NCBI GenBank assembly: GCA_003600225.1
Contig: QZFT01000024.1
Coordinates: forward strand, 62,001-126,000
DNA: 64,000 bases
From: Pseudonocardiaceae bacterium YIM PH 21723
Lineage (GTDB): Bacteria; Actinomycetota; Actinomycetes; Mycobacteriales; Pseudonocardiaceae
Direction of reading: 5' to 3'
Positions within the stretch are counted from its first letter, which is position 1, and each line of letters starts with the position of its first letter. This document shows positions 1 through 64,000 of the stretch, piece by piece. Below the pieces are notes generated by a model that was not told the DNA's origin, did no database searches, and worked only from the letters and a program-made list of their open reading frames with translations. The position numbers were made by a program, and so were the translations under genes.

Positions 1-63
1 CCGGCCGGAACCTCCATCGTTAGCGTGGTGATCTCACACCTGTGAAACCGGAGGACGAGACCG

Positions 64-1017
64 TTGGTGTTCAAGAGGATGATGCAGGCACTCGGTGTCG
101 GCGGTCCGTCCGTTGACACGGTTCTGGACAACCCGAACTGCAGGCCAGGGGGCATGCTCACCGGTCAGGTGCACGTCAAGGGCGGCGATCACCCGGTCGC
201 CATCGAGTACATCGCGCTCGGCCTGACCACCCGGGTCGAGGTGGAACGCGGCGACCAGGAGCACGCGCAGCACCTGGAGTTCCACAAGCTCCCGGTCTCC
301 GGCCCGTTCCAGCTCGCCGCCGGGGTCACCCAGTCCATCCCGTTCCAGTTCCCGGTGCCGTGGGAAACGCCGATCACCGCGGTGTACGGTCAGCACCTAC
401 ACGGAATGATCATGGGCCTGCGCACCGAGCTGTCGGTGGCCAGGGCCGTGGACAAGGGCGATCTGGACGCGGTGGCGGTGCACCCGCTGCCCGTGCAGGA
501 GGGCATTCTGGGGGCGTTGCAGCAACTGGGGTTCCGGTTCAAGCACGCCGACCTGGAGCGCGGCCACCTGCGTGGCACGCAGCAGTCGCTGCCGTTCTAC
601 CAGGAGATCGAGTTCTACGCCGGGCCGCAGTACGCGCACACGATCAAGGAGCTGGAGGTCAGCTTCGTGGCGACGCCACAGGGGATGGACGTGGTCCTCG
701 AGTGCGACAAGCGCGGTGGTTTCTTCACCCAGGGACACGACACGATCAGCGTCTTCCACGTGCCGCACCACGGCGCGGAACAGGTCAACTGGGCGGGGCA
801 GGTGGACGCGTGGCTGCAGCAGGCCACGCAGAAGCACTCCGGCCTGATGTCCGCGATGGGATTCGGCGGTCACCGGTCCCACGGCTACCACCAGCCGCAC
901 GGTCACCACAGTGGTGGTCCCGGCGTCGGCACGTTCCTGGCCGCGGGTGCGGCCGGTGTGGTCGGCGGCATGGTGCTGGGCGAGGTGTTCGACGAGGTCG
1001 GCGACCTGTTCGAGTGA
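64..1017 (+). CDS. spo0M: Spo0M-family (arrestin-like) sporulation-control protein
   Basis: The 317-residue product matches the Spo0M family in length and layout. The N-terminus has the family pattern GVGGPSVDTVLDNPNCRPGG, followed by two arrestin-like beta-sandwich domains (about residues 1-125 and 126-250). The C-terminal tail is rich in His and Gly (about 260-290) and ends in a hydrophobic Gly/Ala stretch plus an acidic end. Spo0M proteins are cytoplasmic regulators of developmental timing and cytoskeleton-linked processes; the role here is by family only. GGAGG at 50-54 lies 9 nt before TTG 64 and 12 nt before GTG 67, so GTG 67 is an equally possible start. It converges on the next gene across a strong terminator. 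It belongs to the host flank, not the prophage. Confidence 0.88.
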   Translation: MVFKRMMQALGVGGPSVDTVLDNPNCRPGGMLTGQVHVKGGDHPVAIEYIALGLTTRVEVERGDQEHAQHLEFHKLPVSGPFQLAAGVTQSIPFQFPVPWETPITAVYGQHLHGMIMGLRTELSVARAVDKGDLDAVAVHPLPVQEGILGALQQLGFRFKHADLERGHLRGTQQSLPFYQEIEFYAGPQYAHTIKELEVSFVATPQGMDVVLECDKRGGFFTQGHDTISVFHVPHHGAEQVNWAGQVDAWLQQATQKHSGLMSAMGFGGHRSHGYHQPHGHHSGGPGVGTFLAAGAAGVVGGMVLGEVFDEVGDLFE

Positions 1018-1030
1018 TCGCCCCCTGACC

Positions 1031-1070
1031 ACGGCGGTGCCCCGGCTGGTGAGAGCCGGGGCACCGCCGT
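1031..1070. terminator. bidirectional intrinsic terminator hairpin
   Basis: A perfect 17-bp GC-rich stem (1031-1047 with 1054-1070) encloses a 6-nt loop. It lies between the convergent stops of the Spo0M gene and the secreted hydrolase. There is no long T-tract, as is common in actinobacteria. Confidence 0.8.
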
Positions 1071-1073
1071 GCC

Positions 1074-2507
1074 CTAACAGGTCAAGTCGGCGGCGGGCGG
1101 CCTGCCGGTGCTCAGGAACTCCCGGACCGCCTTGTCGACGCAGTCGGTGCCGTTGGCGAACACCCCGTGATCACCGGAGCCGGCCACCGTGATCAGCCGG
1201 GAACCACGCAGCCGCTGGTGATTGCGCAGCACTCCCTCATGCGAGTTCGCCGGGTCACGCATGCTGCCGAGCAGCAGGATCGGCGGTAGCCCGTTGCCGG
1301 TCACCGGCCGCAGGTGCAACGGCGGCCGCTGCCAGTAGGCACACACCCCGGACAGCTGGTACCAGCCCATCAGCGGATACCTGCGGCCCTGCTCGATGGC
1401 CTCCCGGTTCAGGTCCGGATACAGGCTCGGCGAGTCGTTGCAGATGGTGCCCAGGAAGGTCGCGTTCATGGTGTCCGGCAGCGGGTTGTCGTAGAACGCG
1501 TTCACCCAGTCCTCCACCGGGGTCCTGTCGCCGGTGCCGTGCTGGAGCTCGTGGACCGCGCGGAAGATCTGCGTCCGGGCACCGAAGTCCTTCTCCTTGT
1601 GCAGGGACCAATAGAACCCCAGGTCCCACACGGTCGGGGTCAGCGCCCGGCCCGGTGCCACCTGGATCGGGTTGGCCGCCAGCCCGGCTCGTACCTGCTC
1701 GTAGGTCGCTCGTACCTGCTCGACGTTCGTTCCGAGAGTGGCCTTCGCGTCCGACTTGCTCACCCAGTCCAGGTAGTCCTCGCGGAACCGGCGTTCGACC
1801 GAGCGCTGCTGGTCGCGCAGCCAGTCCTCCAGCGAGCCGGTGAAGTCGGTGCCGGAATCGAGCACGAACCGGCCCACCCGGTGCGGGAAATAGGCGGTGT
1901 AGTGCGAGCCCAGCCAGCCGCCCGCGGAGACGCCGAAGAAGTTGAGCTTCTGCTGACCCAGCAGCGATCGCAACAGATCCATGTCCCGCACGGTCTGCTC
2001 GGTGTTGACGACGTCGATCTGCCGATTGGCCTGGCAGGCCTTGGCCAGTTGCTCGGTCCGCTGATAGATCCGCCGGACGTTCTCCCGGCTGCGGTCCCGC
2101 AGGTCCAGATCCAGTGGGAGGGTGGGCAGCCCACCGCAACCGATCTTCGGGGTGCTGCCGCCGGTTCCCCGGGGATCCATGCCGATGAGGTCCTGATCGG
2201 GCAGTGCACTTGCCAGCTCAGCGGGATAGTGGCGACCGGGACTACCCGGCCCGCCGGGATTGGTCAGGGTGACACCCTTGGCCCGCTCGGTGGCCCGCTT
2301 ACGGCTGATCGCGATCGTGGCGGTTTCCGGCTCCCACGGCCGGGTCCAGTTCAGCGGGGCCCGGAAGGTGGCACACTCCAGCCCCGTCGGCGCACAGGGT
2401 TTCCAGTCGATGCGCTGCCGGTCGTAGGCCGCGGTGGACTGTGCGGTGGCCGGTGTTCCGGCCACCAGCAGGGCGCCGCAGACGACTGCGACGATCACAC
2501 GTTTCAT
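1074..2507 (-). CDS. Secreted alpha/beta hydrolase (tripeptidyl aminopeptidase-like)
   Basis: The 477-residue protein starts with a signal peptide (MKRVIVAVVCGALLVAG, cleavage near AQS), so it is exported. The core has the nucleophile elbow GVSAGG (Ser about residue 205), an early oxyanion-type NPGGPGSPG segment, GMDPRGTG, a late Asp in SMRDPAN and a His in GSGDHG. This is the Ser/Asp/His layout of S33-type secreted tripeptidyl aminopeptidases with a C-terminal TAP-like domain. Four Cys in the last third suggest disulphides. ATG 2507 is chosen because the signal peptide begins there; longer readings add only low-complexity sequence. Substrate is presumably short peptides, by family only. Host gene. 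Confidence 0.85.
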   Translation of the reverse strand: MKRVIVAVVCGALLVAGTPATAQSTAAYDRQRIDWKPCAPTGLECATFRAPLNWTRPWEPETATIAISRKRATERAKGVTLTNPGGPGSPGRHYPAELASALPDQDLIGMDPRGTGGSTPKIGCGGLPTLPLDLDLRDRSRENVRRIYQRTEQLAKACQANRQIDVVNTEQTVRDMDLLRSLLGQQKLNFFGVSAGGWLGSHYTAYFPHRVGRFVLDSGTDFTGSLEDWLRDQQRSVERRFREDYLDWVSKSDAKATLGTNVEQVRATYEQVRAGLAANPIQVAPGRALTPTVWDLGFYWSLHKEKDFGARTQIFRAVHELQHGTGDRTPVEDWVNAFYDNPLPDTMNATFLGTICNDSPSLYPDLNREAIEQGRRYPLMGWYQLSGVCAYWQRPPLHLRPVTGNGLPPILLLGSMRDPANSHEGVLRNHQRLRGSRLITVAGSGDHGVFANGTDCVDKAVREFLSTGRPPAADLTC

Positions 2508-2581
2508 GAAGTCGGCTCCCCAGGGACTCGAATGTCCGGATATGGACAGTCTTGTCATCCGGGGAGCCGCCAGGGACCTCC

Positions 2582-2836
2582 TTAGTGGGGTTCCCGGTCC
2601 CAGCTGCGCAACATCGCGTCGCCGGCCTTCACCAGGACCGGCGTCAGTGCGACCGCCGCCACCTTCCAAGTCGGATCCGGGATGAGGAACACCGCGGCGA
2701 TCATCGGAATCAGCCCGAACAGCACTCGCCCGATGGCGATGGCCCTTACCGGCTTCGGTGAGTCCGCATCGATGTACCCACCGGTGAGGATCGCGATCTC
2801 GGCGACCACCATGGCCAGCACCACGCTCAGTTCCAT
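2582..2836 (-). CDS. Small membrane protein
   Basis: An 84-residue protein with three hydrophobic segments (about residues 2-18, 33-52 and 57-72) and a charged C-terminus, WDREPH. It sits between two minus-strand genes for secreted proteins with 20-75 nt gaps. No family recognised; an integral membrane location is the only safe statement. Confidence 0.6.
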   Translation of the reverse strand: MELSVVLAMVVAEIAILTGGYIDADSPKPVRAIAIGRVLFGLIPMIAAVFLIPDPTWKVAAVALTPVLVKAGDAMLRSWDREPH

Positions 2837-2856
2837 CGGGCCACTATCGCAGCGAT

Positions 2857-3579
2857 TCAGTGCTTCAGCCTGCCCTCCGGGGTGAGGTAGGCCTTGATCT
2901 TGTCGGAGGCCGCCTGCACCTCGGCGAAGTACGTGTAGCTGGCGCACGCGTCGCCGCCGTGTACGACACCCACCTGTACCCACTCACCGGCGGCGTTCTT
3001 CGCGGCCAGGGGACCGCCCGAATCCCCGTAACAGGCACCGGGATTGCCGTTGGCGCCACCGGCACACAGTTCGGTGTCCGGGTGCTGGGTGCGGCAGGTG
3101 GCATCGGGCACGAAGGGCAGTTCGGCGTACATCAGCGGCACCGGCAGCAGGGCGTCGGTCTCGCCGAAGCCGGCCAGGGTGAGTTTGCCGGTGTGCAGGG
3201 AGGTGTCGCCCTGATCGGCGATCTTCAACGGGGCGGCGGTGATCGGGTCGCGCACCTCGATCAACGCCCAGTCACCGGCGTCCATGCCACCGGGATTCGG
3301 GATGGCCCACACCTTCGTGTTGGCCTGGCCCTCGTGCAGGTTGATCCCGCCGGTCCACGCGGAACCGCTGGTCTGCCCGGGGACGGTGACGCAGTGCGCG
3401 GCGGTGAGGATGACGTACCTGGCCAGCACCGAGCCCGTGCAGTTGCCGACGTCGGCGATCCACGGGAACTGGCCGGCGGTGGCGCGTTTGCCGCCGATGA
3501 CCGCGTGCGCGGTGGTGGCGGTGCTCAGGCTCAGCAGGGCGCAGAGGAGCAGGGTGAGGCAGCGCGCAGGGTGACGCAT
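2857..3579 (-). CDS. Secreted trypsin-like serine protease (S1 family)
   Basis: A 240-residue protein with a signal peptide (LTLLLCALLSLSTATTAHA) followed by VIGGKRATAGQFPW, the mature N-terminus of a chymotrypsin-fold protease. The triad is complete: His in LTAAHC, Asp in AGDWALIEV, Ser in GDSGGP. Paired Cys (TAAHC, NCTG, ACYGDSGGP, DACASY) fit disulphides. GGAGA lies 4-8 nt before ATG 3579. There is almost no pro-segment between signal and IGG, so activation may need only signal cleavage. A paralogue at 62679-63425 has lost the triad. Host gene immediately left of the prophage. Confidence 0.88.
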   Translation of the reverse strand: MRHPARCLTLLLCALLSLSTATTAHAVIGGKRATAGQFPWIADVGNCTGSVLARYVILTAAHCVTVPGQTSGSAWTGGINLHEGQANTKVWAIPNPGGMDAGDWALIEVRDPITAAPLKIADQGDTSLHTGKLTLAGFGETDALLPVPLMYAELPFVPDATCRTQHPDTELCAGGANGNPGACYGDSGGPLAAKNAAGEWVQVGVVHGGDACASYTYFAEVQAASDKIKAYLTPEGRLKH

Positions 3580-3681
3580 GACTTCTCCTGTCGGCAGATG
3601 TCGCGGACGTAACCGATCATCCGGCCGTCCGGGACATCCCGACCATGCCGTTTGGTCATGGGCCGGCGGTTTTCTCGCTGA

Positions 3682-3718
3682 GTCTGGTGGTTGGCGAAAG
3701 ATGGCTTTGGAGGGGGAG
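3682..3718 (+). repeat. Dispersed intergenic repeat, copy 1 (inverted partner at 58080-58115)
   Basis: This stretch reverse-complements to the one at 58080-58115 at about 34 of 37 positions, including an exact run of CCTCCAAAGCCAT. Both copies lie in host intergenic DNA just outside the prophage. Opposite orientation argues against a prophage attachment repeat and for a dispersed host element. Nothing else coding is seen between 3580 and 3920. Confidence 0.6.
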
Positions 3719-3987
3719 AAGGGTTCGGGGCCTGACTTTCCTGCCTGCGTGTCGGGTGGGGGCACGCCTGTCCGGCCGTTTGGGCTGCTGGGGCTGGGGT
3801 TGGTGCGGTATTCGGTCGTTTTCCACTGCGGACGTCCATAGTGGACGACCACATCGTGGGATTGCGTGGCGTGTCGCACCGGTCGGCCTTGATCAACGCG
3901 GAGTTCGAGCCGCTGAGAGCCCTGAAAGCCACATTCTGCGCAGGGTAGAGGTTTTACCTGGTAAATCACCTTGTGTGGATCTTTGAC

Positions 3988-4005
3988 CCAGCACGAAACC
4001 AGCAC
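3988..4005. other. Left integrase arm-type site pair (attL side)
   Basis: Two copies of CCAGCAC, 11 bp apart (CCAGCACGAAACCAGCAC), lie just downstream of the integrase stop. The right end of the element has the same pair with the same spacing at 57781-57798. Paired heptamers one helical turn apart are typical of integrase N-domain arm binding sites. The strand-exchange core should lie to the left, in 3920-3987; a weak candidate GTTTTACCTG (3951-3960) is matched at 9 of 10 positions by 57861-57870. Confidence 0.55.
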
Positions 4006-4013
4006 GGTGCATG

Positions 4014-5207
4014 TTAAGCGGCCAGTTGGAGCTGTGGCTGGCTCAGTGCGTTGTCCATGGCGATGCGGAACCTGGAGCCCGAGGCGGGCACCAGGTGTCC
4101 GTATACGTCGACGGTTGTCTTGATCGATTTGTGGCCGAGCCATCGGGACACCTCGTGGATCGGGACCAGGTTCGTCAGGGCTGTGGAGGCGAAGAAGTGC
4201 CGCAGCCCGTGGGGGTGAAACAAGGGCTTGCCCTCGTGGTCGACCAGGCCGGCTGCTTTGCTGGCCTTGGCCCACCAGTGGGCGATGGTCGAGGAGGTGT
4301 AGAGCACCGTGCGGCCGTCTGCTCGGTGGTGCGGGATGAGCAGGCCGGTGCCTGAGCGCTCCCAGACTCCGTGACGGTCGATGTGGGCGGCGATCTTGTC
4401 GCCGATGACCGTTCCGAAGGGGATGTCCCGGTATTCCCCTGCCGCCCGGTGCTTGAGTGGCACCAGCGGGTGCATGAAGTCCGGGTTGTTCGCCTTGCGG
4501 CTGGCCTGCTGGTAGATGCGGACAGTGTCCTCGCGGACGCAGTCCTCGCTGAATCCCCAGGCCTCTGCCGAGCGCAGCCCGAGCCCCGACATCAGCCAGA
4601 TGCCCAGCTTGGTGATCTCGGGCATGTGCTCTTCCAGGGCGTGGATCTGGTCGAGGTCGGGGATGTCGTCGTCGTTGACCGCTTGCCCGGCCATGCGTGG
4701 CAGCCGCAGATCGATACAGGGGTGCTCACTCATCCGCTGGTCGTTGATGCACCAGCGGAAGAACGAGCCGACCAGGGCCATCCGGTCGTTGATGGTCTTG
4801 GCCGACAGCCCGCCCTCGATCATCGCGTTGATGAGCTTCTGGGCATCGGTACGCCGGATGGTGCCGATCATGCGTCGCCCGATGACCGGCTCGATCCACA
4901 TCTCGAAGAAGGTCTTGTAGTTGTGTTTGGTGTCCTCCAGCAGGACCCGGTCGTCCAGCCAGTTCGGGACGAGGTCGCGCACGAGGATCTTGCCCCGGGA
5001 GGGGTCGAGATAGGTGCCGGCGTCCTTGTCGGCCTCCATCTTGGTTCCGAAGGCCACGGCCTCTCGTTTGGTGCGGAAGGACTTCTCCCGCTGCTTTCCG
5101 GACCGTCCGCCCGGCTCGCGGTACCGCGTGGTCCACCCGTGGTCGCACCGCGGCTTCTCGCACGGTGGGGTCCACTCGGTCTTGCATCTCTGAAATTCGG
5201 TCGCCAC
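4014..5207 (-). CDS. int: Tyrosine recombinase integrase
   Basis: The 397-residue protein has the three-part layout of phage integrases. An N-terminal arm-binding domain (about 1-75) contains Cys and an AP2-like segment, a SAM-like core-binding domain spans about 80-180, and the catalytic domain about 190-385. Catalytic residues visible are Arg in SGLGLRSAE, His and Arg in HPHGLRHFF, His in WLGHKS and the nucleophile in VDVYGHL. GTG 5207 is used. It points outward toward the left attachment region, the usual place for int in an integrated phage. It should catalyse integration, and excision together with the small protein at 5960-6142. Confidence 0.95.
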   Translation of the reverse strand: MATEFQRCKTEWTPPCEKPRCDHGWTTRYREPGGRSGKQREKSFRTKREAVAFGTKMEADKDAGTYLDPSRGKILVRDLVPNWLDDRVLLEDTKHNYKTFFEMWIEPVIGRRMIGTIRRTDAQKLINAMIEGGLSAKTINDRMALVGSFFRWCINDQRMSEHPCIDLRLPRMAGQAVNDDDIPDLDQIHALEEHMPEITKLGIWLMSGLGLRSAEAWGFSEDCVREDTVRIYQQASRKANNPDFMHPLVPLKHRAAGEYRDIPFGTVIGDKIAAHIDRHGVWERSGTGLLIPHHRADGRTVLYTSSTIAHWWAKASKAAGLVDHEGKPLFHPHGLRHFFASTALTNLVPIHEVSRWLGHKSIKTTVDVYGHLVPASGSRFRIAMDNALSQPQLQLAA

Positions 5208-5493
5208 CAGGCGTTTCCTTCCTTCATCTGGGTATGCCGAAGCGATGGGTGTTTGTCGGCATGGGTGCAGTCAAGATCGAGATAAGGAGCCGGCCAATCG
5301 ACCGAATGCCGATCGGATTGATCCGTTCGGTGGAGCTGGGTCTCCTAGCGGACCTGTTGGCCCCGTGTGACCCCGTGCAGGGACAGACCACCCGGAGGGC
5401 TGGTCCGGGCGGATTCAAGTTGCCGGGATGGGGGATGGGGCGGAGCGTGGATAGCCTTCAACGGCAAACCCGGTTATGCGAGGGGTAGCAGCA

Positions 5494-5832
5494 ATGAAGA
5501 GATCCACGACTTACCTGGGCGCAGCGGTGCTAGCTGCGGCGCTGTCAATGTGTGTGACGTCCGCGGCGAGCGCGGCCTCTGACGGCCCAGACAATGGCCT
5601 CGGGTCCGTGATTCGCCCCGAACGCAATGGGCTTCTGGGCACCGGTATCGGCGCACCGCAGGGGCTTCTGGGCACCAAACTCCTCGGTGAGAACCTTCTG
5701 GGCGGCGAGCCAGGCCCTGGCAAAGGCAAAGGGCTCTTGGGCACCGGTATCGGCGCACCACAGGGACTTCTGGGCACCGGGCTCCTCGGCGAAGTTCTTC
5801 TGGGCCCGCCGCGCACTAGTGGAGTTCTTTAG
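5494..5832 (+). CDS. Secreted GLLG-repeat protein
   Basis: A 112-residue protein with a clear signal peptide (LGAAVLAAALSMCVTSAASA). The mature part is almost entirely two repeats of about 25 residues, each beginning GLLGTGIGAPQGLLGT and continuing with LLGE and LLG; the DNA units start at 5629 and 5731 (102-nt period). ATG 5494 follows GAGGGG by 7 nt and is preferred to ATG 5476. Six or more LLG motifs with little else suggest an amphipathic, self-associating or wall-facing peptide. No family recognised. It is a plus-strand gene between int and the excisionase, so probably expressed in the lysogen. The 286 bp upstream (5208-5493) shows no other gene. Confidence 0.7.
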   Translation: MKRSTTYLGAAVLAAALSMCVTSAASAASDGPDNGLGSVIRPERNGLLGTGIGAPQGLLGTKLLGENLLGGEPGPGKGKGLLGTGIGAPQGLLGTGLLGEVLLGPPRTSGVL

Positions 5833-5909
5833 CTCCTCGCTGTGCCGGAGCCTCCCGAGCCGAGTCACTAGCTCAACTTGGTGATGCACCTGACGGTAGG
5901 CACGCTGTG

Positions 5910-5941
5910 GTGCCGACCAGGCCGCACGGTCTGGTCGGCAC
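5910..5941. terminator. Bidirectional hairpin terminator
   Basis: An 11-bp perfect stem (5910-5920 with 5931-5941, GTGCCGACCAG) with a 10-nt loop lies between the convergent secreted-repeat gene and the excisionase-like gene. Confidence 0.7.
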
Positions 5942-5959
5942 TCAGGCTTGGTCAGCTGA

Positions 5960-6142
5960 TCAGGAGATCTCCCATTCGCGGATCAGGGTCTCGACGTCGC
6001 GGGCGCGGAACCGGATTTCTCCGGCTTCTCCGCCGCCGATGCGGATCGCGGACAGCCCCCAAATCCGCCAGTTGTTGTAGACGGTCTTGCGCTCCAGCTT
6101 CATCACGGTGGCCACGTCCTGGACCGACATGAGCTGAGCCAT
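5960..6142 (-). CDS. Excisionase-like winged-helix DNA-binding protein
   Basis: A 60-residue protein of the MerR/Xis small-HTH type: MSVQDVATVMKLERKTVYNN forms the recognition helix-turn-helix and IRFRARDVETLIREWE the conserved follow-on helix. In excisionases and plasmid regulators this fold bends DNA at attachment sites or controls int direction. GGGGGTG lies 6 nt before ATG 6142; GTG 6148 is also possible. Its place near int and at the distal end of the early operon supports an Xis role, though such proteins can also be transcription regulators. Confidence 0.7.
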   Translation of the reverse strand: MAQLMSVQDVATVMKLERKTVYNNWRIWGLSAIRIGGGEAGEIRFRARDVETLIREWEIS

Positions 6143-6279
6143 ATCCACACCCCCAGTGGTGGACTCGAACCGGTCACTGCCTGGTACCGGTAGGCGGAAA
6201 CAGCGTGCGATCTGTCGATGGCGGGGTTAGGTTCCGTCTGCGGCCCCTCCCGTAACCCCCAGGCGGTTGAGGGGCCCTT

Positions 6280-8088
6280 CTATGTCTCGGCCCCGTACAG
6301 CGACCCCCAGGACCGCTTGCCGACCTCGGCGTCGGTCGCCAGGCAGACGGCTCCCATGTCCTCTTCCATGACGTCGGCGATCTCGTGTGCACCCCAGGCC
6401 GCTTTGTCGGCCGGGAGGGAGAACAGGACCTCGTCGTGGATCGGCAGCCGGGCGTAGGGGATGTAGCCGTGTTCGTGCAGCCGCACCAGCGCGCGGCCGG
6501 TCACATCCCGCGAGCTGGACTGGATCATGTAGTTCAGCGCCGAGTAGGTGCGGGCCGGGTCGACCGGCAGTCGCCGGCCGACCGGGGTGGTGATGTACCC
6601 GGTCTGCGCCGCCTGGGCTTGCAGGCGACGGCTGTAGGCGGCGACCTGTGGGTAACGGCGGTCGAAGGCCGCGACGACCTTCTTCGCGGTCGCGAGGTCC
6701 AGACCGGTCTGCTCGGCGACGGTCTTGGCCCCGCCGCCGTAGACCCTGCCGAAATTGACGACCTTCGCGTACTTGCGTTCCTTGTCCTCCTTGGTGATGT
6801 GCTCACCGAACGCCGCGCGGGCGGTGAGCAGGTGCAGGTCGATGTCCTGGGCGAACGCGCGGGTCATCGTCTGGTCCCGGCTGAGCGCCGCGAGGACCCG
6901 CAGTTCTTGTGCCTGGTAGTCGACCGAGGCGATCACGTGGCCCGGGTCGGCCAGGAAGCACCTGCGGATCAGGCTGTCGCCTGAGGGCAGGGTCTGCGCC
7001 GGAATGCCGGTGATCGACATGCGGGCGGTGCGTGCCCGCAGCGAGTTGATCGACGCGTGACACCGGTCCTGCGCGTCGCGGCCGTCGAGGAACCGCTGTA
7101 CCCAGGTGGTTCTCCACTTGCGGGCCTTCTTGGCGCCCACAACAGCCGCGGCGAACCGGTCACCCCCAGCGACCAGTTCGTTCAGCAGCCCTTTGTCGAC
7201 TTTGCGTCGCCCGGTCGGCGTGGAACCGAACTTTCTCACTCCGCGGGCGGTCAGGATCTCGGCGACCTGTTCGGTGGAGTTGACGTTCTCGCAGCCGAAG
7301 GAGCGGGCGACTGCGGCGTGCTGGTGTTCCTCCTCTTCCAGTCGGGTGGCCAGGGTCTGGGTATAGGCGACGTCCAGCAGGAACCCGCGCTGCTCCATGG
7401 ACGCGCAGATCTCGGCGATCTGGTGCTCGTACGGGATCAGGTCCCGCGCGCTGGCCGGGACGAGCGGGACCAGGATGCTGATCAGGCGGGCGGTCATGAT
7501 GGCGTCGAGCCCGCAGTAGAGGTTGTAGCGCGGGTGATCGAGGTCGATCCGGGTCCAGATCCGGGCCTTGGTGGTGTTGTACTCCGCGGCCAGGAAGGTC
7601 ATCAGGGCTTTGGCGTAGCTGGCGGACTCGGGGTCGATGTAGTGGCTGGCAAGGTCTTCCAGGCTGTGCCCGGTCCCGCCCTCCATGCGGTCTCGGGGGT
7701 CGACCAGGTGGGCGACGATCTTCGTGTCGAGCGTCTTGGCCCACAGGTCGGTCATGGGGATGCCGGCGTGGTGGTGCAGGGCTTGCAGGTCGAAGCTGGC
7801 GTTGTGCATGACCAGCTTGCGGAGATCGAGCAGAGCGCGGCGAACGGCCCCCAGGTACCGTCCGCCGCGCTCGATGGGGACCACCCAGGCTTCGGCGTGG
7901 TTGCCGAACGCGACCAGCCGCAGCCCGGCATCGGGTGCGTACAGGTCAAGGCCCGTGGTCTCGGTATCAACAGCCAGACCCCGCCTGTTCTCGGCCACGA
8001 AGGCCTCGAACGCGGTCAGGTCTTGCTCGTGCTCGATCTGGTGCACCACCACCTTCTGCCCCGCGAGGGTGTAGAGGTGGTCGCGCAA
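6280..8088 (-). CDS. Phage DNA polymerase I (family A) with 3'-5' exonuclease
   Basis: The 602-residue protein lacks the 5' nuclease domain of bacterial PolA, as is usual for phage family-A polymerases. Exonuclease motifs are present: DTETTGL (about 41), NASFDLQAL (about 97) and YCGLDAI (about 195). Polymerase motif A is DYQAQELR, motif B KYAKVVNFGRVYGGG, motif C IHDEVLF. Motif B keeps the Phe of NFG. It would replicate the phage genome together with the primase and ATPase upstream. The start is TTG 8088, directly abutting the TGA of the upstream gene (8089-8091), so translation is probably coupled. Same family and relative place as L5 gp44. Confidence 0.93.
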   Translation of the reverse strand: MRDHLYTLAGQKVVVHQIEHEQDLTAFEAFVAENRRGLAVDTETTGLDLYAPDAGLRLVAFGNHAEAWVVPIERGGRYLGAVRRALLDLRKLVMHNASFDLQALHHHAGIPMTDLWAKTLDTKIVAHLVDPRDRMEGGTGHSLEDLASHYIDPESASYAKALMTFLAAEYNTTKARIWTRIDLDHPRYNLYCGLDAIMTARLISILVPLVPASARDLIPYEHQIAEICASMEQRGFLLDVAYTQTLATRLEEEEHQHAAVARSFGCENVNSTEQVAEILTARGVRKFGSTPTGRRKVDKGLLNELVAGGDRFAAAVVGAKKARKWRTTWVQRFLDGRDAQDRCHASINSLRARTARMSITGIPAQTLPSGDSLIRRCFLADPGHVIASVDYQAQELRVLAALSRDQTMTRAFAQDIDLHLLTARAAFGEHITKEDKERKYAKVVNFGRVYGGGAKTVAEQTGLDLATAKKVVAAFDRRYPQVAAYSRRLQAQAAQTGYITTPVGRRLPVDPARTYSALNYMIQSSSRDVTGRALVRLHEHGYIPYARLPIHDEVLFSLPADKAAWGAHEIADVMEEDMGAVCLATDAEVGKRSWGSLYGAET

Positions 8089-8358
8089 TCAGCCCCCCGT
8101 CGCCGCGCTGGCGCGGGGCTGCGGCCAGTAGAGGTCCCGCACGATCCGCGAGACCGTGGCGGGGTTGACCGCGTAGATGTCGGCGATGTGCCGCTGGGTG
8201 AACCGGCCGGTGCGGTGCAGGACCCGGATGCTCTTCACTTCGCTGGCGGTGAGCTTGCGCCGGTTCGCGGTCGCCGACCGCAGGCGCCGGTTCTCCTCGG
8301 TCAGCTCCGCGATCCGCCGCTGCAGCGCGGCGATGTCGGTGGTCAGTCCGCGGGGCAT
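8089..8358 (-). CDS. Small coiled-coil/HTH DNA-binding protein
   Basis: The 89-residue protein has an N-terminal heptad-like helix (IAALQRRIAELTEENRRLR) and a C-terminal helix-turn-helix of the resolvase/Hin type, with GRFTQRHIADIYAVNPATVS followed by VRDLYW. It resembles the isolated HTH proteins common in actinophages. GGAGG precedes ATG 8358 by 5 nt, and the start overlaps the end of the small gene at 8343-8519. Regulatory target unknown. Confidence 0.65.
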   Translation of the reverse strand: MPRGLTTDIAALQRRIAELTEENRRLRSATANRRKLTASEVKSIRVLHRTGRFTQRHIADIYAVNPATVSRIVRDLYWPQPRASAATGG

Positions 8359-8519
8359 AGATCCTCCGGACCGACCTCGTAGATCACGACGTTGCACAGC
8401 GGGATCACCACGTACTCGTGGGGCCCGGTGTGCACGGTCAGCAGGTGATCGGTCGTATTGATCACCACGTCTTCGGCATGGAAATTACTGCCGTCGCGGA
8501 AGGTCACCGCGATGTCCAT
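8343..8519 (-). CDS. Small conserved-style protein, unknown
   Basis: A 58-residue open frame starting MDIAVTFRDGSNFHAEDVV and ending PLCNVVIYEVGPEDLCPAD. It reads as a compact beta-rich domain with normal codon use for this phage, and its 3' end overlaps the start of the next gene by 16 nt. No family recognised. Support is the coding-like composition and the snug fit in the operon. Confidence 0.5.
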   Translation of the reverse strand: MDIAVTFRDGSNFHAEDVVINTTDHLLTVHTGPHEYVVIPLCNVVIYEVGPEDLCPAD

Positions 8520-8573
8520 GTGTTCCCCCAGGAACTCAAGTTGGTGTCCGATGTGGACGAATCCCGGCCAGAA

Positions 8574-8603
8574 GGTGGGGCAGGGAACGCGCCCTGCCCC
8601 ACC
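8574..8603 (-). terminator. Hairpin terminator/attenuator in early operon
   Basis: A perfect 12-bp stem (8574-8585 with 8592-8603, GGTGGGGCAGGG) with a 6-nt loop lies directly after the stop of the 8611-9117 gene. It would terminate or attenuate leftward transcription before the polymerase genes. Confidence 0.65.
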
Positions 8604-8610
8604 GTGCCGG

Positions 8611-9117
8611 TTAGTTCAGGAACTGCGCCTTGCACTGCTCGGCCTTGTTCGGGGTCGGGCAGCCGAACAGGCTGTAGGGCTTGCCGGTCTTCGCGCTGAC
8701 TCCGGAGCGGAACACCATCTCGCCGTGAGCGCAGTACCGCTTCTCACCGCCGGGTGCCTGCTGATAGGCCGGAGTTCCACCTGAGGAGGCTGCGGCCGGG
8801 CTGGAGCTGGCGCCATTGCCGGTGGAGGCGAAGTACTTGCCGATCTTGGCGACCTGGTCCAGCAGGCGCTTGGTCACCTCGGCATCGCCGCCGGAGATCT
8901 GATCCAGGGCGTCCTGAACGGACACTCCGTCGATGGTGATCCACGGCGCGTCGTACCCGGTGCCGCCTTTGAGGGTCACGCGGACCAATCGGCCGGTGAG
9001 CGGTCCGGCCTGCGGCCGTGCTGCGGCCTCGCGGACACCGGCCGGCAGGGTCGGTGGTGGTGCCGGGGTGTCCGGCGTGGTCTCCGGCGCCGTGTCGGCG
9101 AACGGATCAATAGTCAT
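8611..9117 (-). CDS. Phage protein with C-terminal zinc-ribbon-like motif (possible ssDNA-binding accessory)
   Basis: A 168-residue protein. The N-terminus is Pro/Ala-rich and disordered (1-35), the middle (about 40-90) is a compact domain, and the C-terminus has YCAHGEMVFRSG, KTGKPYSLFGCPTP and EQC. That order resembles the topoisomerase-type C-terminal zinc ribbon, although one ligand appears to be His. Neighbours are replication genes, so an accessory DNA-binding role is likely but unproven. GGGGGA precedes ATG 9117. Confidence 0.55.
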   Translation of the reverse strand: MTIDPFADTAPETTPDTPAPPPTLPAGVREAAARPQAGPLTGRLVRVTLKGGTGYDAPWITIDGVSVQDALDQISGGDAEVTKRLLDQVAKIGKYFASTGNGASSSPAAASSGGTPAYQQAPGGEKRYCAHGEMVFRSGVSAKTGKPYSLFGCPTPNKAEQCKAQFLN

Positions 9118-9184
9118 ACATCCCCCAGGATGGTTGAACAGTGTTGATGGGCTGGGACGGCCTCACCCCCAGGCAGGCCGTAGA

Positions 9185-9769
9185 TCAGCTGGGCTGGTAA
9201 GCGTTCCGGGTGATCGCCTGGGCGTGGGCGTTGGAGATCACCCGCCGGGAACCGGGACCCTCGTGCTCGGCGCGGCGTCTGCGGTGGTGGCGGTTCATCC
9301 GCTCGGTCAGCGCGTCGATCGCCCGGGTGAGGGCCTTGGTGTCGGTGACCGGCAGCTCGCGCAGGTACCGGTGCTCCAGCATCCTGACGTGGGTGAGCGA
9401 GAGATCCGCGAAGGCGAAGCGCAGGTCGATGTACGCCGAATCCATGCACGCCTCATCCAGCAGCGCGCCCTCCTCCAGCAGGTCCCGCACCTCGGAGGTG
9501 CCGTACATGTACTGGCCGGAGAAGTGCTCGTAGTCGGTCCTGTACTGGCTGGCCTTGCGGTGACCGATGGTGGTCAGGGCCTTCATCCGCAGCCGCGGGC
9601 CCATCTCGATGAGGTCATCGGCGATGCGGTCGGTGAGGATCTGGTGCCAGATCTCCTGGGCGGCATCGTCGGCGTCGATCAGGCCGGGCCAGTCGTTCGC
9701 GACGGTCCGCGCGGCGCTGGTCACCTCCTGCTGCAGGGCGTTGATGTGGTCTTCGGTCAGGTCACTCAT
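9185..9769 (-). CDS. Sigma-region-2-like or DNA-binding phage protein
   Basis: A 194-residue, highly charged helical protein. Residues about 25-60 (NDWPGLIDADDAAQEIWHQI) resemble the start of a sigma-70 region 2 helix, and the C-terminal third is basic (RMNRHHRRRRAEHEG). There is no convincing region 4. Its ATG overlaps the stop of the metallophosphoesterase gene (ATGA at 9766-9769), so the two are translationally coupled. It may be a phage transcription factor or simply a nucleoid-binding protein. Confidence 0.5.
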   Translation of the reverse strand: MSDLTEDHINALQQEVTSAARTVANDWPGLIDADDAAQEIWHQILTDRIADDLIEMGPRLRMKALTTIGHRKASQYRTDYEHFSGQYMYGTSEVRDLLEEGALLDEACMDSAYIDLRFAFADLSLTHVRMLEHRYLRELPVTDTKALTRAIDALTERMNRHHRRRRAEHEGPGSRRVISNAHAQAITRNAYQPS

Positions 9770-10563
9770 GAGGTCAAGGGGTTCCTTTCGGTGATCGAGT
9801 ACGTGATGGCATCGACGGTGAACTTGCCGTCGGTGATGGGGATGGTCTGGACGTGCACGTGCTCCCCGGTGACGTGTACGAGGGCGAACCCGGACTGCCA
9901 GTTCGCGGTGGCCCGCTTCAGGTAGCCGGCCAGGGACATGTCCATCAGGTGCCCGACCTCGACCCCGGTCAGCTGGCTGGTGATGCGGGCGTCGTAGCCG
10001 GTGGTGTGGTGGACCTGGCCGAGCCGGTGGGTATGGCCGCAGATGACGCTGACCCCGAACTTGCGGGCCGCGTTCAGCGCGGTCGAGCCGGCGGTCCGGG
10101 CCAGGGAGATGCCGCCCTTGTGGCCGTGGCACATCACCCACCCGTCGGCGAACCGATAGAAGTCCGGCAGCAACTCGACCTCGAACCGCTGGAAGTCCAG
10201 CAACACCGGGAGGTCGAACGCGTGGGATTCGGCGAGGGCGGGTGCGTACTTCGCCAGGTAATCGCGCGGCCGGGAATCGTGGTTGCCCTCGATCACCCCA
10301 ACCGGCCCGGAGAACACCTCCCGCAGAGGCGCGAGGAACTTCTGCTTGGCCAGCTCCGAGTCCTCGAAGATCGAGCCTTCGAACTCCGCGCGGGTGTCCT
10401 TGGACCAGCGCGAGGGCTGCGGATAATCCATCAGGTCGCCGATCTGCACCACATGATCTGGCTGATAGGCGCCGATGAACCTGATGACCGCAGCGGTGGC
10501 CTTGCGATCGTGGTACGGGATCTGCGTGTCGGAGACGACGACATACGTCTTGGTCTTGTTCAG
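9766..10563 (-). CDS. Metallophosphoesterase (calcineurin-like), apparent CTG start
   Basis: Motifs of a two-metal phosphoesterase are visible in order: SDTQIPYHD near the N-terminus, QIGDLMD, GNHDSRP, CHGHKGG and CGHTHR. This gives 265 residues. The first motif is encoded only if translation begins upstream of GTG 10452. The sole in-frame initiation codon there is CTG 10563, with GGGGGA close before it. In related phages this enzyme sits in the replication module, perhaps in DNA end or nucleotide processing. The Gln replacing the usual His in the first motif is also seen in other phage members of this family. Confidence 0.82.
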   Translation of the reverse strand: MNKTKTYVVVSDTQIPYHDRKATAAVIRFIGAYQPDHVVQIGDLMDYPQPSRWSKDTRAEFEGSIFEDSELAKQKFLAPLREVFSGPVGVIEGNHDSRPRDYLAKYAPALAESHAFDLPVLLDFQRFEVELLPDFYRFADGWVMCHGHKGGISLARTAGSTALNAARKFGVSVICGHTHRLGQVHHTTGYDARITSQLTGVEVGHLMDMSLAGYLKRATANWQSGFALVHVTGEHVHVQTIPITDGKFTVDAITYSITERNPLTS

Positions 10564-10581
10564 ATTTCCCCCATGGAACTG

Positions 10582-11256
10582 TCAGGCCGCGATCCGCTCC
10601 AGCAGCGCGGCTTTGCCGTGGTCGGCGACCATCGAGTTGAGGTCATAACCGGGCATGGCGGGGCGGACGTGGGCGTTGGGCAGGGCTTTACGGACACGTT
10701 CGGCGAAATCACGGCCCTGGCCCTTGTCGTCCGCATCGGCCAGAACGAACACCGAGGCGTAGCCGCGGAACGGCTCGGCCCAGTGCGGTTGCCAGGACTC
10801 CGTCCCCGGAACCCCCACGGCCGGCACACCGTGCTGCAGGGCGGTCAGGGTGTCGATCTCGCCCTCGCACAGCACGATCCAGTCGTGCGCCTCGGTGAGA
10901 GCGATCGTGTTGTACAGGCGCGGTTTGTCCCCGGCCTCGGTCGAGTACTTGCCGTGATAGGCGTGCTCACACCCCGGCGTGATGCACCTGTAGCGGATGC
11001 TGACCACCGACCACACACCGGTAGCGGTGCGCCGCAGATACGGGATCGCCAACATGCCCGCGTACTGTTCGAACCCCGGTGGCGGGTCAGCGACGTACCC
11101 AAGGCGGGCGGCCAGTAGCGGGCTTCCCTCGCTCGCCGCGCCGAGCAGTCCGCGGCTGGCCAAATAGTCGTCGGCCGGACTCCCGGGAAGCGCCTGGTGG
11201 TAGCGCTTGGCCGCTTCGATCAGCGATCTCCTGCGCCCGAGATCGGGCAGCGCGAT
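10582..11256 (-). CDS. DNA primase, TOPRIM part
   Basis: The reading frame encodes EAAKRYHQALPGSPADDYLA, then a catalytic core with VLCEGEIDTLTALQHGVPAV and VLADADDKGQGRDFA, the TOPRIM Glu and DxD motifs. It ends KAALLERIAA. The zinc-finger half lies in another frame (11087-11476), so the primase is split with a long overlap. No ATG/GTG/TTG lies at the expected N-terminus. AAGGAG (11263-11268) sits 6 nt before an ATC codon (11254-11256) that would give IALPDLGRRR. Either a rare ATC start or a ribosomal frameshift from the upstream frame is needed. Confidence 0.8.
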   Translation of the reverse strand: MALPDLGRRRSLIEAAKRYHQALPGSPADDYLASRGLLGAASEGSPLLAARLGYVADPPPGFEQYAGMLAIPYLRRTATGVWSVVSIRYRCITPGCEHAYHGKYSTEAGDKPRLYNTIALTEAHDWIVLCEGEIDTLTALQHGVPAVGVPGTESWQPHWAEPFRGYASVFVLADADDKGQGRDFAERVRKALPNAHVRPAMPGYDLNSMVADHGKAALLERIAA

Positions 11257-11476
11257 AGTCGACTCCTTCCAACAGTTTGATCAATCCGATGAGATCCCCG
11301 CGCACCCCACAGCCGTGGCACCGGAAGGCCCCCAGCTCGTGCGACAGCGACGCCGAAGCACGTGATTCCGCGTGGAACGGACACAAACAGGGATTCCAGA
11401 CGCGCCGGTCTTCCGGCGGCATCCAGTCGGGGAAATGCGAGCGGAGCAGGGCGGTGATCGGGCTGTCCGCGGCCAC
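11087..11476 (-). CDS. DNA primase, CHC2 zinc-finger part
   Basis: A 129-residue protein with the primase zinc-binding pattern NPCLCPFH, then FRCHGCGVRGDLIGLI, ending the recognisable domain at about residue 80 (EGVDYRAARSRAQEI). The remaining tail is Arg/Gly-rich and overlaps the TOPRIM frame by about 170 nt. Zinc-finger primase domains recognise template start sites. In L5-like phages the primase is also carried on two overlapping frames. GTG 11476 is the start. A frameshift into the TOPRIM frame around codon 75-80 would make a normal one-chain primase. Confidence 0.82.
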   Translation of the reverse strand: MAADSPITALLRSHFPDWMPPEDRRVWNPCLCPFHAESRASASLSHELGAFRCHGCGVRGDLIGLIKLLEGVDYRAARSRAQEIADRSGQALPPGASRESGRRLFGQPRTARRGERGKPATGRPPWVRR

Positions 11477-11480
11477 CGGA

Positions 11481-11858
11481 CTATCCGGCCGGCGAGTAGT
11501 AGGCGGCCAGCAACCGCAACATCAGCGGCCCCGGAACCACCCACGCCGCCTGCTCAGCCGGGGCGCCGTGCCGCTTGTAGACGACGCAGGTTTCATCGGC
11601 AGTGCCGTTGTTCCCTGCCTGGACCAGCGCCTCATCCAGATGGCGCCAGAGCTGCACACGGGTGACGGCCTTGCACTGCACCGTCAACGGGGTGCCGGTC
11701 AGATCGCCTCGGTCGTGGCGGCCGTGCACCGCGCCGTTGCGGCGGGCCTGCGGATAGCCCAGGACTTGGAACAGGGCGGCCACCTGGTTCTCCCACGTGC
11801 GGCCCCGGGCCTTGACGGCCCGGCCGTTCGGGGTCTTGAGCGTTCTGGGTGCGGGCAT
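11481..11858 (-). CDS. Holliday-junction-resolvase-like PD-(D/E)XK nuclease
   Basis: A 125-residue protein with the order WENQVAALFQVLGYP, GRHDRGDL and TVQCKAVTR, the E...D...(Q/E)xK signature of the Hjc-like/VRR-NUC nuclease fold. A C-terminal helix ends LLAAYYSPAG. In actinophages this type sits between primase and helicase and is thought to resolve branched replication intermediates. ATG 11858 starts it; 4 nt separate it from the primase start. Confidence 0.72.
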   Translation of the reverse strand: MPAPRTLKTPNGRAVKARGRTWENQVAALFQVLGYPQARRNGAVHGRHDRGDLTGTPLTVQCKAVTRVQLWRHLDEALVQAGNNGTADETCVVYKRHGAPAEQAAWVVPGPLMLRLLAAYYSPAG

Positions 11859-11865
11859 GAACCTC

Positions 11866-12678
11866 CTAATAGGACAGATCTCTGATCGCCATGCGGGCGG
11901 CGTCGAACTCCAGCTCGGCGAACGACTGGCCGGAGGCGTCCGCGCTGCCGGTGCGGTTCTTCACCGACGAGACCAGCAGCCGGTCCGGGCCGTATTCCTG
12001 CCGGCGGCGGTGGATCGTGGCGACCAGCGCCGGGACGCGCCCGACCTGGCCTTTAAGGCCCGACAGCGGGATCGGTTTGTCCGCGTCGTTGAACGGGCCG
12101 GTCACGTGATGCAGACCCAGAACGTGCGCCTGGGTGCCGCGCGCGGCCTCGTGCAGCCAGTCCATCAGCGGCTCCAGCCCGCTGTTCGGGCTTCCGTCCG
12201 GTCCGGTGGACTCGCGCACGTTGGTGATGTTGTCCAGCACCGTCAGATGCGGGTATTCGCCGTAGACCTCCTCATAGGCCTGAAGGCTGAGTTCGATGTC
12301 GTCTAGGCCCGGGGATGCCAGATAGACCATGCGGATCGGCACCCCGGCCAGCTCGGTGTATACCGAGTCGAGGTCATCGCGGCGCACGTGGTCGGTGGCC
12401 TGTTCCATCGACCAGCCGGCCACGATCGCTACCGTCCGCGCCAACTGCACGAACGCATCCGAGTCGGCCGAGAAGTACAGGGCGGGTACACCCATACGGA
12501 GCGCCAGCGTCAACGCCAGCGCAGTCTTTCCACAACCAGGGCCACCTGCGAGCAGTCCGAGCTGGCCCCGCACGAACCGGACCTGCGACTGCTCCAGAGC
12601 CGTGAACACCGACGGCAGTGGCTCGCCGGCCAGGCCGCGGGCCCGGCGGGATTGCAGCATTGAATACAGCGGCTTCAC
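11866..12678 (-). CDS. RecA/DnaB-fold ATPase (phage replicative helicase-like)
   Basis: A 270-residue protein with Walker A GGPGCGKTALAL (about residue 40), SADSDAF after strand 2, Walker B HLTVLDNITNV, and VLGLHHVTG as a sensor-like segment. It is short for a full DnaB and lacks an N-terminal helicase dimer domain, so it is either a stripped-down DnaB-like helicase or a RecA-like recombinase. GTG 12678 gives MKPLYSMLQSRRARG; ATG 12660 is an alternative. It lies in the replication operon between the resolvase and RecB/Cas4-like genes. Confidence 0.78.
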   Translation of the reverse strand: MKPLYSMLQSRRARGLAGEPLPSVFTALEQSQVRFVRGQLGLLAGGPGCGKTALALTLALRMGVPALYFSADSDAFVQLARTVAIVAGWSMEQATDHVRRDDLDSVYTELAGVPIRMVYLASPGLDDIELSLQAYEEVYGEYPHLTVLDNITNVRESTGPDGSPNSGLEPLMDWLHEAARGTQAHVLGLHHVTGPFNDADKPIPLSGLKGQVGRVPALVATIHRRRQEYGPDRLLVSSVKNRTGSADASGQSFAELEFDAARMAIRDLSY

Positions 12679-12755
12679 CCCCAGTGAAGAAGCTCGGAAA
12701 GCATCAAGACGGCCCCGAGGAGCAGGACCGCCTTGAAGGATGATGGGCGCCGCGG

Positions 12756-13562
12756 TTAGGCGGCGAACGAACACTCCGCCCGGACCGGACATCGGGTGCA
12801 GGTGGCTTTGTCCGGTTTCGGGTCGAACTTCTCGGCGCGGATCGACTCATCCAGCAGGCCGAACTCATCGACCAGCCGCGTGCGTGGCCACGCGCTCAGG
12901 TCGAAGACTCTCGTGGGCTTGGGTCGAAACGGTTCGGTGGGTTTGGTCCGGCGGATCATCATGTAATCCCCACCGGCAATCGAGACATCGAACTCGTCCT
13001 GCAGGGCGACTACATAGACAACGAGTTGAAAATCGTCACCTGGGTCGGTCCCGGTCTTCAAATCCCGTACCACCAGACCTGACTTTGGGCGATAAACAGC
13101 CAGGTCGATGAAACCCTTCACCAGAACGCCATCCAGATCCAGACTGAATTCGTGCTCAATGATCGGACCCGCACCCGGCGGGGTCCACACAACTTCCTCA
13201 GGCGCTATCCGGGTGTAGTAATCCACGTAGGCTCCGACCTGAGCAAGCCCCATGTCGAAACGCCGATGAATATCCTCCCGTCCTTTGAAGCGGCCACTGG
13301 ACATCCAGAAATCATGCCGCGGGGTGACCTCCGATAACGCGTCCACCGACTCCGCATACGCGAGCCGGAACACCTTCTCCGCCTCCATCAGAGGCATCAG
13401 CCGGCCGGATTTCTCCCACTGCTCCGCAGCAGCGTGGACCGCGGTGCCCTGCGGCAACCACGCCGCCGGCCGCTCCCACGCCCGCACCACCCGCTTCAAG
13501 TAGTAGGCCTGCGGACAGCGGTTGTACTCCCGGAACTGAGAGACAGACCGATGCTCACTCAC
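12756..13562 (-). CDS. RecB/Cas4-family PD-(D/E)XK exonuclease
   Basis: A 268-residue protein. SVSQFREYNRCPQAYYL at the N-terminus holds the first Cys, the nuclease core is VLVKGFIDLAV with LVVRDLKTGT (D...DxK), and the C-terminus CTRCPVRAEC supplies further Cys. The spacing fits the iron-sulphur-cluster RecB-like nucleases common in actinophages. It probably processes DNA ends in replication or recombination. GTG 13562 overlaps the upstream gene's stop. Confidence 0.85.
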   Translation of the reverse strand: MSEHRSVSQFREYNRCPQAYYLKRVVRAWERPAAWLPQGTAVHAAAEQWEKSGRLMPLMEAEKVFRLAYAESVDALSEVTPRHDFWMSSGRFKGREDIHRRFDMGLAQVGAYVDYYTRIAPEEVVWTPPGAGPIIEHEFSLDLDGVLVKGFIDLAVYRPKSGLVVRDLKTGTDPGDDFQLVVYVVALQDEFDVSIAGGDYMMIRRTKPTEPFRPKPTRVFDLSAWPRTRLVDEFGLLDESIRAEKFDPKPDKATCTRCPVRAECSFAA

Positions 13563-13858
13563 GCGGGCAGCCCTCCCTCTCCAGGTTCAGGCCGGCGGCA
13601 TTCCGGCGAGTGCCGCCACACCATGTAGATGGTGCGTTCCCGCTTTCCCATCATCCATCCTGTGTCGTCCAACATTTCTTGATGGATGACTTCCGGATTT
13701 CCGCTCTCCAGAATCTCACGCACTGGTTGATATAGCCGACCAGAGACGCTTACCGCAGGACTGCGGTGCACATCAACAACAGTGCCTTTCGGTACGGTTC
13801 TCGCTCGCGCACTCAATAATGCATGCGAGAAAGCAACGTCATGTTCGATATCCAACAT
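13559..13858 (-). CDS. Small phage protein, unknown
   Basis: A 99-residue protein (MLDIEHDVAFSHALL) with a mixed alpha/beta composition, a Trp-Met-rich middle (DDTGWMMGKRERTIYMVW) and a disordered end. It is immediately downstream of the repressor gene and overlaps the nuclease start by 4 nt, so it is probably co-transcribed. No family recognised. Confidence 0.6.
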   Translation of the reverse strand: MLDIEHDVAFSHALLSARARTVPKGTVVDVHRSPAVSVSGRLYQPVREILESGNPEVIHQEMLDDTGWMMGKRERTIYMVWRHSPECRRPEPGEGGLPA

Positions 13859-13888
13859 TCATTTTTCCCCAGGATGTGTAATGCTGGC

Positions 13889-14395
13889 TCAGATTTCAGG
13901 AAACCGGTCGGGAATTCTCCAGATTTCGCGACCCGCATCACTGAGGGTCGTGTACTCGTTCTCCCTGATCAGCAGATCAGCGTCGCTTTCGACCCGCGGC
14001 TCCAGTCCCCAACCGCCGGATTGCATGCCTTGGCGAGGCGGGATTGTCGGGTCATAGACCAGCACATGGTTGTACTTACCGAACTGCTTGTACCAGCGGC
14101 GTAGCTCGGTGAGCTTGGCCTTCGACATGCCAGTACCACCGGTGACCACATACTCAAGGTGATCCGTGATCCTCTGATACGGGACGCTGCGCTTGAACTT
14201 CGGATCCATGCCGGGCCATGGAAAGTTCTCCATCGCCACCTCACGTGGCGTCTTCAGCTTGCCCTTGCTTTTGATCTTCGAGACCGCTTGCGGCGAAATT
14301 CCGTACCTCGCCCCGATCTCCGTCAAGGTCAGGTTCTCCTTGGTATTCAACTCGTGGATGAGCTCGGCCGTCAGGCCGCTGCCGTATCGAGGCAT
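13889..14395 (-). CDS. L5-like immunity repressor
   Basis: A 168-residue protein. The helix-turn-helix (LTEIGARYGISPQAVSKIKS, about residues 19-38) matches the place of that in mycobacteriophage L5 gp71. The C-terminal domain has the same succession as gp71 from memory: RITDHLEYV, MSKAKLTELRRWYK, VLVYDPTIPP, GMQSGGWG, DADLLIRENEYT and a final IWRIPD. Such repressors bind asymmetric operators and many dispersed stoperators. A sigma-70-like promoter with an operator-like box lies 29 nt upstream. GGGAGG precedes ATG 14395 by 10 nt. Its presence means the lysogen should be immune to related phages. Confidence 0.82.
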   Translation of the reverse strand: MPRYGSGLTAELIHELNTKENLTLTEIGARYGISPQAVSKIKSKGKLKTPREVAMENFPWPGMDPKFKRSVPYQRITDHLEYVVTGGTGMSKAKLTELRRWYKQFGKYNHVLVYDPTIPPRQGMQSGGWGLEPRVESDADLLIRENEYTTLSDAGREIWRIPDRFPEI

Positions 14396-14423
14396 GGTGC
14401 CGTCACCTCCCTGGGGTAACCTA

Positions 14424-14458
14424 AGTGTAGGTTCCAAATTTTTTGGATGTCAACCTAC
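14424..14458 (-). promoter_or_regulatory. Repressor promoter with operator-like box
   Basis: On the minus strand TTGACA (14448-14453) and TACACT (14424-14429) are separated by 18 bp, a near-consensus sigma-70 promoter ending 28 nt before the repressor ATG. The box GTAGGTTGACA covers the -35. The spacer holds a CCAAA...TTTGG dyad. The same arrangement recurs at 26510-26544. Confidence 0.7.
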
Positions 14459-14953
14459 TTGCGGGCAACTCGGCGTGGCGGACCCCTGGCGAAGCCCCGG
14501 CGTGAGCCATGATTCCCCGCGAGGGAGCGAGGGGTGGACTGCCCGGAATCCGTCATAGGGAACCCGTGGGCGGGATAAAAGCTATACGTGTTTATAAGTA
14601 GCGCATACCGTTTCCTGGCTTACTTACCGGCGATCAAGAACTCCATGACACGCCGCTCAGACCCGCCGTTCAATGAGGCAGTTGGAGCGAAGTGGCATGG
14701 AGTCGGACAATGGGTCGAACCCCCAGTGGCCCACCCTCTTGTCCGGGTTCTTAATCAAATCAACGACCAAATTTTTACAAGCCCTTGATGCATCAACAAG
14801 TGCCACTATCTGGGGTATCCTTCGCAGGGATACCCCTGGTGGGGGATGGCGCTGTACCGGTGGTTCCGCATTTCTGCTGGCTGGGGAACGTGGGGCCGGA
14901 ATGTCGTTGCGTTGAGTGGTTTCTCAGCGTGAGGAAGGTGTTTCTGTTACGTG
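14459..14953. other. Non-coding stretch between repressor and cargo regulator
   Basis: No convincing gene. It contains a 9-bp stem-loop GGGGTATCC/GGATACCCC (14812-14836) upstream of the MmyB-type regulator, a TATA-rich patch near 14582-14610, and AT-rich sequence at 14750-14780. It probably holds the promoter of the rightward regulator gene. Confidence 0.45.
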
Positions 14954-15775
14954 ATGGGCGATACAGTTCCACTTCCGTCATTCGGTACATATCTCCGGCA
15001 TCTCCGCACCAGAAGGGAGGTTCCCGGCTTTCCCGCCGGGCAGCCTTCAACTATTCGGCAACCACTCGGCCGAACCGATCTTGCAGCCGCTGCGGACACG
15101 AGTTCTGGGTATGTCACAAAGCTTGAGCAGGGACACGCGGACCGACCTTCGGCGGAACTAGTCGATCGTCTCGCCGACGCGCTCGGGACAGGTCCCATGG
15201 AACGGCAACACCTGCATGATCTCGCGGTCAGGCCTCAGCTTCCCGAAACCGGCGGCACCGTGCCGGCTCGCATCGGTATCTCACAGGTACAGCAGGAGGC
15301 GGTCGACAAACTGCATCCCCATCCGGCCGGCTACGTGACCGACACGTGGGATGTGCTGTACGCCAACACCGAGTATTTCCGGCTGTACCGCGGCCTGGAA
15401 CAGGCAGGCAATGTGCTGACCTGGTTCTTCGGTGATCCGAGATCGCGAACCATCATGGTCGAGTGGGAGACCGAGGCGCGGCTTACCGTGGCCTGGTTGC
15501 GGGCTCTGTTCGCGCGCCAACGGGTTGACGCGGCCTACGAGAAGCTACTGGTTCAGCTGTCGACGTACCCGGAGTTCCGCCGCATGTGGTCGGCCCAGGA
15601 GGTACTCATGGGGCGGCACACACCGTACATGCGCGTCTGGGACCTGGATCATGACGAAGAACTGGCGTTACTGGCCCAGGTGTACAAGATGCCCGATCCC
15701 ACGATCCCGGGACAGCTCTACATCGGCACTCGAACCAGCCCGGCAGATCTCGCTGAGCCGCCTCAGCCAGCCTGA
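14954..15775 (+). CDS. MmyB-type HTH transcriptional regulator
   Basis: A 273-residue protein with an N-terminal XRE-type HTH (LAAAADTSSGYVTKLEQG, about residues 42-60) and a C-terminal ligand-binding MmyB-like domain (YVTDTWDVLYANTEYFRLYR, WFFGDPRSR, VEWETEARLTVAWLR, HTPYMRVWDLDHDEE). In actinomycetes these regulators usually control an adjacent enzyme gene and may sense a fatty acid or small ligand. ATG 14954 follows GTG 14951; either could start. Its 3' end overlaps the convergent hydrolase gene by 13 nt. It is the only plus-strand gene in this stretch of the prophage early arm. Confidence 0.82.
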   Translation: MGDTVPLPSFGTYLRHLRTRREVPGFPAGQPSTIRQPLGRTDLAAAADTSSGYVTKLEQGHADRPSAELVDRLADALGTGPMERQHLHDLAVRPQLPETGGTVPARIGISQVQQEAVDKLHPHPAGYVTDTWDVLYANTEYFRLYRGLEQAGNVLTWFFGDPRSRTIMVEWETEARLTVAWLRALFARQRVDAAYEKLLVQLSTYPEFRRMWSAQEVLMGRHTPYMRVWDLDHDEELALLAQVYKMPDPTIPGQLYIGTRTSPADLAEPPQPA

Positions 15776-16566
15776 GTGAGGCTCCGCTGCAAAAAGTCTG
15801 TCAGCAGCGGGTTGACGATCTCCGGGTGCGTCAGCGGGGGCGTGTGCGCGGCCCCCTCAATCACCTGCACAGCAGTAGCGGAAGCGAGTCCGGCCTGCAG
15901 CGCATCCATGCGATTGCGCGGCAGGGACACATCTTTCGAGCCCCAGATCAGCAAAGCGGGACAGGTGATCTCCGAAAGCCTGTCTAGGACGTCGTCCCGG
16001 CCGAGCAGACAGTCAGCCGGTGCTCCCAGAGGGAGCGTCACCTGTGGCCAGCGTTCCCGCCACGCTGCGGCGTGATGGTTGTCCCCGAGCAGTTGCGTGG
16101 ACAGAGGAACAGTGATGTCCTCGACCGGGCCATGCGCGCGCAGAGCGTCGAAGAGCTGTCGGTAACCGATCTGGTCACCAGGATCGCAGGCAGTCGCCTC
16201 CGTGTCGCACAGGATGAGCCCGGCAACCCGGGCCGGTGCGAGCAGTGCCGCTCTGAGGGAGATGAATCCGCCCTGGGAGACACCTCCCAACACAGCTTGG
16301 TCGATTTCCAGGTGATCAAGTAGGGCGACTAGGTCGCCAGCAGAATCCCAGTAGGTGAAAGGCACACCATCATCGACGGTGCCACCGTGGCCACGAGCGT
16401 CCCAGGCGATGATCCGGTAGCTCGCACCCAGTTCCTCAATCTGAGGAGCGAAGACGGAGTGATCCAAGAAGAAGCCGTGCGACAACACCACGCAGGGACC
16501 GTCCCCGCCGGTATCGGTATACCGGATCAGCCGGCCGTTGACGTCTGCGGAGGGCACAGCAGTCAC
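15763..16566 (-). CDS. Alpha/beta hydrolase
   Basis: A 267-residue cytoplasmic alpha/beta hydrolase: LSHGFFLDHSVF oxyanion region, DARGHGGT, nucleophile GGVSQGGF (Ser about 95), Asp in WGSKDVSLP and His in GAAHTPP. It resembles the esterase/haloperoxidase/MenH-like group. Because its neighbour encodes MenB, a MenH-like role in menaquinone synthesis is conceivable, but regulation by the adjacent MmyB-type protein is equally likely. GTG 16566 is the start. Confidence 0.8.
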   Translation of the reverse strand: MTAVPSADVNGRLIRYTDTGGDGPCVVLSHGFFLDHSVFAPQIEELGASYRIIAWDARGHGGTVDDGVPFTYWDSAGDLVALLDHLEIDQAVLGGVSQGGFISLRAALLAPARVAGLILCDTEATACDPGDQIGYRQLFDALRAHGPVEDITVPLSTQLLGDNHHAAAWRERWPQVTLPLGAPADCLLGRDDVLDRLSEITCPALLIWGSKDVSLPRNRMDALQAGLASATAVQVIEGAAHTPPLTHPEIVNPLLTDFLQRSLTQAG

Positions 16567-16626
16567 CTCGTCATTCAGGAGCGTGGGTGGTGGCCAAACG
16601 GTCAGCCGGTTGGAGCGGCGAGCGGG

Positions 16627-17538
16627 TCAGTAGTGCCAGGGGTACGGCGACCAGTCCGGGCTGCGCTTCTCCAGGAACGAGTCCCGGCCCTCGGCAGCCT
16701 CGTCGGTGCCATAGGCCAGCCGCGTCGCCTCGCCGGCGAACAGCTGCTGGCCGACCAGGCCGTCGTCGATCAGGTTGAACGAGTACTTGAGCATCCGCTG
16801 CGCGGTCGGGCTCTTACCGTTGATCTTCGCGGCCCATTCCAGGCCGACCTTCTCCAGGTCCTCGTGCGGCACGACGGCGTTGACCGCACCCATCCGGTGC
16901 ATGGTCTCGGCGTCGTAGGTGTCACCGAGGAAGAAGATCTCCCTGGCGAACTTCTGCCCGACCTGGCGAGCCAGGTACGCGGAGCCGAAACCACCGTCGA
17001 AGCTGGCCACGTCGGCGTCGGTCTGCTTGAACCGGGCGTGCTCCCGACTGGCGATCGTCAGGTCGGAGACCACATGCAGCGAGTGCCCGCCGCCGGCCGC
17101 CCAGCCGGGCACCAGGCAGATGACGATCTTCGGCATGAACCGGAGGACCCGCTGCACCTCCAGGATGTGCAGCCGTCCGGACCGCGCCGGGTTGATCGAC
17201 TCGGCGGTCTCCCCCTCGGCGTACTTGTACCCGTCCTTGCCGCGGATCCGCTGGTCACCGCCGGAACAGAAGGCCCAGCCACCATCGCGCGGCGAGGGCC
17301 CGTTGCCGGTCAGCAGCACGCAGCCGACATCCGGGGACATCCGGGCGTGCTCGACGGCCTGGAACAGCTCGTCGACGGTATGCGGCCGGAACGCGTTGCG
17401 GATCTCCGGCCGGTTGAAGGCGATCCGCACCGTTCCCTGGTCCACCGCGCGGTGGTAGGTGATGTCGGTGAAGTTGAAACCCTCAACCGGTTTCCACGCA
17501 CTGGGATCGAAGAGGTCCGAGACCGAATTGGAAGCCAC
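16627..17538 (-). CDS. menB: 1,4-dihydroxy-2-naphthoyl-CoA synthase
   Basis: A 303-residue crotonase-fold enzyme with MenB-specific signatures: FNRPEIRNAFRPHTVDELF, DGGWAFCSGGDQRIRG, VPGWAAGGGHSLHVVSDLT, ADVASFDGGFGSAYLARQVG and the C-terminal SPDWSPYPWHY. MenB closes the naphthoate ring in menaquinone biosynthesis using o-succinylbenzoyl-CoA. Length and motifs look intact, so it should be active. It is an unusual gene to find inside a prophage arm; it may be a captured host copy. The 265 bp upstream (17539-17803) holds no gene and probably its promoter. Confidence 0.93.
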   Translation of the reverse strand: MASNSVSDLFDPSAWKPVEGFNFTDITYHRAVDQGTVRIAFNRPEIRNAFRPHTVDELFQAVEHARMSPDVGCVLLTGNGPSPRDGGWAFCSGGDQRIRGKDGYKYAEGETAESINPARSGRLHILEVQRVLRFMPKIVICLVPGWAAGGGHSLHVVSDLTIASREHARFKQTDADVASFDGGFGSAYLARQVGQKFAREIFFLGDTYDAETMHRMGAVNAVVPHEDLEKVGLEWAAKINGKSPTAQRMLKYSFNLIDDGLVGQQLFAGEATRLAYGTDEAAEGRDSFLEKRSPDWSPYPWHY

Positions 17539-17803
17539 GACGGCAGGATAAAACAGCCACCCCTTGTCCGTGTATCCATGTGCGCGTCATCCCATATCTT
17601 TTTGCGCCGGTTTGGTCACTAAACCTGGCTACGCACTGCGGAAGCATCGTTCCAACTGAAGTCCGAATATATTTACACCGTTGAACGGAAGGCGACTTGT
17701 CGGGCTTCTCTGCTTTGGGTAGTGGCCGGTACGACTATGTTCGCACGGACGACTTCAAGCCTTTCATTCTGAGAATTCATCATCGTCGGCAGTTTGTTGA
17801 TGA

Positions 17804-18433
17804 TCAGTTTGCCTGGTCGGCGACCTTCCGGACGTATTCGATCAAGCTCAAACCTTTCTCTTCGGTCAGCCGCAGGGTGACCTCGATGCTGTAGTCCCGG
17901 CGGGCGGTGACGGTGCCGAACATGCTGTCGTCGTTGGCTTCGACACGGACCTGATCAGTGCGGACGGTGCGTCCTCCGCGGTAAGGCTCGGCGTGGGGGC
18001 CGAGCAGCTGCAGGATGTGGCCGGCGAGTTCTTCGGCGTGCTCGATGTCCTGCTGGGCGCGGTTCTGGTCTGCGCGCGCCTGGCGCAGGGTGTTTCGGTA
18101 CTCGGGTAGGACGTGGCGCTGGAGGTGGCGGGCGGTGCGTGCCGGCACGGCGATGATGTCGATGTCGATCTGCGCGGGATGCTCGGAGCCGTTGACCATG
18201 AGCAGCAGGTCCCGGGGCAGCTGTCCGGCGATGGTGACGATCTGGTGCTCCCGGCCTGGCCGGTTCGTGATCTGGAGCCGGAGGACATCTCCGGCGGCGC
18301 TGGCCAGGAAGCAGTAGTTGTCCCGGTGCCCGGGTTCAGGTGGGAACACTGTCCACGGTTGTTCGTCGGTGACGGACAGCTCGGGGGCGAGCTGGCGGGC
18401 GAAGGTGAGCACGTGGGTCTCGGTGGTGAGCAT
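17804..18433 (-). CDS. Unknown phage/mobile-element protein
   Basis: A 209-residue protein with an N-terminal beta-rich part (about 30-75: QPWTVFPPEPGHRDNYCF, AGDVLRLQITN), a long charged helix (about 100-145) and a beta C-terminal part (SIEVTLRLTEEKGLSLIEYV). It begins a run of small leftward genes of the accessory early region. No family recognised; ATG 18433. Confidence 0.6.
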   Translation of the reverse strand: MLTTETHVLTFARQLAPELSVTDEQPWTVFPPEPGHRDNYCFLASAAGDVLRLQITNRPGREHQIVTIAGQLPRDLLLMVNGSEHPAQIDIDIIAVPARTARHLQRHVLPEYRNTLRQARADQNRAQQDIEHAEELAGHILQLLGPHAEPYRGGRTVRTDQVRVEANDDSMFGTVTARRDYSIEVTLRLTEEKGLSLIEYVRKVADQAN

Positions 18434-18465
18434 GGCGCGGTGGTCCTTTCCAGGGATAAGGGGCG

Positions 18466-18495
18466 GCCCGGAAACCTCTCCACACGGTTTCCGGG
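18466..18495 (-). terminator. Intergenic hairpin
   Basis: CCCGGAAACC and GGTTTCCGGG pair across a short loop between the 18541-19182 gene and the 17804-18433 gene on the leftward transcript. Confidence 0.5.
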
Positions 18496-18540
18496 ACGCC
18501 AGGAAGCAAGCCGGTGTCCGGCTCGGCAGGGCAGGCTTGG

Positions 18541-19182
18541 TCAGGCTGCGTCGTGAAATTGGCGCAGCAGCGGGGCCAGCGCGACCGCGAGGGCCGCGGG
18601 ACGCAGTCGCAGGGCGATCTCGGCGACGTCGTCCCAGCCGGGCAGGGTGATCTCCGCCTGGACGGGCTTGTTGTGGGCGCCGAAGATCACGGTGGTCTCC
18701 GGGCGGTACGCGGTGGCGTCCTGGGCCTGCTCGCCGAGCTGCTGGAGGAGTTGGCCGACCAGCTCGCGGCGGTGCTGGTGCTGCTGGTCGTGCAGGGCTT
18801 TGGCCGCGCGGGCTGTGGCCAGGTCACGCAGGTGCCAGGTCAGCAGGCGGAGTTCGATCTCCCCCGCGGCCTGGCTGGCGGACTTGGTGATCGCCAAGCT
18901 GATCCGGGCTCGTAGGAGATCGCCGTCCTCGTCGCGTGGCCAGTGATCCAGCCAGCCTGAGGGAATGGTGCCGGTGAGGTAGATCCGGTCCTGGAGGTGG
19001 AGTGCCGGGGCTCGGCGGACACGGATACGGGCGTCATCGGGGCCGACGAGGTAGGCGTCCTGGCCGGCCGGATCGTTGCCCTGCTCGGGCTGCCAGGCCT
19101 GGCCGGTGCTGTGGCTCAGTTCCATGGCGACGTCGTGGGCGAACCCGAAGGCGTCCCACAGGTCGAAGTACTGCTTGGTCAA
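18541..19182 (-). CDS. Unknown protein
   Basis: A 213-residue protein beginning MTKQYFDLWDAFGFAHDVAM, with a beta-strand core (VRRAPALHLQDRIYLTGT), a long helix (LLTWHLRDLATARAAKALHD) and an Ala/Leu-rich end. It shares its general plan of beta core plus long helix with the 17804-18433 product, so the two may be distant relatives. The start is uncertain: TTG 19182 is the first plausible one. Confidence 0.5.
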   Translation of the reverse strand: MTKQYFDLWDAFGFAHDVAMELSHSTGQAWQPEQGNDPAGQDAYLVGPDDARIRVRRAPALHLQDRIYLTGTIPSGWLDHWPRDEDGDLLRARISLAITKSASQAAGEIELRLLTWHLRDLATARAAKALHDQQHQHRRELVGQLLQQLGEQAQDATAYRPETTVIFGAHNKPVQAEITLPGWDDVAEIALRLRPAALAVALAPLLRQFHDAA

Positions 19183-19262
19183 GGCTTTCTCTTTTCCGGT
19201 GGCTGTTCTGGGTGGCCACCGGGACACCCACCCCCTCATGCGGGGTGTGGGTGCCGGGGAAG

Positions 19263-19643
19263 TCAACCAGAGTGGATCTCGTCGTCTTCGACGTTGATGT
19301 CGAGGTCTTGCAGGCGCTGGACCTCTTCGTCGAAGGCGTTGATGAGTTCGGCGACGGTCCTGCTGTGGTCGTGCATCGGGCTGAGCCGGGTGTGCAGGTT
19401 GAACAGGTAGCGGGAGGTGAAAGGCCAGTCGTCGGCCAGCTCGCCGAGGGTGATGTGTTTGCTGTGCTCCCGGATGTGGGCGACCAGGCGCACCACACCC
19501 ATGTGCAGCTGGGTTGCCGAGGTGGACAGGCATCTGGCCTCGCGCATGTTCAGCGGCGCGGGCTGCTGCTCCAGTTCCTGGAGCGCGGACCGCAGGTAAC
19601 CGATGGCGCTGGTCAGGTCGTCGAGGTATTTAGGCATCGGCAC
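19263..19643 (-). CDS. Unknown helical protein
   Basis: A 126-residue, mostly helical acidic protein (YLDDLTSAIGYLRSALQELE; FDEEVQRLQDLDINVEDDE). GGAGG lies 6 nt before GTG 19643, which is preferred to ATG 19637. It overlaps the upstream gene by 14 nt. A hairpin with imperfect CACCCACCCC/GGGGTGTGGGTG arms follows at 19225-19253. Confidence 0.55.
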   Translation of the reverse strand: MPMPKYLDDLTSAIGYLRSALQELEQQPAPLNMREARCLSTSATQLHMGVVRLVAHIREHSKHITLGELADDWPFTSRYLFNLHTRLSPMHDHSRTVAELINAFDEEVQRLQDLDINVEDDEIHSG

Positions 19644-20007
19644 GGCCGTCCTCCTTGCTGGTGGGGTGGATGACTTCGACGCTGCGGATGGTGAGCGCCT
19701 CGCCGGGCTTCAGGCGCCCGCCGACGTAGGCCAGCGGCCACCCCTGCTTGTCCAGGACGTAGCGGGTGAGCGCGTCATGGGCTTTCTGAATCCGGTCCCA
19801 GAGCTTGTCGGGGATCTCTCCGAGGTGGGTTGCCTCTTTGGAGAGGGTCACCTGCGTGCCGTTGGTGTGGTCGACGTGGAAGGTCACCGTGATGGGGCGC
19901 ATCGCGGGGTCATCTCCTGGGCGGTGTTCGGTGCGGATCTTCTCCGGCGGGTTCTTCTCGGGTGTGGCAGGAAAGTGCCGGGCCAGACCGGCGGCGTCTA
20001 TCCACAT
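19630..20007 (-). CDS. Unknown protein
   Basis: A 125-residue protein whose folded part begins around MRPITVTFHVDHTNGTQVTL and continues DKLWDRIQKAHDALTRYVLD. ATG 20007 (GGAG upstream) overlaps the preceding stop, while ATG 19902 with AGGAGAT upstream is an equally good start that would give a 90-residue protein. No family recognised. Confidence 0.5.
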   Translation of the reverse strand: MWIDAAGLARHFPATPEKNPPEKIRTEHRPGDDPAMRPITVTFHVDHTNGTQVTLSKEATHLGEIPDKLWDRIQKAHDALTRYVLDKQGWPLAYVGGRLKPGEALTIRSVEVIHPTSKEDGRADA

Positions 20008-20273
20008 AGGGAGTGCTCCTCGTCGTGGTCGGTGACATCCAGAAAGCTCTTTTCCGCTCGGATCACTTCGGCGATCTGATCCGGGCTGACCGGTTCGGGG
20101 ACCTGGGTGACGGTGGTGCTGCCGTCGCCGTAGTCGGCGAAGTACAGCGAGGGATGTTCCGCGACGGCGCTGCCCGCGACCTCGATGGCGTGGTCCTGGT
20201 GATCGGCCTCGACGGTGACCCGGAAGATCTCTTCCTGCACGATGCGGACTTCGTAGAACGGCATCGTGATCAC
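19998..20273 (-). CDS. Unknown small protein
   Basis: A 91-residue protein of ferredoxin-like alternation (MPFYEVRIVQEEIFRVTVEA then DHAIEVAG helix), ending in an acidic helix. GTG 20273 overlaps the upstream TGA (GTGA), so it is coupled to that gene; ATG 20264 is the alternative. Confidence 0.55.
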   Translation of the reverse strand: MITMPFYEVRIVQEEIFRVTVEADHQDHAIEVAGSAVAEHPSLYFADYGDGSTTVTQVPEPVSPDQIAEVIRAEKSFLDVTDHDEEHSLCG

Positions 20274-20611
20274 GCCGCCGCGTCGAGCGAATCGTCTGCG
20301 GTGGGAGGGAAGTCGCCCCAGTCAAGGACGACGGCTTCGGGCAGATGTGAGCCGTCGGTGCCCGTATCGGAGAACCGCGCGAGATCGACGATCGCGCCGG
20401 ACTTGGTGATCCGCCATTCCGCATCGGTCTGATTGCTCTCGTGCTGCGCGGGATCATCTGAGCGCGGGGTGAACACCAGGTAGAAGATCGTGCCGTCCTC
20501 CGGCGATCGAACGACCTCCAGAATGTCCTGCCCGTCGTCGGTGCTCATGCCGTCTTCCAGCAGATCAGCGGGCAGCCGGTAGAAGATCGGCTTCATCGCT
20601 TCGGTGGACAT
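20270..20611 (-). CDS. Unknown protein
   Basis: A 113-residue acidic protein (MKPIFYRLPADLLEDGM; GTIFYLVFTPRSDDP; VVLDWGDFPPTADD). Seven nt separate it from the upstream gene. No family recognised. Confidence 0.55.
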   Translation of the reverse strand: MSTEAMKPIFYRLPADLLEDGMSTDDGQDILEVVRSPEDGTIFYLVFTPRSDDPAQHESNQTDAEWRITKSGAIVDLARFSDTGTDGSHLPEAVVLDWGDFPPTADDSLDAAA

Positions 20612-20617
20612 GACGGA

Positions 20618-21490
20618 TCAAGCCTCTCTTTCTGGGGCGGGAATCGGTGAGCGCAGCAGGGGGTACATGTTGATGTTCGTCAGGTAGCGGGAGGTGGTCT
20701 TACCGCAGCAGGTGCGTTCCCAGCTGTAGGCGCCGACGATGTCCGTCACCGCTTCGAGCAGCGCGATGGATTCGGGGGTATAGCGGGGAATTCCGAGGTG
20801 GTCGACGGTGTATCCCCATCCCTCGGGGATGTTGCTGATGTCGGTCGTGATGACGGTGCCGTTGTCGGTGAGCCGCACCCTGATGATGATCTGGTCGGGG
20901 ATGTCGGCGATCGGGTCGGCGATCCTGATCTCGGCCAGCTGCTCCGCGGGGAGCTTCCCAGCCTCACGGGTGACCGCCAGGTCGGCACGGATCCGGTCGG
21001 CGATCTGTCGCACGGTCAGCTCGTCGTTGTCCAGGTAGCTGGTGTCGGTCCAGATCTGCGGGTTGGTCAGGCGCCCGTAGCGGGTCAGCTCGTCGGTGTC
21101 CGGGTCACGACCGAGGTCGGAGTAGATCGTGTCCAAGGCTCTCTTGGCCGCGTTCCGGAGAGCAGGACGCCGAGCCTTCTGGTTGATGATCTGGTGCAGG
21201 CGCAGGATCTTGTGCTCGATGCGGGGATCGCTCGGGCGCAGGGCGCGGTTCGGGTTGTCGAACACCGCGCGGGCGGTTTTGCGGTGGTGGGCGCAGTGCT
21301 TGCAGAAGTAGTAGCCGTCCTCCTGCGGGTCTTCGTCCTGTTGCCGGGTGTGGATGACCGGCTGGTCACGGTCGAAGAAGCCTTCGCAGTCGAAGCACTG
21401 CGGGTCCAGGCCGGCGAGCCCGGCCCGGGTGATCTCCACGATCACGAATCCGCCACCGAGGCGGTCATCGACCGTCAACGGGTAGTCCAT
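20618..21490 (-). CDS. Zinc-ribbon-containing protein, unknown
   Basis: A 290-residue protein. Residues about 30-70 hold CFDCEGFF and YYFCKHCAHH, a CxxC...CxxC metal-binding pair. A helical middle and a beta-rich region (IIIRVRLTDNGTVITTDISN) follow, with a further Cys pair ERTCCGK near the C-terminus. The Cys/His layout suggests nucleic-acid or protein binding. No family recognised. Confidence 0.6.
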   Translation of the reverse strand: MDYPLTVDDRLGGGFVIVEITRAGLAGLDPQCFDCEGFFDRDQPVIHTRQQDEDPQEDGYYFCKHCAHHRKTARAVFDNPNRALRPSDPRIEHKILRLHQIINQKARRPALRNAAKRALDTIYSDLGRDPDTDELTRYGRLTNPQIWTDTSYLDNDELTVRQIADRIRADLAVTREAGKLPAEQLAEIRIADPIADIPDQIIIRVRLTDNGTVITTDISNIPEGWGYTVDHLGIPRYTPESIALLEAVTDIVGAYSWERTCCGKTTSRYLTNINMYPLLRSPIPAPEREA

Positions 21491-21519
21491 TGGTTCATGC
21501 CTTTCTCGGTGTAGAGGGT

Positions 21520-21557
21520 GTGGTGGTCCCCGCCCTGGGGTTAGTGGGGACCACCAC
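21520..21557 (-). terminator. Intergenic hairpin terminator
   Basis: A perfect 12-bp stem GTGGTGGTCCCC (21520-21531) with 21546-21557 lies between the DUF2786 gene and the zinc-ribbon gene on the leftward transcript. Confidence 0.6.
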
Positions 21558-21570
21558 GGGTGGGAGTGGT

Positions 21571-22287
21571 CTAGGAGCTGCGGGTGATGGCGGCGCGACC
21601 CAGGTCGGCGCGTGTTCCGGCGTCGCGGCCATCGAAGTAGCCCGAGCCGGAGACCGTGCGGGCCTTGGCGACGCGGACCTTCGGGTTGCGGCGGGTGAAC
21701 TCGGCCTCGACGCGTTCGCTGCGGGTGCTCAGCACCAGCTCGACGGAGGTGCTGGGGCTGCCGGGTGGGACCGCTGCGGCGATGGCCTGCTGTTCGGCGC
21801 CGGTCAGCCGTTCATGGATCTCAGCCTTGTAGCCAGTCAGCCAGCCTTTGCGGTAGGCGGTGACCGATTCGCCGTGATACTTCGGCTTCGTCCGGGCCAG
21901 CTCGGTGACCAGCTGGAGCAGCAGTGAGGTGAACAGCAGCTCGACCCGTTCGCGGTCCGAGCGGTGCCCGAGCACCGTGACCAGGTGGCCGCTCTGGCCA
22001 TCCTGGTAGTGCCGCTGATACTTGGAGCGGCATCGGTAGGCGCGGCCAACGGCGCACAGCAGGTTGACCTTCTCCACGCTGTAGGGCGGGGGCACGAAGA
22101 TCTGGGTTTCGGCGATGTGGTCTTCGACCTGGCCGGTTTCGGCGAGCATCGCTTCGTCGATGCCGTACTCGGCCATCAAGGCCTGGGCCCGCTCGTTGAA
22201 GGCCTCTGCTTCGGATTCGGTGGAGGCGGGGTTCTCGGCCTGCGCGAGCAGATTCCGCACGCGTTGGAGTTTCGGGTGTTCGGTCAT
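21571..22287 (-). CDS. DUF2786-domain protein
   Basis: A 238-residue protein. The N-terminal 45 residues (LQRVRNLLAQAENPAST, EAEAFNERAQALMAEYGID) are the characteristic DUF2786 helix pair found in phage and mobile-element proteins. The middle is a conserved helical domain (LLCAVGRAYRCR; LFTSLLLQLVTELAR; AYRKGWLTGY) and the C-terminus is basic. The molecular role is unknown for the family. ATG 22287. Confidence 0.75.
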   Translation of the reverse strand: MTEHPKLQRVRNLLAQAENPASTESEAEAFNERAQALMAEYGIDEAMLAETGQVEDHIAETQIFVPPPYSVEKVNLLCAVGRAYRCRSKYQRHYQDGQSGHLVTVLGHRSDRERVELLFTSLLLQLVTELARTKPKYHGESVTAYRKGWLTGYKAEIHERLTGAEQQAIAAAVPPGSPSTSVELVLSTRSERVEAEFTRRNPKVRVAKARTVSGSGYFDGRDAGTRADLGRAAITRSS

Positions 22288-22362
22288 GGGTCATGCCTTT
22301 CTGGGGACAAGCGGGAACCGAGCGACCCACCAGCGCGGGGTGGGTGGGTCGCAGGGAGACCG

Positions 22363-22794
22363 CTAGTCGCGCAGAGACGCGGTCAAGATCCGCAAGGTGA
22401 CCGGCTCGAAATCCGCGGAGACACACCACGCGTCGAGCGTCGAGCCGGGGTCGAAGAAGTGCGCGAGGGTTCCGGCCTGGTCGCAGCGGGCGACGAGGCG
22501 CAGCCTCAAGGCTTTCGCTTGGGTGTCGTCGCGCTCGATGACCTTGTAGACGTAGCGCGTGTCGTCATCAGCCCGGACACCGATCGGTGCCACATACCAG
22601 CCGTGCTCCAGGCGATACCAGTTCCAGGCGATGATGCGGGCGTCGCCGTGCTGGTAGCGCTGTTCGTGCGCCCGCAGGACGCGGGCGCTCAGTTGCGCTT
22701 CGTTGCAGTGGACCCGATCGGCGGTGATGCACCACGCGGAGCGGTGCCCACCGCCGAGATCTGCCGTGATGGCCCGGATGTACTCAGTGGCCAC
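22363..22794 (-). CDS. Unknown protein
   Basis: A 143-residue protein from GTG 22794 (ATEYIRAITADLGGGHRSAW). It has three Cys, a Tyr/Trp-rich middle (IIAWNWYRLEHGWYVAP) and a beta-rich end. It overlaps the upstream gene's stop by 11 nt. Start uncertain: ATG 22824 would add ten residues. No family recognised. Confidence 0.5.
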   Translation of the reverse strand: MATEYIRAITADLGGGHRSAWCITADRVHCNEAQLSARVLRAHEQRYQHGDARIIAWNWYRLEHGWYVAPIGVRADDDTRYVYKVIERDDTQAKALRLRLVARCDQAGTLAHFFDPGSTLDAWCVSADFEPVTLRILTASLRD

Positions 22795-23269
22795 GACGCC
22801 ACATTCGGCGCCACCTGCTGCCAAGCCTTTCCCACGCGCTGCGGGGACCGCCGAGGACCTGCTGCTCGATCACCTCGGCCAGCTCGGTGAACGTGTGGGA
22901 CTGGAAGCAGGCGCAGTATCCGTCATTGAGGGTCGAGAGTGCCCCAACGCAGTCTCCGAGGCGCCACATGCTGTCCGGGTGGAACCCGAACGTCGCCGCG
23001 AACCACAGATGCGGGCTGCTCCCGATCGCGCATTCGTCGTCGGGGAACAGGAAACCGTCCCCGTCACCGAGTAGCCCAAAGCTCAGGGCGCCGACACCTT
23101 CGACGCAGTAGGCGACCTGGCCGGGTGCGGGACCGCTCCGGCGAAGCTGTCCTTCGGATTGTTCGTGTCCGCCGTAGCGCAAGGCCTGGACCCAACGCTC
23201 GACGTTGTCCCGCTGCGCTGCGGACAGGGCCGGTCGGGTCGCGGACACCAAGTCCAGGGTGGTGGTCAT
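22784..23269 (-). CDS. Unknown protein
   Basis: A 161-residue protein with an N-terminal helix (AAQRDNVERWVQALRYG), a glycine-rich middle (GVGALSFGLLGDGDGFLFP) and Cys residues in GDCVGAL and CACFQ. ATG 23269 overlaps the upstream stop by 4 nt (ATGCCG...TGA arrangement), so translation is coupled. No family recognised. Confidence 0.55.
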   Translation of the reverse strand: MTTTLDLVSATRPALSAAQRDNVERWVQALRYGGHEQSEGQLRRSGPAPGQVAYCVEGVGALSFGLLGDGDGFLFPDDECAIGSSPHLWFAATFGFHPDSMWRLGDCVGALSTLNDGYCACFQSHTFTELAEVIEQQVLGGPRSAWERLGSRWRRMWRRGH

Positions 23270-23634
23270 GCCGCCACCTCGTACTCGTTCTCGATGCCCA
23301 GCTCGCGGCACCACGCCGCTTGCAGGACCGCATGGGTCACGCCGTCACCTGTACCGCCGAAATGCGTGTCGAAGCCGTGCTGAGCACTCCAGGACATCGA
23401 ACGGTCTTCCTCGTCGAAGCCTGCGGCGGGCAGAAGCTCGTTGAGCACGTAATCGAAGCCGCTGTAGCAGTCGCTCTCCTCGGCGTCGTCGGTGAACACG
23501 ATGCCCAGGACGCACCCCTGGACATTGGCGATGTCGAAGCCGGTCCAGTCCCGGTTCCGCCAGCCGGGCCGGATGGTGTCCAGCCACGTGCAGCCCCGCG
23601 CGATGCGGGTATCGATGTCGGTTACCTCGGTCAT
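23266..23634 (-). CDS. Mobile-element protein of the 'WLD..PGW..IDI' type (paralogue 1)
   Basis: A 122-residue protein sharing an aligned core with the product of 23746-24084: ARGCTWLDTIRPGWR, DIANVQGCVLGIVF, CYSGFDYVLNELL and SAQHGF. This small family is common in actinomycete plasmids and phages and has no known function. The pair looks like an ancient tandem duplication inside the early operon. Confidence 0.65.
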   Translation of the reverse strand: MTEVTDIDTRIARGCTWLDTIRPGWRNRDWTGFDIANVQGCVLGIVFTDDAEESDCYSGFDYVLNELLPAAGFDEEDRSMSWSAQHGFDTHFGGTGDGVTHAVLQAAWCRELGIENEYEVAA

Positions 23635-23670
23635 ACCTTTCTCCTTGCTGAGTGAATGGACAGGTACAGC

Positions 23671-23700
23671 AAGGCACGGACGACAAAGGGGCCGTGCCTT
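23671..23700 (-). terminator. Intergenic hairpin
   Basis: AAGGCACGG (23671-23679) pairs with CCGTGCCTT (23692-23700) between the two paralogous small genes. Confidence 0.5.
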
Positions 23701-23745
23701 ACTGAACCCGCACACAGCGGCGCGTATCCCCGGATGGGTCAGTGG

Positions 23746-24084
23746 TTATGCGGCTTCCAATTTCTTCAGCCCCAGAACCTGGGACCATTCCTCTTCTAGT
23801 TCGTCCTCGGCCTCTTCCTCCGGGGGATACCAGAGGAACCCATGCCGCATGGCCCACCGATTCGGATACCGGGCGTCGTCCTCGGTCAACAGGTGTTCAA
23901 GCACATAGAAGTAGCCCTTTTTATGATGCTTGTGACCCTCCGTCTCGAATACGCGGCCGAGAATGCAGTGGGCGGCACTGGATATGTCGAGGTATTCGAA
24001 GTCGGCTGCTCGCCATCCGGGCTTGTTCTCGTTCAGCCATGCCACCCCGAGTGCGACCCGCGATGCGGCAGGTTCAGTGTCCAT
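23746..24084 (-). CDS. Mobile-element protein of the 'WLN..PGW..LDI' type (paralogue 2)
   Basis: A 112-residue protein aligned to the 23266-23634 product through ALGVAWLNENKPGWR, LDISSAAHCILGRVF, YFYVLEHLL and AMRHGF. Its C-terminus is strongly acidic (PPEEEAEDELEEEW), unlike the other copy. Function unknown. Confidence 0.65.
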   Translation of the reverse strand: MDTEPAASRVALGVAWLNENKPGWRAADFEYLDISSAAHCILGRVFETEGHKHHKKGYFYVLEHLLTEDDARYPNRWAMRHGFLWYPPEEEAEDELEEEWSQVLGLKKLEAA

Positions 24085-24146
24085 GCCATTTCCTTTCCTG
24101 CTGATTTTGGGCAGAGTTATCCCGTGGATCGAATTCGTGAATGCTT

Positions 24147-24365
24147 TTAGCGCTGCGCGTTGGCCCAGTAGGCCAGGACGGCCGTGTATTCTAATTCGGC
24201 CTCTGCGAGGCTCCCGTATTCGTACAGGTCTGGGGATACCTGATCCGGGTAGGTCAGAACAATCCAGTAATCCGGGGATGACATCGACTCAAAGAGGGCA
24301 ACACCCTCTCCGGTTTTAGGGTCGAAGCCGTACTTAACCAGCGGGCGATCTTGTCTGTCGCTCAT
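24147..24365 (-). CDS. Unknown small protein
   Basis: A 72-residue protein (VKYGFDPKTGEGVALFES; YWIVLTYPDQVSPD; LEYTAVLAYWANAQR). It is a compact alpha/beta arrangement in the accessory early operon. ATG 24365. No family recognised. Confidence 0.5.
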   Translation of the reverse strand: MSDRQDRPLVKYGFDPKTGEGVALFESMSSPDYWIVLTYPDQVSPDLYEYGSLAEAELEYTAVLAYWANAQR

Positions 24366-24450
24366 GGTGTTCTCGTTCCTGTCAGGTCGGTCTGTGCCGA
24401 CACGGCAGGGACGCGAGCAGGGCACGCGTCGCTACCGTGCGGGTACAGGC

Positions 24451-25122
24451 TCAGAACAGGACAAGCTGGTCAGCGTAGGTCGCGTGATAGTCGGCCCAGG
24501 CAAAGTCCCAGGTCCAGGCGAGCACCGCTTCGGCAATCTCCTCATCGGAGAAGCCCTCCGGATATGCGCATTCGGTGAGTTTCCGCCACACGTCGTATTT
24601 CATGTTCTCATCGGCATGATTGGGTGATACCTCTTCCCAAAACATGCCTGACCACGTCGACTCGAAAGCTTCCATGCACTCGGTGTATTCGAGTTCCGAC
24701 CAATCGGATTCGTCGAAGATCGGATAATCGGCCAATGCGTGCTGTATCTCCACTGAGCGGCAGAACGTCCGGGTCAGATTATCGATCTCGATCAGCCCAT
24801 TGGGGTCGATCAGGACGCGGCACATGATCTGTTCAGACCAGCCCACCAACCAGTGCGAGGAACGGAAGTCGTCGACGAACTCTGTCGAATTCTCGGCGCC
24901 GTCGCCGTCCGGGTCATCATGGACAGCAGTACCCTGCAAGTCAGCGAGGATGGTCCGATAGTTCGACCGATCCAGGGAGCCGGAATCTCGATGCTGCCCG
25001 AACGGCAGCAGACCCCAGGAACCGAAGAGATCGGTGTCTCCGTAGTACAGGAAGCAATCCGGCCGCTTCAGGGCCTCATGTGCGGCCTCTACATATTTTT
25101 CGTCGTAAAGCCATCTGACCAC
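24451..25122 (-). CDS. Unknown acidic protein
   Basis: A 223-residue protein, very acidic and rich in Trp/Tyr (YPIFDESDWSELEYTECME; WTWDFAWADYHATYADQ). Lower GC than the replication genes. Strong negative charge is also a trait of DNA-mimic antirestriction proteins such as the neighbouring ArdA, but no such similarity is established. ATG 25122. Confidence 0.55.
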   Translation of the reverse strand: MVRWLYDEKYVEAAHEALKRPDCFLYYGDTDLFGSWGLLPFGQHRDSGSLDRSNYRTILADLQGTAVHDDPDGDGAENSTEFVDDFRSSHWLVGWSEQIMCRVLIDPNGLIEIDNLTRTFCRSVEIQHALADYPIFDESDWSELEYTECMEAFESTWSGMFWEEVSPNHADENMKYDVWRKLTECAYPEGFSDEEIAEAVLAWTWDFAWADYHATYADQLVLF

Positions 25123-25154
25123 AACGGGCCCCCTCTCGGAAAATTGGTGATGCC

Positions 25155-25715
25155 TTACACGGAGCAGGTATCGAAGACAGCGACACAGCGATTAGCGGTC
25201 CTTTCGAACTGAACTCCGCCATTCGATTGTGCTTCGGTGATGTAGTAATCAGCATTGAACGTCAGATAGCCGCACTCATCCATCACAGCGACTACTTCGG
25301 AATAGATTTCCCGGAACTCGTCATTTGCCCAGTCTTCGGGCGATTCCCACACACCCCGGAACGCGTCATTGAACGATGTGATCGCGTCGGCGACCGACCG
25401 ATCAGGCAGGCTCAGCCACAGGGCCATGGGTTCGCCGTGCTGCTCGATCGCTTCAGCGGCCTCCATGACTTCCCCGAGGTCGTGGTACTCGGAAACCTTG
25501 TAGCCCTCAAACCCTTCGTGGTCATGGATGGCCCATTCCTCAGCGATCCAGTCCTCTCCGAACCGGACGGCGGGCGAGTCCGCCAGCATTTCCACGATCT
25601 GGTTCATGACGTCGTCGGAGTCGACTCCGGCCCCGAGGTCGATCCATACCCCGTGCAGGCGTCCGCAGTTGTAATCCGTCAGGGACGCCACGTAGATGCT
25701 CGGGATGACGTTCAT
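25155..25715 (-). CDS. ardA: ArdA-family antirestriction protein
   Basis: A 186-residue acidic protein with ArdA landmarks: PSIYVASLTDYNCGRLHGVW at the N-terminus, WAIHDHEGFEGYKVSEYHDL, AAEAIEQHGEPMALWLSL and FNDAFRGVWESPEDWANDEF. ArdA proteins mimic B-form DNA and block type I restriction enzymes, protecting incoming mobile DNA. It is near the promoter-proximal end of the early leftward operon, fitting early expression after infection. Its ATG overlaps the stop of a 47-residue Cys-rich gene (ATGA), so the two are coupled. Confidence 0.88.
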   Translation of the reverse strand: MNVIPSIYVASLTDYNCGRLHGVWIDLGAGVDSDDVMNQIVEMLADSPAVRFGEDWIAEEWAIHDHEGFEGYKVSEYHDLGEVMEAAEAIEQHGEPMALWLSLPDRSVADAITSFNDAFRGVWESPEDWANDEFREIYSEVVAVMDECGYLTFNADYYITEAQSNGGVQFERTANRCVAVFDTCSV

Positions 25716-25855
25716 GCCTTGCACTCCCCGACGCAGACATAGCCGAACTCTTCTTTGACGTATCCGACAGCGATTCCACACGCGATGACCGTCGGACATC
25801 CGATGCCTTCGAGATAGGTCACGGACAGGAAGTAGGCGGCACAGTTCTCACACAT
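25712..25855 (-). CDS. 47-residue Cys-rich protein coupled to ArdA
   Basis: Starts MCENCAAYFLSVTYLEGIG and ends YVCVGECKA, with six Cys, including CENC and CVGEC, in 47 residues. The spacing could bind one zinc ion. The stop overlaps the ArdA start as ATGA. No family recognised. Confidence 0.55.
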   Translation of the reverse strand: MCENCAAYFLSVTYLEGIGCPTVIACGIAVGYVKEEFGYVCVGECKA

Positions 25856-25874
25856 GCCTCATCGATCCTTCGGA

Positions 25875-26138
25875 CTAGTTGGTTGCCGAGCGAAGCTGAC
25901 GATTCCGCCAGGTATGAATGGGGAGAACCTGTTGGTAATCCCAATAGAAATCCAGCCATTCAAGAACTGTCATGCCGAATCGCTTTGTGTAAACACTTCC
26001 CCATTTCCATTCGCCGTCGGATGTCGCGCTGGCGAACGAGATTTCAGCCAAGCGGGAAGAGATGAGATCAGACCCGGCCTCGCGCCAGGCAAAGACCCAG
26101 AAACCCTTGGATAATTCAGCGCAGTAATGCTCTCGCAT
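25875..26138 (-). CDS. Unknown small protein, first gene of the leftward early operon
   Basis: An 87-residue protein rich in Trp/Phe/Tyr (GFWVFAWREAGSDLISSR; EWLDFYWDYQQVLPIHTW). It is the most promoter-proximal gene after the early promoter at 26510-26544, with a leader of about 360 nt. No family recognised. Confidence 0.55.
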   Translation of the reverse strand: MREHYCAELSKGFWVFAWREAGSDLISSRLAEISFASATSDGEWKWGSVYTKRFGMTVLEWLDFYWDYQQVLPIHTWRNRQLRSATN

Positions 26139-26169
26139 TGCGAATTCCCTCCAGTTCGACTTGCCAGAG

Positions 26170-26195
26170 CCGCACGCGGACAATGCCGCGTGCGG
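26170..26195 (-). promoter_or_regulatory. Leader stem-loop of early operon
   Basis: CCGCACGCGG (26170-26179) pairs perfectly with 26186-26195 across a 6-nt loop, 32 nt before the first early gene. It may attenuate or stabilise the leftward leader RNA. Confidence 0.5.
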
Positions 26196-26509
26196 TAACA
26201 AGAAAGTCAAACAACCGTCATTCTGGGACACCCCGAAGTTTTCGCCGTTCGCTCGCCCACGAATGTGGGGTCATTGCAGCTGATGGCGTGCTGGCTCGCC
26301 TGCCCTAATGGGGGTCTTCGCCTAACTCGCATACTCATTCGGGGCACGGTAAGGCTGCGCCCAGTCGCTTATTCCCTGTGTAGTTATCAAAGTTCGCACG
26401 GTTGGCGCCGGTCTCCGATTCCGCCGGTCACACTCCGGTCGGCGGCCCGTCTGCCCCCTGGTCTTGCTCTGTCCGGCCTGCCGTGGTGCCCGCTGGCCTG
26501 ACACCGAGA

Positions 26510-26544
26510 AAGTTACGTTCCAAAACCTTTGGTTTGCAACTTAC
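26510..26544 (-). promoter_or_regulatory. Early leftward promoter with operator-like box
   Basis: On the minus strand TTGCAA (26534-26539) and TAACTT (26510-26515) are 18 bp apart. The surrounding sequence aligns with the repressor promoter: GTAAGTTGCAA covers the -35 and the spacer again holds a CCAAA...TTTGG dyad. ACCTAAGT is also shared by both regions. It is correctly placed to drive the whole leftward early arm and to be shut off by the repressor. Confidence 0.65.
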
Positions 26545-26616
26545 AGTGACCTAAGTCACCGCTGCTGAAGCATTTCCCCAGGTGAAGAGGTTTTGTTCGA
26601 GCTCTGCCCTCGCCGG

Positions 26617-27240
26617 TTGCCCGATGTCACCTCGGTCTGTCAACGGGCAATTAAGTGAGTTGCATCACTTGAATGCCGCGAAACTGGCTCTGCGGCACCC
26701 ATAGAGGAGTGAGGGAGCGAAAGCGACCGAACGACCTTCATCACCTGAACCGAGTAGCTCAGGTGATCCGGCCCTGAAAGGGCCGCAGAAGTCAGACCCT
26801 GCCCGTGCAGGGTTCATCTATCCAGAACGCGCATTGCAGCGCGTTCGATGGATCTCAGGGATAAGTAGAGCACCCCTCGAAGGGGTGCTCATGAGGATCT
26901 CTCCGGTGATAGATGTCCTGGACTACTTCCCAAAGATCCCAACAGCTACCGGATGACTGGCCTGCCTTAAGGGCAGGCATCCTCCGAAGGGATAGATGGG
27001 CCTGCCGAATAGCAGGCCCTCTCTGTAGGGGTAGAGCTACCGAGGTAGACCACATTCACCCTGGGGATAACCACAGTCCGGAGAATTTGCGTGCGGTGTG
27101 CACTCCGTGCCATGCACGGAAAAGCTCCCGAGAAGGAGCACTAGCGCGTGCGCGGCTGCGCGCACTGCGGACTAGGCCGCTACAGCGGCACCCCGGTATG
27201 CGGCAGTAGCCGCTACTAGTACGCGCTACGCGAGTAGCGC
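26617..27240. repeat. Array of about 16 consecutive stem-loops
   Basis: Perfect stems follow one another with short gaps: 26617-26650 (7 bp), 26653-26670 (6), 26674-26697 (6), 26740-26767 (9), 26769-26785 (6), 26796-26813 (7), 26825-26846 (8), 26868-26890 (10), 26960-26978 (7), 26998-27019 (8), 27104-27120 (7), 27124-27139 (5), 27148-27165 (7), 27176-27189 (5), 27200-27213 (5) and 27223-27240 (7). The stems differ in sequence, so this is not a direct-repeat array. The first eight precede the HNH gene and the rest lie in or just after it. Confidence 0.7.
26913..27209 (+). CDS. HNH endonuclease, hairpin-laden coding sequence
   Basis: A 98-residue protein: ILRRDRWACRIAGPLCRG, then EVDHIHPGD, NHSPENLRAVCTPCHARKSS, the HNH metal-finger order with both Cys pairs. 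Phage HNH proteins encoded next to terminase assist cos cleavage and packaging. An in-frame TAG immediately precedes ATG 26913, fixing the start. Codon use is unlike the structural genes (AGA, AGG, ATA, TTA, CTA all appear), and the choices create perfect stem-loops within the message. No strong Shine-Dalgarno is seen, so expression may be low or structure-dependent. Confidence 0.78.
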   Translation: MSWTTSQRSQQLPDDWPALRAGILRRDRWACRIAGPLCRGRATEVDHIHPGDNHSPENLRAVCTPCHARKSSREGALARARLRALRTRPLQRHPGMRQ

Positions 27241-27543
27241 ACTGGCCCCGGGTGTGGGAATGGGATTGTGCGCGTGGTCGCTTCCCGCTTTTCGGGTTGC
27301 TTTCCACGTGTGGATTTGCTTAGTGTCGTGGTGCTCGTATTGACAAATTGAATAGACTTTCGCGCCACCCCAGGGGGCTTCCCCTGCGGTGGCGTTCTGG
27401 ACCGATGCGTTATGCGGCGACCCGGCTCTGTACGGGTTTTCAGGTCCACGAGCTGTGGCCGGCATCTGACTTGAGGCCGGACCTACGTCGAAGTCACTGG
27501 GGGCAGGGTCTCCCGAGCGACAAGATCTACGTTGCGGTTCAGA
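27210..27543. other. Non-coding stretch with strong hairpin (likely packaging/cos area)
   Basis: No gene is seen. CGCCACC (27363-27369) pairs with GGTGGCG (27388-27394), and an inner AGGGG/CCCCT pair tightens it into a terminator-like hairpin after the HNH gene. A TTGACA hexamer occurs at about 27340. By comparison with other HNH-terminase phages the cos site may lie here or up to 29.1 kb, but no overhang can be read from one joined sequence. Confidence 0.4.
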
Positions 27544-27909
27544 TCAGAAACTTTTGCCGCGGGAAAGCGGCTTTGCGCGACGGGCATACATGCCGGCTAG
27601 TTCATTGCGCTGAGCATCGGTTGGTCTGCTGAGATTGGCGTCCACTCCCAAAATCCACACCAGGCCGCGCTGACGGCTCGCCGAGCCTCCGTCAAGGTCT
27701 ACGACAAGTGCTACTGCGTAGAGCTGCTCGGTGCCGGCCTGCTCCTCCGCCCACCGGATTGTGTCGAGAACGGTGGCTCCGGTTACGTCGTAGGTGCTGG
27801 CAGCCCATGAATGCCCCGGTTCGTCCCCTCCCTGAAACAGGTACACCCTAAACCGCGGCGTGTCGTCCTCCCAGGAGCTATTGCGCTCGTCCACAGGCTC
27901 GATCCGCAT
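27544..27909 (-). CDS. Unknown protein
   Basis: A 121-residue protein from ATG 27909 (MRIEPVDERNSSWEDDTPRF). It shows FRVYLFQGGDEPGHSWA, an AEEQAG helix, AVALVVDLDG and WILGVD strands, an alternating alpha/beta fold. It is a minus-strand gene in the control region between the two arms. No family recognised. Confidence 0.55.
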   Translation of the reverse strand: MRIEPVDERNSSWEDDTPRFRVYLFQGGDEPGHSWAASTYDVTGATVLDTIRWAEEQAGTEQLYAVALVVDLDGGSASRQRGLVWILGVDANLSRPTDAQRNELAGMYARRAKPLSRGKSF

Positions 27910-28007
27910 ACACACCTCGATGGTCTGAGTACAGCAGAGGTGCTGGTCCCGAGCTGAATGCCCCGGAGCCAGCACCTCATTATGCCCCTACTGAGGCATT
28001 CCTTGCA

Positions 28008-28850
28008 TCAGCCTGGGACTTTCACGTAGACCTGCCGACTACCCTTGTTCTCGAAAACCGGGTGGCCGACTTCATAGCACGAGCTTTCGCCCTGGAATGT
28101 GGCAGAGTACTTAACCTTGGAGTCCTTGGGCGTGAGCCAGTAGACCTCGCCCTGGCCAGACACGGTCTGTTCGTAATCCGAGGTTGCCGCGACGTTTGGG
28201 GACTGGCCGGTGCTGTAGTACAGGCTGCTATGGCACCTGACTCGGACCGGGTGGTCTTCCTGGCAGCCCACTTTGGTTACCATGACCACACTGTCCAGGC
28301 TGACATTCCAGTATGGGTCATCAACACTGTGGATTCCGCAGTAGGTGTTGATGGGAGCGGTCAGACTGTCCTTCGATGCAGCAAACCCACCGGCTTGGAC
28401 ATAGACAACATTGCTGGACTGGTTCCCAAAAACACCTTCGCCGACGATGTTGCACCAGCTCTCGCCCTGAAAATTAGCCGAGTACTGGACCTTCTCTTTA
28501 CCCTCCTCGGGCGTGTACCACGTCATAGACTTATTGGCCTTGACGTCCTGCTCATAATCCGACTGGACGGCGACGTTTGGTGCGCCACCGGTGCTGTAGT
28601 ACAAGGAGCCCCGGCAACGGACTCGATGGTCGCTACCGCAGGCAACTTTCGTCTTAAAGATTACCGAATTTGCCCGTGGCTCTGGAGACCAGTGAGGGTT
28701 GTTTACTTCCTGGATTGTGCAACCAAAAGCCGGTATGCTTCCCGATGATTCCATCCCCTTCGTATCGCCTCCGGCACTGGCCGTTGATGCTCCGATCAAG
28801 ACCAGGCATGCGGCGGTGGATAGGATGGTCAAGAATTTCAATCTGGCCAT
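28008..28850 (-). CDS. Secreted protein with two tandem domains
   Basis: A 280-residue protein with a signal peptide (FLTILSTAACLVLIGASTASA). The mature part is two homologous domains of about 115 residues. Each has a Cys near its start, then a KVxC and RC pair, SLYYSTG, PNVA, SDYEQ, WxTP, YSAxFQGES and a final YV. Matching Cys in both repeats suggest two disulphides per domain. The strict repeat implies a binding or surface role rather than catalysis. No family recognised. It is a minus-strand gene outside both phage operons and so a candidate lysogenic-conversion gene. Confidence 0.72.
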   Translation of the reverse strand: MARLKFLTILSTAACLVLIGASTASAGGDTKGMESSGSIPAFGCTIQEVNNPHWSPEPRANSVIFKTKVACGSDHRVRCRGSLYYSTGGAPNVAVQSDYEQDVKANKSMTWYTPEEGKEKVQYSANFQGESWCNIVGEGVFGNQSSNVVYVQAGGFAASKDSLTAPINTYCGIHSVDDPYWNVSLDSVVMVTKVGCQEDHPVRVRCHSSLYYSTGQSPNVAATSDYEQTVSGQGEVYWLTPKDSKVKYSATFQGESSCYEVGHPVFENKGSRQVYVKVPG

Positions 28851-28977
28851 TTTTCACCCAGTTCACTTTCAGCGAACCGGAGCGCGACGGCAATTTATTC
28901 CCCCGACGGCGCCAAGGAATAGGCGCGGTGCCCCAGGTTCTTGTCGTTAACGAGGTCGAAAATTACCAGATCATCAC

Positions 28978-29016
28978 TGTTGAATTCAACATACTACCCG
29001 ACTGGGGTAGGTTGCA
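28978..29016. promoter_or_regulatory. Late control region: palindrome, hairpin and operator-like box
   Basis: TGTTGAATTCAACA (28978-28991) is a perfect 14-bp palindrome. A 6-bp hairpin CTACCC/GGGTAG (28994-29010) follows, then GTAGGTTGCA (29007-29016), which matches the operator-like boxes of the two early promoters but in rightward orientation. It lies between the minus-strand secreted gene and the terminase operon, so it may serve divergent promoters under repressor control. Confidence 0.5.
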
Positions 29017-29116
29017 ATGAATGATTACGTTGTCATGGCCATGAGAGTTAACGCGGAGCCAATTAAACGTGCTAAATATCAACTGATGTGAAAATGGCAT
29101 GCAGAAAGGTGGTCGC

Positions 29117-29533
29117 ATGGGCGCCCGTGGCCCTGTGCCCAAACGCTCCCACCAACGACTCCGTCGGAACAAGGACGACGTCCCGGCCGAGAAGATCTCC
29201 GCGATCGGCGTCGTGCCTGTGCCCGAGCTGGGTCTGCCCGATCCGCATCCGATCATCGTAGACTTCTACGAGAGCCTGAAGGCCTCCGCGCAGTCGAAGT
29301 ACTACGAACCCAGCGACTGGGCCTACGCCCGGTTCACCCTGCACTTCGCCGATCGACTGGTGAAGAGCGGCAAGCCGAGTTCACAGATGCTAGCCGCGAT
29401 CAACTCGGCGCTCACCGATCTGCTGGTCTCCGAGGGAGCCCGCCGCCGGGTGCGTCTGGAAGTCGAGCGCGAGCAGGCCCGCGGTGAGGTCATCGATCTG
29501 GCCGCGATGTTCCGGGAGCGCCTGGCCCAGTAG
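29117..29533 (+). CDS. terS: Terminase small subunit
   Basis: A 138-residue basic, helical protein starting MGARGPVPKRSHQRLRRNKD, the usual N-terminus of actinophage small terminases, with a helical centre (FYESLKASAQSKYYEPSDWA) and acidic end. It recognises the packaging site and loads the large subunit. AAAGGTGG precedes ATG 29117, preferred to ATG 29099. Confidence 0.85.
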   Translation: MGARGPVPKRSHQRLRRNKDDVPAEKISAIGVVPVPELGLPDPHPIIVDFYESLKASAQSKYYEPSDWAYARFTLHFADRLVKSGKPSSQMLAAINSALTDLLVSEGARRRVRLEVEREQARGEVIDLAAMFRERLAQ

Positions 29534-29550
29534 CCGGCCGAAGTAGACGC

Positions 29551-29693
29551 AGGCCGGGAAGCCCCCCGACGGTTTCCCGGCCTGCTACCCCCTCACGGGG
29601 CCAGTGCAGCCTAACCTGCGCTCTGACCTGCTGCTTGTCAGGTCCTCTCGGCCGGGTCGAGCACCCCTGTGGCGCTTCCCGGCCTTCTTTTTC
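29551..29693 (+). terminator. Two terminator-like hairpins between terminase subunit and lysin genes
   Basis: AGGCCGGGAA pairs with TTCCCGGCCT (29551-29583). A second stem GGCCGGG/CCCGGCC (29650-29684) is followed by TTCTTTTTC. The 276-bp gap before the amidase gene (29534-29809) is otherwise GC-rich structured sequence with no gene. Confidence 0.55.
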
Positions 29694-29809
29694 GCCCTGT
29701 CTTGCCTCGGGCGGCTGTGTAAAGCGCACCCACCGAACCCCGCCTGCGCGGGTGGGTCGCGGCTGCCCGGGGTTTTCCCGCATTCGCGTCCAGTTCCTGG
29801 GGGAACATC

Positions 29810-30622
29810 CTGATTCCGTCTCCGAACCATTCATCCCGCGGCGGCGCCAAGGTGCGGCTGCTCGTCGTGCACACCGCCGAGGGCGCCCGCACTGCTCAGT
29901 CGCTGGGCGACTTCTTCGCCCGCACCGATGTTGAGGCTTCCTCGCATGTGGGGATCGACGCGAACAGCGTCGAGCAGTACGTCCCGTATGACCGCGCATC
30001 CTGGACCGTGCTGTCGGCGAACCCGATCTCCGAGAACGTCGAATTGTGTGGCTTCGCCCACTGGTCCCGGGAGCAGTGGCTCTCCACCGGCATGGTCGAT
30101 GGCTGCGCGAACCCGAGGGCGATGCTCGATCGGCTGGCCGGCTGGCTCGCCGAGCGGGTCCAGGCCCGGGGCATCGAGATCAAGAAACTCTCCCCGCATC
30201 AGGTCGCGGCCGGGGACTGGGGGATCTGCGGTCACGTCGATTGGACCGTCGGAACCGGCGACGGCACCCACACCGACCCCGGCCCGGCCTTCCCGTGGGA
30301 CTACGTGATCACCCGCGCCAACCAGCTCGCTCATGGAAACAAGGAGGACGACGTGTCCTGGAACGACCAGCTGCCCAACCCCAACTACCGCAAGGACACC
30401 CCCGGTACCGGCCAGCCGACCTACGCGGCCGGCGACTGGCTTGTCTACAACAACGTCAAGACCGACCAGGTCAGCGCCAAGCTCGACGCCCTGACCGAGA
30501 AGGTCAACGCCCCCGCACCGGTCCAGATCACCCCCGAGCAGCTGGCCGCGGCGCTGGGCCCCATGCTGCCGGCCATTGCCACCGCTGTAGCCGACGAGCT
30601 GCACCAGCGCACCGCGGCCTAA
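29810..30622 (+). CDS. N-acetylmuramoyl-L-alanine amidase endolysin, apparent CTG start
   Basis: The catalytic domain begins IPSPNHSSRGGAKVRLLVVH, with the zinc ligands at VVHTAEG, HVGID and GTHTDPGPAFPWDYV, the amidase_2/PGRP arrangement. A linker and a C-terminal helical part (about 200-270) follow, probably for wall binding or oligomerisation. Translation from GTG 29852 would remove the first beta-strand; CTG 29810 lies 6 nt after GGGGG in CTGGGGGAAC and restores it. The enzyme cuts peptidoglycan for host lysis. Placement between the terminase genes parallels early-positioned lysins of L5-like phages. No LysB-type esterase accompanies it. Confidence 0.85.
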   Translation: MIPSPNHSSRGGAKVRLLVVHTAEGARTAQSLGDFFARTDVEASSHVGIDANSVEQYVPYDRASWTVLSANPISENVELCGFAHWSREQWLSTGMVDGCANPRAMLDRLAGWLAERVQARGIEIKKLSPHQVAAGDWGICGHVDWTVGTGDGTHTDPGPAFPWDYVITRANQLAHGNKEDDVSWNDQLPNPNYRKDTPGTGQPTYAAGDWLVYNNVKTDQVSAKLDALTEKVNAPAPVQITPEQLAAALGPMLPAIATAVADELHQRTAA

Positions 30623-30643
30623 GCCGCGCCGGGGGCGACGCTC

Positions 30644-32323
30644 TTGTCAGACAACACCCTCGACGAGCTGCTAGAGCACGCCCCCTCCCACGTGACCGGA
30701 CCGACCTGGCGGCGCCTACGGACTGGGGGCTGGTGGCTCCCGCAGCACTCCCTCGGCTGGGGCGTCATCAACTGGCTCGGCCAGTACGTCACCCAACCGA
30801 GCGGACCCCGGGCCGGACAGCCATTCCTGCCGACGCTGGAACAGGCCCGCTTCCTCTTATGGTGGTACGCCGTCGACACCGACGGCCGCTTCATCTACAG
30901 ATCCGGGCTGCTCAGACGCCTTAAAGGCTGGGGTAAAGACCCCCTCGCCGGAGCCATGGCACTGGTCGAGTTGTGTGGGCCGGTCGCCTTCTCCCACTTC
31001 GACGTCACCACCCCGGTCGGCGCACCACGTAGCGCCGCGTGGATTCAGATCGCCGCCGTCTCCCAAGATCAGACGAGAAACACGTTCTCCCTGTTCCCGG
31101 CCATGGCCAGCGCGAAGCTCCGCGAGGAGTACGGCCTGGAGGTGAACCGCACGATCATCTACTCCCGCGCCGGAGGAATGATCGAAGCGGTCACCAGCTC
31201 GCCCCTCGCGCTGGAGGGCAAACGCCCGACGTTCGTGGTGAAGAACGAGACGCAGTGGTGGGTCGAGGCCAATTCCGGGCACGCGATGGCCGAGGTCATC
31301 GCCGGAAACGTCGACAAGGCCGCCTACGGCGGCTGCCGCTCACTGTCGATCTGCAACGCCCACATCCCCGGACAGGATTCGGATGCGGAGCGGGATTACG
31401 AGGCCCACCAGGCGGTGCTCGCCGGGCAGGCCATCGACACCGGGATCTTGTATGACGCCCTGGAGGCGCCAGCCGGAACCCCGGTCTCGGAAATCCCGCA
31501 TGAGGCCGAGGACCCAGAAGGGTTCGCGGCCGGCATCGCCGCCCTCCGCGCCGGCCTGCAGGTCGCGGCCGGGGACGCCGATTGGCTGGACCTGGACACG
31601 ATCATCGCCTCGATCCTGGACATCCGCCGGCCGATCAGCGAGTCCCGCCGCAAGTGGTTGAACCAGGTCAACGCGGCGGAGGACTCCTGGGTCGCCCCGC
31701 ATGAGTGGGATCGCTGCCAGGCCGATGTCCGCCTGGAGCCCGGAGACACGATCACCCTCGGTTTCGACGGCAGCAGGACACGCGACTGGTCAGCCCTGGT
31801 GTGTTGCCGCGTCTCGGACGGCGCGTTGTTCACGCTCAAGGTGTGGGACCCCGAGCGTTACGGCGGGGAGGTTCCCCGTGAGGACGTCGACGCGATGGTG
31901 CGCTGGGTGTTCTCCCGCTACCGCGTGGTGGCGTTCCGCGCGGACATCCGCGAGTTCGAGTCCTATGTGGACTCTTGGGCCCGCTCGTTCCACCGCAAGC
32001 TCAAGGTCAAGGCCAGCCCGAACCAGTGGGTGGCCTACGACATGCGCTCCCAGCAGAAGCGCTTCGCCCTGGAGACAGAGAAGTTCCTGGACGCGCTGCT
32101 GGAGCAGGAGCTGGTCCACGACGGTGACCGCACCCTGCGCCAACACGTCCTCAACGCGCACCGCCACCCCACGGTTTACGACGCGATCAGCATCCGGAAA
32201 TCCACTAAGGACTCTCCGCGCAAGATCGACGCCGCGGTAACCGCGATCCTCGCCTGGGGCGCCCGGCAGGAGTACCTCATGTCCCGCTACAACCGCAGTA
32301 AGAAGGTGGTGGCCCTGTCCTGA
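30644..32323 (+). CDS. terL: Terminase large subunit
   Basis: A 559-residue packaging motor. The N-terminal ATPase has a deviant Walker A RLKGWGKDPLAG (about residue 92) and a Walker B-like FVVKNETQWW, as in many actinophage terminases. The C-terminal nuclease has ITLGFDGSRTRDWSALV (metal Asp) and further acidic residues near DIREFESY and AISIRKS. TTG 30644 follows a GGGGGCG by 8 nt. It cleaves and pumps DNA into the prohead with the small subunit and probably the HNH protein. Confidence 0.92.
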   Translation: MSDNTLDELLEHAPSHVTGPTWRRLRTGGWWLPQHSLGWGVINWLGQYVTQPSGPRAGQPFLPTLEQARFLLWWYAVDTDGRFIYRSGLLRRLKGWGKDPLAGAMALVELCGPVAFSHFDVTTPVGAPRSAAWIQIAAVSQDQTRNTFSLFPAMASAKLREEYGLEVNRTIIYSRAGGMIEAVTSSPLALEGKRPTFVVKNETQWWVEANSGHAMAEVIAGNVDKAAYGGCRSLSICNAHIPGQDSDAERDYEAHQAVLAGQAIDTGILYDALEAPAGTPVSEIPHEAEDPEGFAAGIAALRAGLQVAAGDADWLDLDTIIASILDIRRPISESRRKWLNQVNAAEDSWVAPHEWDRCQADVRLEPGDTITLGFDGSRTRDWSALVCCRVSDGALFTLKVWDPERYGGEVPREDVDAMVRWVFSRYRVVAFRADIREFESYVDSWARSFHRKLKVKASPNQWVAYDMRSQQKRFALETEKFLDALLEQELVHDGDRTLRQHVLNAHRHPTVYDAISIRKSTKDSPRKIDAAVTAILAWGARQEYLMSRYNRSKKVVALS

Positions 32324-33705
32324 CCATCCCGTATGACGATCACGTCCTGCAACTCTCGACGAAACTGGATGCCCGGCAACCACGGCTCAAGGCGTCCGCC
32401 GCCTACTACGAGGCCTCCCACCGGTTGAAGGCCATCGGTATCGCCACCCCGCCGGAGATGCGCGCGCTCACCGCCGCGATCGGCTGGCCCCGCCTGTATA
32501 TCGACGCGATCGAGCAGCGCCTGGACATCGCCTCGTTCGGCCTGGCCGGCAAACCCGGCGCTCTGGACCGGCTCACCGAGTGGTGGCGCGCGAACGACAT
32601 GGACGAGGAATCCAGCCTCGGGCACCTGGAAACCCTGGTCGCCGGAGATTGCCTGGTCACCATCGCCGCCCCCGGCCCGGATGACGACCCTGAAGTCCCG
32701 GTGATCCGAGTCGAATCGCCGCTGACCATGTACGCCGAGACCGACATCCGCACCCACAAGGTCACGCGCGCCCTGCGGACCTACGTGCCGGACGATATGG
32801 CCGATGTCGAATCGGCCACCCTGTACCTCCCAGACCGGACCGTCCCGCTCAAGCGGGACCGCGGCTCGAACCACGCCTGGCGCGTGGACGGCAAGCCGGT
32901 CTTCCACGGCCTCGGCGTCTGCCCGGTCGTGCCACTGACCAACCGGCAGCGCCTCGCGGACCGGCGGGGGCAAAGCGAGATCACCCCCGAACTCCGCAGC
33001 GTCACCGACGCCGCCGCGCGGATGATGATGAACCTGCAGGCCGCCGCCGAGCTGCTCGCCGTACCGCAGCGGATCTTGTTCGGTGTTGAAGCCGAAGAGC
33101 TGCGGGGCACTGGTGGGAACCGGGAAGTCCTGGACACCTACTTCGCCCGCATCCTCGCCGTGGAGAACGACGCCGCCAAGGCCTCGGAGTTCTCCAGCGC
33201 CGAACTCATCAACTTCACCACCGGCCTGCAGGAACTCGCCAAGCACTTCGCCGCCTACACCGGCCTGCCCCCGCAATACCTGTCCTTCTCCAGCGAGAAC
33301 CCCGCCTCCGCCGAGGCGATCAGGGCGGCGGAAGCGAGGCTGGTGAAGACCTGCGAGCGCAAGGCCCGGATGTTCGGGGCGGCGTGGCGGCAGGTCATGC
33401 GCCTGGCGGTGCACATCATGGACGGAGCACCCGACATCGAACTGTCCGCGCTGGAAGTCCGCTGGTCTGACCCCGCGACCCCCACCTATGCCGCCCGCGC
33501 CGACGCGGTCACCAAGCTCTACGCGGGCGGGATCATCCCGCGCGAACGAGCCCGCATCGACCTCGGATATTCAGCGGAGGAACGCGCGGAGATGACCGAG
33601 CAGGACCGCGAGGAACCGATGCGTCAGCTCACCGCCCTGGTCGGCGGCAACACCAGCCGCCCGCGGCCTGCAGCAAGCAGGGAGTCCGGGCAGGTGGCGG
33701 CGTGA
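32320..33705 (+). CDS. Portal protein (SPP1/Gp6-like), apparent CTG start
   Basis: A 461-residue portal: early QLSTKLDARQPRLKASAAYY, YIDAIEQRLDI, LVAGDCLVTIA, the long central helix region ASEFSSAELINFTTGLQEL and GLPPQYLSFSSENPASAEAI near the C-terminal clip. The coding sequence clearly starts before TTG 32425. The only usable initiation codon is CTG 32320, which overlaps the terminase stop as CTGA with AAGGTGGTGG upstream. It forms the dodecameric vertex for packaging and tail attachment. Confidence 0.9.
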   Translation: MTIPYDDHVLQLSTKLDARQPRLKASAAYYEASHRLKAIGIATPPEMRALTAAIGWPRLYIDAIEQRLDIASFGLAGKPGALDRLTEWWRANDMDEESSLGHLETLVAGDCLVTIAAPGPDDDPEVPVIRVESPLTMYAETDIRTHKVTRALRTYVPDDMADVESATLYLPDRTVPLKRDRGSNHAWRVDGKPVFHGLGVCPVVPLTNRQRLADRRGQSEITPELRSVTDAAARMMMNLQAAAELLAVPQRILFGVEAEELRGTGGNREVLDTYFARILAVENDAAKASEFSSAELINFTTGLQELAKHFAAYTGLPPQYLSFSSENPASAEAIRAAEARLVKTCERKARMFGAAWRQVMRLAVHIMDGAPDIELSALEVRWSDPATPTYAARADAVTKLYAGGIIPRERARIDLGYSAEERAEMTEQDREEPMRQLTALVGGNTSRPRPAASRESGQVAA

Positions 33706-34556
33706 CGTTCGAGGAGTACGACCAGCAGCAGCGGCAGATCACCGCCGCACTCGCGGCGGTGCTGCTGGTGATCCTGGCCCCGATCACCCTGGCTGCCCTG
33801 ACCACTGCGGGGTGGATCAGCCTGCTGCACGCCTTGTTCCCGCACATCGAAGGCGGCCGGCGTGAATCGGCTGAGCTGGCACGCAGGTTCTTCGACGCCG
33901 AACGCGCCCACCACACCGGGCTGCCCGAGCGGCATCCGGTGCTGCTGGCCGGATACCAGTGGGACTGGTTCGCCGAGGCCATGTCGATCCTGCCCGCCGA
34001 GCTGCGGGACTACCCGCGGCATGAGGACCAGATCGCCCGCGTGATCTCCGTGGCGTTGAAGGAAGTGGAGAACGGCGGCCGGTCCACGTTGCTGCGCGCT
34101 ACCCGCTCGGACCGGCCGGCCGGGGGCTGGGCGAGAGTGGCCACGGGCGAGCAGACCTGCGCTTTTTGCCTGACGATGGTGAGTCGGGGCCCGGCGTACT
34201 TCTTCGCCTCGGACGCCGGTCTGGATACCGACGACACCGAGGCCATGGACCTCTACGACCAACTCGTCTCCGCCCGCACCGCGCAGGAAAAGGCCGACGC
34301 GGACGAGGTGCTGGCCGAACTGATGACCCAGTGGCATCCCAACTGCGACTGCCGGGTCGTCCCGGTCTACAACGCGAACTGGCCCGGCCGCGAAGCCCAC
34401 GAAGCAGCCGAAGACCTGTACGGGCACGCCGTGCGGACCCACAAAGGACAAGACGCGATCAACGCCGTCCGCCGGGTCCTGTACGAGCAGAACAAGGACG
34501 CCATCAACGCCCAGCGCCGCGCAACCTACGCCCGCCGCACCGCGTCCGCCGCCTGA
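33702..34556 (+). CDS. MuF-like minor capsid protein
   Basis: A 284-residue protein. An N-terminal helix pair includes a hydrophobic segment (AAVLLVILAPITLAALTTA). The MuF-type C-terminal part has EQTCAFCLTMVSRGPAYFFA and QWHPNCDCRVVPVY. The GTG start overlaps the portal stop as GTGA. MuF proteins are internal head proteins, sometimes associated with head maturation or injected cargo. Confidence 0.82.
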   Translation: MTFEEYDQQQRQITAALAAVLLVILAPITLAALTTAGWISLLHALFPHIEGGRRESAELARRFFDAERAHHTGLPERHPVLLAGYQWDWFAEAMSILPAELRDYPRHEDQIARVISVALKEVENGGRSTLLRATRSDRPAGGWARVATGEQTCAFCLTMVSRGPAYFFASDAGLDTDDTEAMDLYDQLVSARTAQEKADADEVLAELMTQWHPNCDCRVVPVYNANWPGREAHEAAEDLYGHAVRTHKGQDAINAVRRVLYEQNKDAINAQRRATYARRTASAA

Positions 34557-34578
34557 CTCGCACCCCTCCCTTCTTCGC

Positions 34579-34603
34579 AGCGCCCCCGGCGGGGGCGCTT
34601 TTT
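34579..34603 (+). terminator. Intrinsic terminator before scaffold gene
   Basis: AGCGCCCCC (34579-34587) pairs with GGGGGCGCT (34591-34599) across a 3-nt loop, followed by a T-tract ending at 34603. It would lower read-through into the scaffold/capsid genes or end a separate upstream message. Confidence 0.75.
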
Positions 34604-34626
34604 CGTATGCCCAGGAGGCATCCCTG

Positions 34627-35103
34627 ATGACCGACACCGCCATGCCGGCCACCGAAGCCGAACCCACGATCGCCGAGCCTGTGACCGAGGAGCTGTCGCA
34701 GGCCGCGCGGGAGCGGATCGCTGCCGCCAACGCCGAGGCCGCGAAGTACCGGATCAAAGCCCGCGACGCCGCCACCACCGCAAAGGCCGCAGCCGAGCAG
34801 GAGTTCGGCGACCAGATCCACGCGCTCACCGAGCAGAACACCGGCCTGTCCACGCAGCTCGCGCAGCTGCAGGCCGCCCTTGCCGCAGGCGTCCCCGCGG
34901 ACCTGGTGTCCGAGCTGGCGCCGCTGCTGCGCGGAGAGAACCCGGAGGAGCTGGCCGAGCACGCCGCACGCCTGGCGCAGCGGTTCAACCTCACGGCCCC
35001 GGCAGGCCCGGCGCGGGAGCGAGCTGTCGACCCCTCGCAGGGACACGGCGACACCCGCACCAGCGCGGACAGCTTCTTCGTGAACTACGCCTTCGACCTG
35101 TAG
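34627..35103 (+). CDS. Scaffolding protein
   Basis: A 158-residue acidic, Ala/Glu-rich coiled-coil protein (LSQAARERIAAANAEAAKYR; ALTEQNTGLSTQLAQLQAAL) directly before the capsid gene, which is the classic scaffold composition and place. It should guide prohead assembly and then leave. ATG 34627 follows CAGGAGG. Terminator hairpins flank it on both sides. Confidence 0.82.
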   Translation: MTDTAMPATEAEPTIAEPVTEELSQAARERIAAANAEAAKYRIKARDAATTAKAAAEQEFGDQIHALTEQNTGLSTQLAQLQAALAAGVPADLVSELAPLLRGENPEELAEHAARLAQRFNLTAPAGPARERAVDPSQGHGDTRTSADSFFVNYAFDL

Positions 35104-35112
35104 CCCGTCTTC

Positions 35113-35142
35113 AGCGCCCGCATCCGGGCGCTTTTCTTTTTT
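35113..35142 (+). terminator. Intrinsic terminator before major capsid gene
   Basis: AGCGCCCG (35113-35120) pairs with CGGGCGCT (35125-35132) and is followed by a T-rich run. It lies 22 nt before the CTGGGGGAA ribosome site of the capsid gene. Confidence 0.72.
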
Positions 35143-35163
35143 CCATTGTTTCTGGGGGAACAA

Positions 35164-36231
35164 TTGGCTTTTCAGAATGAGCTGCCGCCCAACACCGCGG
35201 CACGCCACCAGGGCCGCATGGCCTACCTGGATGACCGCTTCCTACCGAGGACCGTTCTCGGACCGCTCTGGGAGCAGGCCCAGGAATCCAGCCTCGTCAT
35301 GAGGCTCGGGCAGCGGGTCCCGGTCTCCTACGGCGAGACCGTCATGCCGGTGTCCGCAGTGGAACCCGAGGTGGGCCAGGTCGGCACCGGCACGTCCTTC
35401 GCCGAGCGGGAAGGTCACGTCAAGCCGGTCACGGGCGTGGCGTGGGGTCACACCTCGTTCGCTCCGATCAAGCTCGCCGGCATCATCACCGTCTCCGAGG
35501 AGTTCTCCAACATCGACCCGCAAGGGTTGAACTCCACCCTGCAGACCAAGCTCGCCAACGCCATCGGCCGAGGCGTCGACCTGGCGGTGTTCCACGGCCG
35601 GCGCCCAGACACCGGGGGCGAGCTGCTCGGGATCGAGCAGAACGGATTCGTCGCCAAGACCACCAAGAAGATCGAGCTGGCCGACAAGGACCCCCGCGTC
35701 CCAGCCGGCTCACCGCTGCGGCAGCAGCTGATCGACGGCTGGGAACTCGTCGCGAACGAGCGCCTCAACATGAACGCCTGGGCCGTCGACCCCCTGTTCA
35801 GGCCGAAGCTGGTCGCCGCGATGGACCCGCAGGGCCGGGCCCTGTTCGGTGGTGAAGTCGACCTCGCCGCCCAGCGCAGCTCCCTGCTCGGGTTGCCGGC
35901 CGAGTACGGACGCGCCGTGTCCGGCCAGGTCGGTACCTACGCCGGGGACCGCTGCCGGATCTTCGGTGGCGACTGGTCGCGCTGCTTGTTCGGCTTCGCG
36001 GACGCGGTGCGGATCAAGAAGAGCACCGAGGGCGTCGTGACCGTTGGCGACCAGACGGTGAACCTGTGGCAGACCAACCAGGTCGCCTTGCTGATTGAGG
36101 TGACTTTCGGCTGGCTGGTTGACCCGCGCGCGTTCGTGAAGTTCGAACTGCCCGCCCCGGCCACCGCTGCGGATTCCGAGGACAGCACCACCACTTCCTC
36201 CTCGCGCAGCCGCCGCAGCACCGCGGCTTGA
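35164..36231 (+). CDS. Major capsid protein (HK97 fold)
   Basis: A 355-residue protein with the HK97-type layout: N-arm (AARHQGRMAYLDDRFLP), E-loop region (GTSFAEREGHVKPVTG), spine helix (LQTKLANAIGRGVDLAVF) and the A-domain, ending VDPRAFVKFEL plus a Ser/Thr-rich tail. TTG 35164 lies 6 nt after CTGGGGGA, so MAFQNELPPNT is the N-terminus. The low-complexity tail (SSSRSRRSTAA) may be surface-exposed. Confidence 0.9.
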   Translation: MAFQNELPPNTAARHQGRMAYLDDRFLPRTVLGPLWEQAQESSLVMRLGQRVPVSYGETVMPVSAVEPEVGQVGTGTSFAEREGHVKPVTGVAWGHTSFAPIKLAGIITVSEEFSNIDPQGLNSTLQTKLANAIGRGVDLAVFHGRRPDTGGELLGIEQNGFVAKTTKKIELADKDPRVPAGSPLRQQLIDGWELVANERLNMNAWAVDPLFRPKLVAAMDPQGRALFGGEVDLAAQRSSLLGLPAEYGRAVSGQVGTYAGDRCRIFGGDWSRCLFGFADAVRIKKSTEGVVTVGDQTVNLWQTNQVALLIEVTFGWLVDPRAFVKFELPAPATAADSEDSTTTSSSRSRRSTAA

Positions 36232-36246
36232 CCGACCCTGCCTAAC

Positions 36247-36294
36247 CACACTCGAAGATCGGAAATACTCGAGTATTTCCGATCTTCGGGTGTG
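36247..36294. other. 48-nt near-perfect palindrome after capsid gene
   Basis: The two 24-nt halves (36247-36270 and 36271-36294) are reverse complements with one G:T pair, and the inner 17+17 nt are perfect with no loop. It lies between the capsid stop and the next head gene. There is no T-tract. It could act as RNA processing site, partial terminator or DNA cruciform. Confidence 0.75.
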
Positions 36295-36315
36295 CCCGCG
36301 TGAAAGCGAGCCACC

Positions 36316-36720
36316 GTGAGCATCGCGACGACCGCCGACGTACAGGCGAGGTTCCACCGCGACCTGGAACCCCACGAACTCGCCCAAGCCGGCGTACTGC
36401 TCGATGACGCCGAGCTGCTGATCCGCGCCGAACTGCCCGACCTCCGGGGGCAGGTCGCCACCGGGGTCCTGGAGAAGGCCGCGGTGGTGATGGTCGAGGC
36501 CAACATGGTCTGCCGGGTCCTGCGAAACCCTGAGGGCTTCGCCCAGGAATCGGACGGCAACTACTCCTACATGCTTTCCGGGCAGGTCGCCTCCGGCCGC
36601 CTGGAAGTCCTGGACTCCGAATGGGCCCTGCTCGGGGTCCGCGCCGGGGTGTTCGTGATCGCCCCGCGCCTGGACATCCCTACTCACCTGCCCCCGGCCT
36701 GGGTCGGTGACTTCGGCTGA
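36316..36720 (+). CDS. Head-tail connector (adaptor) protein
   Basis: A 134-residue helical protein (DVQARFHRDLEPHELAQAGV; LRGQVATGVLEKAAVVMVEA; SGRLEVLDSEWALLGV) in the adaptor slot right after the capsid, resembling gp15/YqbG-type adaptors. GTG 36316 is the start. Confidence 0.75.
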   Translation: MSIATTADVQARFHRDLEPHELAQAGVLLDDAELLIRAELPDLRGQVATGVLEKAAVVMVEANMVCRVLRNPEGFAQESDGNYSYMLSGQVASGRLEVLDSEWALLGVRAGVFVIAPRLDIPTHLPPAWVGDFG

Positions 36721-37070
36721 GCCTGCTGGACAAGGCCACCGAGGACATCACCGTGTATCTGGAGGAGAAGACCACCGACCGCGACGGCAACATCATGACC
36801 CGCCCGTCCGAGATCGGTATCCCCGCCAAGGCCGTCATCCAGCTCCTCGCCCAATCCGGTACGAGTCAGAGGCGCGCGGAACAGGACAACGAGGGCTTCG
36901 AGATCGAGACCGCCTACCGGATGCGCCTGCCCCGCTCCTTCCCTCACGTCCTGGGCGCCCAATCCCGGATCCAGTGGCGCGGGGAGTACTGGGCGGTCAT
37001 CGGCGATGTCCACCGCTACAGCGGCTCGGCCCGTACCGCGCACATGGACTACACGATCCGCCGCACCTAA
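36717..37070 (+). CDS. Head-tail stopper-like protein, apparent CTG start
   Basis: A 117-residue protein: MSLLDKATEDITVYLEEKT at the N-terminus and a beta-rich C-terminus (YWAVIGDVHRYSGSARTAHM), in the stopper position. CTG 36717 overlaps the upstream TGA as CTGA, the same arrangement as at the portal gene. GTG 36753 is the alternative and would remove the first 12 residues. Confidence 0.75.
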   Translation: MSLLDKATEDITVYLEEKTTDRDGNIMTRPSEIGIPAKAVIQLLAQSGTSQRRAEQDNEGFEIETAYRMRLPRSFPHVLGAQSRIQWRGEYWAVIGDVHRYSGSARTAHMDYTIRRT

Positions 37071-37080
37071 GGACCGTTGA

Positions 37081-37382
37081 TGGCTGTACGGCTCAAACCG
37101 CAGAAGGCGGTCAACCTGTCGGTCGCCCACCTGGACGCCGTCCGGGACGCCGTCCGCGAACACGCTGCCGAGATCGGTATCCGCGCCCATTCCCGCCTGC
37201 TGGCGCACCGACATCACGGCGATGCGGAGATCACCATCACCCACGGCACAGGAGATGTCGACAGCTTCGTCAATTTGGACGACGAGGCGGCGTTCGCGAT
37301 CGAGAACGGGCATTTCAACCCCGAATCCGGCCGCTGGGTCGACGGCATCTACGTGCTCACCCACGCCGCCCGTCTTCTATAA
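37081..37382 (+). CDS. Minor head/tail-joining protein (DUF5403-like)
   Basis: A 100-residue protein: AVNLSVAHLDAVRDAVREHA helix, EITITHGTGDVDSFVNL strands, ending WVDGIYVLTHAARLL. Its order between stopper and tail terminator matches the DUF5403-type proteins of actinophages. ATG 37081. Confidence 0.7.
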
Positions 37383-37392
37383 GGAATCGCTT

Positions 37393-37797
37393 TTGGTTTC
37401 CCGGCGTATGCCGCGAATCCACGACGTCATCCTTCCTGTGCTCCGCGAGCAGTTGCCGGGGGTGCAGGTGGTGTCGTGGATTCCTGACGTCGACCACCGC
37501 GAATACCCGATCCTGGGTATCCGCCGCCTGTCCGGCCTCGCACGGGATGTGCGGCGCCTGGACCTGCCCGTGGTCGAGATGACCGCCTATCACCGCGACG
37601 GTCTCGTCCCGTGCGAAGACCTCTACCTGGACGCCCGGCAAGTGCTGTGGGACATGGTGAAAAACCAGACCCTCACCCCGGCCGGGTATCTGCACTCCTT
37701 CTTCGAGACGTTCGGCCCGTCGCAATTTGATTCGCCCTTCGATGACTCCTGGCGAGTCCAAGGGCTGATTCAGCTGGGCCTGCGTCCCGCGCGCTGA
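37393..37797 (+). CDS. Tail terminator protein
   Basis: A 134-residue protein (MPRIHDVILPVLREQLPGVQ; LPVVEMTAYHRDG; LYLDARQVLWDMVKNQ) directly before the major tail protein, the usual slot and size for a tail terminator that caps the tail tube. TTG 37393 with AGGA upstream is preferred; ATG 37408 is possible. A GCGCGC hairpin (37789-37804) overlaps its stop. Confidence 0.75.
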   Translation: MVSRRMPRIHDVILPVLREQLPGVQVVSWIPDVDHREYPILGIRRLSGLARDVRRLDLPVVEMTAYHRDGLVPCEDLYLDARQVLWDMVKNQTLTPAGYLHSFFETFGPSQFDSPFDDSWRVQGLIQLGLRPAR

Positions 37798-37834
37798 AGC
37801 GCGCCTCGTCCTTTTCATTCCTGGGGGAATGTCT

Positions 37835-38461
37835 TTGCCTATCAATGATTCCGCCGTATTGACGGCGGCACGCGGCTTTGTCTTCATCGGGGATGTCGGC
37901 GCGACTTCGCCGACGCCGGAGGAGATCAAGGCGTTTAAGCCCGACACCGACGGCCGCACCGACTTCAAGGGCTTCCGCAACGTGGGCCATACCGACCGCG
38001 GGGACTTGCCGGAGTGGGGTGTCGATGGCGGTGATCAGGAGCGCAAGGGCACCTGGCAGACCGACAACCTCCGTCTGGTCACCACCGATCCGGCGGTCGA
38101 CTCGGTCACCTTCAAGTTGCAGCAGTGGGATGAGCAGACCCTGTCCCTGCACTACGGCGCGAAGAACGCCTCCACGGTGGCCGGCGAGTACGCCGTCAAC
38201 GACGGCCTGGCCTCCGGCCTGCAGCACTCCCTGCTGATCGTCATCGTCGATGGCGGCGTGAACGTCGGCTTCTTCGCCTCTAAGGCCTCCATGAAGCGCA
38301 GCGATTCCATCGAGCTGGCGACCGACGAGTTCGCCAAGTTCCCGGTGCGCGCCACCTTCGTGAAGAACCCAGGCGATCCATTGTTCAAGTGGCTGATCGG
38401 CGCCATCCCCGCACCACCAGCAGCATCCACCACCTCCGACAGCGGCAAGAGGGCGGCGTAA
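37835..38461 (+). CDS. Major tail tube protein
   Basis: A 208-residue protein (NDSAVLTAARGFVFIGDVGA; TDFKGFRNVGHTDRG; VTFKLQQWDEQTLSLHYG; SIELATDEFAKFPVRATF). It is the tube-forming beta-sandwich type and has the correct place before the chaperone pair. TTG 37835 is 7 nt after CTGGGGG, better spaced than ATG 37829. Confidence 0.85.
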   Translation: MPINDSAVLTAARGFVFIGDVGATSPTPEEIKAFKPDTDGRTDFKGFRNVGHTDRGDLPEWGVDGGDQERKGTWQTDNLRLVTTDPAVDSVTFKLQQWDEQTLSLHYGAKNASTVAGEYAVNDGLASGLQHSLLIVIVDGGVNVGFFASKASMKRSDSIELATDEFAKFPVRATFVKNPGDPLFKWLIGAIPAPPAASTTSDSGKRAA

Positions 38462-38815
38462 ATGACCTACACGATCGACCAGCTCCGCGCGGACGTCGAG
38501 CGCCAGTTCACCGTGTTCGAGATCGCCGCTGGCGGCACCGTCTACCGGCTGCGGAACCTGCTACGGATCAGCGACACCGAACGCCAGACCGTCATGGACG
38601 CGCTGGAGCAGATCAACCAGACCGACCAGGACACCGCCCGGGACCTCGCCGGGCTACGCCCGGCAGTGGAGACCGTGCTGACCACGGTGACCGACGCCGG
38701 CCGGGGCGCCGAGTTGATCGCCGTGCTGGGTGAGGATCTGGCGATGTCGCTGCGGCTGTTGGAGAAGTGGGCGGAGGCGACCCAGGCCCCGGAAGCACCA
38801 TCCTCGCCGGCCTGA
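38462..38815 (+). CDS. Tail assembly chaperone G
   Basis: A 117-residue acidic protein (TIDQLRADVERQFTVFEIAA; DTERQTVMDALEQINQTDQD) abutting the tail protein gene. Actinophage siphoviruses make a G protein and, by -1 frameshifting near its 3' end, a longer G-T fusion that loads the tape measure. The downstream T frame opens within the last 50 nt of this gene. Confidence 0.8.
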   Translation: MTYTIDQLRADVERQFTVFEIAAGGTVYRLRNLLRISDTERQTVMDALEQINQTDQDTARDLAGLRPAVETVLTTVTDAGRGAELIAVLGEDLAMSLRLLEKWAEATQAPEAPSSPA

Positions 38816-39204
38816 TCACTCAGGCTGGTGAGGAGCTTCTCGCCGACTTCCAGCACCACTACCGGATCAACCTCGCCGACCTGGTGGACCCCGCCGGGGG
38901 GATGAGTCCCCGGCGGGCCCTGGCCCTGATCCGCCAGCTCCCGCCCGAGTCCGCCACCCACACCGTTCTGGCCGGCACTCGCGAGGCACGGGGCTGGAGC
39001 ACCGACCGCCACCTGCTGGCAGCCGTTGTCGACGCGGTCCGCGAATCAACGTGGGCGACCATCGCCACCCACTCCAAACGCCGCCCCGCGCCACCCAAAC
39101 CCCTGCCACGCCCCGGAATGCGGCAGCGCAGCGCGGGCCCGTCGTTCCGGCAGATCGCTGCCGCCCACATGAAAACCGCACAACAGCATCGGGGAGACAG
39201 CTAG
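38767..39204 (+). CDS. Tail assembly chaperone T (probably expressed as G-T frameshift product)
   Basis: This frame is -1 relative to G and encodes ILAGLITQAGEELLADFQHH, GMSPRRALALIRQL and a basic C-terminus, the T-domain pattern. It overlaps the G gene by 49 nt and has no ribosome site of its own. The shift should occur between about 38740 and 38815; no textbook heptamer is obvious, so the slip site is unassigned. Confidence 0.72.
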   Translation: MGGGDPGPGSTILAGLITQAGEELLADFQHHYRINLADLVDPAGGMSPRRALALIRQLPPESATHTVLAGTREARGWSTDRHLLAAVVDAVRESTWATIATHSKRRPAPPKPLPRPGMRQRSAGPSFRQIAAAHMKTAQQHRGDS

Positions 39205-41867
39205 TGGCGAAGGGGAAAAGCCCCGGAGGTAAAGAGCAGGGCCGGGTCTCCATCCGCGTCGTCCCCGACACCTCCCGATTCCGGGCCGAGCTGAAGCGGC
39301 AGCTGGAGCAAGCCACCCGCGGCCTAGTCGTGAAGATCCCCGTCCGCCTGGACACCCACGCCGCTGCCGCTCAAGTCCGCAAGACGGTCGCCGAGCTGGA
39401 CGGCTCGCTGAACAGGATCTCCTTCCGAGGTCTGGACTTGCCGTTCGACCGTACCGAGCTGGCCGTCGGTCGCCTGGTGGTGAACCTGTCCACCGCCGCC
39501 GAACGAGTACAGGAGATCGGGCGCCGGGTCTGGGATGTCACCAAGCGGGTGGCCAACCTTCGCGGCCATTGGCAACGCGTCGGCACCACCCTCTCAGGCA
39601 TTCCCCGGCACCTGCGGACGATCCGCGACAACGGGCTGCTCGGGAATCTGCGGCGAATCTCCAAGGGGCTGTTGCTGTTCAAGGACCGAGCCGTCTCGGC
39701 GCTGAGCGCCCTGCCCCGGGTCGCCGGCCACGCCCTCGGCGCGGTCCGCGGCGCGTTCTCCTCGCTCGGCTCCGGAATCAGCTCGGCGATCGAAGGCCTC
39801 GGGTCACTCGGGCGCACCGCGTGGATCGCGATCGCGGTACTGACGCTGCTGGCCCCCGCGCTCGGCCTGATCTCCGCCCTGTTGGCAGGTCTGCCCTCCC
39901 TGGGCTTGGCGGCCGGCGCGGCGATCGCCGCGGTGGCGCTCGGGCTGGACGGGATCAAAGCGGCGGCGAAGACCCTCACCCCGCAGTTCGAGGCCTTGAA
40001 GAAGGTGCTGTCGCAGACCTTCTCCGAAGGCCTCGCCCCGATCTTCGCCCAGTTGAAGGCGGTGTTCCCGATCCTGGAACGCGGCCTGACGACCGTGGCC
40101 AAGGGGGTGATCTCCTGGGCGCAGGCCTTCACCGACGCGGTGACCTCCGCCCGCGGCCTGGCCCTCGTCGAGGGCATCCTGACCGACACCGGCAGCTTGC
40201 TGTCGGGACTGGCGCCGATGGTCCGCGACGGCATCACCGCCCTGTTGGAACTCGGTCGCGCCGGAGCCGCCCAGTTCGGCCTGCTGTCCTCGACCCTGAA
40301 CACGTTCGCCGCGGGCTTCCTGGCGATGACCCAGCGGGTGATCGCGAACGGGTCATTCGCCTCGGCGATCGAGGGACTGGCCAAGGTCACTGGCTCGCTG
40401 CTGGAGGTGTTCACCCGGCTGTTCGAGGTCGGCTTGGCGCACTTCGGCGCACTCGCAAGGCCGCTGGTCACCTTTCTAGACGGCTTCACAACGGCCCTGG
40501 TCGGCGCGATGCCGATCCTGACCGCCCTCTCGAATCTGCTGCTGAACGTTTTGGGCGAAGCGCTTGCCGCTCTGGGGCCCCTGTTCGCCGCACTCGCACC
40601 CTCGATCACCCTGCTCGGCCAACTGCTCGGCGAGTTACTGGTGGGGGCGATCAACACCCTCGTGCCGATCCTCACCCCGCTAGCGAAAATCATCAACGAG
40701 GTGCTGCTGATCGCCCTGCGCGCGATCCAGCCAGTGATCAAACCCCTGGTCGAGTTCTTCACCAAGCTCGGCGAGATCATCGGCACGTTCCTAACCCAGG
40801 CCTTCGACAAGCTCCGGCCGCTGCTGGAGCAGACCGGTCAATTCCTCGGCCAGCTCCTGACGGCGTTGACGCCGTTGCTGCCGCCTCTGGCGGACCTGGC
40901 CGGCGTCTTCCTGAAGGCACTGCTGGACATCTTGACGCCGCTGATGCCGGTGTTGCTGCGTGTCGCGCAGGAGCTGTTCCCGAAGGTCGCCCAGGCGGTC
41001 ACCGAACTGGTGCCGCAGCTGATCCCGCTGATCACCACCACCGCGGAGATCGTCCGCATCCTTGGCGAGCTGGCGGTGAAGATCCTGACCGCTGTCATCC
41101 CCGTGATGGAAGCGGTATTGCAGGTCGTGCTGGACGTATGGCCCTATGTACAGCGGATCATCACCGACGCACTCCGCATCATCCACGGCGCCATCGAACT
41201 GGCCATGGGCCTGATCACCGGGGACTGGCAGCGTGCCTGGTCGGGGATCAAAGACATCCTCGGCGGCTCCTGGGACCTGATCAAAGCCACCGTGCGAGGC
41301 GGAGCCGAGCTGGTGATCTCCATCTTCGCCAACCTGCCGGGCGCGATCCTGCGCGCACTGGGCAACCTCGGCGGCCTGCTACTGAACGCGGGCTGGTCGA
41401 TCATCCGAGGCCTGATCAACGGAATCCAGAACGCCCTAGGCGGACTGTGGGATCTGGTCTCTTCCATCGGACCAGGCATCGCCGCCCGCAAAGGCCCCCT
41501 CCCGTACGACAAGCGGCTGCTGGTGCCGGCGGGACGGGCGATCATGGCTGGGCTGCACCGAGGTCTGGCCACTGGGTTCGTCTCGGTCGCCGGCCTGGTG
41601 GACGACATGGCCGACCGCATCACCGCACCCTTCACCGACCCCGCCCTCAGCGCTGGTCTGACCGACGGCATCGCCGATCCGGTTTTCAGCGGCGCCCTGC
41701 ACAGCAGTCTGTCCACGCAGTGGAGCGCTCAGCTCGGGGACACCGGCCTGAGTGGGATCGGGGAGCAGATCACCGACGCCCTCACCGGATGGTCGGTGCA
41801 GATGGATGCGAATGGCCTTGCCCGGATGGTGAATGGCTCCAACCTCCGCCGGGCCCGCAGAGGCTGA
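39204..41867 (+). CDS. Tape measure protein
   Basis: An 887-residue protein starting MAKGKSPGGKEQGRVSIRVV from GTG 39204, which overlaps the upstream TAG by 1 nt. It is largely helical with long hydrophobic stretches (for example TAWIAIAVLTLLAPALGLIS and the Leu-rich region at residues 430-650), as expected for the tail-length ruler that also helps DNA cross the membrane. The C-terminus has AAGRAIMAGLHRGL-type helices. By the usual ratio (about 1.5 angstrom per residue), tail length would be about 130 nm. Confidence 0.93.
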   Translation: MAKGKSPGGKEQGRVSIRVVPDTSRFRAELKRQLEQATRGLVVKIPVRLDTHAAAAQVRKTVAELDGSLNRISFRGLDLPFDRTELAVGRLVVNLSTAAERVQEIGRRVWDVTKRVANLRGHWQRVGTTLSGIPRHLRTIRDNGLLGNLRRISKGLLLFKDRAVSALSALPRVAGHALGAVRGAFSSLGSGISSAIEGLGSLGRTAWIAIAVLTLLAPALGLISALLAGLPSLGLAAGAAIAAVALGLDGIKAAAKTLTPQFEALKKVLSQTFSEGLAPIFAQLKAVFPILERGLTTVAKGVISWAQAFTDAVTSARGLALVEGILTDTGSLLSGLAPMVRDGITALLELGRAGAAQFGLLSSTLNTFAAGFLAMTQRVIANGSFASAIEGLAKVTGSLLEVFTRLFEVGLAHFGALARPLVTFLDGFTTALVGAMPILTALSNLLLNVLGEALAALGPLFAALAPSITLLGQLLGELLVGAINTLVPILTPLAKIINEVLLIALRAIQPVIKPLVEFFTKLGEIIGTFLTQAFDKLRPLLEQTGQFLGQLLTALTPLLPPLADLAGVFLKALLDILTPLMPVLLRVAQELFPKVAQAVTELVPQLIPLITTTAEIVRILGELAVKILTAVIPVMEAVLQVVLDVWPYVQRIITDALRIIHGAIELAMGLITGDWQRAWSGIKDILGGSWDLIKATVRGGAELVISIFANLPGAILRALGNLGGLLLNAGWSIIRGLINGIQNALGGLWDLVSSIGPGIAARKGPLPYDKRLLVPAGRAIMAGLHRGLATGFVSVAGLVDDMADRITAPFTDPALSAGLTDGIADPVFSGALHSSLSTQWSAQLGDTGLSGIGEQITDALTGWSVQMDANGLARMVNGSNLRRARRG

Positions 41868-41871
41868 CCGA

Positions 41872-41905
41872 CCGTTGGCCGCAACCCATGGGCTGCGGCC
41901 AACGG
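41872..41905. terminator. Bidirectional hairpin terminator
   Basis: CCGTTGGCCGCA (41872-41883) pairs with 41894-41905, with an inner CCC/GGG extension. It separates the tape measure gene from a small convergent minus-strand gene. Confidence 0.7.
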
Positions 41906-41913
41906 GTATCCGG

Positions 41914-42084
41914 CTACATCCGGAACAGCATCCGGCCCACATCCACGATGTGCACCTCCACCGGCACATCGAAACACTTCAACAGGAGCCCGGCCGCGAT
42001 CGCGTACCCCAGCTGGCGCACCACGCGCGGCGGAACGGTGATCGTCACGCCGAACGTGTGTGCGCGGTCAGGCGGATTTATCAT
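41914..42084 (-). CDS. Small reversed gene in the late operon (moron candidate)
   Basis: A 56-residue protein (INPPDRAHTFGVTITVPPRV; QLGYAIAAGLLLKCFDVPVE; VHIVDVGRMLFRM). AAGGAAGGA lies about 9 nt before ATG 42084. It is antiparallel to all surrounding late genes and bracketed by hairpins at 41872-41905 and 42182-42224. That is the pattern of a moron expressed from the prophage. One segment is hydrophobic enough for membrane association. No family recognised. Confidence 0.58.
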   Translation of the reverse strand: MINPPDRAHTFGVTITVPPRVVRQLGYAIAAGLLLKCFDVPVEVHIVDVGRMLFRM

Positions 42085-42621
42085 GTCCGCTTGTCCTTCC
42101 TTGTACATGGACGTGCCGCCCCCGGTTTCCAGGCCGCGGTGGGGCATCGCAGTCCGATCTGAGGAAGGGCAACCCAAAGAACCAGGCGTCGTCTACCAAA
42201 AGAAATTCGGTAGGCGGCGCCTGGCTTTGCAGAAGCCCTCTGAAGATCCAGAGACTAGCGAACCCGACGCCCTGAACCAAATCAGGACCAGATCCAGTGA
42301 CCCAAAACCGCACCGTAGTTAACTACCGTAGCAAGCTACCGCCAGAAAGACGTCTGGCTGATCATCTCATGATTTGTTAGAAACATCGTCGCAGGTCAAC
42401 TCAAGTCTATAATGATTGACCTTAATACGCGTCCTGGGTGCAGGTAATTCGATGCGTCTCACCAGCGTGCTGGAAATACCAGTATTACCAGCATTTCCAA
42501 CCGCCTGCCGCGACAGTGTTATGCGCCGTCATAAAATGCCGTCCCTGCCCCTACCTGGGAAAACGGGATCTACTGGCTGGTAAGTACGCGAAAATACGCG
42601 TTTTCGTTCTGGGGGATGACT
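42085..42621. other. Non-coding stretch in the late operon
   Basis: No convincing coding sequence. It has a 16-bp stem with two G:T pairs (42182-42197 with 42209-42224), a TATAAT hexamer on the plus strand (42408-42413) without a good -35, and short dyads near 42465-42500 and 42588-42606. It is markedly more AT-rich than flanking genes and probably carries the promoter of the reversed gene. Confidence 0.45.
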
Positions 42622-43458
42622 GTGCCTGATCAGACGTGGTTCCTCGGCCCGCCGGGGGATCTCCGCGGGCTGCCTGCCCCGAACGGGGATGTGGCGATGT
42701 CCGATGTCCGGTCCGGCGGTATACACCAGGCCCTGTCCGGGGCGCACACCGTGGATGTCACCGGAACTCGGAAATCATTCGAGTTCCGGTGGCGCTGGCT
42801 GGAGGAGGACGAGGCGGTGTGGCTGCACGCGCTGCACACCCGGCACATCCCCGGCCCGCTACGGCTGGTCGACCCCCTGCGGCGTAACCGGCTGACCGCC
42901 CGGTCGGCGTCGCTGGTCCGAGGACCGCGCGGGGCACAGGTCACCGACGCCTCGACCTTGTGGGTGCCGGACTGGCCGGCCGAAGCCGGGCCCGGTGCCC
43001 GCAGCCTGCGCGTGGCCTCCTGGCCGCAGGGCGGAGTCGGGATCGTGCGCCTGGACCGGTTCTGTCCGGTCGCTGTCTTCCCAGTCGAGACCCTCACCGG
43101 GTCGCTGTGGATGCGCGCCGATGCCGACAGCACCGTGACGATCGTCCTGGACTGGTGCGACAGCACCGGAACCCACATCGGTTCCGCCCCGGCCGTCACC
43201 GTGCAGCTCTCGACCCAGTGGCGCCGGTTCTCCACCACCGCGACCGCGCCACCCCCGGCGGCTGGGGCCGTGCTGGCGGTGATCACCGACACGAAGGTGA
43301 TCCCGCTGCAGCTGGCCGCCGCCCAGGTCGAGACCGGACCGGAAGCAACCGCCTGGCAGCTCGGCGGTGGGGCACCCACGGTGCTGATCGATCAGCTGGA
43401 GACCACCAGCCCCCGCCACCCGCTCACACACCACACCATGACCCTGCTGGAGGCCTGA
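42622..43458 (+). CDS. Distal-tail-type minor tail protein
   Basis: A 278-residue protein. It begins MPDQTWFLGPPGDLRGLPAP, has a tube-like N-terminal half (HTVDVTGTRKSFEFRWRWLE) and a carbohydrate-binding-like beta-sandwich C-terminal half (PVETLTGSLWMRADADSTVT; TQWRRFSTTATAPPPAA). GTG 42622 is 6 nt after GGGGG, better spaced than ATG 42616. It follows the tape measure as Dit proteins do. Confidence 0.78.
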   Translation: MPDQTWFLGPPGDLRGLPAPNGDVAMSDVRSGGIHQALSGAHTVDVTGTRKSFEFRWRWLEEDEAVWLHALHTRHIPGPLRLVDPLRRNRLTARSASLVRGPRGAQVTDASTLWVPDWPAEAGPGARSLRVASWPQGGVGIVRLDRFCPVAVFPVETLTGSLWMRADADSTVTIVLDWCDSTGTHIGSAPAVTVQLSTQWRRFSTTATAPPPAAGAVLAVITDTKVIPLQLAAAQVETGPEATAWQLGGGAPTVLIDQLETTSPRHPLTHHTMTLLEA

Positions 43459-43459
43459 T

Positions 43460-45886
43460 TTGCAGACCCACGGCGGCCAATCCGCCCAGGACGCCATCAC
43501 CTCACCCGAGCGGCACTTCCTGATCTCCGTCCAGGTCGACTGGGCCCGCAACGGCTCGCAACACCCACTGTCGGAGATGGCCCCCTACATCTCCACCATC
43601 ACCGTCGATCGCGCGCTGCGCGGCTCGGCGCCCGAGGAGCTGCTGCTGATCGAGGGCAGCAGCGCGGCGGAGTTGTCGTTCACCGCGGCCGGCGAGTACG
43701 CCGGGATGCCACTCACCGCGATCTTCTCCCCGCTACAGGGAGCCAGCCCGTTCTTCCTCACCGACCCCGAAGGCGTGGACATCTCCTACCAGGTCGGTGT
43801 GGAGACCGTGCTGGGAACGGTCTGGTACCAGCAGCTGCGCGGCCAGGTCCGCACCATCGAAATCGACCGGTCGGCCGGCACGATCGAGGTCACCGCCCTG
43901 GACTACGCCGAAGCGCTGCGCCGCCCGATCCAGCTGCCCACCTGGGCCCTCTCGGAAGAACATGTCGGGTGGGGCAAGGTCGACGCGCAGCTGTGCCGCT
44001 CGCACTGGGTGATCGACCACTGCCTCCGATTGTCGAACGCCAGCCCGTCACCGTGGCGGCCGAACCTGCGCGAGGAGACCCAGCTCCCGCCCGAATCGAC
44101 ACAAGGGCCGCAACTGTTCGTCTCCGGCAACGGCTCGATCCTGCCCACCCTCGGCTGGTGCGACAACCCCCAGGCCATCAGCCTCCCGGGCGATGGCACG
44201 ACCATGTTCACCGCCACCGGGCCCCTCCACCCGAAAGCCACCCCGGAAACACCGCGGCCACTGGCTCTCGCGGGGCTCGGCTTGCCGATCTCCTGGGTGC
44301 AGGGCGAACCCGGGCACCGGGGGATCTTGAAGTACTGGGCCGCGGACCGGGACGGGATCGTGGCCACCGCCGTGCACTACGGCGGATTCACCCTCAACAC
44401 CAACGGCCCCGCCGCCGACGCCTACAGGAGCATCGAGCGCCACCAGGTGCTCGGCTACCGCACCGGTGATCGCCTGGAAATGCAGTACTGGCTGGAAAAA
44501 GGCCGGGTGCGGGTCGAGATCCACAACTGGAACGCCGGCAAGGTCGAGATGACCAGCTCGTGGGTCGAGGTCCCCGCCGGGATGGGCAACGTCGAGGTGT
44601 TCGCCCAGTGGGACAACTCCGCCCAGTCCGGGGGCCGGATCTACCTGCGGGCCGGCACCAACTCCAACGGCGGGCTCACCAGCTACGGCGCCAGCCTCAG
44701 CACCGGGCAGTACGACCAGTTCCAGGGCCGTATCCAGGTCGGGCACGCCCTGTCGCTCTCGGACATCAACCTCGCCTCCCGCCAGTACCGGGACGCCGGG
44801 ATCAACCCGCAGGAATCCCGCCGCCCAGCCCGCTATCCGGCGGTGCTGGACCAGGGCGTGAACAAGCTGACCTTCACACCCGAGCACACCGCGCGGGATG
44901 CCTGGGACATCGTCACCGAAGTGGCCAGCGCCGAGTTCGGCTCGGTGTTCTTCGACGAGAACGGGACCTTCAGGTTCTGGAATCAGGCCACGGTGCGGGA
45001 CAAGGCCACCCGCCCGGTCCGCACCATCACCCTCGATGACGCCCAAGACCTGAAACTCACCCGCAGCCTCGACAGCGTCCGCAACATCTACACCGCCGAC
45101 ATCGGCCGTCGCCGCGCCGTGTTCACCCAGCGGATGATCGAGGCCCGCGACCCCGACGAATATGTGGTTGCCGGCCAGTCCTTCCGGCACTTCCGGATCT
45201 GGCGCGATGACGTGCTCTCCCCGTTCCCCGAGCGCGTGAACGCCTACGCCACCAACGGCGCCAGCAACGCAGGCGTCTGGAACGACAGCGTCGGACACGG
45301 CTACGTCGCCCAGCTCTGGAAAGACGGCCGCTGGCAGGAACCGGGCAACTCCGGCGGCGTGTACGTCTACTGCTACTTCGAGGCCGCCGGGCGCCTGGTC
45401 GTCCGCATCGGCAACGGCTACAGCGAACCCATCCGTCTGACCACCGACTCCGGCCAGCCCGCTCTGCGGATCGCCGGAACCCGCGTCCTGGACTCCGGCA
45501 CCCAACCGCTGATCGTCCGGGACCAGCCCAGCATCGACCGCTACCAAGGCCGCAACCTCTCACTGTTCGGGCCCTGGTACCAAGACGCACCCGCGACAAG
45601 CGCGATGCTGTCCGGGCTACTGGAGCGCACCCGCCGTCCCTCGGCCACCACCGACGCCATCACCATCGCTGGAGACCCACGGCTGCAGCTCGGGGACGCG
45701 GTCACCCTGGAAGACCCCGAGGGCATCGGTGAGAACGCGGTCGTGCAGATCTACGGCATCCGCCGCACCTTCGACCGCGACAGCGGCCTCACCGACACCC
45801 TCACCGTGGAGCTGACCCGCCCGCCCTCGGCCGGCACCTGGGACACGGGTCCGCACTTCTTCGACACCTCGATCACCTGGAGCTAA
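43460..45886 (+). CDS. Large minor tail protein (tail-tip/baseplate hub)
   Basis: An 808-residue protein from TTG 43460. The N-terminal part (ITVDRALRGSAPEELLLIEG; VRTIEIDRSAGTIEVTALDY) and the C-terminal part (DAITIAGDPRLQLGDAVTLE) match hub-type baseplate proteins. A lectin/glucanase-like domain sits at about 270-430 (WAADRDGIVATAVHYGGFTL; GGRIYLRAGTNSNGG) and may contact cell-surface glycans. The mid-region TPEHTARDAWDIVTEVASAE is typical of actinophage minor tail proteins. Confidence 0.82.
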   Translation: MQTHGGQSAQDAITSPERHFLISVQVDWARNGSQHPLSEMAPYISTITVDRALRGSAPEELLLIEGSSAAELSFTAAGEYAGMPLTAIFSPLQGASPFFLTDPEGVDISYQVGVETVLGTVWYQQLRGQVRTIEIDRSAGTIEVTALDYAEALRRPIQLPTWALSEEHVGWGKVDAQLCRSHWVIDHCLRLSNASPSPWRPNLREETQLPPESTQGPQLFVSGNGSILPTLGWCDNPQAISLPGDGTTMFTATGPLHPKATPETPRPLALAGLGLPISWVQGEPGHRGILKYWAADRDGIVATAVHYGGFTLNTNGPAADAYRSIERHQVLGYRTGDRLEMQYWLEKGRVRVEIHNWNAGKVEMTSSWVEVPAGMGNVEVFAQWDNSAQSGGRIYLRAGTNSNGGLTSYGASLSTGQYDQFQGRIQVGHALSLSDINLASRQYRDAGINPQESRRPARYPAVLDQGVNKLTFTPEHTARDAWDIVTEVASAEFGSVFFDENGTFRFWNQATVRDKATRPVRTITLDDAQDLKLTRSLDSVRNIYTADIGRRRAVFTQRMIEARDPDEYVVAGQSFRHFRIWRDDVLSPFPERVNAYATNGASNAGVWNDSVGHGYVAQLWKDGRWQEPGNSGGVYVYCYFEAAGRLVVRIGNGYSEPIRLTTDSGQPALRIAGTRVLDSGTQPLIVRDQPSIDRYQGRNLSLFGPWYQDAPATSAMLSGLLERTRRPSATTDAITIAGDPRLQLGDAVTLEDPEGIGENAVVQIYGIRRTFDRDSGLTDTLTVELTRPPSAGTWDTGPHFFDTSITWS

Positions 45887-45888
45887 CC

Positions 45889-46665
45889 CTGGCGATCCAG
45901 CCCATGGCCGATGCCCGCTACGGCGGACCGGCCTACTCCGGCGAATACAACAAAGTCCTGTCCAATGTCCGTGACCTCGACACACGCAGCACGGCCACCG
46001 ACAACAAGGTCAGCCAGCTCGACACCACCATCGGCAACCAGAACACCCGGATCAACACCCTGGAAACCAACCAGGGCAGCCGCGCCGACCTCGGTCCGGT
46101 CTACGACGAGATCCGGTTCCTGCGGCTGTTCGTTCCCGCCCCGGTCGCCGACGACACCGCCCTGTACGGGGACACCATCAGCTCCCTGCGCCGCAGCGAG
46201 TCCTACTCCAGCAAGACCCTGGCCAACGGGTACACCACCATCACCGCCACCCGGTCAGCCCGGGTCTTCAACGCCACCGAACTCCGCGTATGCGTGCCCG
46301 CGGCCTCCGAGGGCTCGGGCAGCTTCACCCTCAAGGTCTACACCGGCACCAGCCCGGACAAGCTCACCGAGAAAGCCACCCTCGGCAACACCGACACCGT
46401 CACCACCGCCGGGATGAAGCGGCTGAAGCTGGACAACATCGCGCTGGGCCTCGGCGACTACATCGCGATCGGGCTGCTGTGCAGCGGCTACTCCACCGGC
46501 CCGAAGTTCAGCGCCACCCCCGCCGGGGCCGGCGCCCAATACCTGATCGGCGAAACCCCCTACAGCGTGTTCCGCACCGGCCAGTCCAGTCTGCCCGGCT
46601 CGGTGAACCTGACCGACTCGAACTGGACCAAGGCCAACCAGCTGTTCTGGTTCGCCCTCACCTAA
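45889..46665 (+). CDS. Minor tail protein, apparent CTG start
   Basis: A 258-residue protein with a coiled-coil segment (LDTRSTATDNKVSQLDTTIG) and a beta-rich tip domain (TTITATRSARVFNATELRVC; GSFTLKVYTGTSPDKLTEKA). ATG 45904 lacks a ribosome site, while CTG 45889 stands 6 nt after GGAG and gives MAIQPMADARYGG. The last receptor-type gene of the tail module; a candidate host-range determinant. Confidence 0.75.
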   Translation: MAIQPMADARYGGPAYSGEYNKVLSNVRDLDTRSTATDNKVSQLDTTIGNQNTRINTLETNQGSRADLGPVYDEIRFLRLFVPAPVADDTALYGDTISSLRRSESYSSKTLANGYTTITATRSARVFNATELRVCVPAASEGSGSFTLKVYTGTSPDKLTEKATLGNTDTVTTAGMKRLKLDNIALGLGDYIAIGLLCSGYSTGPKFSATPAGAGAQYLIGETPYSVFRTGQSSLPGSVNLTDSNWTKANQLFWFALT

Positions 46666-46695
46666 CCCTGCACCGCTTCTTCTCCTGGGGACCAC

Positions 46696-46998
46696 ATGGA
46701 CTTCGACGCCCTGAGCGTCGGCCTCACCGCGGGCAACCTCGCCCTGGCCTACCTCGCACTGACCTACAGCCGGCGTCGGGACGACCGCAGCGACACCGAC
46801 GCCGACATCGACCAGCTCCGCGAAGACACCCTCGCCCGCGTCGATGAACACCTCGGCCACATCTCCAGCGGCGTAGCCGCCGTCGCCAACGAACTCACCG
46901 CCCTACGCGCGGACGTGACCGACCTGAAGATCCAGACGGCCGTCCACTCCGACCGCCTCCGCACCATCAGCACCAACGGAAGGAACCACACCCTGTGA
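46696..46998 (+). CDS. Membrane-anchored coiled-coil protein (possible holin partner)
   Basis: A 100-residue protein with one N-terminal membrane segment (VGLTAGNLALAYLALTY) and a helical C-terminal part (VDEHLGHISSGVAAVANELT). Its last codons overlap the holin start. Such proteins accompany holins in actinophages and may modulate lysis. Confidence 0.62.
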   Translation: MDFDALSVGLTAGNLALAYLALTYSRRRDDRSDTDADIDQLREDTLARVDEHLGHISSGVAAVANELTALRADVTDLKIQTAVHSDRLRTISTNGRNHTL

Positions 46999-47204
46999 CC
47001 CCCACCCGCAAGATCAGCGCGTCGGCCATCGCCGGAGCACTCACCGTCCTACTTGTCTGGGCACTATCCGGCCTGGACATCACCGTGCCAGCCGAAGTCG
47101 CCGCAGCGATCACCCTGCTGATCAGCTTCGCAGTCGGCTACCTCGTACCCGAGCGGCCGACCGACCCCACCGAGCCGAACATCCCACCCGGCAGCATCCT
47201 GTAA
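46995..47204 (+). CDS. Holin
   Basis: A 69-residue protein with two membrane segments (AGALTVLLVWALSGLDI; EVAAAITLLISFAVGYLV) and a charged Pro-rich tail. GTG 46995 overlaps the upstream stop. It lies at the end of the late operon and should permeabilise the membrane for the amidase. Confidence 0.78.
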   Translation: MTPTRKISASAIAGALTVLLVWALSGLDITVPAEVAAAITLLISFAVGYLVPERPTDPTEPNIPPGSIL

Positions 47205-47211
47205 CTCTTCC

Positions 47212-47252
47212 AAGCCCCTCTCCGGACTTCATGTTCGGGGAGGGGCTTTTTT
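47212..47252 (+). terminator. Late-operon terminator
   Basis: AAGCCCCTC and GGGGCTT arms form a 15-bp stem with two mismatches, followed by six T (47247-47252). It also marks the end of the convergent minus-strand membrane-protein gene. Confidence 0.88.
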
Positions 47253-47783
47253 CATTTTTCGCACTTTTCGCGCGATCAAGGCAGAAGGTGTTCTTCGTTT
47301 CATCGACCGTGCACGTGGTTGATTACTAAGTATGTGCTTTACCTCAAAAGACATCGGCAAGGTTGCCGCAAGAAAGGCTGCCGCGAAGATTAATATGTAG
47401 GTATCGAAGGGCGGAAAAATCCGCGCTTCCTTGGCGGCCTGAATCAAGATTAGGAACACCGCCGCCATCGCTATCGCTGCTGCTTTCCCTGCCAGCAACT
47501 GCGTCTGGCGATCTTCCGCTCGACGCATCGGTGCACTGAGTCGAGCTCTGTATATGCCCGCGATTGGTATCATGAGAATTGGCGTTGCCACCATTAGTGC
47601 ATAGTTCTTTACCGAGAAGAAAACTAGGGCACAAAGAATGTTTGTGGCTATAAGGTATCGAAACAGGAGTCTTAGGGCATCTTTTTTACTTATCACCCAT
47701 CGATCTTTTTCGGGTCTTTTTATGCCGAGCACTCTTGATTTATCGGGACGTGTCTGATGTCGGTTCTTGAACACGCTCTTCAT
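47229..47783 (-). CDS. Four-segment membrane protein of the cargo region
   Basis: A 184-residue basic protein with four hydrophobic segments (about residues 40-57, 63-80, 100-117, 128-145) and Lys/Arg-rich ends. It is clearly less GC-rich than the tail genes, suggesting separate origin. It lies downstream of the toxin/immunity pair. Superinfection exclusion is one possible role for a lysogen membrane protein, but nothing specific is recognised. Confidence 0.6.
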   Translation of the reverse strand: MKSVFKNRHQTRPDKSRVLGIKRPEKDRWVISKKDALRLLFRYLIATNILCALVFFSVKNYALMVATPILMIPIAGIYRARLSAPMRRAEDRQTQLLAGKAAAIAMAAVFLILIQAAKEARIFPPFDTYILIFAAAFLAATLPMSFEVKHILSNQPRARSMKRRTPSALIARKVRKMKKAPPRT

Positions 47784-47801
47784 TGAGTGACTGGGTCCAC
47801 G

Positions 47802-48239
47802 CTAGACGGCTTCCGAGCCGCTGTACTCGGTGACCTCACAGTTCGCGAGTGTTCCGGCCCGCAAGATTTCCAATGCCGTCTGCGACACCACCAGCTCGTT
47901 CCCGGCGCCGATACCGAAATCGTCCTGGGCAGCCTGGCCGGTGATGTGGAGCCATCGGAATGCGGGGATCTCTTCCGGGCCGTCGACCTCGATGGACTGC
48001 TCGGACTGGTTGATCTCGGCGTCTCGCAACTCGAACCCGGTCAGACTCGCCTCGCCCAACCGCTCGGCGGCACTCGGCGTCACCAGGTAAGCCGGGAAAG
48101 AGGTGATCAGATCATCGCCGAGCCAGCAGTCCAGCTCCAGATGTAGGCGCTGAACCACCGGGGGGTGGGTGCTGGTGTCCAACTGAGTGTTCGCGCCCCA
48201 CTGGCCCGGTACCTCGGGTTCAAGCTGATAAAAGGTCAC
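47802..48239 (-). CDS. Presumed immunity protein for the adjacent nuclease toxin
   Basis: A 145-residue acidic protein (MTFYQLEPEVPGQWGANTQL; HLELDCWLGDDLITSFPAYL; GFELRDAEINQSEQS; VVSQTALEILRAGTLANCEV). Its shape resembles immunity proteins found beside polymorphic-toxin genes. GTG 48239 overlaps the toxin stop as GTGA, the usual toxin-immunity coupling. Assigned by context and general resemblance. Confidence 0.65.
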   Translation of the reverse strand: MTFYQLEPEVPGQWGANTQLDTSTHPPVVQRLHLELDCWLGDDLITSFPAYLVTPSAAERLGEASLTGFELRDAEINQSEQSIEVDGPEEIPAFRWLHITGQAAQDDFGIGAGNELVVSQTALEILRAGTLANCEVTEYSGSEAV

Positions 48240-48958
48240 TGCTCGTCCTTTTCTGGTTCCCTGATAGCTGGATTGAACTGGTTTCCGTACAGATCGTCCA
48301 GTCGCGTGGCCTCATCGAGCAGCTGCTGCTTCGTCGGATTCGGATTCGCCAGGTAGAACGCGTTCCAGGCCCGGCGCAGCGCGCTCAGGTGCACCTTGCG
48401 GTTCACCTCGCCGGACGGGATGCCGCGCAGGTTCTCCAGGCTGTGCATCTCCTGCGGTGCGACGACCCCCGGATAGTTGGTGATCACCTGCCGCTCCACC
48501 GCGTGATGCACCCAGACCTGCCCCTTGGTCTCCGGGTTCGCCGTGAAGAAAGTGCGCCGGTAGTTGAAATCCGTTGTCCAACCGAACGTGGCCGGCGGAT
48601 GCTTCCGGGCGGCTGGCTTCGCTGTTCGGGTACCAGCTGCGGCAGCCGGCGACGAACCGCCCTTCGAGCCAGACGATGCAGAGACCGAAGGGCCCGTCGA
48701 CACACCGATGTTCTCTTGGATCTCTCCGTATTTGGCGGCGGTCAAGACGACGAACTTATACGCCTCCTCGACCTTGGATTTCGCTAGCGCGACGTCCCGT
48801 ATTGCCGCTGCGGTCAACTTCGAATTACTGCCGTTGAAGACCGCGTTGAGCACGCCCTGGTACTCGTCGATGAGGGCACCGATGTGTTCGGGCGGGACTT
48901 CGGTCAGCTTGTCGATCGCCGCCTGGACGTCTTGTGCTAATTCTCCGGCTGTCGACAC
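48236..48958 (-). CDS. Polymorphic-toxin-like protein with HNH-type nuclease domain
   Basis: A 240-residue protein. The N-terminal 85 residues are a helical module (DVQAAIDKLTEVPPEHIGAL; ALAKSKVEEAYKFVVLTAAK) like the trafficking domains of small secreted actinobacterial toxins. A Ser/Gly-rich linker follows. The C-terminal domain has WVHHAVERQV, then HSLENLRGIP, then VHLSALRRAWNAFYL, the spacing of a His-rich HNH/endonuclease VII-type toxin fold. GTG 48958 follows GGGAG by 9 nt. No signal peptide is visible, so export would need a type VII-like route. Confidence 0.65.
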   Translation of the reverse strand: MSTAGELAQDVQAAIDKLTEVPPEHIGALIDEYQGVLNAVFNGSNSKLTAAAIRDVALAKSKVEEAYKFVVLTAAKYGEIQENIGVSTGPSVSASSGSKGGSSPAAAAGTRTAKPAARKHPPATFGWTTDFNYRRTFFTANPETKGQVWVHHAVERQVITNYPGVVAPQEMHSLENLRGIPSGEVNRKVHLSALRRAWNAFYLANPNPTKQQLLDEATRLDDLYGNQFNPAIREPEKDEQ

Positions 48959-49059
48959 GTGCAAAGGCTCCCAGAACGGTCTGACATCCTTGGATGTTTC
49001 CTGGACACGGCTCCGGCCTGGCGGCGAACTTGTCGGAGACTGCCGCCAGGCCGGAGGCT

Positions 49060-49512
49060 TTAAGCCAGGTTGGCCATCTGCTTGTACTCTTCGAAGATCT
49101 CCTTGACTGCGTCCGTGACCGGAAGTTCGTCGGACAACGACACCCACACATGGGTGTCGTGCTCGCTGAGCTTGATGTCCGTGATCTCGGCAACGGAGAC
49201 TGCGAAGTTGAACTGCCTGCTCTTCTTGCCGCTACCTGAGGTGTAGTCGAAATTTCCAACGTGGAAGTCGATATCCGTGACGATCAGGCCGGTCTCTTCT
49301 TCGACTTCACGAAGGACCGCCGGGACAAGACCTTCGTCGCCCTCGACCTTGCCGCTGGGCAATTCGAAGATGCCGCCCATGAAGTCATCGGCTGGTCGTT
49401 TCAGGAGAAGAACGTTGTCCTCATCGCGAACGATCGCCCCGACGACCAGCTGCTCCACGCCGTCGTTGCGTGCGTCGGTGGTTAGTTGTTCGAGAACAGA
49501 ACTGTCGATCAT
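49060..49512 (-). CDS. NUDIX hydrolase
   Basis: A 150-residue protein with the full NUDIX box: GKVEGDEGLVPAVLREVEEE followed by TG, on an ADDFMGGIFELPSG strand-loop. It should cleave a nucleoside diphosphate linked to another group, using Mg through the REVEEE glutamates. It lies 6 nt from the aminotransferase gene and probably forms one leftward operon with it. The natural substrate cannot be read from sequence; an NDP-sugar or modified nucleotide made by the neighbouring enzymes is plausible. Confidence 0.9.
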   Translation of the reverse strand: MIDSSVLEQLTTDARNDGVEQLVVGAIVRDEDNVLLLKRPADDFMGGIFELPSGKVEGDEGLVPAVLREVEEETGLIVTDIDFHVGNFDYTSGSGKKSRQFNFAVSVAEITDIKLSEHDTHVWVSLSDELPVTDAVKEIFEEYKQMANLA

Positions 49513-49518
49513 GCGGAT

Positions 49519-50775
49519 CTACCCTAATAGTTCGGTATGGCGGTCGACGACTTTCCGGATTCCTTCTATGTAGTTATCGATCAGCGGCAGGTCCTCCAGT
49601 CGATGCCATACGGGCAGCTTCAGCGTGTTCCGCCAGACCTGCTCGGCGACGGGGAATTGACCGCCTCGGTAAGCAACTTCTGCCCTGGCCGAGTAGTGGG
49701 GGAACATGGGCTCGGGGTCTTGGAACAAGGGCAGTTGGTTGAGAGGACCGGTCGAGCCTGGTCGATCGATCTCATGTAAGCCTTCGGCCAACAACGCTGT
49801 ATGGAAGCGCTCGATGGGCAGTCCTCCCAGTTCCTCGGGTACATAGGTCAGTGGCAGTCCATACCAGGCTGGGCGTACTCCGTCCTGGATCTCCGGGAAC
49901 TTGATTCCAGGGACGTGGCCCAGTTCCTGCCGCAGGTAGTTTGCGGTGACTTCTCGTCGCGCGAGGTAGTTGTCCAGCGAGCCGAGTTGGTCCAATGCGA
50001 TGGCCGCGGCGAGCGGGTGGATACGGAACTTCAGGCCCATGCCAGTCACTCCGTAGGCGGCTATGGGGTGATCGGCAGGGATCTCGCTCCGGCACCGTTT
50101 GTTGTAGTGGCCATGCAGCAGGACGCGGTAGTACGCCTCGTCGTCGTCGGTCAGGACGAAGCCGCCCTCACCTGCGGACAGGGGCTTCGGTCCGTTCATG
50201 GAGAACGCGGACGCGTTGCCGAATGCGCCTACCTTCACACCGTCGACCAGCGCGCCGTGTGCGTGCGAGCCGTCCTCCAACAGCGCAAGACCGTGTTCGT
50301 CAGCCAGGGTTCGAAGGGCTTGAACGTCGGCAGGGATGCCCCAGAGGTGGGTAACCATGATGGCCGTGGTCCGGTCGGTGATGTGTGCTTCGACATCGCT
50401 GACGGAGACGTTGCCAGTCTTGTCGCTGTCGGCGAGTACAGGAACAGCCCCGAGCTGGAACAGCGGGGTAGCTGTGGCGAGGAAGGTGTAGGCCGGCACG
50501 ATCACCTCGTCGCCCGGGTCGATGAACATCGACATGTAGGCCGAGTGCACTGCGGCTGTCCCCGAGCTGGTGAGAACCGCGTGCTTGGTGTCGAAGTACT
50601 CCTTGAGCCGGTCTTCCAGCTCCGCGATCACGCCCGATCGGTTGTAAATGGATACCGACTTCGTGAGCTGGGTGAGGACGGCCTCCGTGGTGGATTCTGT
50701 GATCGGCGGCCACGAGAAATGCGGTCCCGCGTTGGATATGACCGGGTTACCGCCATTGAGGGCGAGCGTCTTCAC
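49519..50775 (-). CDS. DegT/DnrJ/EryC1/StrS-family PLP aminotransferase
   Basis: A 418-residue fold-type I aminotransferase. SSGTAAVHSAYMSMFIDPGD binds PLP phosphate, LLEDGSHAHGA holds the PLP ring Asp, and FSMNGPKPLSAGEGGFVL carries the Schiff-base Lys. KFRIHPLAAAIALDQL and RPAWYGLPLTY are typical of the group that aminates keto-sugars or keto-inositols (StsC/BtrR-like). It is coupled by ATGA to the dehydrogenase gene upstream, a ketone-forming and amine-forming pair. Confidence 0.92.
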   Translation of the reverse strand: MKTLALNGGNPVISNAGPHFSWPPITESTTEAVLTQLTKSVSIYNRSGVIAELEDRLKEYFDTKHAVLTSSGTAAVHSAYMSMFIDPGDEVIVPAYTFLATATPLFQLGAVPVLADSDKTGNVSVSDVEAHITDRTTAIMVTHLWGIPADVQALRTLADEHGLALLEDGSHAHGALVDGVKVGAFGNASAFSMNGPKPLSAGEGGFVLTDDDEAYYRVLLHGHYNKRCRSEIPADHPIAAYGVTGMGLKFRIHPLAAAIALDQLGSLDNYLARREVTANYLRQELGHVPGIKFPEIQDGVRPAWYGLPLTYVPEELGGLPIERFHTALLAEGLHEIDRPGSTGPLNQLPLFQDPEPMFPHYSARAEVAYRGGQFPVAEQVWRNTLKLPVWHRLEDLPLIDNYIEGIRKVVDRHTELLG

Positions 50776-51821
50776 ACCAGCTCCTTCGGGTTGACGGACC
50801 TGCGTGTCCGGGCCGACTCGTAGCAGCCCTGAATGAAACTCAGATGCCTGATGTTCTCGCGCGGTCCGCTGAGATTCGGACGTCGTCCATCGATTACGCG
50901 GCAGAAGTGATTGACCTGGCTGACCGCAGCGGAGGGCCAGGCCTGATCGCGCGACAAGGACTCGGCAACTTCTCCGCGGTTGGTCAGCCGTTGGATCTTG
51001 CCGCGCTCCAACTGAACGATCCCGTTGCTGCCAACGAGCCTGATCTGCTCGGATTTTGGTCCGATGAATCGGGAGATCAGTAACGAGCCGTAAAGGCCGG
51101 AGTCGTAGTTGAAGTGGATCAGCGCGGTGTCCTCGGCGTCATAATCCCGATCCGGTCTGGCGGTGACGGACATATCGGCCACCAGCCGGTCTGGCAGTCC
51201 GAAGTACCACAGGAGCATGTCGATGATGTGGTAGCCCATGTCGATCACACATCCGCCGCCAGCCTTGGCTGTTTGGCCTCTCCAGCCTTCGGATGGATCA
51301 GCGGTGTGCAGTGTGTAGGCCGCGTTTACGACGAAAGGTGTGCCGATCTGGTCTGCCAGCTGAATGAAGCTCGTGTAGATCGGGTTGAAGCGCCGTTGCA
51401 GAGTCACCATCAGGTGAATGCCGGCTTCCTCGACCAGGGCTGTCAATTCCTGCGCCTCGGCGAGAGAGGTGGCGAACGGCTTCTCCTTGAGCACATGAAC
51501 CCCGTGCTTCGCGGCAGACGCGATCACACTGCGTCCTACGTCGTGGGGTACGCAGACGACCACGAAATCGAGCTGTTCCGCCGCGAACATCGAGTCTGCG
51601 TCGGAGTAGCCCGGTACCTGTAGACGGTCTTGCTGCACTCGAACAACCTCTGGGTTGTCATCGCAGACGGCGATCAGCTGGGCGCCTTCGCATCCGAGGA
51701 TGCCGGGAATGTGATCGCTCAGGGCTTGCCGGCCGAGGCCGACCACCCCAGCTCGTAGCCGTATCCCAGAACGAGATGTCTGCGGGTCATGAGCAAGCGG
51801 GAGTTGTGCCTGTTCATCCAT
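50772..51821 (-). CDS. Gfo/Idh/MocA-family NAD(P)-dependent dehydrogenase
   Basis: A 349-residue oxidoreductase: Rossmann fold AGVVGLGRQALSDHIPGI, FVVVCVPHDV, and the family EKP motif in HVLKEKPFATS, then the C-terminal domain with GGGCVIDMGYHIIDMLLWY. These enzymes oxidise or reduce sugars and inositols. As first gene of the operon it could generate the keto substrate of the aminotransferase. GGGAGGG precedes ATG 51821. Confidence 0.92.
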   Translation of the reverse strand: MDEQAQLPLAHDPQTSRSGIRLRAGVVGLGRQALSDHIPGILGCEGAQLIAVCDDNPEVVRVQQDRLQVPGYSDADSMFAAEQLDFVVVCVPHDVGRSVIASAAKHGVHVLKEKPFATSLAEAQELTALVEEAGIHLMVTLQRRFNPIYTSFIQLADQIGTPFVVNAAYTLHTADPSEGWRGQTAKAGGGCVIDMGYHIIDMLLWYFGLPDRLVADMSVTARPDRDYDAEDTALIHFNYDSGLYGSLLISRFIGPKSEQIRLVGSNGIVQLERGKIQRLTNRGEVAESLSRDQAWPSAAVSQVNHFCRVIDGRRPNLSGPRENIRHLSFIQGCYESARTRRSVNPKELV

Positions 51822-51879
51822 GCTGTCCCTCCCCAGGTGATGCAGATCAATCTGTGCCGATGAACTACCGGATGGGGTG

Positions 51880-51930
51880 CCTGGATCGCAGTCGGGGGAT
51901 TAGTCGTCATGTTGGTGACTGCGATCCAGG
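51880..51930. promoter_or_regulatory. Long-arm hairpin upstream of the dehydrogenase operon
   Basis: CCTGGATCGCAGTC (51880-51893) is repeated in inverted form at 51917-51930, a perfect 14-bp stem with a 23-nt loop. It lies between the two leftward transcription units, as a terminator of the upstream unit or an operator. Confidence 0.6.
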
Positions 51931-52000
51931 CTGTTGGGTTGCGTGGGCTCGGGGCCCTGCAATCCAACGTTCCGAGGCCTACGCCCCGGAAAATTGGTGA

Positions 52001-52309
52001 TCACTCGTGCGCGATTGCCGCGGGCTTGGTGGACCACTCGGTAAACTCGAATCCGATCTTGTCCTTCACCGCGATCACGCCATCCACGCCCAAGCGGCTC
52101 TGCTTCGCGATGAACTCCGCCAGGTCCACGGCCAAGACGAGGGCCTGCTCCCGTTCACCCGCGCCGTAAACCGTGCCGACCTCATCCCCGACCTGGATCT
52201 TGACCAGGAAGCGGTCCTGCTCCGGAGGCGCTTCCTGTACGAAGATGTCGACGATGGCATCGGCCCGCCTCAGGCCGATATCCGTTTGCACCCATAGCCA
52301 ACCGGTCAT
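52001..52309 (-). CDS. Unknown small protein of the cargo island
   Basis: A 102-residue protein (TGWLWVQTDIGLRRADAIVD; DRFLVKIQVGDEVGTVYGAG; RLGVDGVIAVKDKIGFEFTE) with alternating strands and helices. GAGGAGA lies 5-6 nt before ATG 52309. No family recognised. Confidence 0.6.
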   Translation of the reverse strand: MTGWLWVQTDIGLRRADAIVDIFVQEAPPEQDRFLVKIQVGDEVGTVYGAGEREQALVLAVDLAEFIAKQSRLGVDGVIAVKDKIGFEFTEWSTKPAAIAHE

Positions 52310-52362
52310 GCTGTTCTCCTCGAACTCGCCCAGGCCACGACTGCCCGGTTCGGACATCTGAA

Positions 52363-52539
52363 TCAGTGCTGCTCGTTGCAGCGTTGACAGGTCTGGGCAG
52401 GGTCTGCCGGGTTCCCGGGCAACACCGCCAGGGGCCTGAAGAGGTCGCCGTCGCATTCGGACTTGGCCAATCCGTCATTCGTCAGCTCTGCCTTGTGCGT
52501 CCCGCCGTCGGAAAGGGAGGCCACAATCCACTTCGCCAT
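52363..52539 (-). CDS. 58-residue Cys-containing protein
   Basis: Begins MAKWIVASLSDGGTHKAELT and ends TCQRCNEQH, with a CxxC near the end and one Cys in KSECDGD. It fits precisely between its neighbours with a good AGGAGAGCG ribosome site. Such short zinc-type proteins accompany peptide or cofactor pathways in actinomycetes, but no function is assigned. Confidence 0.55.
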   Translation of the reverse strand: MAKWIVASLSDGGTHKAELTNDGLAKSECDGDLFRPLAVLPGNPADPAQTCQRCNEQH

Positions 52540-52548
52540 CACGCTCTC

Positions 52549-52797
52549 CTACGCCGTCGCCGCGAGCAGTTCGTTCAACTGCTGGAGAGCGGCCACATGA
52601 AACTGCTCGGTCGGGGTCTCCTCCTGGCGCCTGATCGCCACGCAGTCCGGACACCGCGCGCCAGGGGCATTAAGAAGACGCTGCGGATAGGCGTAGCTGC
52701 TGCAGATGGCCATTCGGGAACCGTCGGCCCGAGGCTCCTCCGTCGAAAGGCTCGGCAAGTAGTGCGTGTTCAACAGGAAGGTCCCGAGCGCCCACAT
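52549..52797 (-). CDS. 82-residue Cys-containing protein
   Basis: MWALGTFLLNTHYLPSLSTE, MAICSSYAYPQRLLNAPG and ARCPDCVAIRRQEE: two Cys in CPDC and one in CSSYAYP could bind zinc. Its ATG overlaps the next upstream stop. It is part of a run of small leftward genes. No family recognised. Confidence 0.58.
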   Translation of the reverse strand: MWALGTFLLNTHYLPSLSTEEPRADGSRMAICSSYAYPQRLLNAPGARCPDCVAIRRQEETPTEQFHVAALQQLNELLAATA

Positions 52798-53006
52798 CAG
52801 CAGGCCTCCTGTCCGACCTGATTACCCGGCGCCTGTTCGACAAGGTCAGCGAGGCCACGAAGTGCGGTGACTAGCTCTTTACGTTCCTGGCTGGAGTACG
52901 GACGTTCGTTCTGGATGGCCAGGACATATAGGGACACCAACCTGTTGACTCGCCGGATGCGCCCAATCCACATCCCTCCGCGCTGGCTGTTCTCTGCCAT
53001 GGTCAT
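52797..53006 (-). CDS. Small basic protein
   Basis: A 69-residue protein (GGMWIGRIRRVNRLVSLYVL; ERKELVTALRGLADLVEQAP). ATG 53006 overlaps the resolvase-like gene stop as ATGA. No family recognised. Confidence 0.55.
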   Translation of the reverse strand: MTMAENSQRGGMWIGRIRRVNRLVSLYVLAIQNERPYSSQERKELVTALRGLADLVEQAPGNQVGQEAC

Positions 53007-53446
53007 TGCCACCACTCGGCCAGTTCAGTTTGGGATTGCCGGCCCGGTGTCCGAGCTGGCTTGGTGCAGTGGGCTATCAGGAGGCGGGCTCCTGTGCTTC
53101 GGATCTTCTTCTCCAGATGTCGGGCCTGCGTGTGATCGGGAGACAGATGCTGTGGGCTGACGATCACCGCGGCGAACGAATCGGGGAGACCCAAAACGTC
53201 GCAGAGTCCGATGAGTGCTGGTCTAAAGGTCGTCGGATCGACGATTCCGCGGTCGACGAACACATTGCAGAGCTGAAGGCGCTCGCGTCGGCAGTAGTGT
53301 TCTAAGGCTCGGCGGTAAATGGCCAGGTAGCTGGTCTGATGACACCTGGCACCGATGTATCCGTAGACCAGAGCTCGTTCTGATGACTCCGCGCGGAACA
53401 CACTCCTGCGCGAGAGGGCCATCTTCAGTGGGTGGATCTCATCCAT
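53003..53446 (-). CDS. Resolvase-like small protein lacking an HTH domain
   Basis: A 147-residue protein whose core ERALVYGYIGARCHQTSYLA, ERLQLCNVFVDRGIVDPTTF, VIVSPQHLSPDHTQARHLEK and GARLLIAH resembles a serine-recombinase catalytic domain. The catalytic Ser is not obvious and the C-terminal DNA-binding part is absent. It is more likely a repurposed resolvase-fold protein than an active recombinase. GGGAGGG precedes ATG 53446. First gene of the small-gene operon. Confidence 0.6.
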   Translation of the reverse strand: MDEIHPLKMALSRRSVFRAESSERALVYGYIGARCHQTSYLAIYRRALEHYCRRERLQLCNVFVDRGIVDPTTFRPALIGLCDVLGLPDSFAAVIVSPQHLSPDHTQARHLEKKIRSTGARLLIAHCTKPARTPGRQSQTELAEWWQ

Positions 53447-53518
53447 GTGTTCCCTCCCGCTGTCGTAGTGCCTGGTAGATAGCTTGGTTGGCTGCCGCGT
53501 GTTGCGTAATGAACAGGT

Positions 53519-53547
53519 GTGGCACTTCCGTGGCACCTTTGGTGCAC
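53519..53547 (+). promoter_or_regulatory. Three phased heptamers upstream of the HTH-TPR gene
   Basis: GTGGCAC at 53519 and 53530 and the related GGTGCAC at 53541 are each 11 bp apart, so they fall on one face of the helix. They lie 46-74 bp before the regulator start and between two divergent operons. This looks like an operator for the adjacent regulator. Confidence 0.55.
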
Positions 53548-53592
53548 CCGGGCGGGGTTGCGTGGTTTTATGGAGCCCCGGGGAGGTGGGGT

Positions 53593-54696
53593 GTGGCGTC
53601 AATCGCGCACTGGACTGGTCACGAAGCCAAGTTGCTGCGTCAGGCTCTCCGCCTGAGCGTGCGCGGCTTCGCCGCACGTCTAGGTATCGGTGTTCGTACG
53701 ATCACCAAATGGGAGACCTTGGGAGCCGACAGGACTCCAAATTCCTATATGCAAGGAGTTCTCGACACTGCGCTTCTTCAGGCTGCTCCTGAAGCAAAGC
53801 AGTTATTCGAACACCTAGTGCGCTCACGGGATCTTCGGCAGGTCGCCATCTTCCCTGCTGACGGGCCACAAGAATGGGATTACGAAACTTGGAGTGATGA
53901 CCTCGGCCGTATTGCAGCCTGCATATCTAGACAAGACTTCAAGTTTGCGGCCTCATTGATTGATAGATGGCTACGCAGATTTAGCATTCAAGGGCTTGAT
54001 GAGAAAGGTCAATATCTACATGCCCGCTCCTTGGCGCTCCTGGGTGACCTTCAGCGTGACCAAGGAGCAATCAAGGGGCCGATTTCAGCTCGGCAGACCT
54101 ACCGGAAAGCACATGAAGTATTCCAACAGCTGGGAATACAGCGTCGAGCCGCGCAGGTAGAACTTTCCCTGGCGGTTGTCGACGAAATGTCGGGGCTGCT
54201 GCTGCCGGCCGCAGAGAAGTACCGCGCTTTGGCCGATGATGAGCGTCTAAGTCTGCGAGACCGCAGCCGCGCGAAGCTATGGGTTGGCACGGCACTGAGC
54301 AAAGACGGTGACCACGCTTCTGCAGTCTCAATCATGGATGCGACGATCCAAGAGTTTGAAGAGCTTGAGGAGCCTGATGACTGGTCGGTGGCACACCAGA
54401 AATTGGCACTTGCTCATCGCGGCGCAGGTAACATTGATAGCTCATTGCGGTATATCGGCGTCGCGTTGGAGCACCGCCCAGCCGATTCGCCGATGCAGCG
54501 GGTTCGAATCGACACCGCGCACGCCCATATTCTTTTGTCAGACCCGAGGACAGCCGAGAATGGCGTAAGTATCCTTACCAAGACTGCTCAGGTGGCCACA
54601 AGATTCGAGCTTTCTCACCAGCTGAAAAGTATAAGAAAAATTCTCGACGAGTTCGATAGTCAGCCCACTGTCGCAAAGAGGAGCATCAAGAAGTAA
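53593..54696 (+). CDS. HTH transcriptional regulator with TPR-like C-terminal region
   Basis: A 367-residue protein from GTG 53593, 6 nt after GGGAGG. The XRE-type HTH is LRLSVRGFAARLGIGVRTIT (about residues 18-37). The C-terminal 200 residues are helical repeats (QYLHARSLALLGDLQRDQGA; RAKLWVGTALSKDGDHASA; VAHQKLALAHRGAGNIDSSL), as in signal-peptide-responsive or starvation-linked actinomycete regulators. The stop overlaps the YdcF start (TAATG). It probably controls this rightward operon and the divergent small-gene operon. Confidence 0.82.
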   Translation: MASIAHWTGHEAKLLRQALRLSVRGFAARLGIGVRTITKWETLGADRTPNSYMQGVLDTALLQAAPEAKQLFEHLVRSRDLRQVAIFPADGPQEWDYETWSDDLGRIAACISRQDFKFAASLIDRWLRRFSIQGLDEKGQYLHARSLALLGDLQRDQGAIKGPISARQTYRKAHEVFQQLGIQRRAAQVELSLAVVDEMSGLLLPAAEKYRALADDERLSLRDRSRAKLWVGTALSKDGDHASAVSIMDATIQEFEELEEPDDWSVAHQKLALAHRGAGNIDSSLRYIGVALEHRPADSPMQRVRIDTAHAHILLSDPRTAENGVSILTKTAQVATRFELSHQLKSIRKILDEFDSQPTVAKRSIKK

Positions 54697-55361
54697 TGGA
54701 TCATCGAGTAGGCGCTACTGACCAGAATCGTCAGGATGCTCAAACGATTTGGGATTTCCATCAGGTAGGGCACACGCTGGCCAAATGCGACGTTGCGATC
54801 GGTCTCGGTAGCCACGATCTGGGAGTAGCGGACTACGCGGCGGAGCTGTTCCACCAGGGCCAGTTCCCGGTACTCGTGTTCAGCGGTGGGAACAGCCCGA
54901 CGACGGCCCAGCGGTTCCCTGACGGAGAGGCAGTTCACTACAAGCGTCGTGCGCTGGAACTTGGAGTTCCGGAGGCCGCCGTTCTCGTCGAGAATCGAGC
55001 TTCCAACACGGGGCAGAACATCTCGCTGTCACGGGAGTTGCTGTTGCAGAACGGGCACTCGCCGCAGTCGGTGCTGCTCGTCTCCAAGCCGTACATGGAA
55101 CGTCGCGCCTACGCCACGTGCCGCAAGGTGTGGCCTGAAGTAGACGTGACCTGCGCTTCGGAGCCCATGAAGCTGGACGACTACGTGCAATCCATCGGCG
55201 ACGAGAAGCTGGTCATCGACATGTTGGTTGGAGATCTTCAAAGGGTGGTCGAGTACCCCCGGCTTGGCTTCGCCATCGAGCAGGAGGTGCCGGCCACGGT
55301 GGCATCGGCGTATGACCGTCTCCTCTCGGCCGGGTTCGACAGCCGGATCCTGAAGAGCTGA
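54696..55361 (+). CDS. YdcF-family (DUF218) protein
   Basis: A 221-residue protein: CDVAIGLGSHDLGVADYAAE, PVLVFSGGNSPTTAQRFPDG, ENRASNTGQNISLSRELL, LLVSKPYMERRAYATCRKVW, the DUF218 order. YdcF proteins bind nucleotide-type ligands (S-adenosylmethionine in E. coli YdcF), and DUF218 members also act in envelope and vancomycin-sensitivity pathways. No membrane segment is present, so this one is cytoplasmic. Confidence 0.85.
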   Translation: MDHRVGATDQNRQDAQTIWDFHQVGHTLAKCDVAIGLGSHDLGVADYAAELFHQGQFPVLVFSGGNSPTTAQRFPDGEAVHYKRRALELGVPEAAVLVENRASNTGQNISLSRELLLQNGHSPQSVLLVSKPYMERRAYATCRKVWPEVDVTCASEPMKLDDYVQSIGDEKLVIDMLVGDLQRVVEYPRLGFAIEQEVPATVASAYDRLLSAGFDSRILKS

Positions 55362-55363
55362 TC

Positions 55364-56104
55364 ATGCAGGTTGACCTGGTCTGCGCGATACACCAACCGA
55401 ACCTATTCCCGAGGCTATCTACGCTCGCGAAGCTCCTCGCCGCTGACGTATGGATCGTGCTGGACGATGTCCAGTTCAACAGCAGGGATTATCAGCACCG
55501 TGCGCGTCTCGCAGCGCCAGGTCAACCAGCCCCATCCCAGTGGCTCAGCTTGCCTGTGTATCGACCTCGTGGCCGCAACACCGCAATCAACGAGGTAGTG
55601 CTCCTTGAGCCGACCAAGAGTTCCAGGCGCCTCACAGGGCTACTCCAGCAGCACTACGGCCGTTCTCGTTTCTGGCCCGAAGTCCGTGCAGTCGCGTACG
55701 AGCTGGCCAAGATCGTTGGTAATGGTGGTCGCCTGGCGGAGATCACTGAGGAATCGACCCGAGCCCTACTCCAATTGCTCAACTGGCGCGGCATGGTGAT
55801 CCGCAGCAGTGAACTGGCCGTTCGCGGAGAGCGCTCAGCCCGACTGGCAGACCTCGCCTTGGCTGTCGGCGCAGATCGGTACCTATGCGGTCCGGGCGGA
55901 GCGAAGTATCTGAGTACCCAGCCTTTCAACGAATACGGCATCGAGGTTGGATATCCCGCGCCTCCGTCTCGCACCGCTTGGCAAGCCAACCGCGGTGTGA
56001 GCACCCTGCATTGGGTGGCCGAGATCGGATTCGCCGAGTTGCGGCAAGGCCTGCTGGGCGCAGAACAACCAGTGGGGTGGCGCTCGATGACTGCGACGCG
56101 GTGA
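55364..56104 (+). CDS. WbqC-family protein
   Basis: A 246-residue protein: VCAIHQPNLFPRLSTLAKLL, WIVLDDVQFNSRDYQHRARL, WLSLPVYRPRGRN, GRSRFWPEVRAV and a C-terminal GADRYLCGPGGAKYL with FNEYGIEVGY. WbqC proteins occur in O-antigen and other glycan clusters and are linked to decoration of amino sugars. Here that fits the aminotransferase/dehydrogenase pair in the facing operon. ATG 55364 is 2 nt after the YdcF stop. Confidence 0.85.
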   Translation: MQVDLVCAIHQPNLFPRLSTLAKLLAADVWIVLDDVQFNSRDYQHRARLAAPGQPAPSQWLSLPVYRPRGRNTAINEVVLLEPTKSSRRLTGLLQQHYGRSRFWPEVRAVAYELAKIVGNGGRLAEITEESTRALLQLLNWRGMVIRSSELAVRGERSARLADLALAVGADRYLCGPGGAKYLSTQPFNEYGIEVGYPAPPSRTAWQANRGVSTLHWVAEIGFAELRQGLLGAEQPVGWRSMTATR

Positions 56105-56520
56105 GTCGGCCACACGGTCCCCGCGTGCCCGAGCTAACCGCTGAATTGCGGCGCCGAGCGCTGCTCGATCAGGAAGCTCGGACAGCGTTGGGATGTCCGC
56201 CGAATGCAGATCTATGGGGAGCTGTTGCAGCTGTCGATGCCGATAACACCCCGTGGTTGAGGGATGTTGTTGATCAGTACGGATGGCCTGGTGCTCGGCT
56301 CGTGGGAGAAACCGGCGCCCATGACGCATGGCTGTTGGCACAGCACGCAGACAAACAACCGGACCTGCAAAGACACTGGCTGACGCTTCTTCGTGAAGCA
56401 GTAGAACTCGGTGACGCCGCGTCCGGTGATCTTGCATTCCTGGAAGACCGAGTAGCCGTAGGTGAACGCCGGCCACAGATTTACGGCACGCAGTGGTTCA
56501 TCATCGAAGGCGGGCGACGG

Positions 56521-57519
56521 CTAGCTGTACTGACCTGAGAGGTTAGGTACTCGGCTGGCGGGTGGTTTGCCTCCGAGTGCGGTGTGGCCGCGGTGGTGAT
56601 TGTAGGTGTGGAGCCATCGCGGCAACGCTGTCCGGCGTTGGGTTTCGGATGTGTAGGGCTGGGCGTAGGCCCATTCGTCGAGCAGGGTGCGGTTGAAGCG
56701 TTCGACCTTGCCGTTGGTCTGGGGCCGGTAGGGCCGGGTTCGTTTGTGGCTGATCTGGGTTTCGGCCAGGACGTCACGGAAGACGTGGGATCGGTAGCAC
56801 GAGCCGTTGTCGGTCAGGACGCGCTTGATGACGATCCCGGCGTCGGCGAAGTACTGACGTGCCCGGCGCCAGAACGCGGCGGCGGTTTCTTTGGTCTCAT
56901 CGGCGAGAATCTCGGTGTAGGCCAGGCGAGAGTGATCATCGACGGCGTTGTGCAGGTAGCTGTAGCCCAGGTTCGGACGGTTGCTGCGTGTGCGGGGTCT
57001 GGTGATGTCTCGGTGCGCGGAGCTGTTACGCCCGCCGAGAGCCCGGCCGTGGACTTTGTGGCCACCGCCGTCGGGGATGTTGCCGAGTTTCTTGATATCG
57101 ACGTGGACCAGGTCCCCGGGAGCTGTGTGTTCGTAGCGGCGGATCACCCGCCCGGTCGCCCGGTCCAGATGCCGTAGCCGCGCGACTCGGTAGCGAGTCA
57201 GGACACGATGGACGGTCGAGGCGTGTAAGCCCAGATGAGAGGCGATCCGGGCCGGCCCCCAGCGACGGGTGACCCGAAGGCCGATGATTCTGCGTTCGGT
57301 CCGGGTGACCGTCTTGGCGGGGCTATGGGCGGGCCGCGAACTGCGATCGACCATTCCGGCGGCTCCCAGCCGCCGATACCGGTCAGCCCAGCGCCTGGCC
57401 GTGGTCACCGCGACCTGGAACCGCTCGGCTGCCCGTCGCAACGGCCAGCCGTCCTCGATGACACACCTAGCCAGACGTAGTCGGCCCAGCTCGGTCAGGG
57501 ATGCGTTAGCGTGAGGAAT
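56521..57519 (-). CDS. IS481-family transposase
   Basis: A DDE transposase of about 332 residues: N-terminal HTH (LRRAAERFQVAVTTARRWAD), catalytic Asp in LVHVDIKKLG, Asp in VLTDNGSCYR and Glu in TNGKVERFNRTL. The conserved N-terminal sequence (PHANASLTELGRLRLARCVI) lies before any ATG/GTG/TTG; an ATT codon at 57517-57519 stands 6 nt after GGAGG. The TAG stop is formed by the flanking CTAG target duplicate. All motifs are intact, so it may still be mobile. Confidence 0.9.
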   Translation of the reverse strand: MPHANASLTELGRLRLARCVIEDGWPLRRAAERFQVAVTTARRWADRYRRLGAAGMVDRSSRPAHSPAKTVTRTERRIIGLRVTRRWGPARIASHLGLHASTVHRVLTRYRVARLRHLDRATGRVIRRYEHTAPGDLVHVDIKKLGNIPDGGGHKVHGRALGGRNSSAHRDITRPRTRSNRPNLGYSYLHNAVDDHSRLAYTEILADETKETAAAFWRRARQYFADAGIVIKRVLTDNGSCYRSHVFRDVLAETQISHKRTRPYRPQTNGKVERFNRTLLDEWAYAQPYTSETQRRTALPRWLHTYNHHRGHTALGGKPPASRVPNLSGQYS

Positions 57520-57640
57520 TGAGGGCCTCCTGGGTCACCGGTGCAGATGTCGCAATCCACACCGAACCCGGAGGCCCTCACCTACTCCAAGATCATCCGA
57601 CTACGTGTCGCTGCGTTCGCAACGTCCCGGGGCAGTACAG
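56525..57640 (-). mobile_element. Complete IS481-family insertion sequence with CTAG target duplication
   Basis: The 1116-bp element has terminal inverted repeats beginning CTGTACTG at both ends (left CTGTACTGACCTGAGAGG; right, reversed, CTGTACTGCCCCGGGACG). CTAG flanks it directly at 56521-56524 and 57641-57644. It carries one transposase gene and splits the DUF6624 gene. Confidence 0.92.
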
Positions 57641-57780
57641 CTAGCCCCCTTGCGTGATCGAGCAGGCGTCAACCTGCTCCGCGCAACTACCGGTCTGCCC
57701 ACGTTGCCCGAGGACGACATCCGGTCGGCGATGACTACGTATCCAGGGACCAGGTAAGTCGCCTAGTGGTTGTGACTGCC

Positions 57781-57857
57781 CCAGCACCAACCCAGCACAA
57801 GCCCGAGAAAGCGAGTGAAGTCGGTGGAACCCCCGGGAAGGGGTTCCACCGACTTCA
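57781..57857. other. Right integrase arm-type sites and terminator (attR side)
   Basis: CCAGCACCAACCCAGCAC (57781-57798) repeats the left-end arm pair with identical 11-bp spacing. An 18-bp perfect stem (57816-57833 with 57840-57857) follows as terminator of the WbqC/DUF6624 operon. The core should lie to the right; GTTCTACCTG (57861-57870) and CCTGAAAGC (57924-57932) have left-end partners. Confidence 0.55.
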
Positions 57858-58128
57858 TGAGTTCTACCTGCATGTTTGACAGCTACGACCTGCTGAGATA
57901 GGAGACTGCTCTCCAACTACTGACCTGAAAGCGTCTTTCAGGGCGCCCAGCCTGGCTGAGGGGCGGCTCGGCTGCGTTGAACGGGCGTGAAACCTTCAGG
58001 TCCCCGCGCAGAGCCCCCGACTACCTAGACCGGCGTGCCCCCCAACACGAAGGTAGGAAAGACGTCCCTACCCATTCGTCTCCCCTCCAAAGCCATCCTT
58101 CGGCAACCACCAGACCCAACCCCGGCAA
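57858..58128. other. Non-coding right junction, including dispersed repeat copy 2
   Basis: No gene. CTGAAAG/CTTTCAG forms a small palindrome near 57925-57941, a short dyad CGGTGTG-type region follows, and 58080-58115 is the inverted copy of the repeat at 3682-3718. The host sequence resumes somewhere here. Confidence 0.45.
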
Positions 58129-58716
58129 TCAGCCGACGCCTGCCAACAGCGCGTTCATCGTGGCGATCTCCTTGAGCTGGTCGGCGGCGATGACCGCGGC
58201 GGTGGACCGCACCACCTCGGTCTCCGCGTGCCGGGCGGCGTACCCGGCCATCTGCGCGCCGCCCCGGTGATGGCGGATCATCAGCTCCAGGAACCGGCGG
58301 TCCAGGTCCGCTCCGGTGGCCTCGCGCAGCTGCTGGAGCTCCGGTACCGACACCATGCCGGGCATCGGCGCGTCCCCGGAGCCGTGGTCCTCGTGCATCC
58401 AGGCCATCGGCTGCCCGCCGCCCACCAGCGGCGCGCGCCAGAGAGTCAGCCAGCCCTGCATGGTGCCGATCTCCTTCAGCTGGGTGCCCGCTATCCCGGC
58501 CGCGATCGCGCTGACCTGCGGCGTCGCCCGGCCCCGGGCGGCCTCGGCCATGTCCACCGCCTGCTGGTGGTGCTCGATCATGTCCTGGCTGAACCCGATG
58601 TCCACCGGGCCACCGACCGGCTCCCGGTCCGGGCCGAGCGCCAGACCGCCGAGCACGCCCAGCCCGAGCAGCATGACCGCGGACGCCGCCAGGGCCAGGA
58701 TCCGGTAGCGGCTCAC
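58129..58716 (-). CDS. DUF305-family membrane-anchored/periplasmic protein
   Basis: A 195-residue protein with an N-terminal membrane anchor (ILALAASAVMLLGLGVLGGL) and two DUF305 four-helix-bundle halves marked by FSQDMIEHHQQAVDMAE and ELMIRHHRGGAQMAGYAA. The paired His-His motifs suggest metal binding; the family is often near copper genes. GTG 58716 overlaps the upstream LVIVD gene stop (GTGA), so the two are coupled. Confidence 0.9.
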   Translation of the reverse strand: MSRYRILALAASAVMLLGLGVLGGLALGPDREPVGGPVDIGFSQDMIEHHQQAVDMAEAARGRATPQVSAIAAGIAGTQLKEIGTMQGWLTLWRAPLVGGGQPMAWMHEDHGSGDAPMPGMVSVPELQQLREATGADLDRRFLELMIRHHRGGAQMAGYAARHAETEVVRSTAAVIAADQLKEIATMNALLAGVG

Positions 58717-60164
58717 CTCTGCGGGAAGGACTTGTTGGTGAACCGCAGGGCCATCGCCCCGTTGTCATCGCAGGCGGCCAGCAGCAGGTCACCGTGGAAG
58801 AACGGCGGCGACATGCACCAGTCGGCGGTCATGTCGATCAGACCCACGTACGGCGGAGTGCCGATGTTGCCGTTGATGAAGTCGGAGGCCGGGCTGCCGA
58901 CAGTCGAGGTGACGTGGGCGGAGTTGACCAGGGTGTGCTTCTTGGCCTGCTGGCCCGGCGGGTTGTAGTAGGCGATCTCCTTGGGCTTGGTGAGATCGCG
59001 AATGTCGAATACCCGGATGCCGGACTGGCTCCAGCCGCAGGCGAGCGCGGTGGGATCGATGGTGCGGTCCATCGTGCAGTAGTGGGCCTCGTAGCCGAAG
59101 ATGCCGTTGGACGCGGTGTCCACCTTCCGGGCGCCGATGTGCTCGGGCCGGTTGATCTCCAGCTTGAGGCTCTGCACCACCTTGGGCGCCTTGTCATCGG
59201 TAACGTCGATGAACTTCACGCCGCCGGAGGCGAACTCGTTCTCCACCGAGATGTAGGATCGGCCGCCGGAGGTGAACGGGATGGCGTGCTGGGTGATCAG
59301 GCCGTCGTTCCAGGACACCGAGGACAGGTGCCGGAGCCGGGCGAACGGATCCCGCCGCTGGACGGCGCTGGAGTCCAGCACGGTGATGCCGGAGGGTACG
59401 ACCGAGGCCAGATATAGCCGGTTGCCGTCCGGGCTGATGCCGAAACCGTGGTTGGTCAGCCCGATCACGCCCGCGTAGACAACCTTGGGGTGAACCGGAT
59501 CGACCACATCGATCGCGGTGACGGTGCCGCCGATGGCCCCGGTCGACCAGTAGGTGCGGCCGTCGGGTGACCAGCCGCCCTCGTGCGCGCCGACGATCGG
59601 CAGCGGCAGCGTGAGGTTCGTACCGGCCACTCCGTTGAGCAGCCGGGGATGCCGGCAGTCGGTCTTGACGTCGTACACCGCGAAGAAGAGGCCGCCGTTG
59701 CCCGGGCCGACGGCCATGGCGGCCAGCAGCCCACGTTCCTGGTGGACCTTCAGCGTCTCCCAGGTGCCGCCGAGCATCGCCGGACTGGTCAGGCTGTCGG
59801 TCAGCACCGGATTCGCCGGGGCGGCGAAGTCGACCACGTTCACGCCGCGGTTCTTCGCCGCGAGATTGCTGGTGACGATCGAGCCCAGGTACTGACAGCT
59901 CCCGTAGCTCGCGCCGACGGTGGCCTGGCCCTGACCCTGGTACTGGCCGACCAGTTCCAGGTTGCAGTGGTAGGCGCTCTGACTGCGCCCGCTCTTGCGG
60001 TCGGCGGCCGGAACCTGGCCCTGCAGGCCGGTTTCCGGGGCGGAACCGGATCCGCAGACGGCGGGCGCGATCGCGTCCGCTGGAGCGTCGGCGCGGGCCG
60101 GAACGGCCAGTGCGGTGCTCGCGATCAGCAGGGTGGCGAGCAGGCGAACTCGCTTACCGAACAT
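58713..60164 (-). CDS. Secreted LVIVD-repeat beta-propeller protein
   Basis: A 483-residue protein with a signal peptide (LLATLLIASTALAVPARA) and repeated strands of the LVIVD type (VNVVDFAAPANPVLTDS; VTAIDVVDPVHPKVVYAG; VKFIDVTDDKAPKVVQ; IRVFDIRDLTKPKEIAYY). They would fold as an extracellular propeller. Paired with DUF305 it is a recurrent actinobacterial secreted module of unknown role. Confidence 0.87.
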   Translation of the reverse strand: MFGKRVRLLATLLIASTALAVPARADAPADAIAPAVCGSGSAPETGLQGQVPAADRKSGRSQSAYHCNLELVGQYQGQGQATVGASYGSCQYLGSIVTSNLAAKNRGVNVVDFAAPANPVLTDSLTSPAMLGGTWETLKVHQERGLLAAMAVGPGNGGLFFAVYDVKTDCRHPRLLNGVAGTNLTLPLPIVGAHEGGWSPDGRTYWSTGAIGGTVTAIDVVDPVHPKVVYAGVIGLTNHGFGISPDGNRLYLASVVPSGITVLDSSAVQRRDPFARLRHLSSVSWNDGLITQHAIPFTSGGRSYISVENEFASGGVKFIDVTDDKAPKVVQSLKLEINRPEHIGARKVDTASNGIFGYEAHYCTMDRTIDPTALACGWSQSGIRVFDIRDLTKPKEIAYYNPPGQQAKKHTLVNSAHVTSTVGSPASDFINGNIGTPPYVGLIDMTADWCMSPPFFHGDLLLAACDDNGAMALRFTNKSFPQR

Positions 60165-60175
60165 GGCGACTCCCG

Positions 60176-61075
60176 TTACTGGGGGACGCGGCAGCGCACG
60201 ATGCCACCGAAGTCCCAGACCGGTCCGACGGCCGACCCGTCGGTGCGAGTGACATAGGGATCGAAACTATCGGGACCGTTGTCCTCCTGTACAGCCAAAC
60301 CGTGCTCGGCGAGGAACTCGGTCGTGCGGCCGCGGGGGATACCCGAGCGGAACGGTTCGCCCTGCCGGTTGACCGCCTTCAGCAAGGTGCGGGCCAACCG
60401 GGTGGCGACCTGTCCGTCGACGAGTTCCTGCCAGACGTAGTCGAACACCAGGCAGCTGTCCGGGGCCTGGGTGCTCATCCAGCGCAACGTGCCGCTGACG
60501 GCGCCGGCGGGCAGGTAGGGGGCGACGCCGGACCAGATGACCACCGACTTGGCGGTGGAGTCGTAGCCGTTCGCGGCGAGGCGGGTGGCCAGGTCCTCCC
60601 GGTTGAAGTCGATCGTCACGTACCGGACGTGGCCGATGTCCCGCCCCCGTAACCGGGCCTGTTTGCGGGCCGCGGTGACCGGATGGTCCACCTCGAAGAC
60701 GTTGGCGCCGGTCAGCTCCGGCATCCGGTAGGCGCGGGTGTCGAAACCGGCGCCGAGCAGGACCACCTGGGTGGTGCCCGCCGCGAGTTCGGCGCGCAGC
60801 ACGTCGTCCATGTACTTGGTGCGCGCCAGTTCGAACCACACCGAGCCGGGCATCCGACGTTCGATGGCCCACGGCATGATCCGCCGGATCACCGGCACCT
60901 TGACCAGCGCGCTGGCCCGCAGCGCCCAGGGGATCATGTCCGCCGCGAGGCGGTCCGGCCCGCGCAGATTCCGGTCACGCAGCAGCGCCCCGGCCGCACG
61001 CAGCAGCGCTGCGCCCTCGGCGGTGGAACCGGCGAACACGGTGCCGCCGGCGGCGGCCAGTCCGGACTCGGTCAT
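60176..61075 (-). CDS. Class I SAM-dependent methyltransferase (leucine carboxyl methyltransferase-type family)
   Basis: A 299-residue protein with FELARTKYMDDVLRAELAAG, the SAM motif VVLLGAGFDTRAYRM, VFEVDHPVTAARKQ and WSGVAPYLPAGAV, the pattern of the large actinobacterial PF04072-like group. Substrate unknown. It overlaps the upstream MBL-fold gene by ATGA, so they form one operon. Confidence 0.87.
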   Translation of the reverse strand: MTESGLAAAGGTVFAGSTAEGAALLRAAGALLRDRNLRGPDRLAADMIPWALRASALVKVPVIRRIMPWAIERRMPGSVWFELARTKYMDDVLRAELAAGTTQVVLLGAGFDTRAYRMPELTGANVFEVDHPVTAARKQARLRGRDIGHVRYVTIDFNREDLATRLAANGYDSTAKSVVIWSGVAPYLPAGAVSGTLRWMSTQAPDSCLVFDYVWQELVDGQVATRLARTLLKAVNRQGEPFRSGIPRGRTTEFLAEHGLAVQEDNGPDSFDPYVTRTDGSAVGPVWDFGGIVRCRVPQ

Positions 61076-61896
61076 CCCCGGCTACCGCCTGACAGGTCGT
61101 CGAACTCGTGCGGGTCGTGCGCGCTGAACAGCCGGACCTCGTCGCCGTGGTCCCGGTCCAGTTCCCGGAGCCGCTGCTGGTTACCCATCCGGACCTTGCG
61201 GTCGGTGTCGGAGAGCAGCTGCATGAAGGTCATGCCGGGTGCGACGCTGGGTGGTTGCAGCAGCTGTCCGCCGGCCATGTAGGAATCCCCGCAGTGCAGC
61301 AGCCAGCGATCACCGTTGCGCACCGCGACGGCGGTGTGTCCCTTGGTGTGGCCGGCCAGGGGGACCAGCAGAAGGTCGTCGTTGCCGGGCAGCACCGGGG
61401 TGGCGTCGAAGCCGAACCACTGCTCACCGGCCGTCCGGTGTTCCACCCATTTCGGGTTGTGTGCCCACTGCGCGGCTCGGTACCGCGCGGCCTGCCGCCA
61501 GTTGGCGGGTTTGCGGGCCGCCTGGAGTTCCTCGGTCAGGACGTGGACCTCGGCGTCCGGGAAGTCACTGAGCCCGCCGGCATGGTCGGGATCCAGATGG
61601 GTGAGCACGATGTGCCGCACGTCCCGGGGGTCGTGGCCGAGGGCTCGCACCTGGTGGAGTGCGGTTTCCCGCAGGTCGAACCGGGGGCGGGCAGTCAGGC
61701 GGATCACCGGACCGGGCCGGTTGGGATCGAGCACGTCGGCGGTGCCGAAGCCGGTGTCGACGAGCGCGAGGCCGTCGTCGGATTCCACCAGCAGGCAGTG
61801 GGCGACCGAGCGGCCGACCAGGAGGCCACCGGCACCGGTGAGGAGCCTGCCGCCGAACGGGCACATGGTGCCGCAGTTCAGGTGATGAAGGGTCAT
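61072..61896 (-). CDS. MBL-fold metallohydrolase (quorum-lactonase-like)
   Basis: A 274-residue enzyme with LLVESDDGLALVDTGFGT, the metal motif VLTHLDPDHAGG, LVPLAGHTKGHTAVAV and LLHCGDSYM, giving the two-metal ligand set. The N-terminal LNCGTMCPFG recalls N-acyl-homoserine lactonases, but lactones or other esters could be the substrate. It is divergent from a TetR gene that probably controls it. Confidence 0.85.
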   Translation of the reverse strand: MTLHHLNCGTMCPFGGRLLTGAGGLLVGRSVAHCLLVESDDGLALVDTGFGTADVLDPNRPGPVIRLTARPRFDLRETALHQVRALGHDPRDVRHIVLTHLDPDHAGGLSDFPDAEVHVLTEELQAARKPANWRQAARYRAAQWAHNPKWVEHRTAGEQWFGFDATPVLPGNDDLLLVPLAGHTKGHTAVAVRNGDRWLLHCGDSYMAGGQLLQPPSVAPGMTFMQLLSDTDRKVRMGNQQRLRELDRDHGDEVRLFSAHDPHEFDDLSGGSRG

Positions 61897-61923
61897 GCAC
61901 GTCCTCCGGACGGGGCACGGCGA

Positions 61924-61953
61924 TTTACTTTGTCGTCAGCGTAAAGATAAAGT
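61924..61953. promoter_or_regulatory. Divergent TetR operator/promoter region
   Basis: Nested dyads TTTAC/GTAAA (61924-61945) and ACTTT/AAAGT (61927-61953) lie in the 67-bp gap between the MBL-fold gene and the TetR gene. That is the expected TetR operator location. Confidence 0.6.
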
Positions 61954-61963
61954 TATCGACACT

Positions 61964-62605
61964 ATGGATGTCAATAGCCTTCCGCGTCGCGGGCGTCCGT
62001 ACCGCACGGCCGAGCAGCAGGACCAGCTGCGTCGGCAGCTGCTGGACGCGGCGGCGGCCGTCTACGCTGAGCAGGGGTTTCGCGGGACCACGGTCGCGCG
62101 GATAGCGGCGGCCGCGGGGGTCTCCAAGCCGACGTTCTACACGTGCTTCGCCAATGTCGAAGCGGTGATGGGGGCCATCGCCGAGGACGCGCGTGGCAGG
62201 CTGATGAACCACCTGCTGCCGACCTTCAGCGCGGAGAACGGGCTGCTGGAGCAGATCGACGCGAGTATCGCCGCGTACCTGGACTGGGCCGACGAGATCG
62301 GCCAGGGGCTGCGCGTGTTCCACCTGGAGCAACATGATCCAGGCTCACCCGCCGGGCGGTTGCGTGTCGAGAGCACCGCGCGGGTCTCCGGCCTGCTCCT
62401 CCAGCTGATCACGACCAGCGGCCGTCCGGCACCCAGTCCGGAGGCGCTGGCGCTGCTGCTCGCCGGGTTGCAGTCGGCATGCTACGAGTACCAGGAGAAT
62501 CCGGACGCCGACCGCCGCGCCACCCACACAGCCATGCTCCGCCTCGCCGTCGCGCTCACCGGCACCTCGGACGATCTCCGTGACCTGGCCGCTCTGCTGG
62601 ATTGA
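61964..62605 (+). CDS. TetR-family transcriptional repressor
   Basis: A 213-residue protein with the N-terminal TetR HTH (AAVYAEQGFRGTTVARIAAA then AGVSKPTFYTCF) and a helical ligand domain (DEIGQGLRVFHLEQHDPG). It is divergent from the MBL-fold/methyltransferase operon. ATG 61964. Confidence 0.92.
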   Translation: MDVNSLPRRGRPYRTAEQQDQLRRQLLDAAAAVYAEQGFRGTTVARIAAAAGVSKPTFYTCFANVEAVMGAIAEDARGRLMNHLLPTFSAENGLLEQIDASIAAYLDWADEIGQGLRVFHLEQHDPGSPAGRLRVESTARVSGLLLQLITTSGRPAPSPEALALLLAGLQSACYEYQENPDADRRATHTAMLRLAVALTGTSDDLRDLAALLD

Positions 62606-62613
62606 CCGTGGTA

Positions 62614-62670
62614 TCCGGAGTTGGCGATGTTCGGGGCTCGTTCCTCGCCGCGAACATCGCCAACTCCGGA
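62614..62670. terminator. Bidirectional hairpin terminator
   Basis: A 20-bp perfect stem (62614-62633 with 62651-62670) with a 17-nt loop lies between the convergent TetR and protease-like genes. Confidence 0.85.
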
Positions 62671-62678
62671 ATCATGGA

Positions 62679-63425
62679 TCAGCGGCGTAGGCGGCCGTCG
62701 GCGGTGAGGTAGGACTTGATCTTGGTGGACATGGCGGAGAGGTCACTGGAAGCCGAGTAGCTGCGGCAGCCGACATTGCGGCTCAGCACGCCGATCGCCA
62801 CCCAGGTGCCCGCCGGGCTCTTCGCCAGCAGGGGTCCACCGGGATCGCCCTGGCAGGGGCCGGGAGTACCGGTGGCGACTCCCGAGCACACCTCGAGTAC
62901 CGCGTTCAGGTCAGGGATCTGAGTGCGGCAGGTCGCAGCGGGTACGTACGGCATGCCGGTGTACATGAGTGGTGGCGTGGTGCCGAAACCGGCGGCGGTC
63001 AGGGTGCCCGAATGCATGGACGTGTCACCCTGGTCGACTATTTTCACCGGAGTGCCGAGGATGGGATCGCGGACCTCCACCAATGTCCAGTTTCCCTGGG
63101 CGATGCCTTCGGGATTGGCGATGCTCCACACGAGCGGTTCCGCCTGTCCCTCCCGCTTGTTGATTCCGCCGATATAGATGGTTCCGGTGATCGGGCCGGA
63201 CGTGGGGATGCAGGCCGCCACGGTCACGACGACATATTGGGTAATGGCAAAGCCGGTACAGGTATTCATATCGGCGATGAAGGGGAATTGGCCGGGTGCG
63301 GCCTGCTGGCCGCCGATGATGCGCTCGCCGGTCACCGGGCTTACCACGGTCTGGGGGCCCGGAAGCAACGCACACGCCAGCACAACGCCTGCCAGCACGG
63401 CCAGCAGACGTAACGGTCTTCGCAT
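62679..63425 (-). CDS. Secreted trypsin-fold pseudoprotease
   Basis: A 248-residue paralogue of the protease at 2857-3579, with signal peptide (LAVLAGVVLACALLPGP) and IIGGQQAAPGQFPFIADM start. All three triad positions are changed: His to Ala in VTVAACIP, Asp to Asn in QGNWTLVEV and Ser to Pro in GDPGGP. The frame, Cys residues and C-terminus (KIKSYLTADGRLRR) are intact, so it is a maintained non-catalytic protein rather than a decayed gene. A binding or inhibitor role is plausible. Host flank. Confidence 0.88.
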   Translation of the reverse strand: MRRPLRLLAVLAGVVLACALLPGPQTVVSPVTGERIIGGQQAAPGQFPFIADMNTCTGFAITQYVVVTVAACIPTSGPITGTIYIGGINKREGQAEPLVWSIANPEGIAQGNWTLVEVRDPILGTPVKIVDQGDTSMHSGTLTAAGFGTTPPLMYTGMPYVPAATCRTQIPDLNAVLEVCSGVATGTPGPCQGDPGGPLLAKSPAGTWVAIGVLSRNVGCRSYSASSDLSAMSTKIKSYLTADGRLRR

Positions 63426-63535
63426 GAGAACTCCTGTCAGCGGATAACCGAGTTATTCACCCAATTACGCTAGACAGATTCACAGTATTGAATAGGGGGA
63501 GCGGGCTGCGATGTTTCCACTCCCAATCGATGGGA
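63426..63535. other. Intergenic region
   Basis: Short spacer with AAT-rich promoter-like sequence upstream of the pseudoprotease. No gene seen. Confidence 0.4.
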
Positions 63536-64000
63536 TCAGTCGCCCAGCGCCTTCAACAGTCGATCTACCGAACTGCCCAGATTCCACTGGTCCCGCAAGG
63601 CCATCGCGGTTTTCGTGTCCACTGTGGAAGTGGCGAGCCGATCATCCCGATCCTGCTCGATGGGGGCGTCGGTCGCGACGTTCACCACCCTGGGGGCGAC
63701 GGCCAGGTAGTCGGTCGCCTCAAGGAGTTTTGCCCGCACCCCCTTGGCGATCCGCTTGTCGCCCGCGTCCTGCGAGGCGGTCAGCAGCGCCGCCAGCGAA
63801 CCGAACTCGGTGATCAGCTTGGCCGCCGTCTTGTCGCCGATCCCGGCGACGCCGGGCAACCCGTCCGACGGGTCGCCGCGCAGCATCGACATCTCCGCGT
63901 ACGAGCGGCCCGCGGTCGCCTCCGGCACCCCGTACTTGGCGGCCACCTCGGCTGGGCCGTAGACCTCCGCCTTGGCGATGCCCTTGCCCGCCCAGATCAC
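63536..64000 (-). CDS. 5'-3' exonuclease (PolA-N/Xni-type), 5' end beyond the window
   Basis: The visible 154 residues hold the helix-3-turn-helix DNA-binding motif of FEN/PolA 5' nucleases: GDPSDGLPGVAGIGDKTAAK, followed by a Leu/Ala-rich C-terminal domain. The catalytic N-terminal half lies outside the window. It is the free-standing actinobacterial 5'-3' exonuclease type. Confidence 0.88.
   Translation of the reverse strand: MIWAGKGIAKAEVYGPAEVAAKYGVPEATAGRSYAEMSMLRGDPSDGLPGVAGIGDKTAAKLITEFGSLAALLTASQDAGDKRIAKGVRAKLLEATDYLAVAPRVVNVATDAPIEQDRDDRLATSTVDTKTAMALRDQWNLGSSVDRLLKALGD

Follow-up and report, generated by a model that had tools for sequence, protein, structure and literature searches.

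Gene organisation of the island

The window (the whole stretch of 64,000 nucleotides of DNA that was analysed) carries an island in which two divergent groups of genes face each other (Table 1). The original prediction had placed here a leftward NUDIX-aminotransferase-dehydrogenase operon, a leftward run of small Cys-containing proteins with a resolvase-like one, and a rightward HTH-TPR, YdcF, WbqC and DUF6624 operon. The three leftward enzyme genes (module A) lie where they had been predicted, with the expected Pfam families and catalytic residues, and the rightward genes (module B and DUF6624) are likewise borne out by Pfam, the HTH and TPR matches being below cut-off. The run of small proteins is also present, with the Cys proteins c2 and c2b beside c1, c3 and res, and start and stop codons overlap at res/c3 and c3/c2. 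At 0.602, the GC content of the island is below that of the phage core (0.675) and of the flanks (0.679 and 0.685).

Table 1. Features of the island and the prophage integrase, with positions in the window.
Feature	Position	Strand	Evidence
NUDIX hydrolase (module A)	49060..49512	-	PF00293 E 8.9e-15; exact NUDIX box
DegT/StrS-type aminotransferase (module A)	49519..50775	-	PF01041 245.6 bits; Lys197
Gfo/Idh/MocA dehydrogenase (module A)	50772..51821	-	PF01408 and PF22725 over cut-off; EKP at 113
Leader hairpin between c1 and gfo, 15-bp perfect inverted repeat; leader strongly folded	51879..51931	-	z -6.63
c1, small protein	52001..52309	-	No Pfam match
c2b, 58 aa, CQRC	52363..52539	-	Translation
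c2, 82 aa, CPDC	52549..52797	-	Translation; Pfam match sub-threshold only
c3, small protein; 33% match at locus L018	52797..53006	-	
res, serine-recombinase-fold protein without catalytic serine	53003..53446	-	Predicted structure and alignment
11-bp iterated element, likely operator of HTH-TPR	53518..53548	+	Upstream-region scoring
HTH-TPR regulator (module B)	53593..54696	+	Start from alignment with relatives; HTH and TPR matches below Pfam cut-offs
YdcF/DUF218 (module B)	54696..55361	+	PF02698 67 bits; profile match to 3ca8 E 2.6e-8
WbqC, BshC-like predicted fold (module B)	55364..56104	+	PF08889 116.1 bits; Z 14.7 to 4wbd
DUF6624 protein, 3' part displaced by IS	56101..56538	+	PF20329 E 1e-17; rest of frame ~57640-57757
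IS481-family insertion sequence	56526..57639	-	rve and rve_3; inverted ends TGTACTG; 6-bp duplication GCTAGC
Prophage tyrosine integrase	4014..5207	-	PF00589; XerC/XerD-like

The DUF6624 frame is interrupted by an IS481-family element, on which the original prediction was silent, and the empty-site join links both parts of the frame. Among the loci examined, DUF6624 occurs at the window locus alone. An Rfam scan of 46-60 kb gave no match, and scans for sigma-70 promoters and terminators gave matches at chance level.

The island had also been predicted to lie next to attR of a prophage. The prophage itself stands, with its integrase and with genes for endolysin, terminase, portal, major head and tape-measure proteins within 29852-41867, while attR could not be demonstrated: no exact repeat longer than 15 bp is shared between 1-30000 and 45000-64000. 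Only two pairs of CCAGCAC at 11-bp spacing occur in the window, at 3988 and 57781; we read them as candidate integrase arm sites at both prophage ends, and hence the island would lie inside the prophage. The search for an empty prophage site in relatives by means of the right-flank protein was dropped because the matches listed outside its own genome were all from other genera, the best at 49%.

Module B is a recurrent unit with exchangeable neighbours

We examined the best 80 of 362 YdcF-subfamily loci, chosen by YdcF score rather than at random and including some short contigs; at unannotated loci, gene calls came from a crude GC3 script instead of a trained caller. Near-full-length HTH-TPR and WbqC are found together at 41 of these best 80 loci, with res as well at 39, while HTH-TPR is missing at 12 and a WbqC match at 22 of the 80. 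HTH-TPR and YdcF lie directly upstream of WbqC in all five other order-level genomes with a WbqC at E ≤ 1e-50, and the same order was seen in 6/6 Streptomyces plasmids opened, out of eight with a closely related WbqC. Module B is a recurrent compact actinomycete unit, with res divergent from HTH-TPR, YdcF and WbqC, of which we found no earlier description in the openly licensed literature.

The res protein had been called resolvase-like, which holds for its fold: its predicted structure (pLDDT 78.5) matches serine-recombinase catalytic domains (Foldseek best E 6.2e-5, probability 1.00). It has no Pfam match, and at the position after the first strand, which we take from the resolvase motif to be the catalytic one, serine is found in 0/23 rows of an alignment of 22 of the 46 res sequences plus that of the window.

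The genes on the res side of module B are exchangeable, and RiPP enzymes are among them. When clusters present in at least three loci were counted, each named by one representative, every res-side cluster apart from res itself was confined to at most 11 of the best 80 YdcF loci. FxLD-system methyltransferases score over cut-off on the res side at L027, L028 and L089, an ATP-grasp-system methyltransferase scores over cut-off at L052 and below it at L018, and L018 has on the same side an ATP-grasp peptide maturase over cut-off; further cluster representatives are radical SAM, JmjC, NUDIX and AdoHcyase-like proteins. The representative of cluster 15 (at L040) is off the res side, and five res-side members were scanned instead. 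Two labels for neighbour genes at the YdcF loci were rejected, SpdB being a cytochrome c assembly protein and FtsK a methyltransferase, and a third neighbour, which has no Pfam match, is presumably of the RELAX type.

A conserved element precedes HTH-TPR

An 11-bp iterated element lies 65-80 bp upstream of HTH-TPR, its best position being -80 to -65 in 58/58 upstream regions. Scored with a consensus derived from these same 58 regions, which are mutually related, 54 of them reach 15-19 of 19, compared to a maximum of 14 in 261 random stretches; the remaining four score 13-14, within the random-control range. Judging from the sequence, the element is likely the operator bound by HTH-TPR. The element occurs once as an exact copy in the window's own genome, and a wider regulon was rejected because this copy and one match with three mismatches stand against 10 matches for the reversed control pattern. 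The element was likewise rejected before gfo, where its scores of 11-13 (window, L116 and L124) fall in the random range.

The hairpin in the gfo leader was sought as a conserved riboregulator in 16 other gfo leaders and was not there; in the window it may set the res transcript apart from module A. The gfo leader of L183 has an 18-bp inverted repeat of its own, unrelated to the window hairpin.

Module A recurs independently of module B

For the DegT family, 23 places outside the window were found and 20 were fetched. Contiguous Gfo-DegT-NUDIX genes are present at 15 of 22 other DegT loci, namely 13 of the 20 fetched family loci, L116 and the plasmid pSGZL. A search of the openly licensed literature for actinomycete integrative conjugative elements with Nudix found no paper. 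The DegT matches among 49 PDB sequences include 2-deoxy-scyllo-inosose aminotransferase, perosamine synthetase and AHBA synthase, with 8gyh/8gyi as the best match; none of the papers listed from the openly licensed literature names 8gyi. DegT does not score over any NCBIfam equivalog cut-off (best PseC, 175.2 bits vs 423.5). The predicted conversion of a hydroxyl to an amine on a sugar or cyclitol is a sound guess, consistent with a dehydrogenase and a DegT/StrS-type transaminase that both have their catalytic residues.

We looked at whether the two modules occur together, as the original prediction of one system had it, and the neighbourhood analysis went against this grouping. None of the best 80 of the 362 YdcF loci has more than one Gfo-DegT-NUDIX gene, four of them having one match each to the sugar cassette at 25-43% identity, and a WbqC of the window type (E ≤ 1e-3) is found at 0/24 DegT loci. 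Neither set of loci combines both modules, and each module recurs independently. A YdcF-subfamily gene does occur at 2/24 DegT loci, there without WbqC or HTH-TPR; we would expect fewer by chance, and this counts against independence. The back-to-back arrangement in the window looks like a local fusion and not an established system. A divergent HTH regulator lies by Gfo-DegT-NUDIX elsewhere (HTH over cut-off in 9/10 candidates, TPR in 2/10), and a res-like protein is present at 5/24 DegT loci, so the two modules in the window may share one control region.

The predicted fold of WbqC resembles BshC

The window WbqC belongs to its family at 116.1 bits for PF08889 against a cut-off of 21.3, and this is the sole Pfam model matched at E ≤ 0.1. 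Its predicted model aligns to BshC (PDB 4wbd) with Z 14.7 and an rmsd of 3.2 over 224 of 246 residues, the next match having Z 7.9, and in a Foldseek search BshC came second (E 0.03), after a ThiF match. At the profile level, the comparison by hhalign to a BshC profile from 10 of 12 BshC loci was not significant (probability 1%, E 0.056; controls E 0.22-0.74), and the WbqC profile against PDB sequences gave nothing credible.

Interpretation of the island

The reading that we favour, at a probability of about 0.65, is that two accessory modules of actinomycetes have been fused into a chimeric island, located towards the right end of a tailed prophage and placed around one divergent control region. 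Building on the gene content, the separate recurrence of both modules, the conserved element and the predicted fold match, we infer the regulator binding, the co-transcription and all enzyme activities and substrates as follows. Module B would be set around the divergent control region, where HTH-TPR most likely binds the iterated element, and module A, downstream of res and the four small proteins, could be read from the same region. Gfo would oxidise a hydroxyl on the ring of a sugar or cyclitol, the resulting ketone would be converted to an amine by DegT, and NUDIX would hydrolyse a nucleotide derivative. WbqC, with its BshC-like fold, might link an amine to an amino acid or a comparable group, and YdcF might work together with it; the making of an amine by one module and the joining of an amino acid to an amine by the other could be separate or combined.

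In one alternative, the two modules form a single integrated pathway, in which WbqC acylates the amine of module A and DUF6624 acts in tailoring, yielding a small molecule that is aminoacylated or resembles mycothiol or bacillithiol. Within 7 kb, around what may be one control region, the window has an amine-forming pair and a BshC-like WbqC, which is consistent with this, as is a review passage in which BshC and MshC are ligases that join cysteine to amino-sugar conjugates (PMC4360819), but the halves are joined at no other locus examined and module B is without module A at 80/80 best YdcF loci, which argues that it is improbable. A long shot is a mobile pathway under HTH-TPR control, carried by the phage and analogous to the synthesis of mycothiol or bacillithiol: Gfo and DegT would supply an amino sugar or aminocyclitol, to which WbqC, as a short BshC-like ligase, would attach cysteine or a different amino acid; if true, this would be the first activity for the WbqC family. 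Module B could instead serve, in regulation or in tailoring, the RiPP and other specialised-metabolite cassettes that are swapped on the res side, with module A as its partner in the window. The FxLD, ATP-grasp-system and further enzymes on the res side point to such a role, and according to a passage of PMC13097080, DUF6624 is frequent in graspetide groups 18, 20, 23 and 42; however, apart from res, the limited spread of every res-side cluster (at most 11/80) speaks against it, as does a scan of the island proteins, in which no RiPP (graspetide/FxLD) ATP-grasp maturase or system methyltransferase was found, and we regard it as possible, though rather unlikely.

The original prediction of a role in defence or superinfection exclusion, here through an envelope change encoded by the prophage, is unsupported, and we consider it very unlikely. 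The island does lie near the prophage end, and PMC12176290 describes effects of the DUF218 paralogues SanA and ElyC on peptidoglycan and ECA in E. coli, but the same paper gives E. coli YdcF as cytoplasmic. PADLOC gave on the island PDC-S07 alone, a broad model, for the NUDIX protein, and searches of phage records and viral contigs did not find the module, bar distant or partial matches: 50,697 phage records held no WbqC of the window kind and one weak partial YdcF, while viral contigs held three distant WbqC (22-26%) and no YdcF. Whatever its partner, module B with its iterated element and exchanged neighbours would offer a genome-mining handle on cryptic cassettes.

Comparison with known systems

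The insertion sequence agrees with the IS481 family in its rve-type transposase, inverted ends, NCTAGN duplication and CTAG-supplied transposase stop, and no difference was noted; this duplication and stop are given as IS481 traits in a passage of PMC6794481. The res protein shares the predicted catalytic-domain fold of serine recombinases and resolvases and differs from them in the missing catalytic serine. The window YdcF resembles DUF218 and E. coli YdcF (PDB 3ca8), being over the PF02698 cut-off with a profile match to that structure; the E. coli member of this fold binds SAM. Module A has both enzyme families of the DegT/StrS-type and Gfo/Idh amino-sugar and aminocyclitol pathways, as its PDB matches reflect, whereas it adds a NUDIX hydrolase and reaches no NCBIfam equivalog cut-off.

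The WbqC family (PF08889) is linked to O-antigen context. The window protein is well within this family, but its subfamily, whose aligned rows (31 of 45 near-full-length WbqC plus the window) share about 41-54% identity with the window protein, is tied to HTH-TPR and YdcF. In a passage of a 2015 review, BshC of bacillithiol synthesis is a putative cysteine ligase, with its activity not shown in vitro by then (PMC4360819). The window WbqC is shorter than BshC, has no match to the BshC model PF10079 and differs at the profile level, whereas it resembles BshC in predicted fold and has similar Q-P and CGxG motifs. If this fold link holds, WbqC proteins would gain a testable activity, the joining of an amino acid to an amine, as proposed for BshC.

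Gene Content and Prophage Setting of the Island

The gene content named in the original prediction is real: NUDIX, DegT/StrS-type aminotransferase, Gfo/Idh/MocA, DUF218 and WbqC all scored over their Pfam cut-offs, DUF6624 matched at E 1e-17, and the HTH and TPR matches of the regulator lay below cut-off. The NUDIX box is intact, as are the lysine of the aminotransferase and the EKP motif of Gfo. Gfo-DegT-NUDIX is referred to as module A, and res (a serine-recombinase-fold protein without the catalytic serine) with the divergent HTH-TPR, YdcF and WbqC genes as module B; the leftward run consists of res and the small proteins c3, c2, c2b and c1. DUF6624 is split by an IS481-family element with inverted ends TGTACTG and target duplication GCTAGC, the TAG of which is the transposase stop codon. 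In both respects, the element agrees with ISRe46, which has an NCTAGN target and uses TAG as its stop, as reported (PMC6794481). The leader between c1 and gfo is strongly folded (z -6.63) and carries a 15-bp perfect inverted repeat, which is absent from 16 other gfo leaders.

The prophage contains integrase, endolysin, terminase, portal, head and tape-measure genes; its ends show no exact repeat longer than 15 bp. CCAGCAC pairs at 11-bp spacing occur only twice in the window; we infer that these are integrase arm sites, and their position at both ends would place the island within the prophage. The GC content is 0.602 in the island compared to 0.675 in the phage core. A 16-bp inverted match was also seen at both flanks, and a PD-(D/E)XK nuclease gene adjoins an AAA ATPase gene inside the prophage.

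Coordinates of features in the window
Feature	Position	Strand
Inverted match GATGGCTTTGGAGGGG	3700-3715; 58082-58097	
CCAGCAC pairs	3988; 57781	
Tyrosine integrase	4014-5207	
AAA ATPase	11866-12792	
PD-(D/E)XK nuclease	12756-13562	
NUDIX	49060-49512	-
DegT	49519-50775	-
Gfo	50772-51821	-
c1-gfo leader repeat	51879-51931	
res	53003-53446	-
HTH-TPR	53593-54696	+
YdcF	54696-55361	+
WbqC	55364-56104	+
DUF6624	56101-56538	+
IS481-family element	56526-57639	

Modules A and B in Other Genomes

For module B, the best 80 of 362 related loci were fetched with a YdcF alignment. Among them, HTH-TPR, WbqC and res gave any match in 68, 58 and 48 loci and a near-full-length match in 54, 45 and 46, WbqC being partial, split or distant in 13 of its 58 loci. 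HTH-TPR and WbqC were both near-full-length in 41 loci, 39 of which also had res, and the order HTH-TPR, YdcF, WbqC is kept in the six Streptomyces plasmids opened. None of these best 80 loci held a DUF6624 match or more than one module A gene, and four had a single module A match (25-43% identity). An integrase-like or relaxase-like cluster was present in 19/80 (integrase by Pfam on one representative, relaxase presumably) and a hemL cluster in 15/80. In L046, L049 and L090 (10001-10642), a YdcF of this subfamily has hemL and cytochrome c assembly genes nearby; WbqC is absent from these loci, and HTH-TPR matches weakly or not at all.

DegT was found in 6/296 class genomes (E<=1e-60) and 23/297 family genomes (E<=1e-90), own genome counted in both. 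Of 23 other DegT places, 20 were fetched, with a contiguous Gfo-DegT-NUDIX triple in 13, DegT alone in four and a partial set in three; L116 and plasmid pSGZL (L124) bring the triple to 15/22. With two more distant DegT loci (L117 and L118), the 24 loci contained no WbqC of the window kind, only weak HTH-TPR matches (three at about 1e-4), YdcF without its partners in two and a res-like protein in five. The ten candidate regulators tested are divergent from Gfo, as placed by our own gene calls or record annotation, with HTH over cut-off in 9/10 and TPR in 2/10. Module A thus usually comes with its own regulator, and in the window its enzymes are joined to the module B regulator. The triple lies beside divergent HTH regulators in L172, L180, L116 and L124, and three of these loci also carry a cyclo-ligase-like gene below cut-off; none of the three such genes tested reached the cut-off of the family. 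In pSGZL, alaS adjoins the triple.

As the two halves came together in 0/80 YdcF and 0/24 DegT loci, the claim of one island-wide system was dropped, and their linkage in the window looks like a local fusion.

A Conserved Element Upstream of HTH-TPR

A 19-bp element with an 11-bp period, TGTKGCACTTCCGTKGCAC, matches best between -80 and -65 upstream of HTH-TPR in 58/58 upstream regions, window included; the consensus was drawn from these same, related regions, which are not 58 independent cases. Scores were 15-19 of 19 in 54 regions and 13-14 in four, compared to at most 14 in 261 random stretches from the same loci; six plasmid loci score 13-18, and a single exact copy is present in the genome of the window. 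HTH-TPR is the probable binder of this element.

Exchanged Neighbours and the Likely Role of the Island

On the res side of the 80 YdcF loci, the neighbouring genes are exchanged, each cluster being named from one representative: synthetase-like (11 loci, no family match), phosphotransferase-like (10, no Pfam match), AdoHcyase-like (10), NUDIX (8), HATPase (8), methyltransferase (5), JmjC (5) and radical SAM (4). The phosphotransferase-like label is our assumption, as is the synthetase-like one, taken from motifs: the protein L051:6817-7938 (11/80 loci; no Pfam, NCBIfam or PADLOC match) has HIGT and KLSKS, which we take to be class I synthetase motifs. Three of the five methyltransferases exceed the FxLD cut-off and one the ATP-grasp-system cut-off. 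Between its NUDIX and lone YdcF genes, L182 (8556-10082) encodes a methyltransferase above the FxLD-system cut-off and a small protein with a WDLD motif.

These res-side genes, together with DUF6624, which is reported to be common in four graspetide groups, where it may act as a biosynthetic enzyme (PMC13097080), favour a role of the island in specialised metabolism over defence. Defence, also raised in the original prediction, is the less favoured reading, PADLOC having offered nothing beyond a broad NUDIX model. An amine-forming cassette paired functionally with a BshC-like WbqC is an attractive, unproven possibility. The gene families are ordinary, and we did not find their arrangement described in the open-licence literature searched.

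WbqC Resembles BshC in Predicted Fold

The window YdcF groups with E. coli YdcF, which is reported to be a SAM-binding, cytoplasmic protein (PMC12176290). The predicted WbqC model (pLDDT 90.3) matched BshC, a bacillithiol-synthesis protein, with Z 14.7 over 224 residues, other rows reaching at most 7.9 and being mostly class I aminoacyl-tRNA synthetases; Foldseek by itself placed BshC second (E 0.03). HQPN and CGxGG occur in 32/32 rows of the WbqC alignment, compared to GQQPG in 7/10 (our own pattern) and CGPGE in 10/10 same-phylum BshC relatives obtained through PF10079; this comparison was made by eye and required a one-residue gap, and the profile comparison (hhalign) was not significant. 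Given the BshC-like predicted fold and motifs, and BshC being a putative cysteine ligase, its activity yet to be demonstrated in vitro as of 2015 (PMC4360819), we propose with moderate confidence that WbqC would join acyl or aminoacyl groups.
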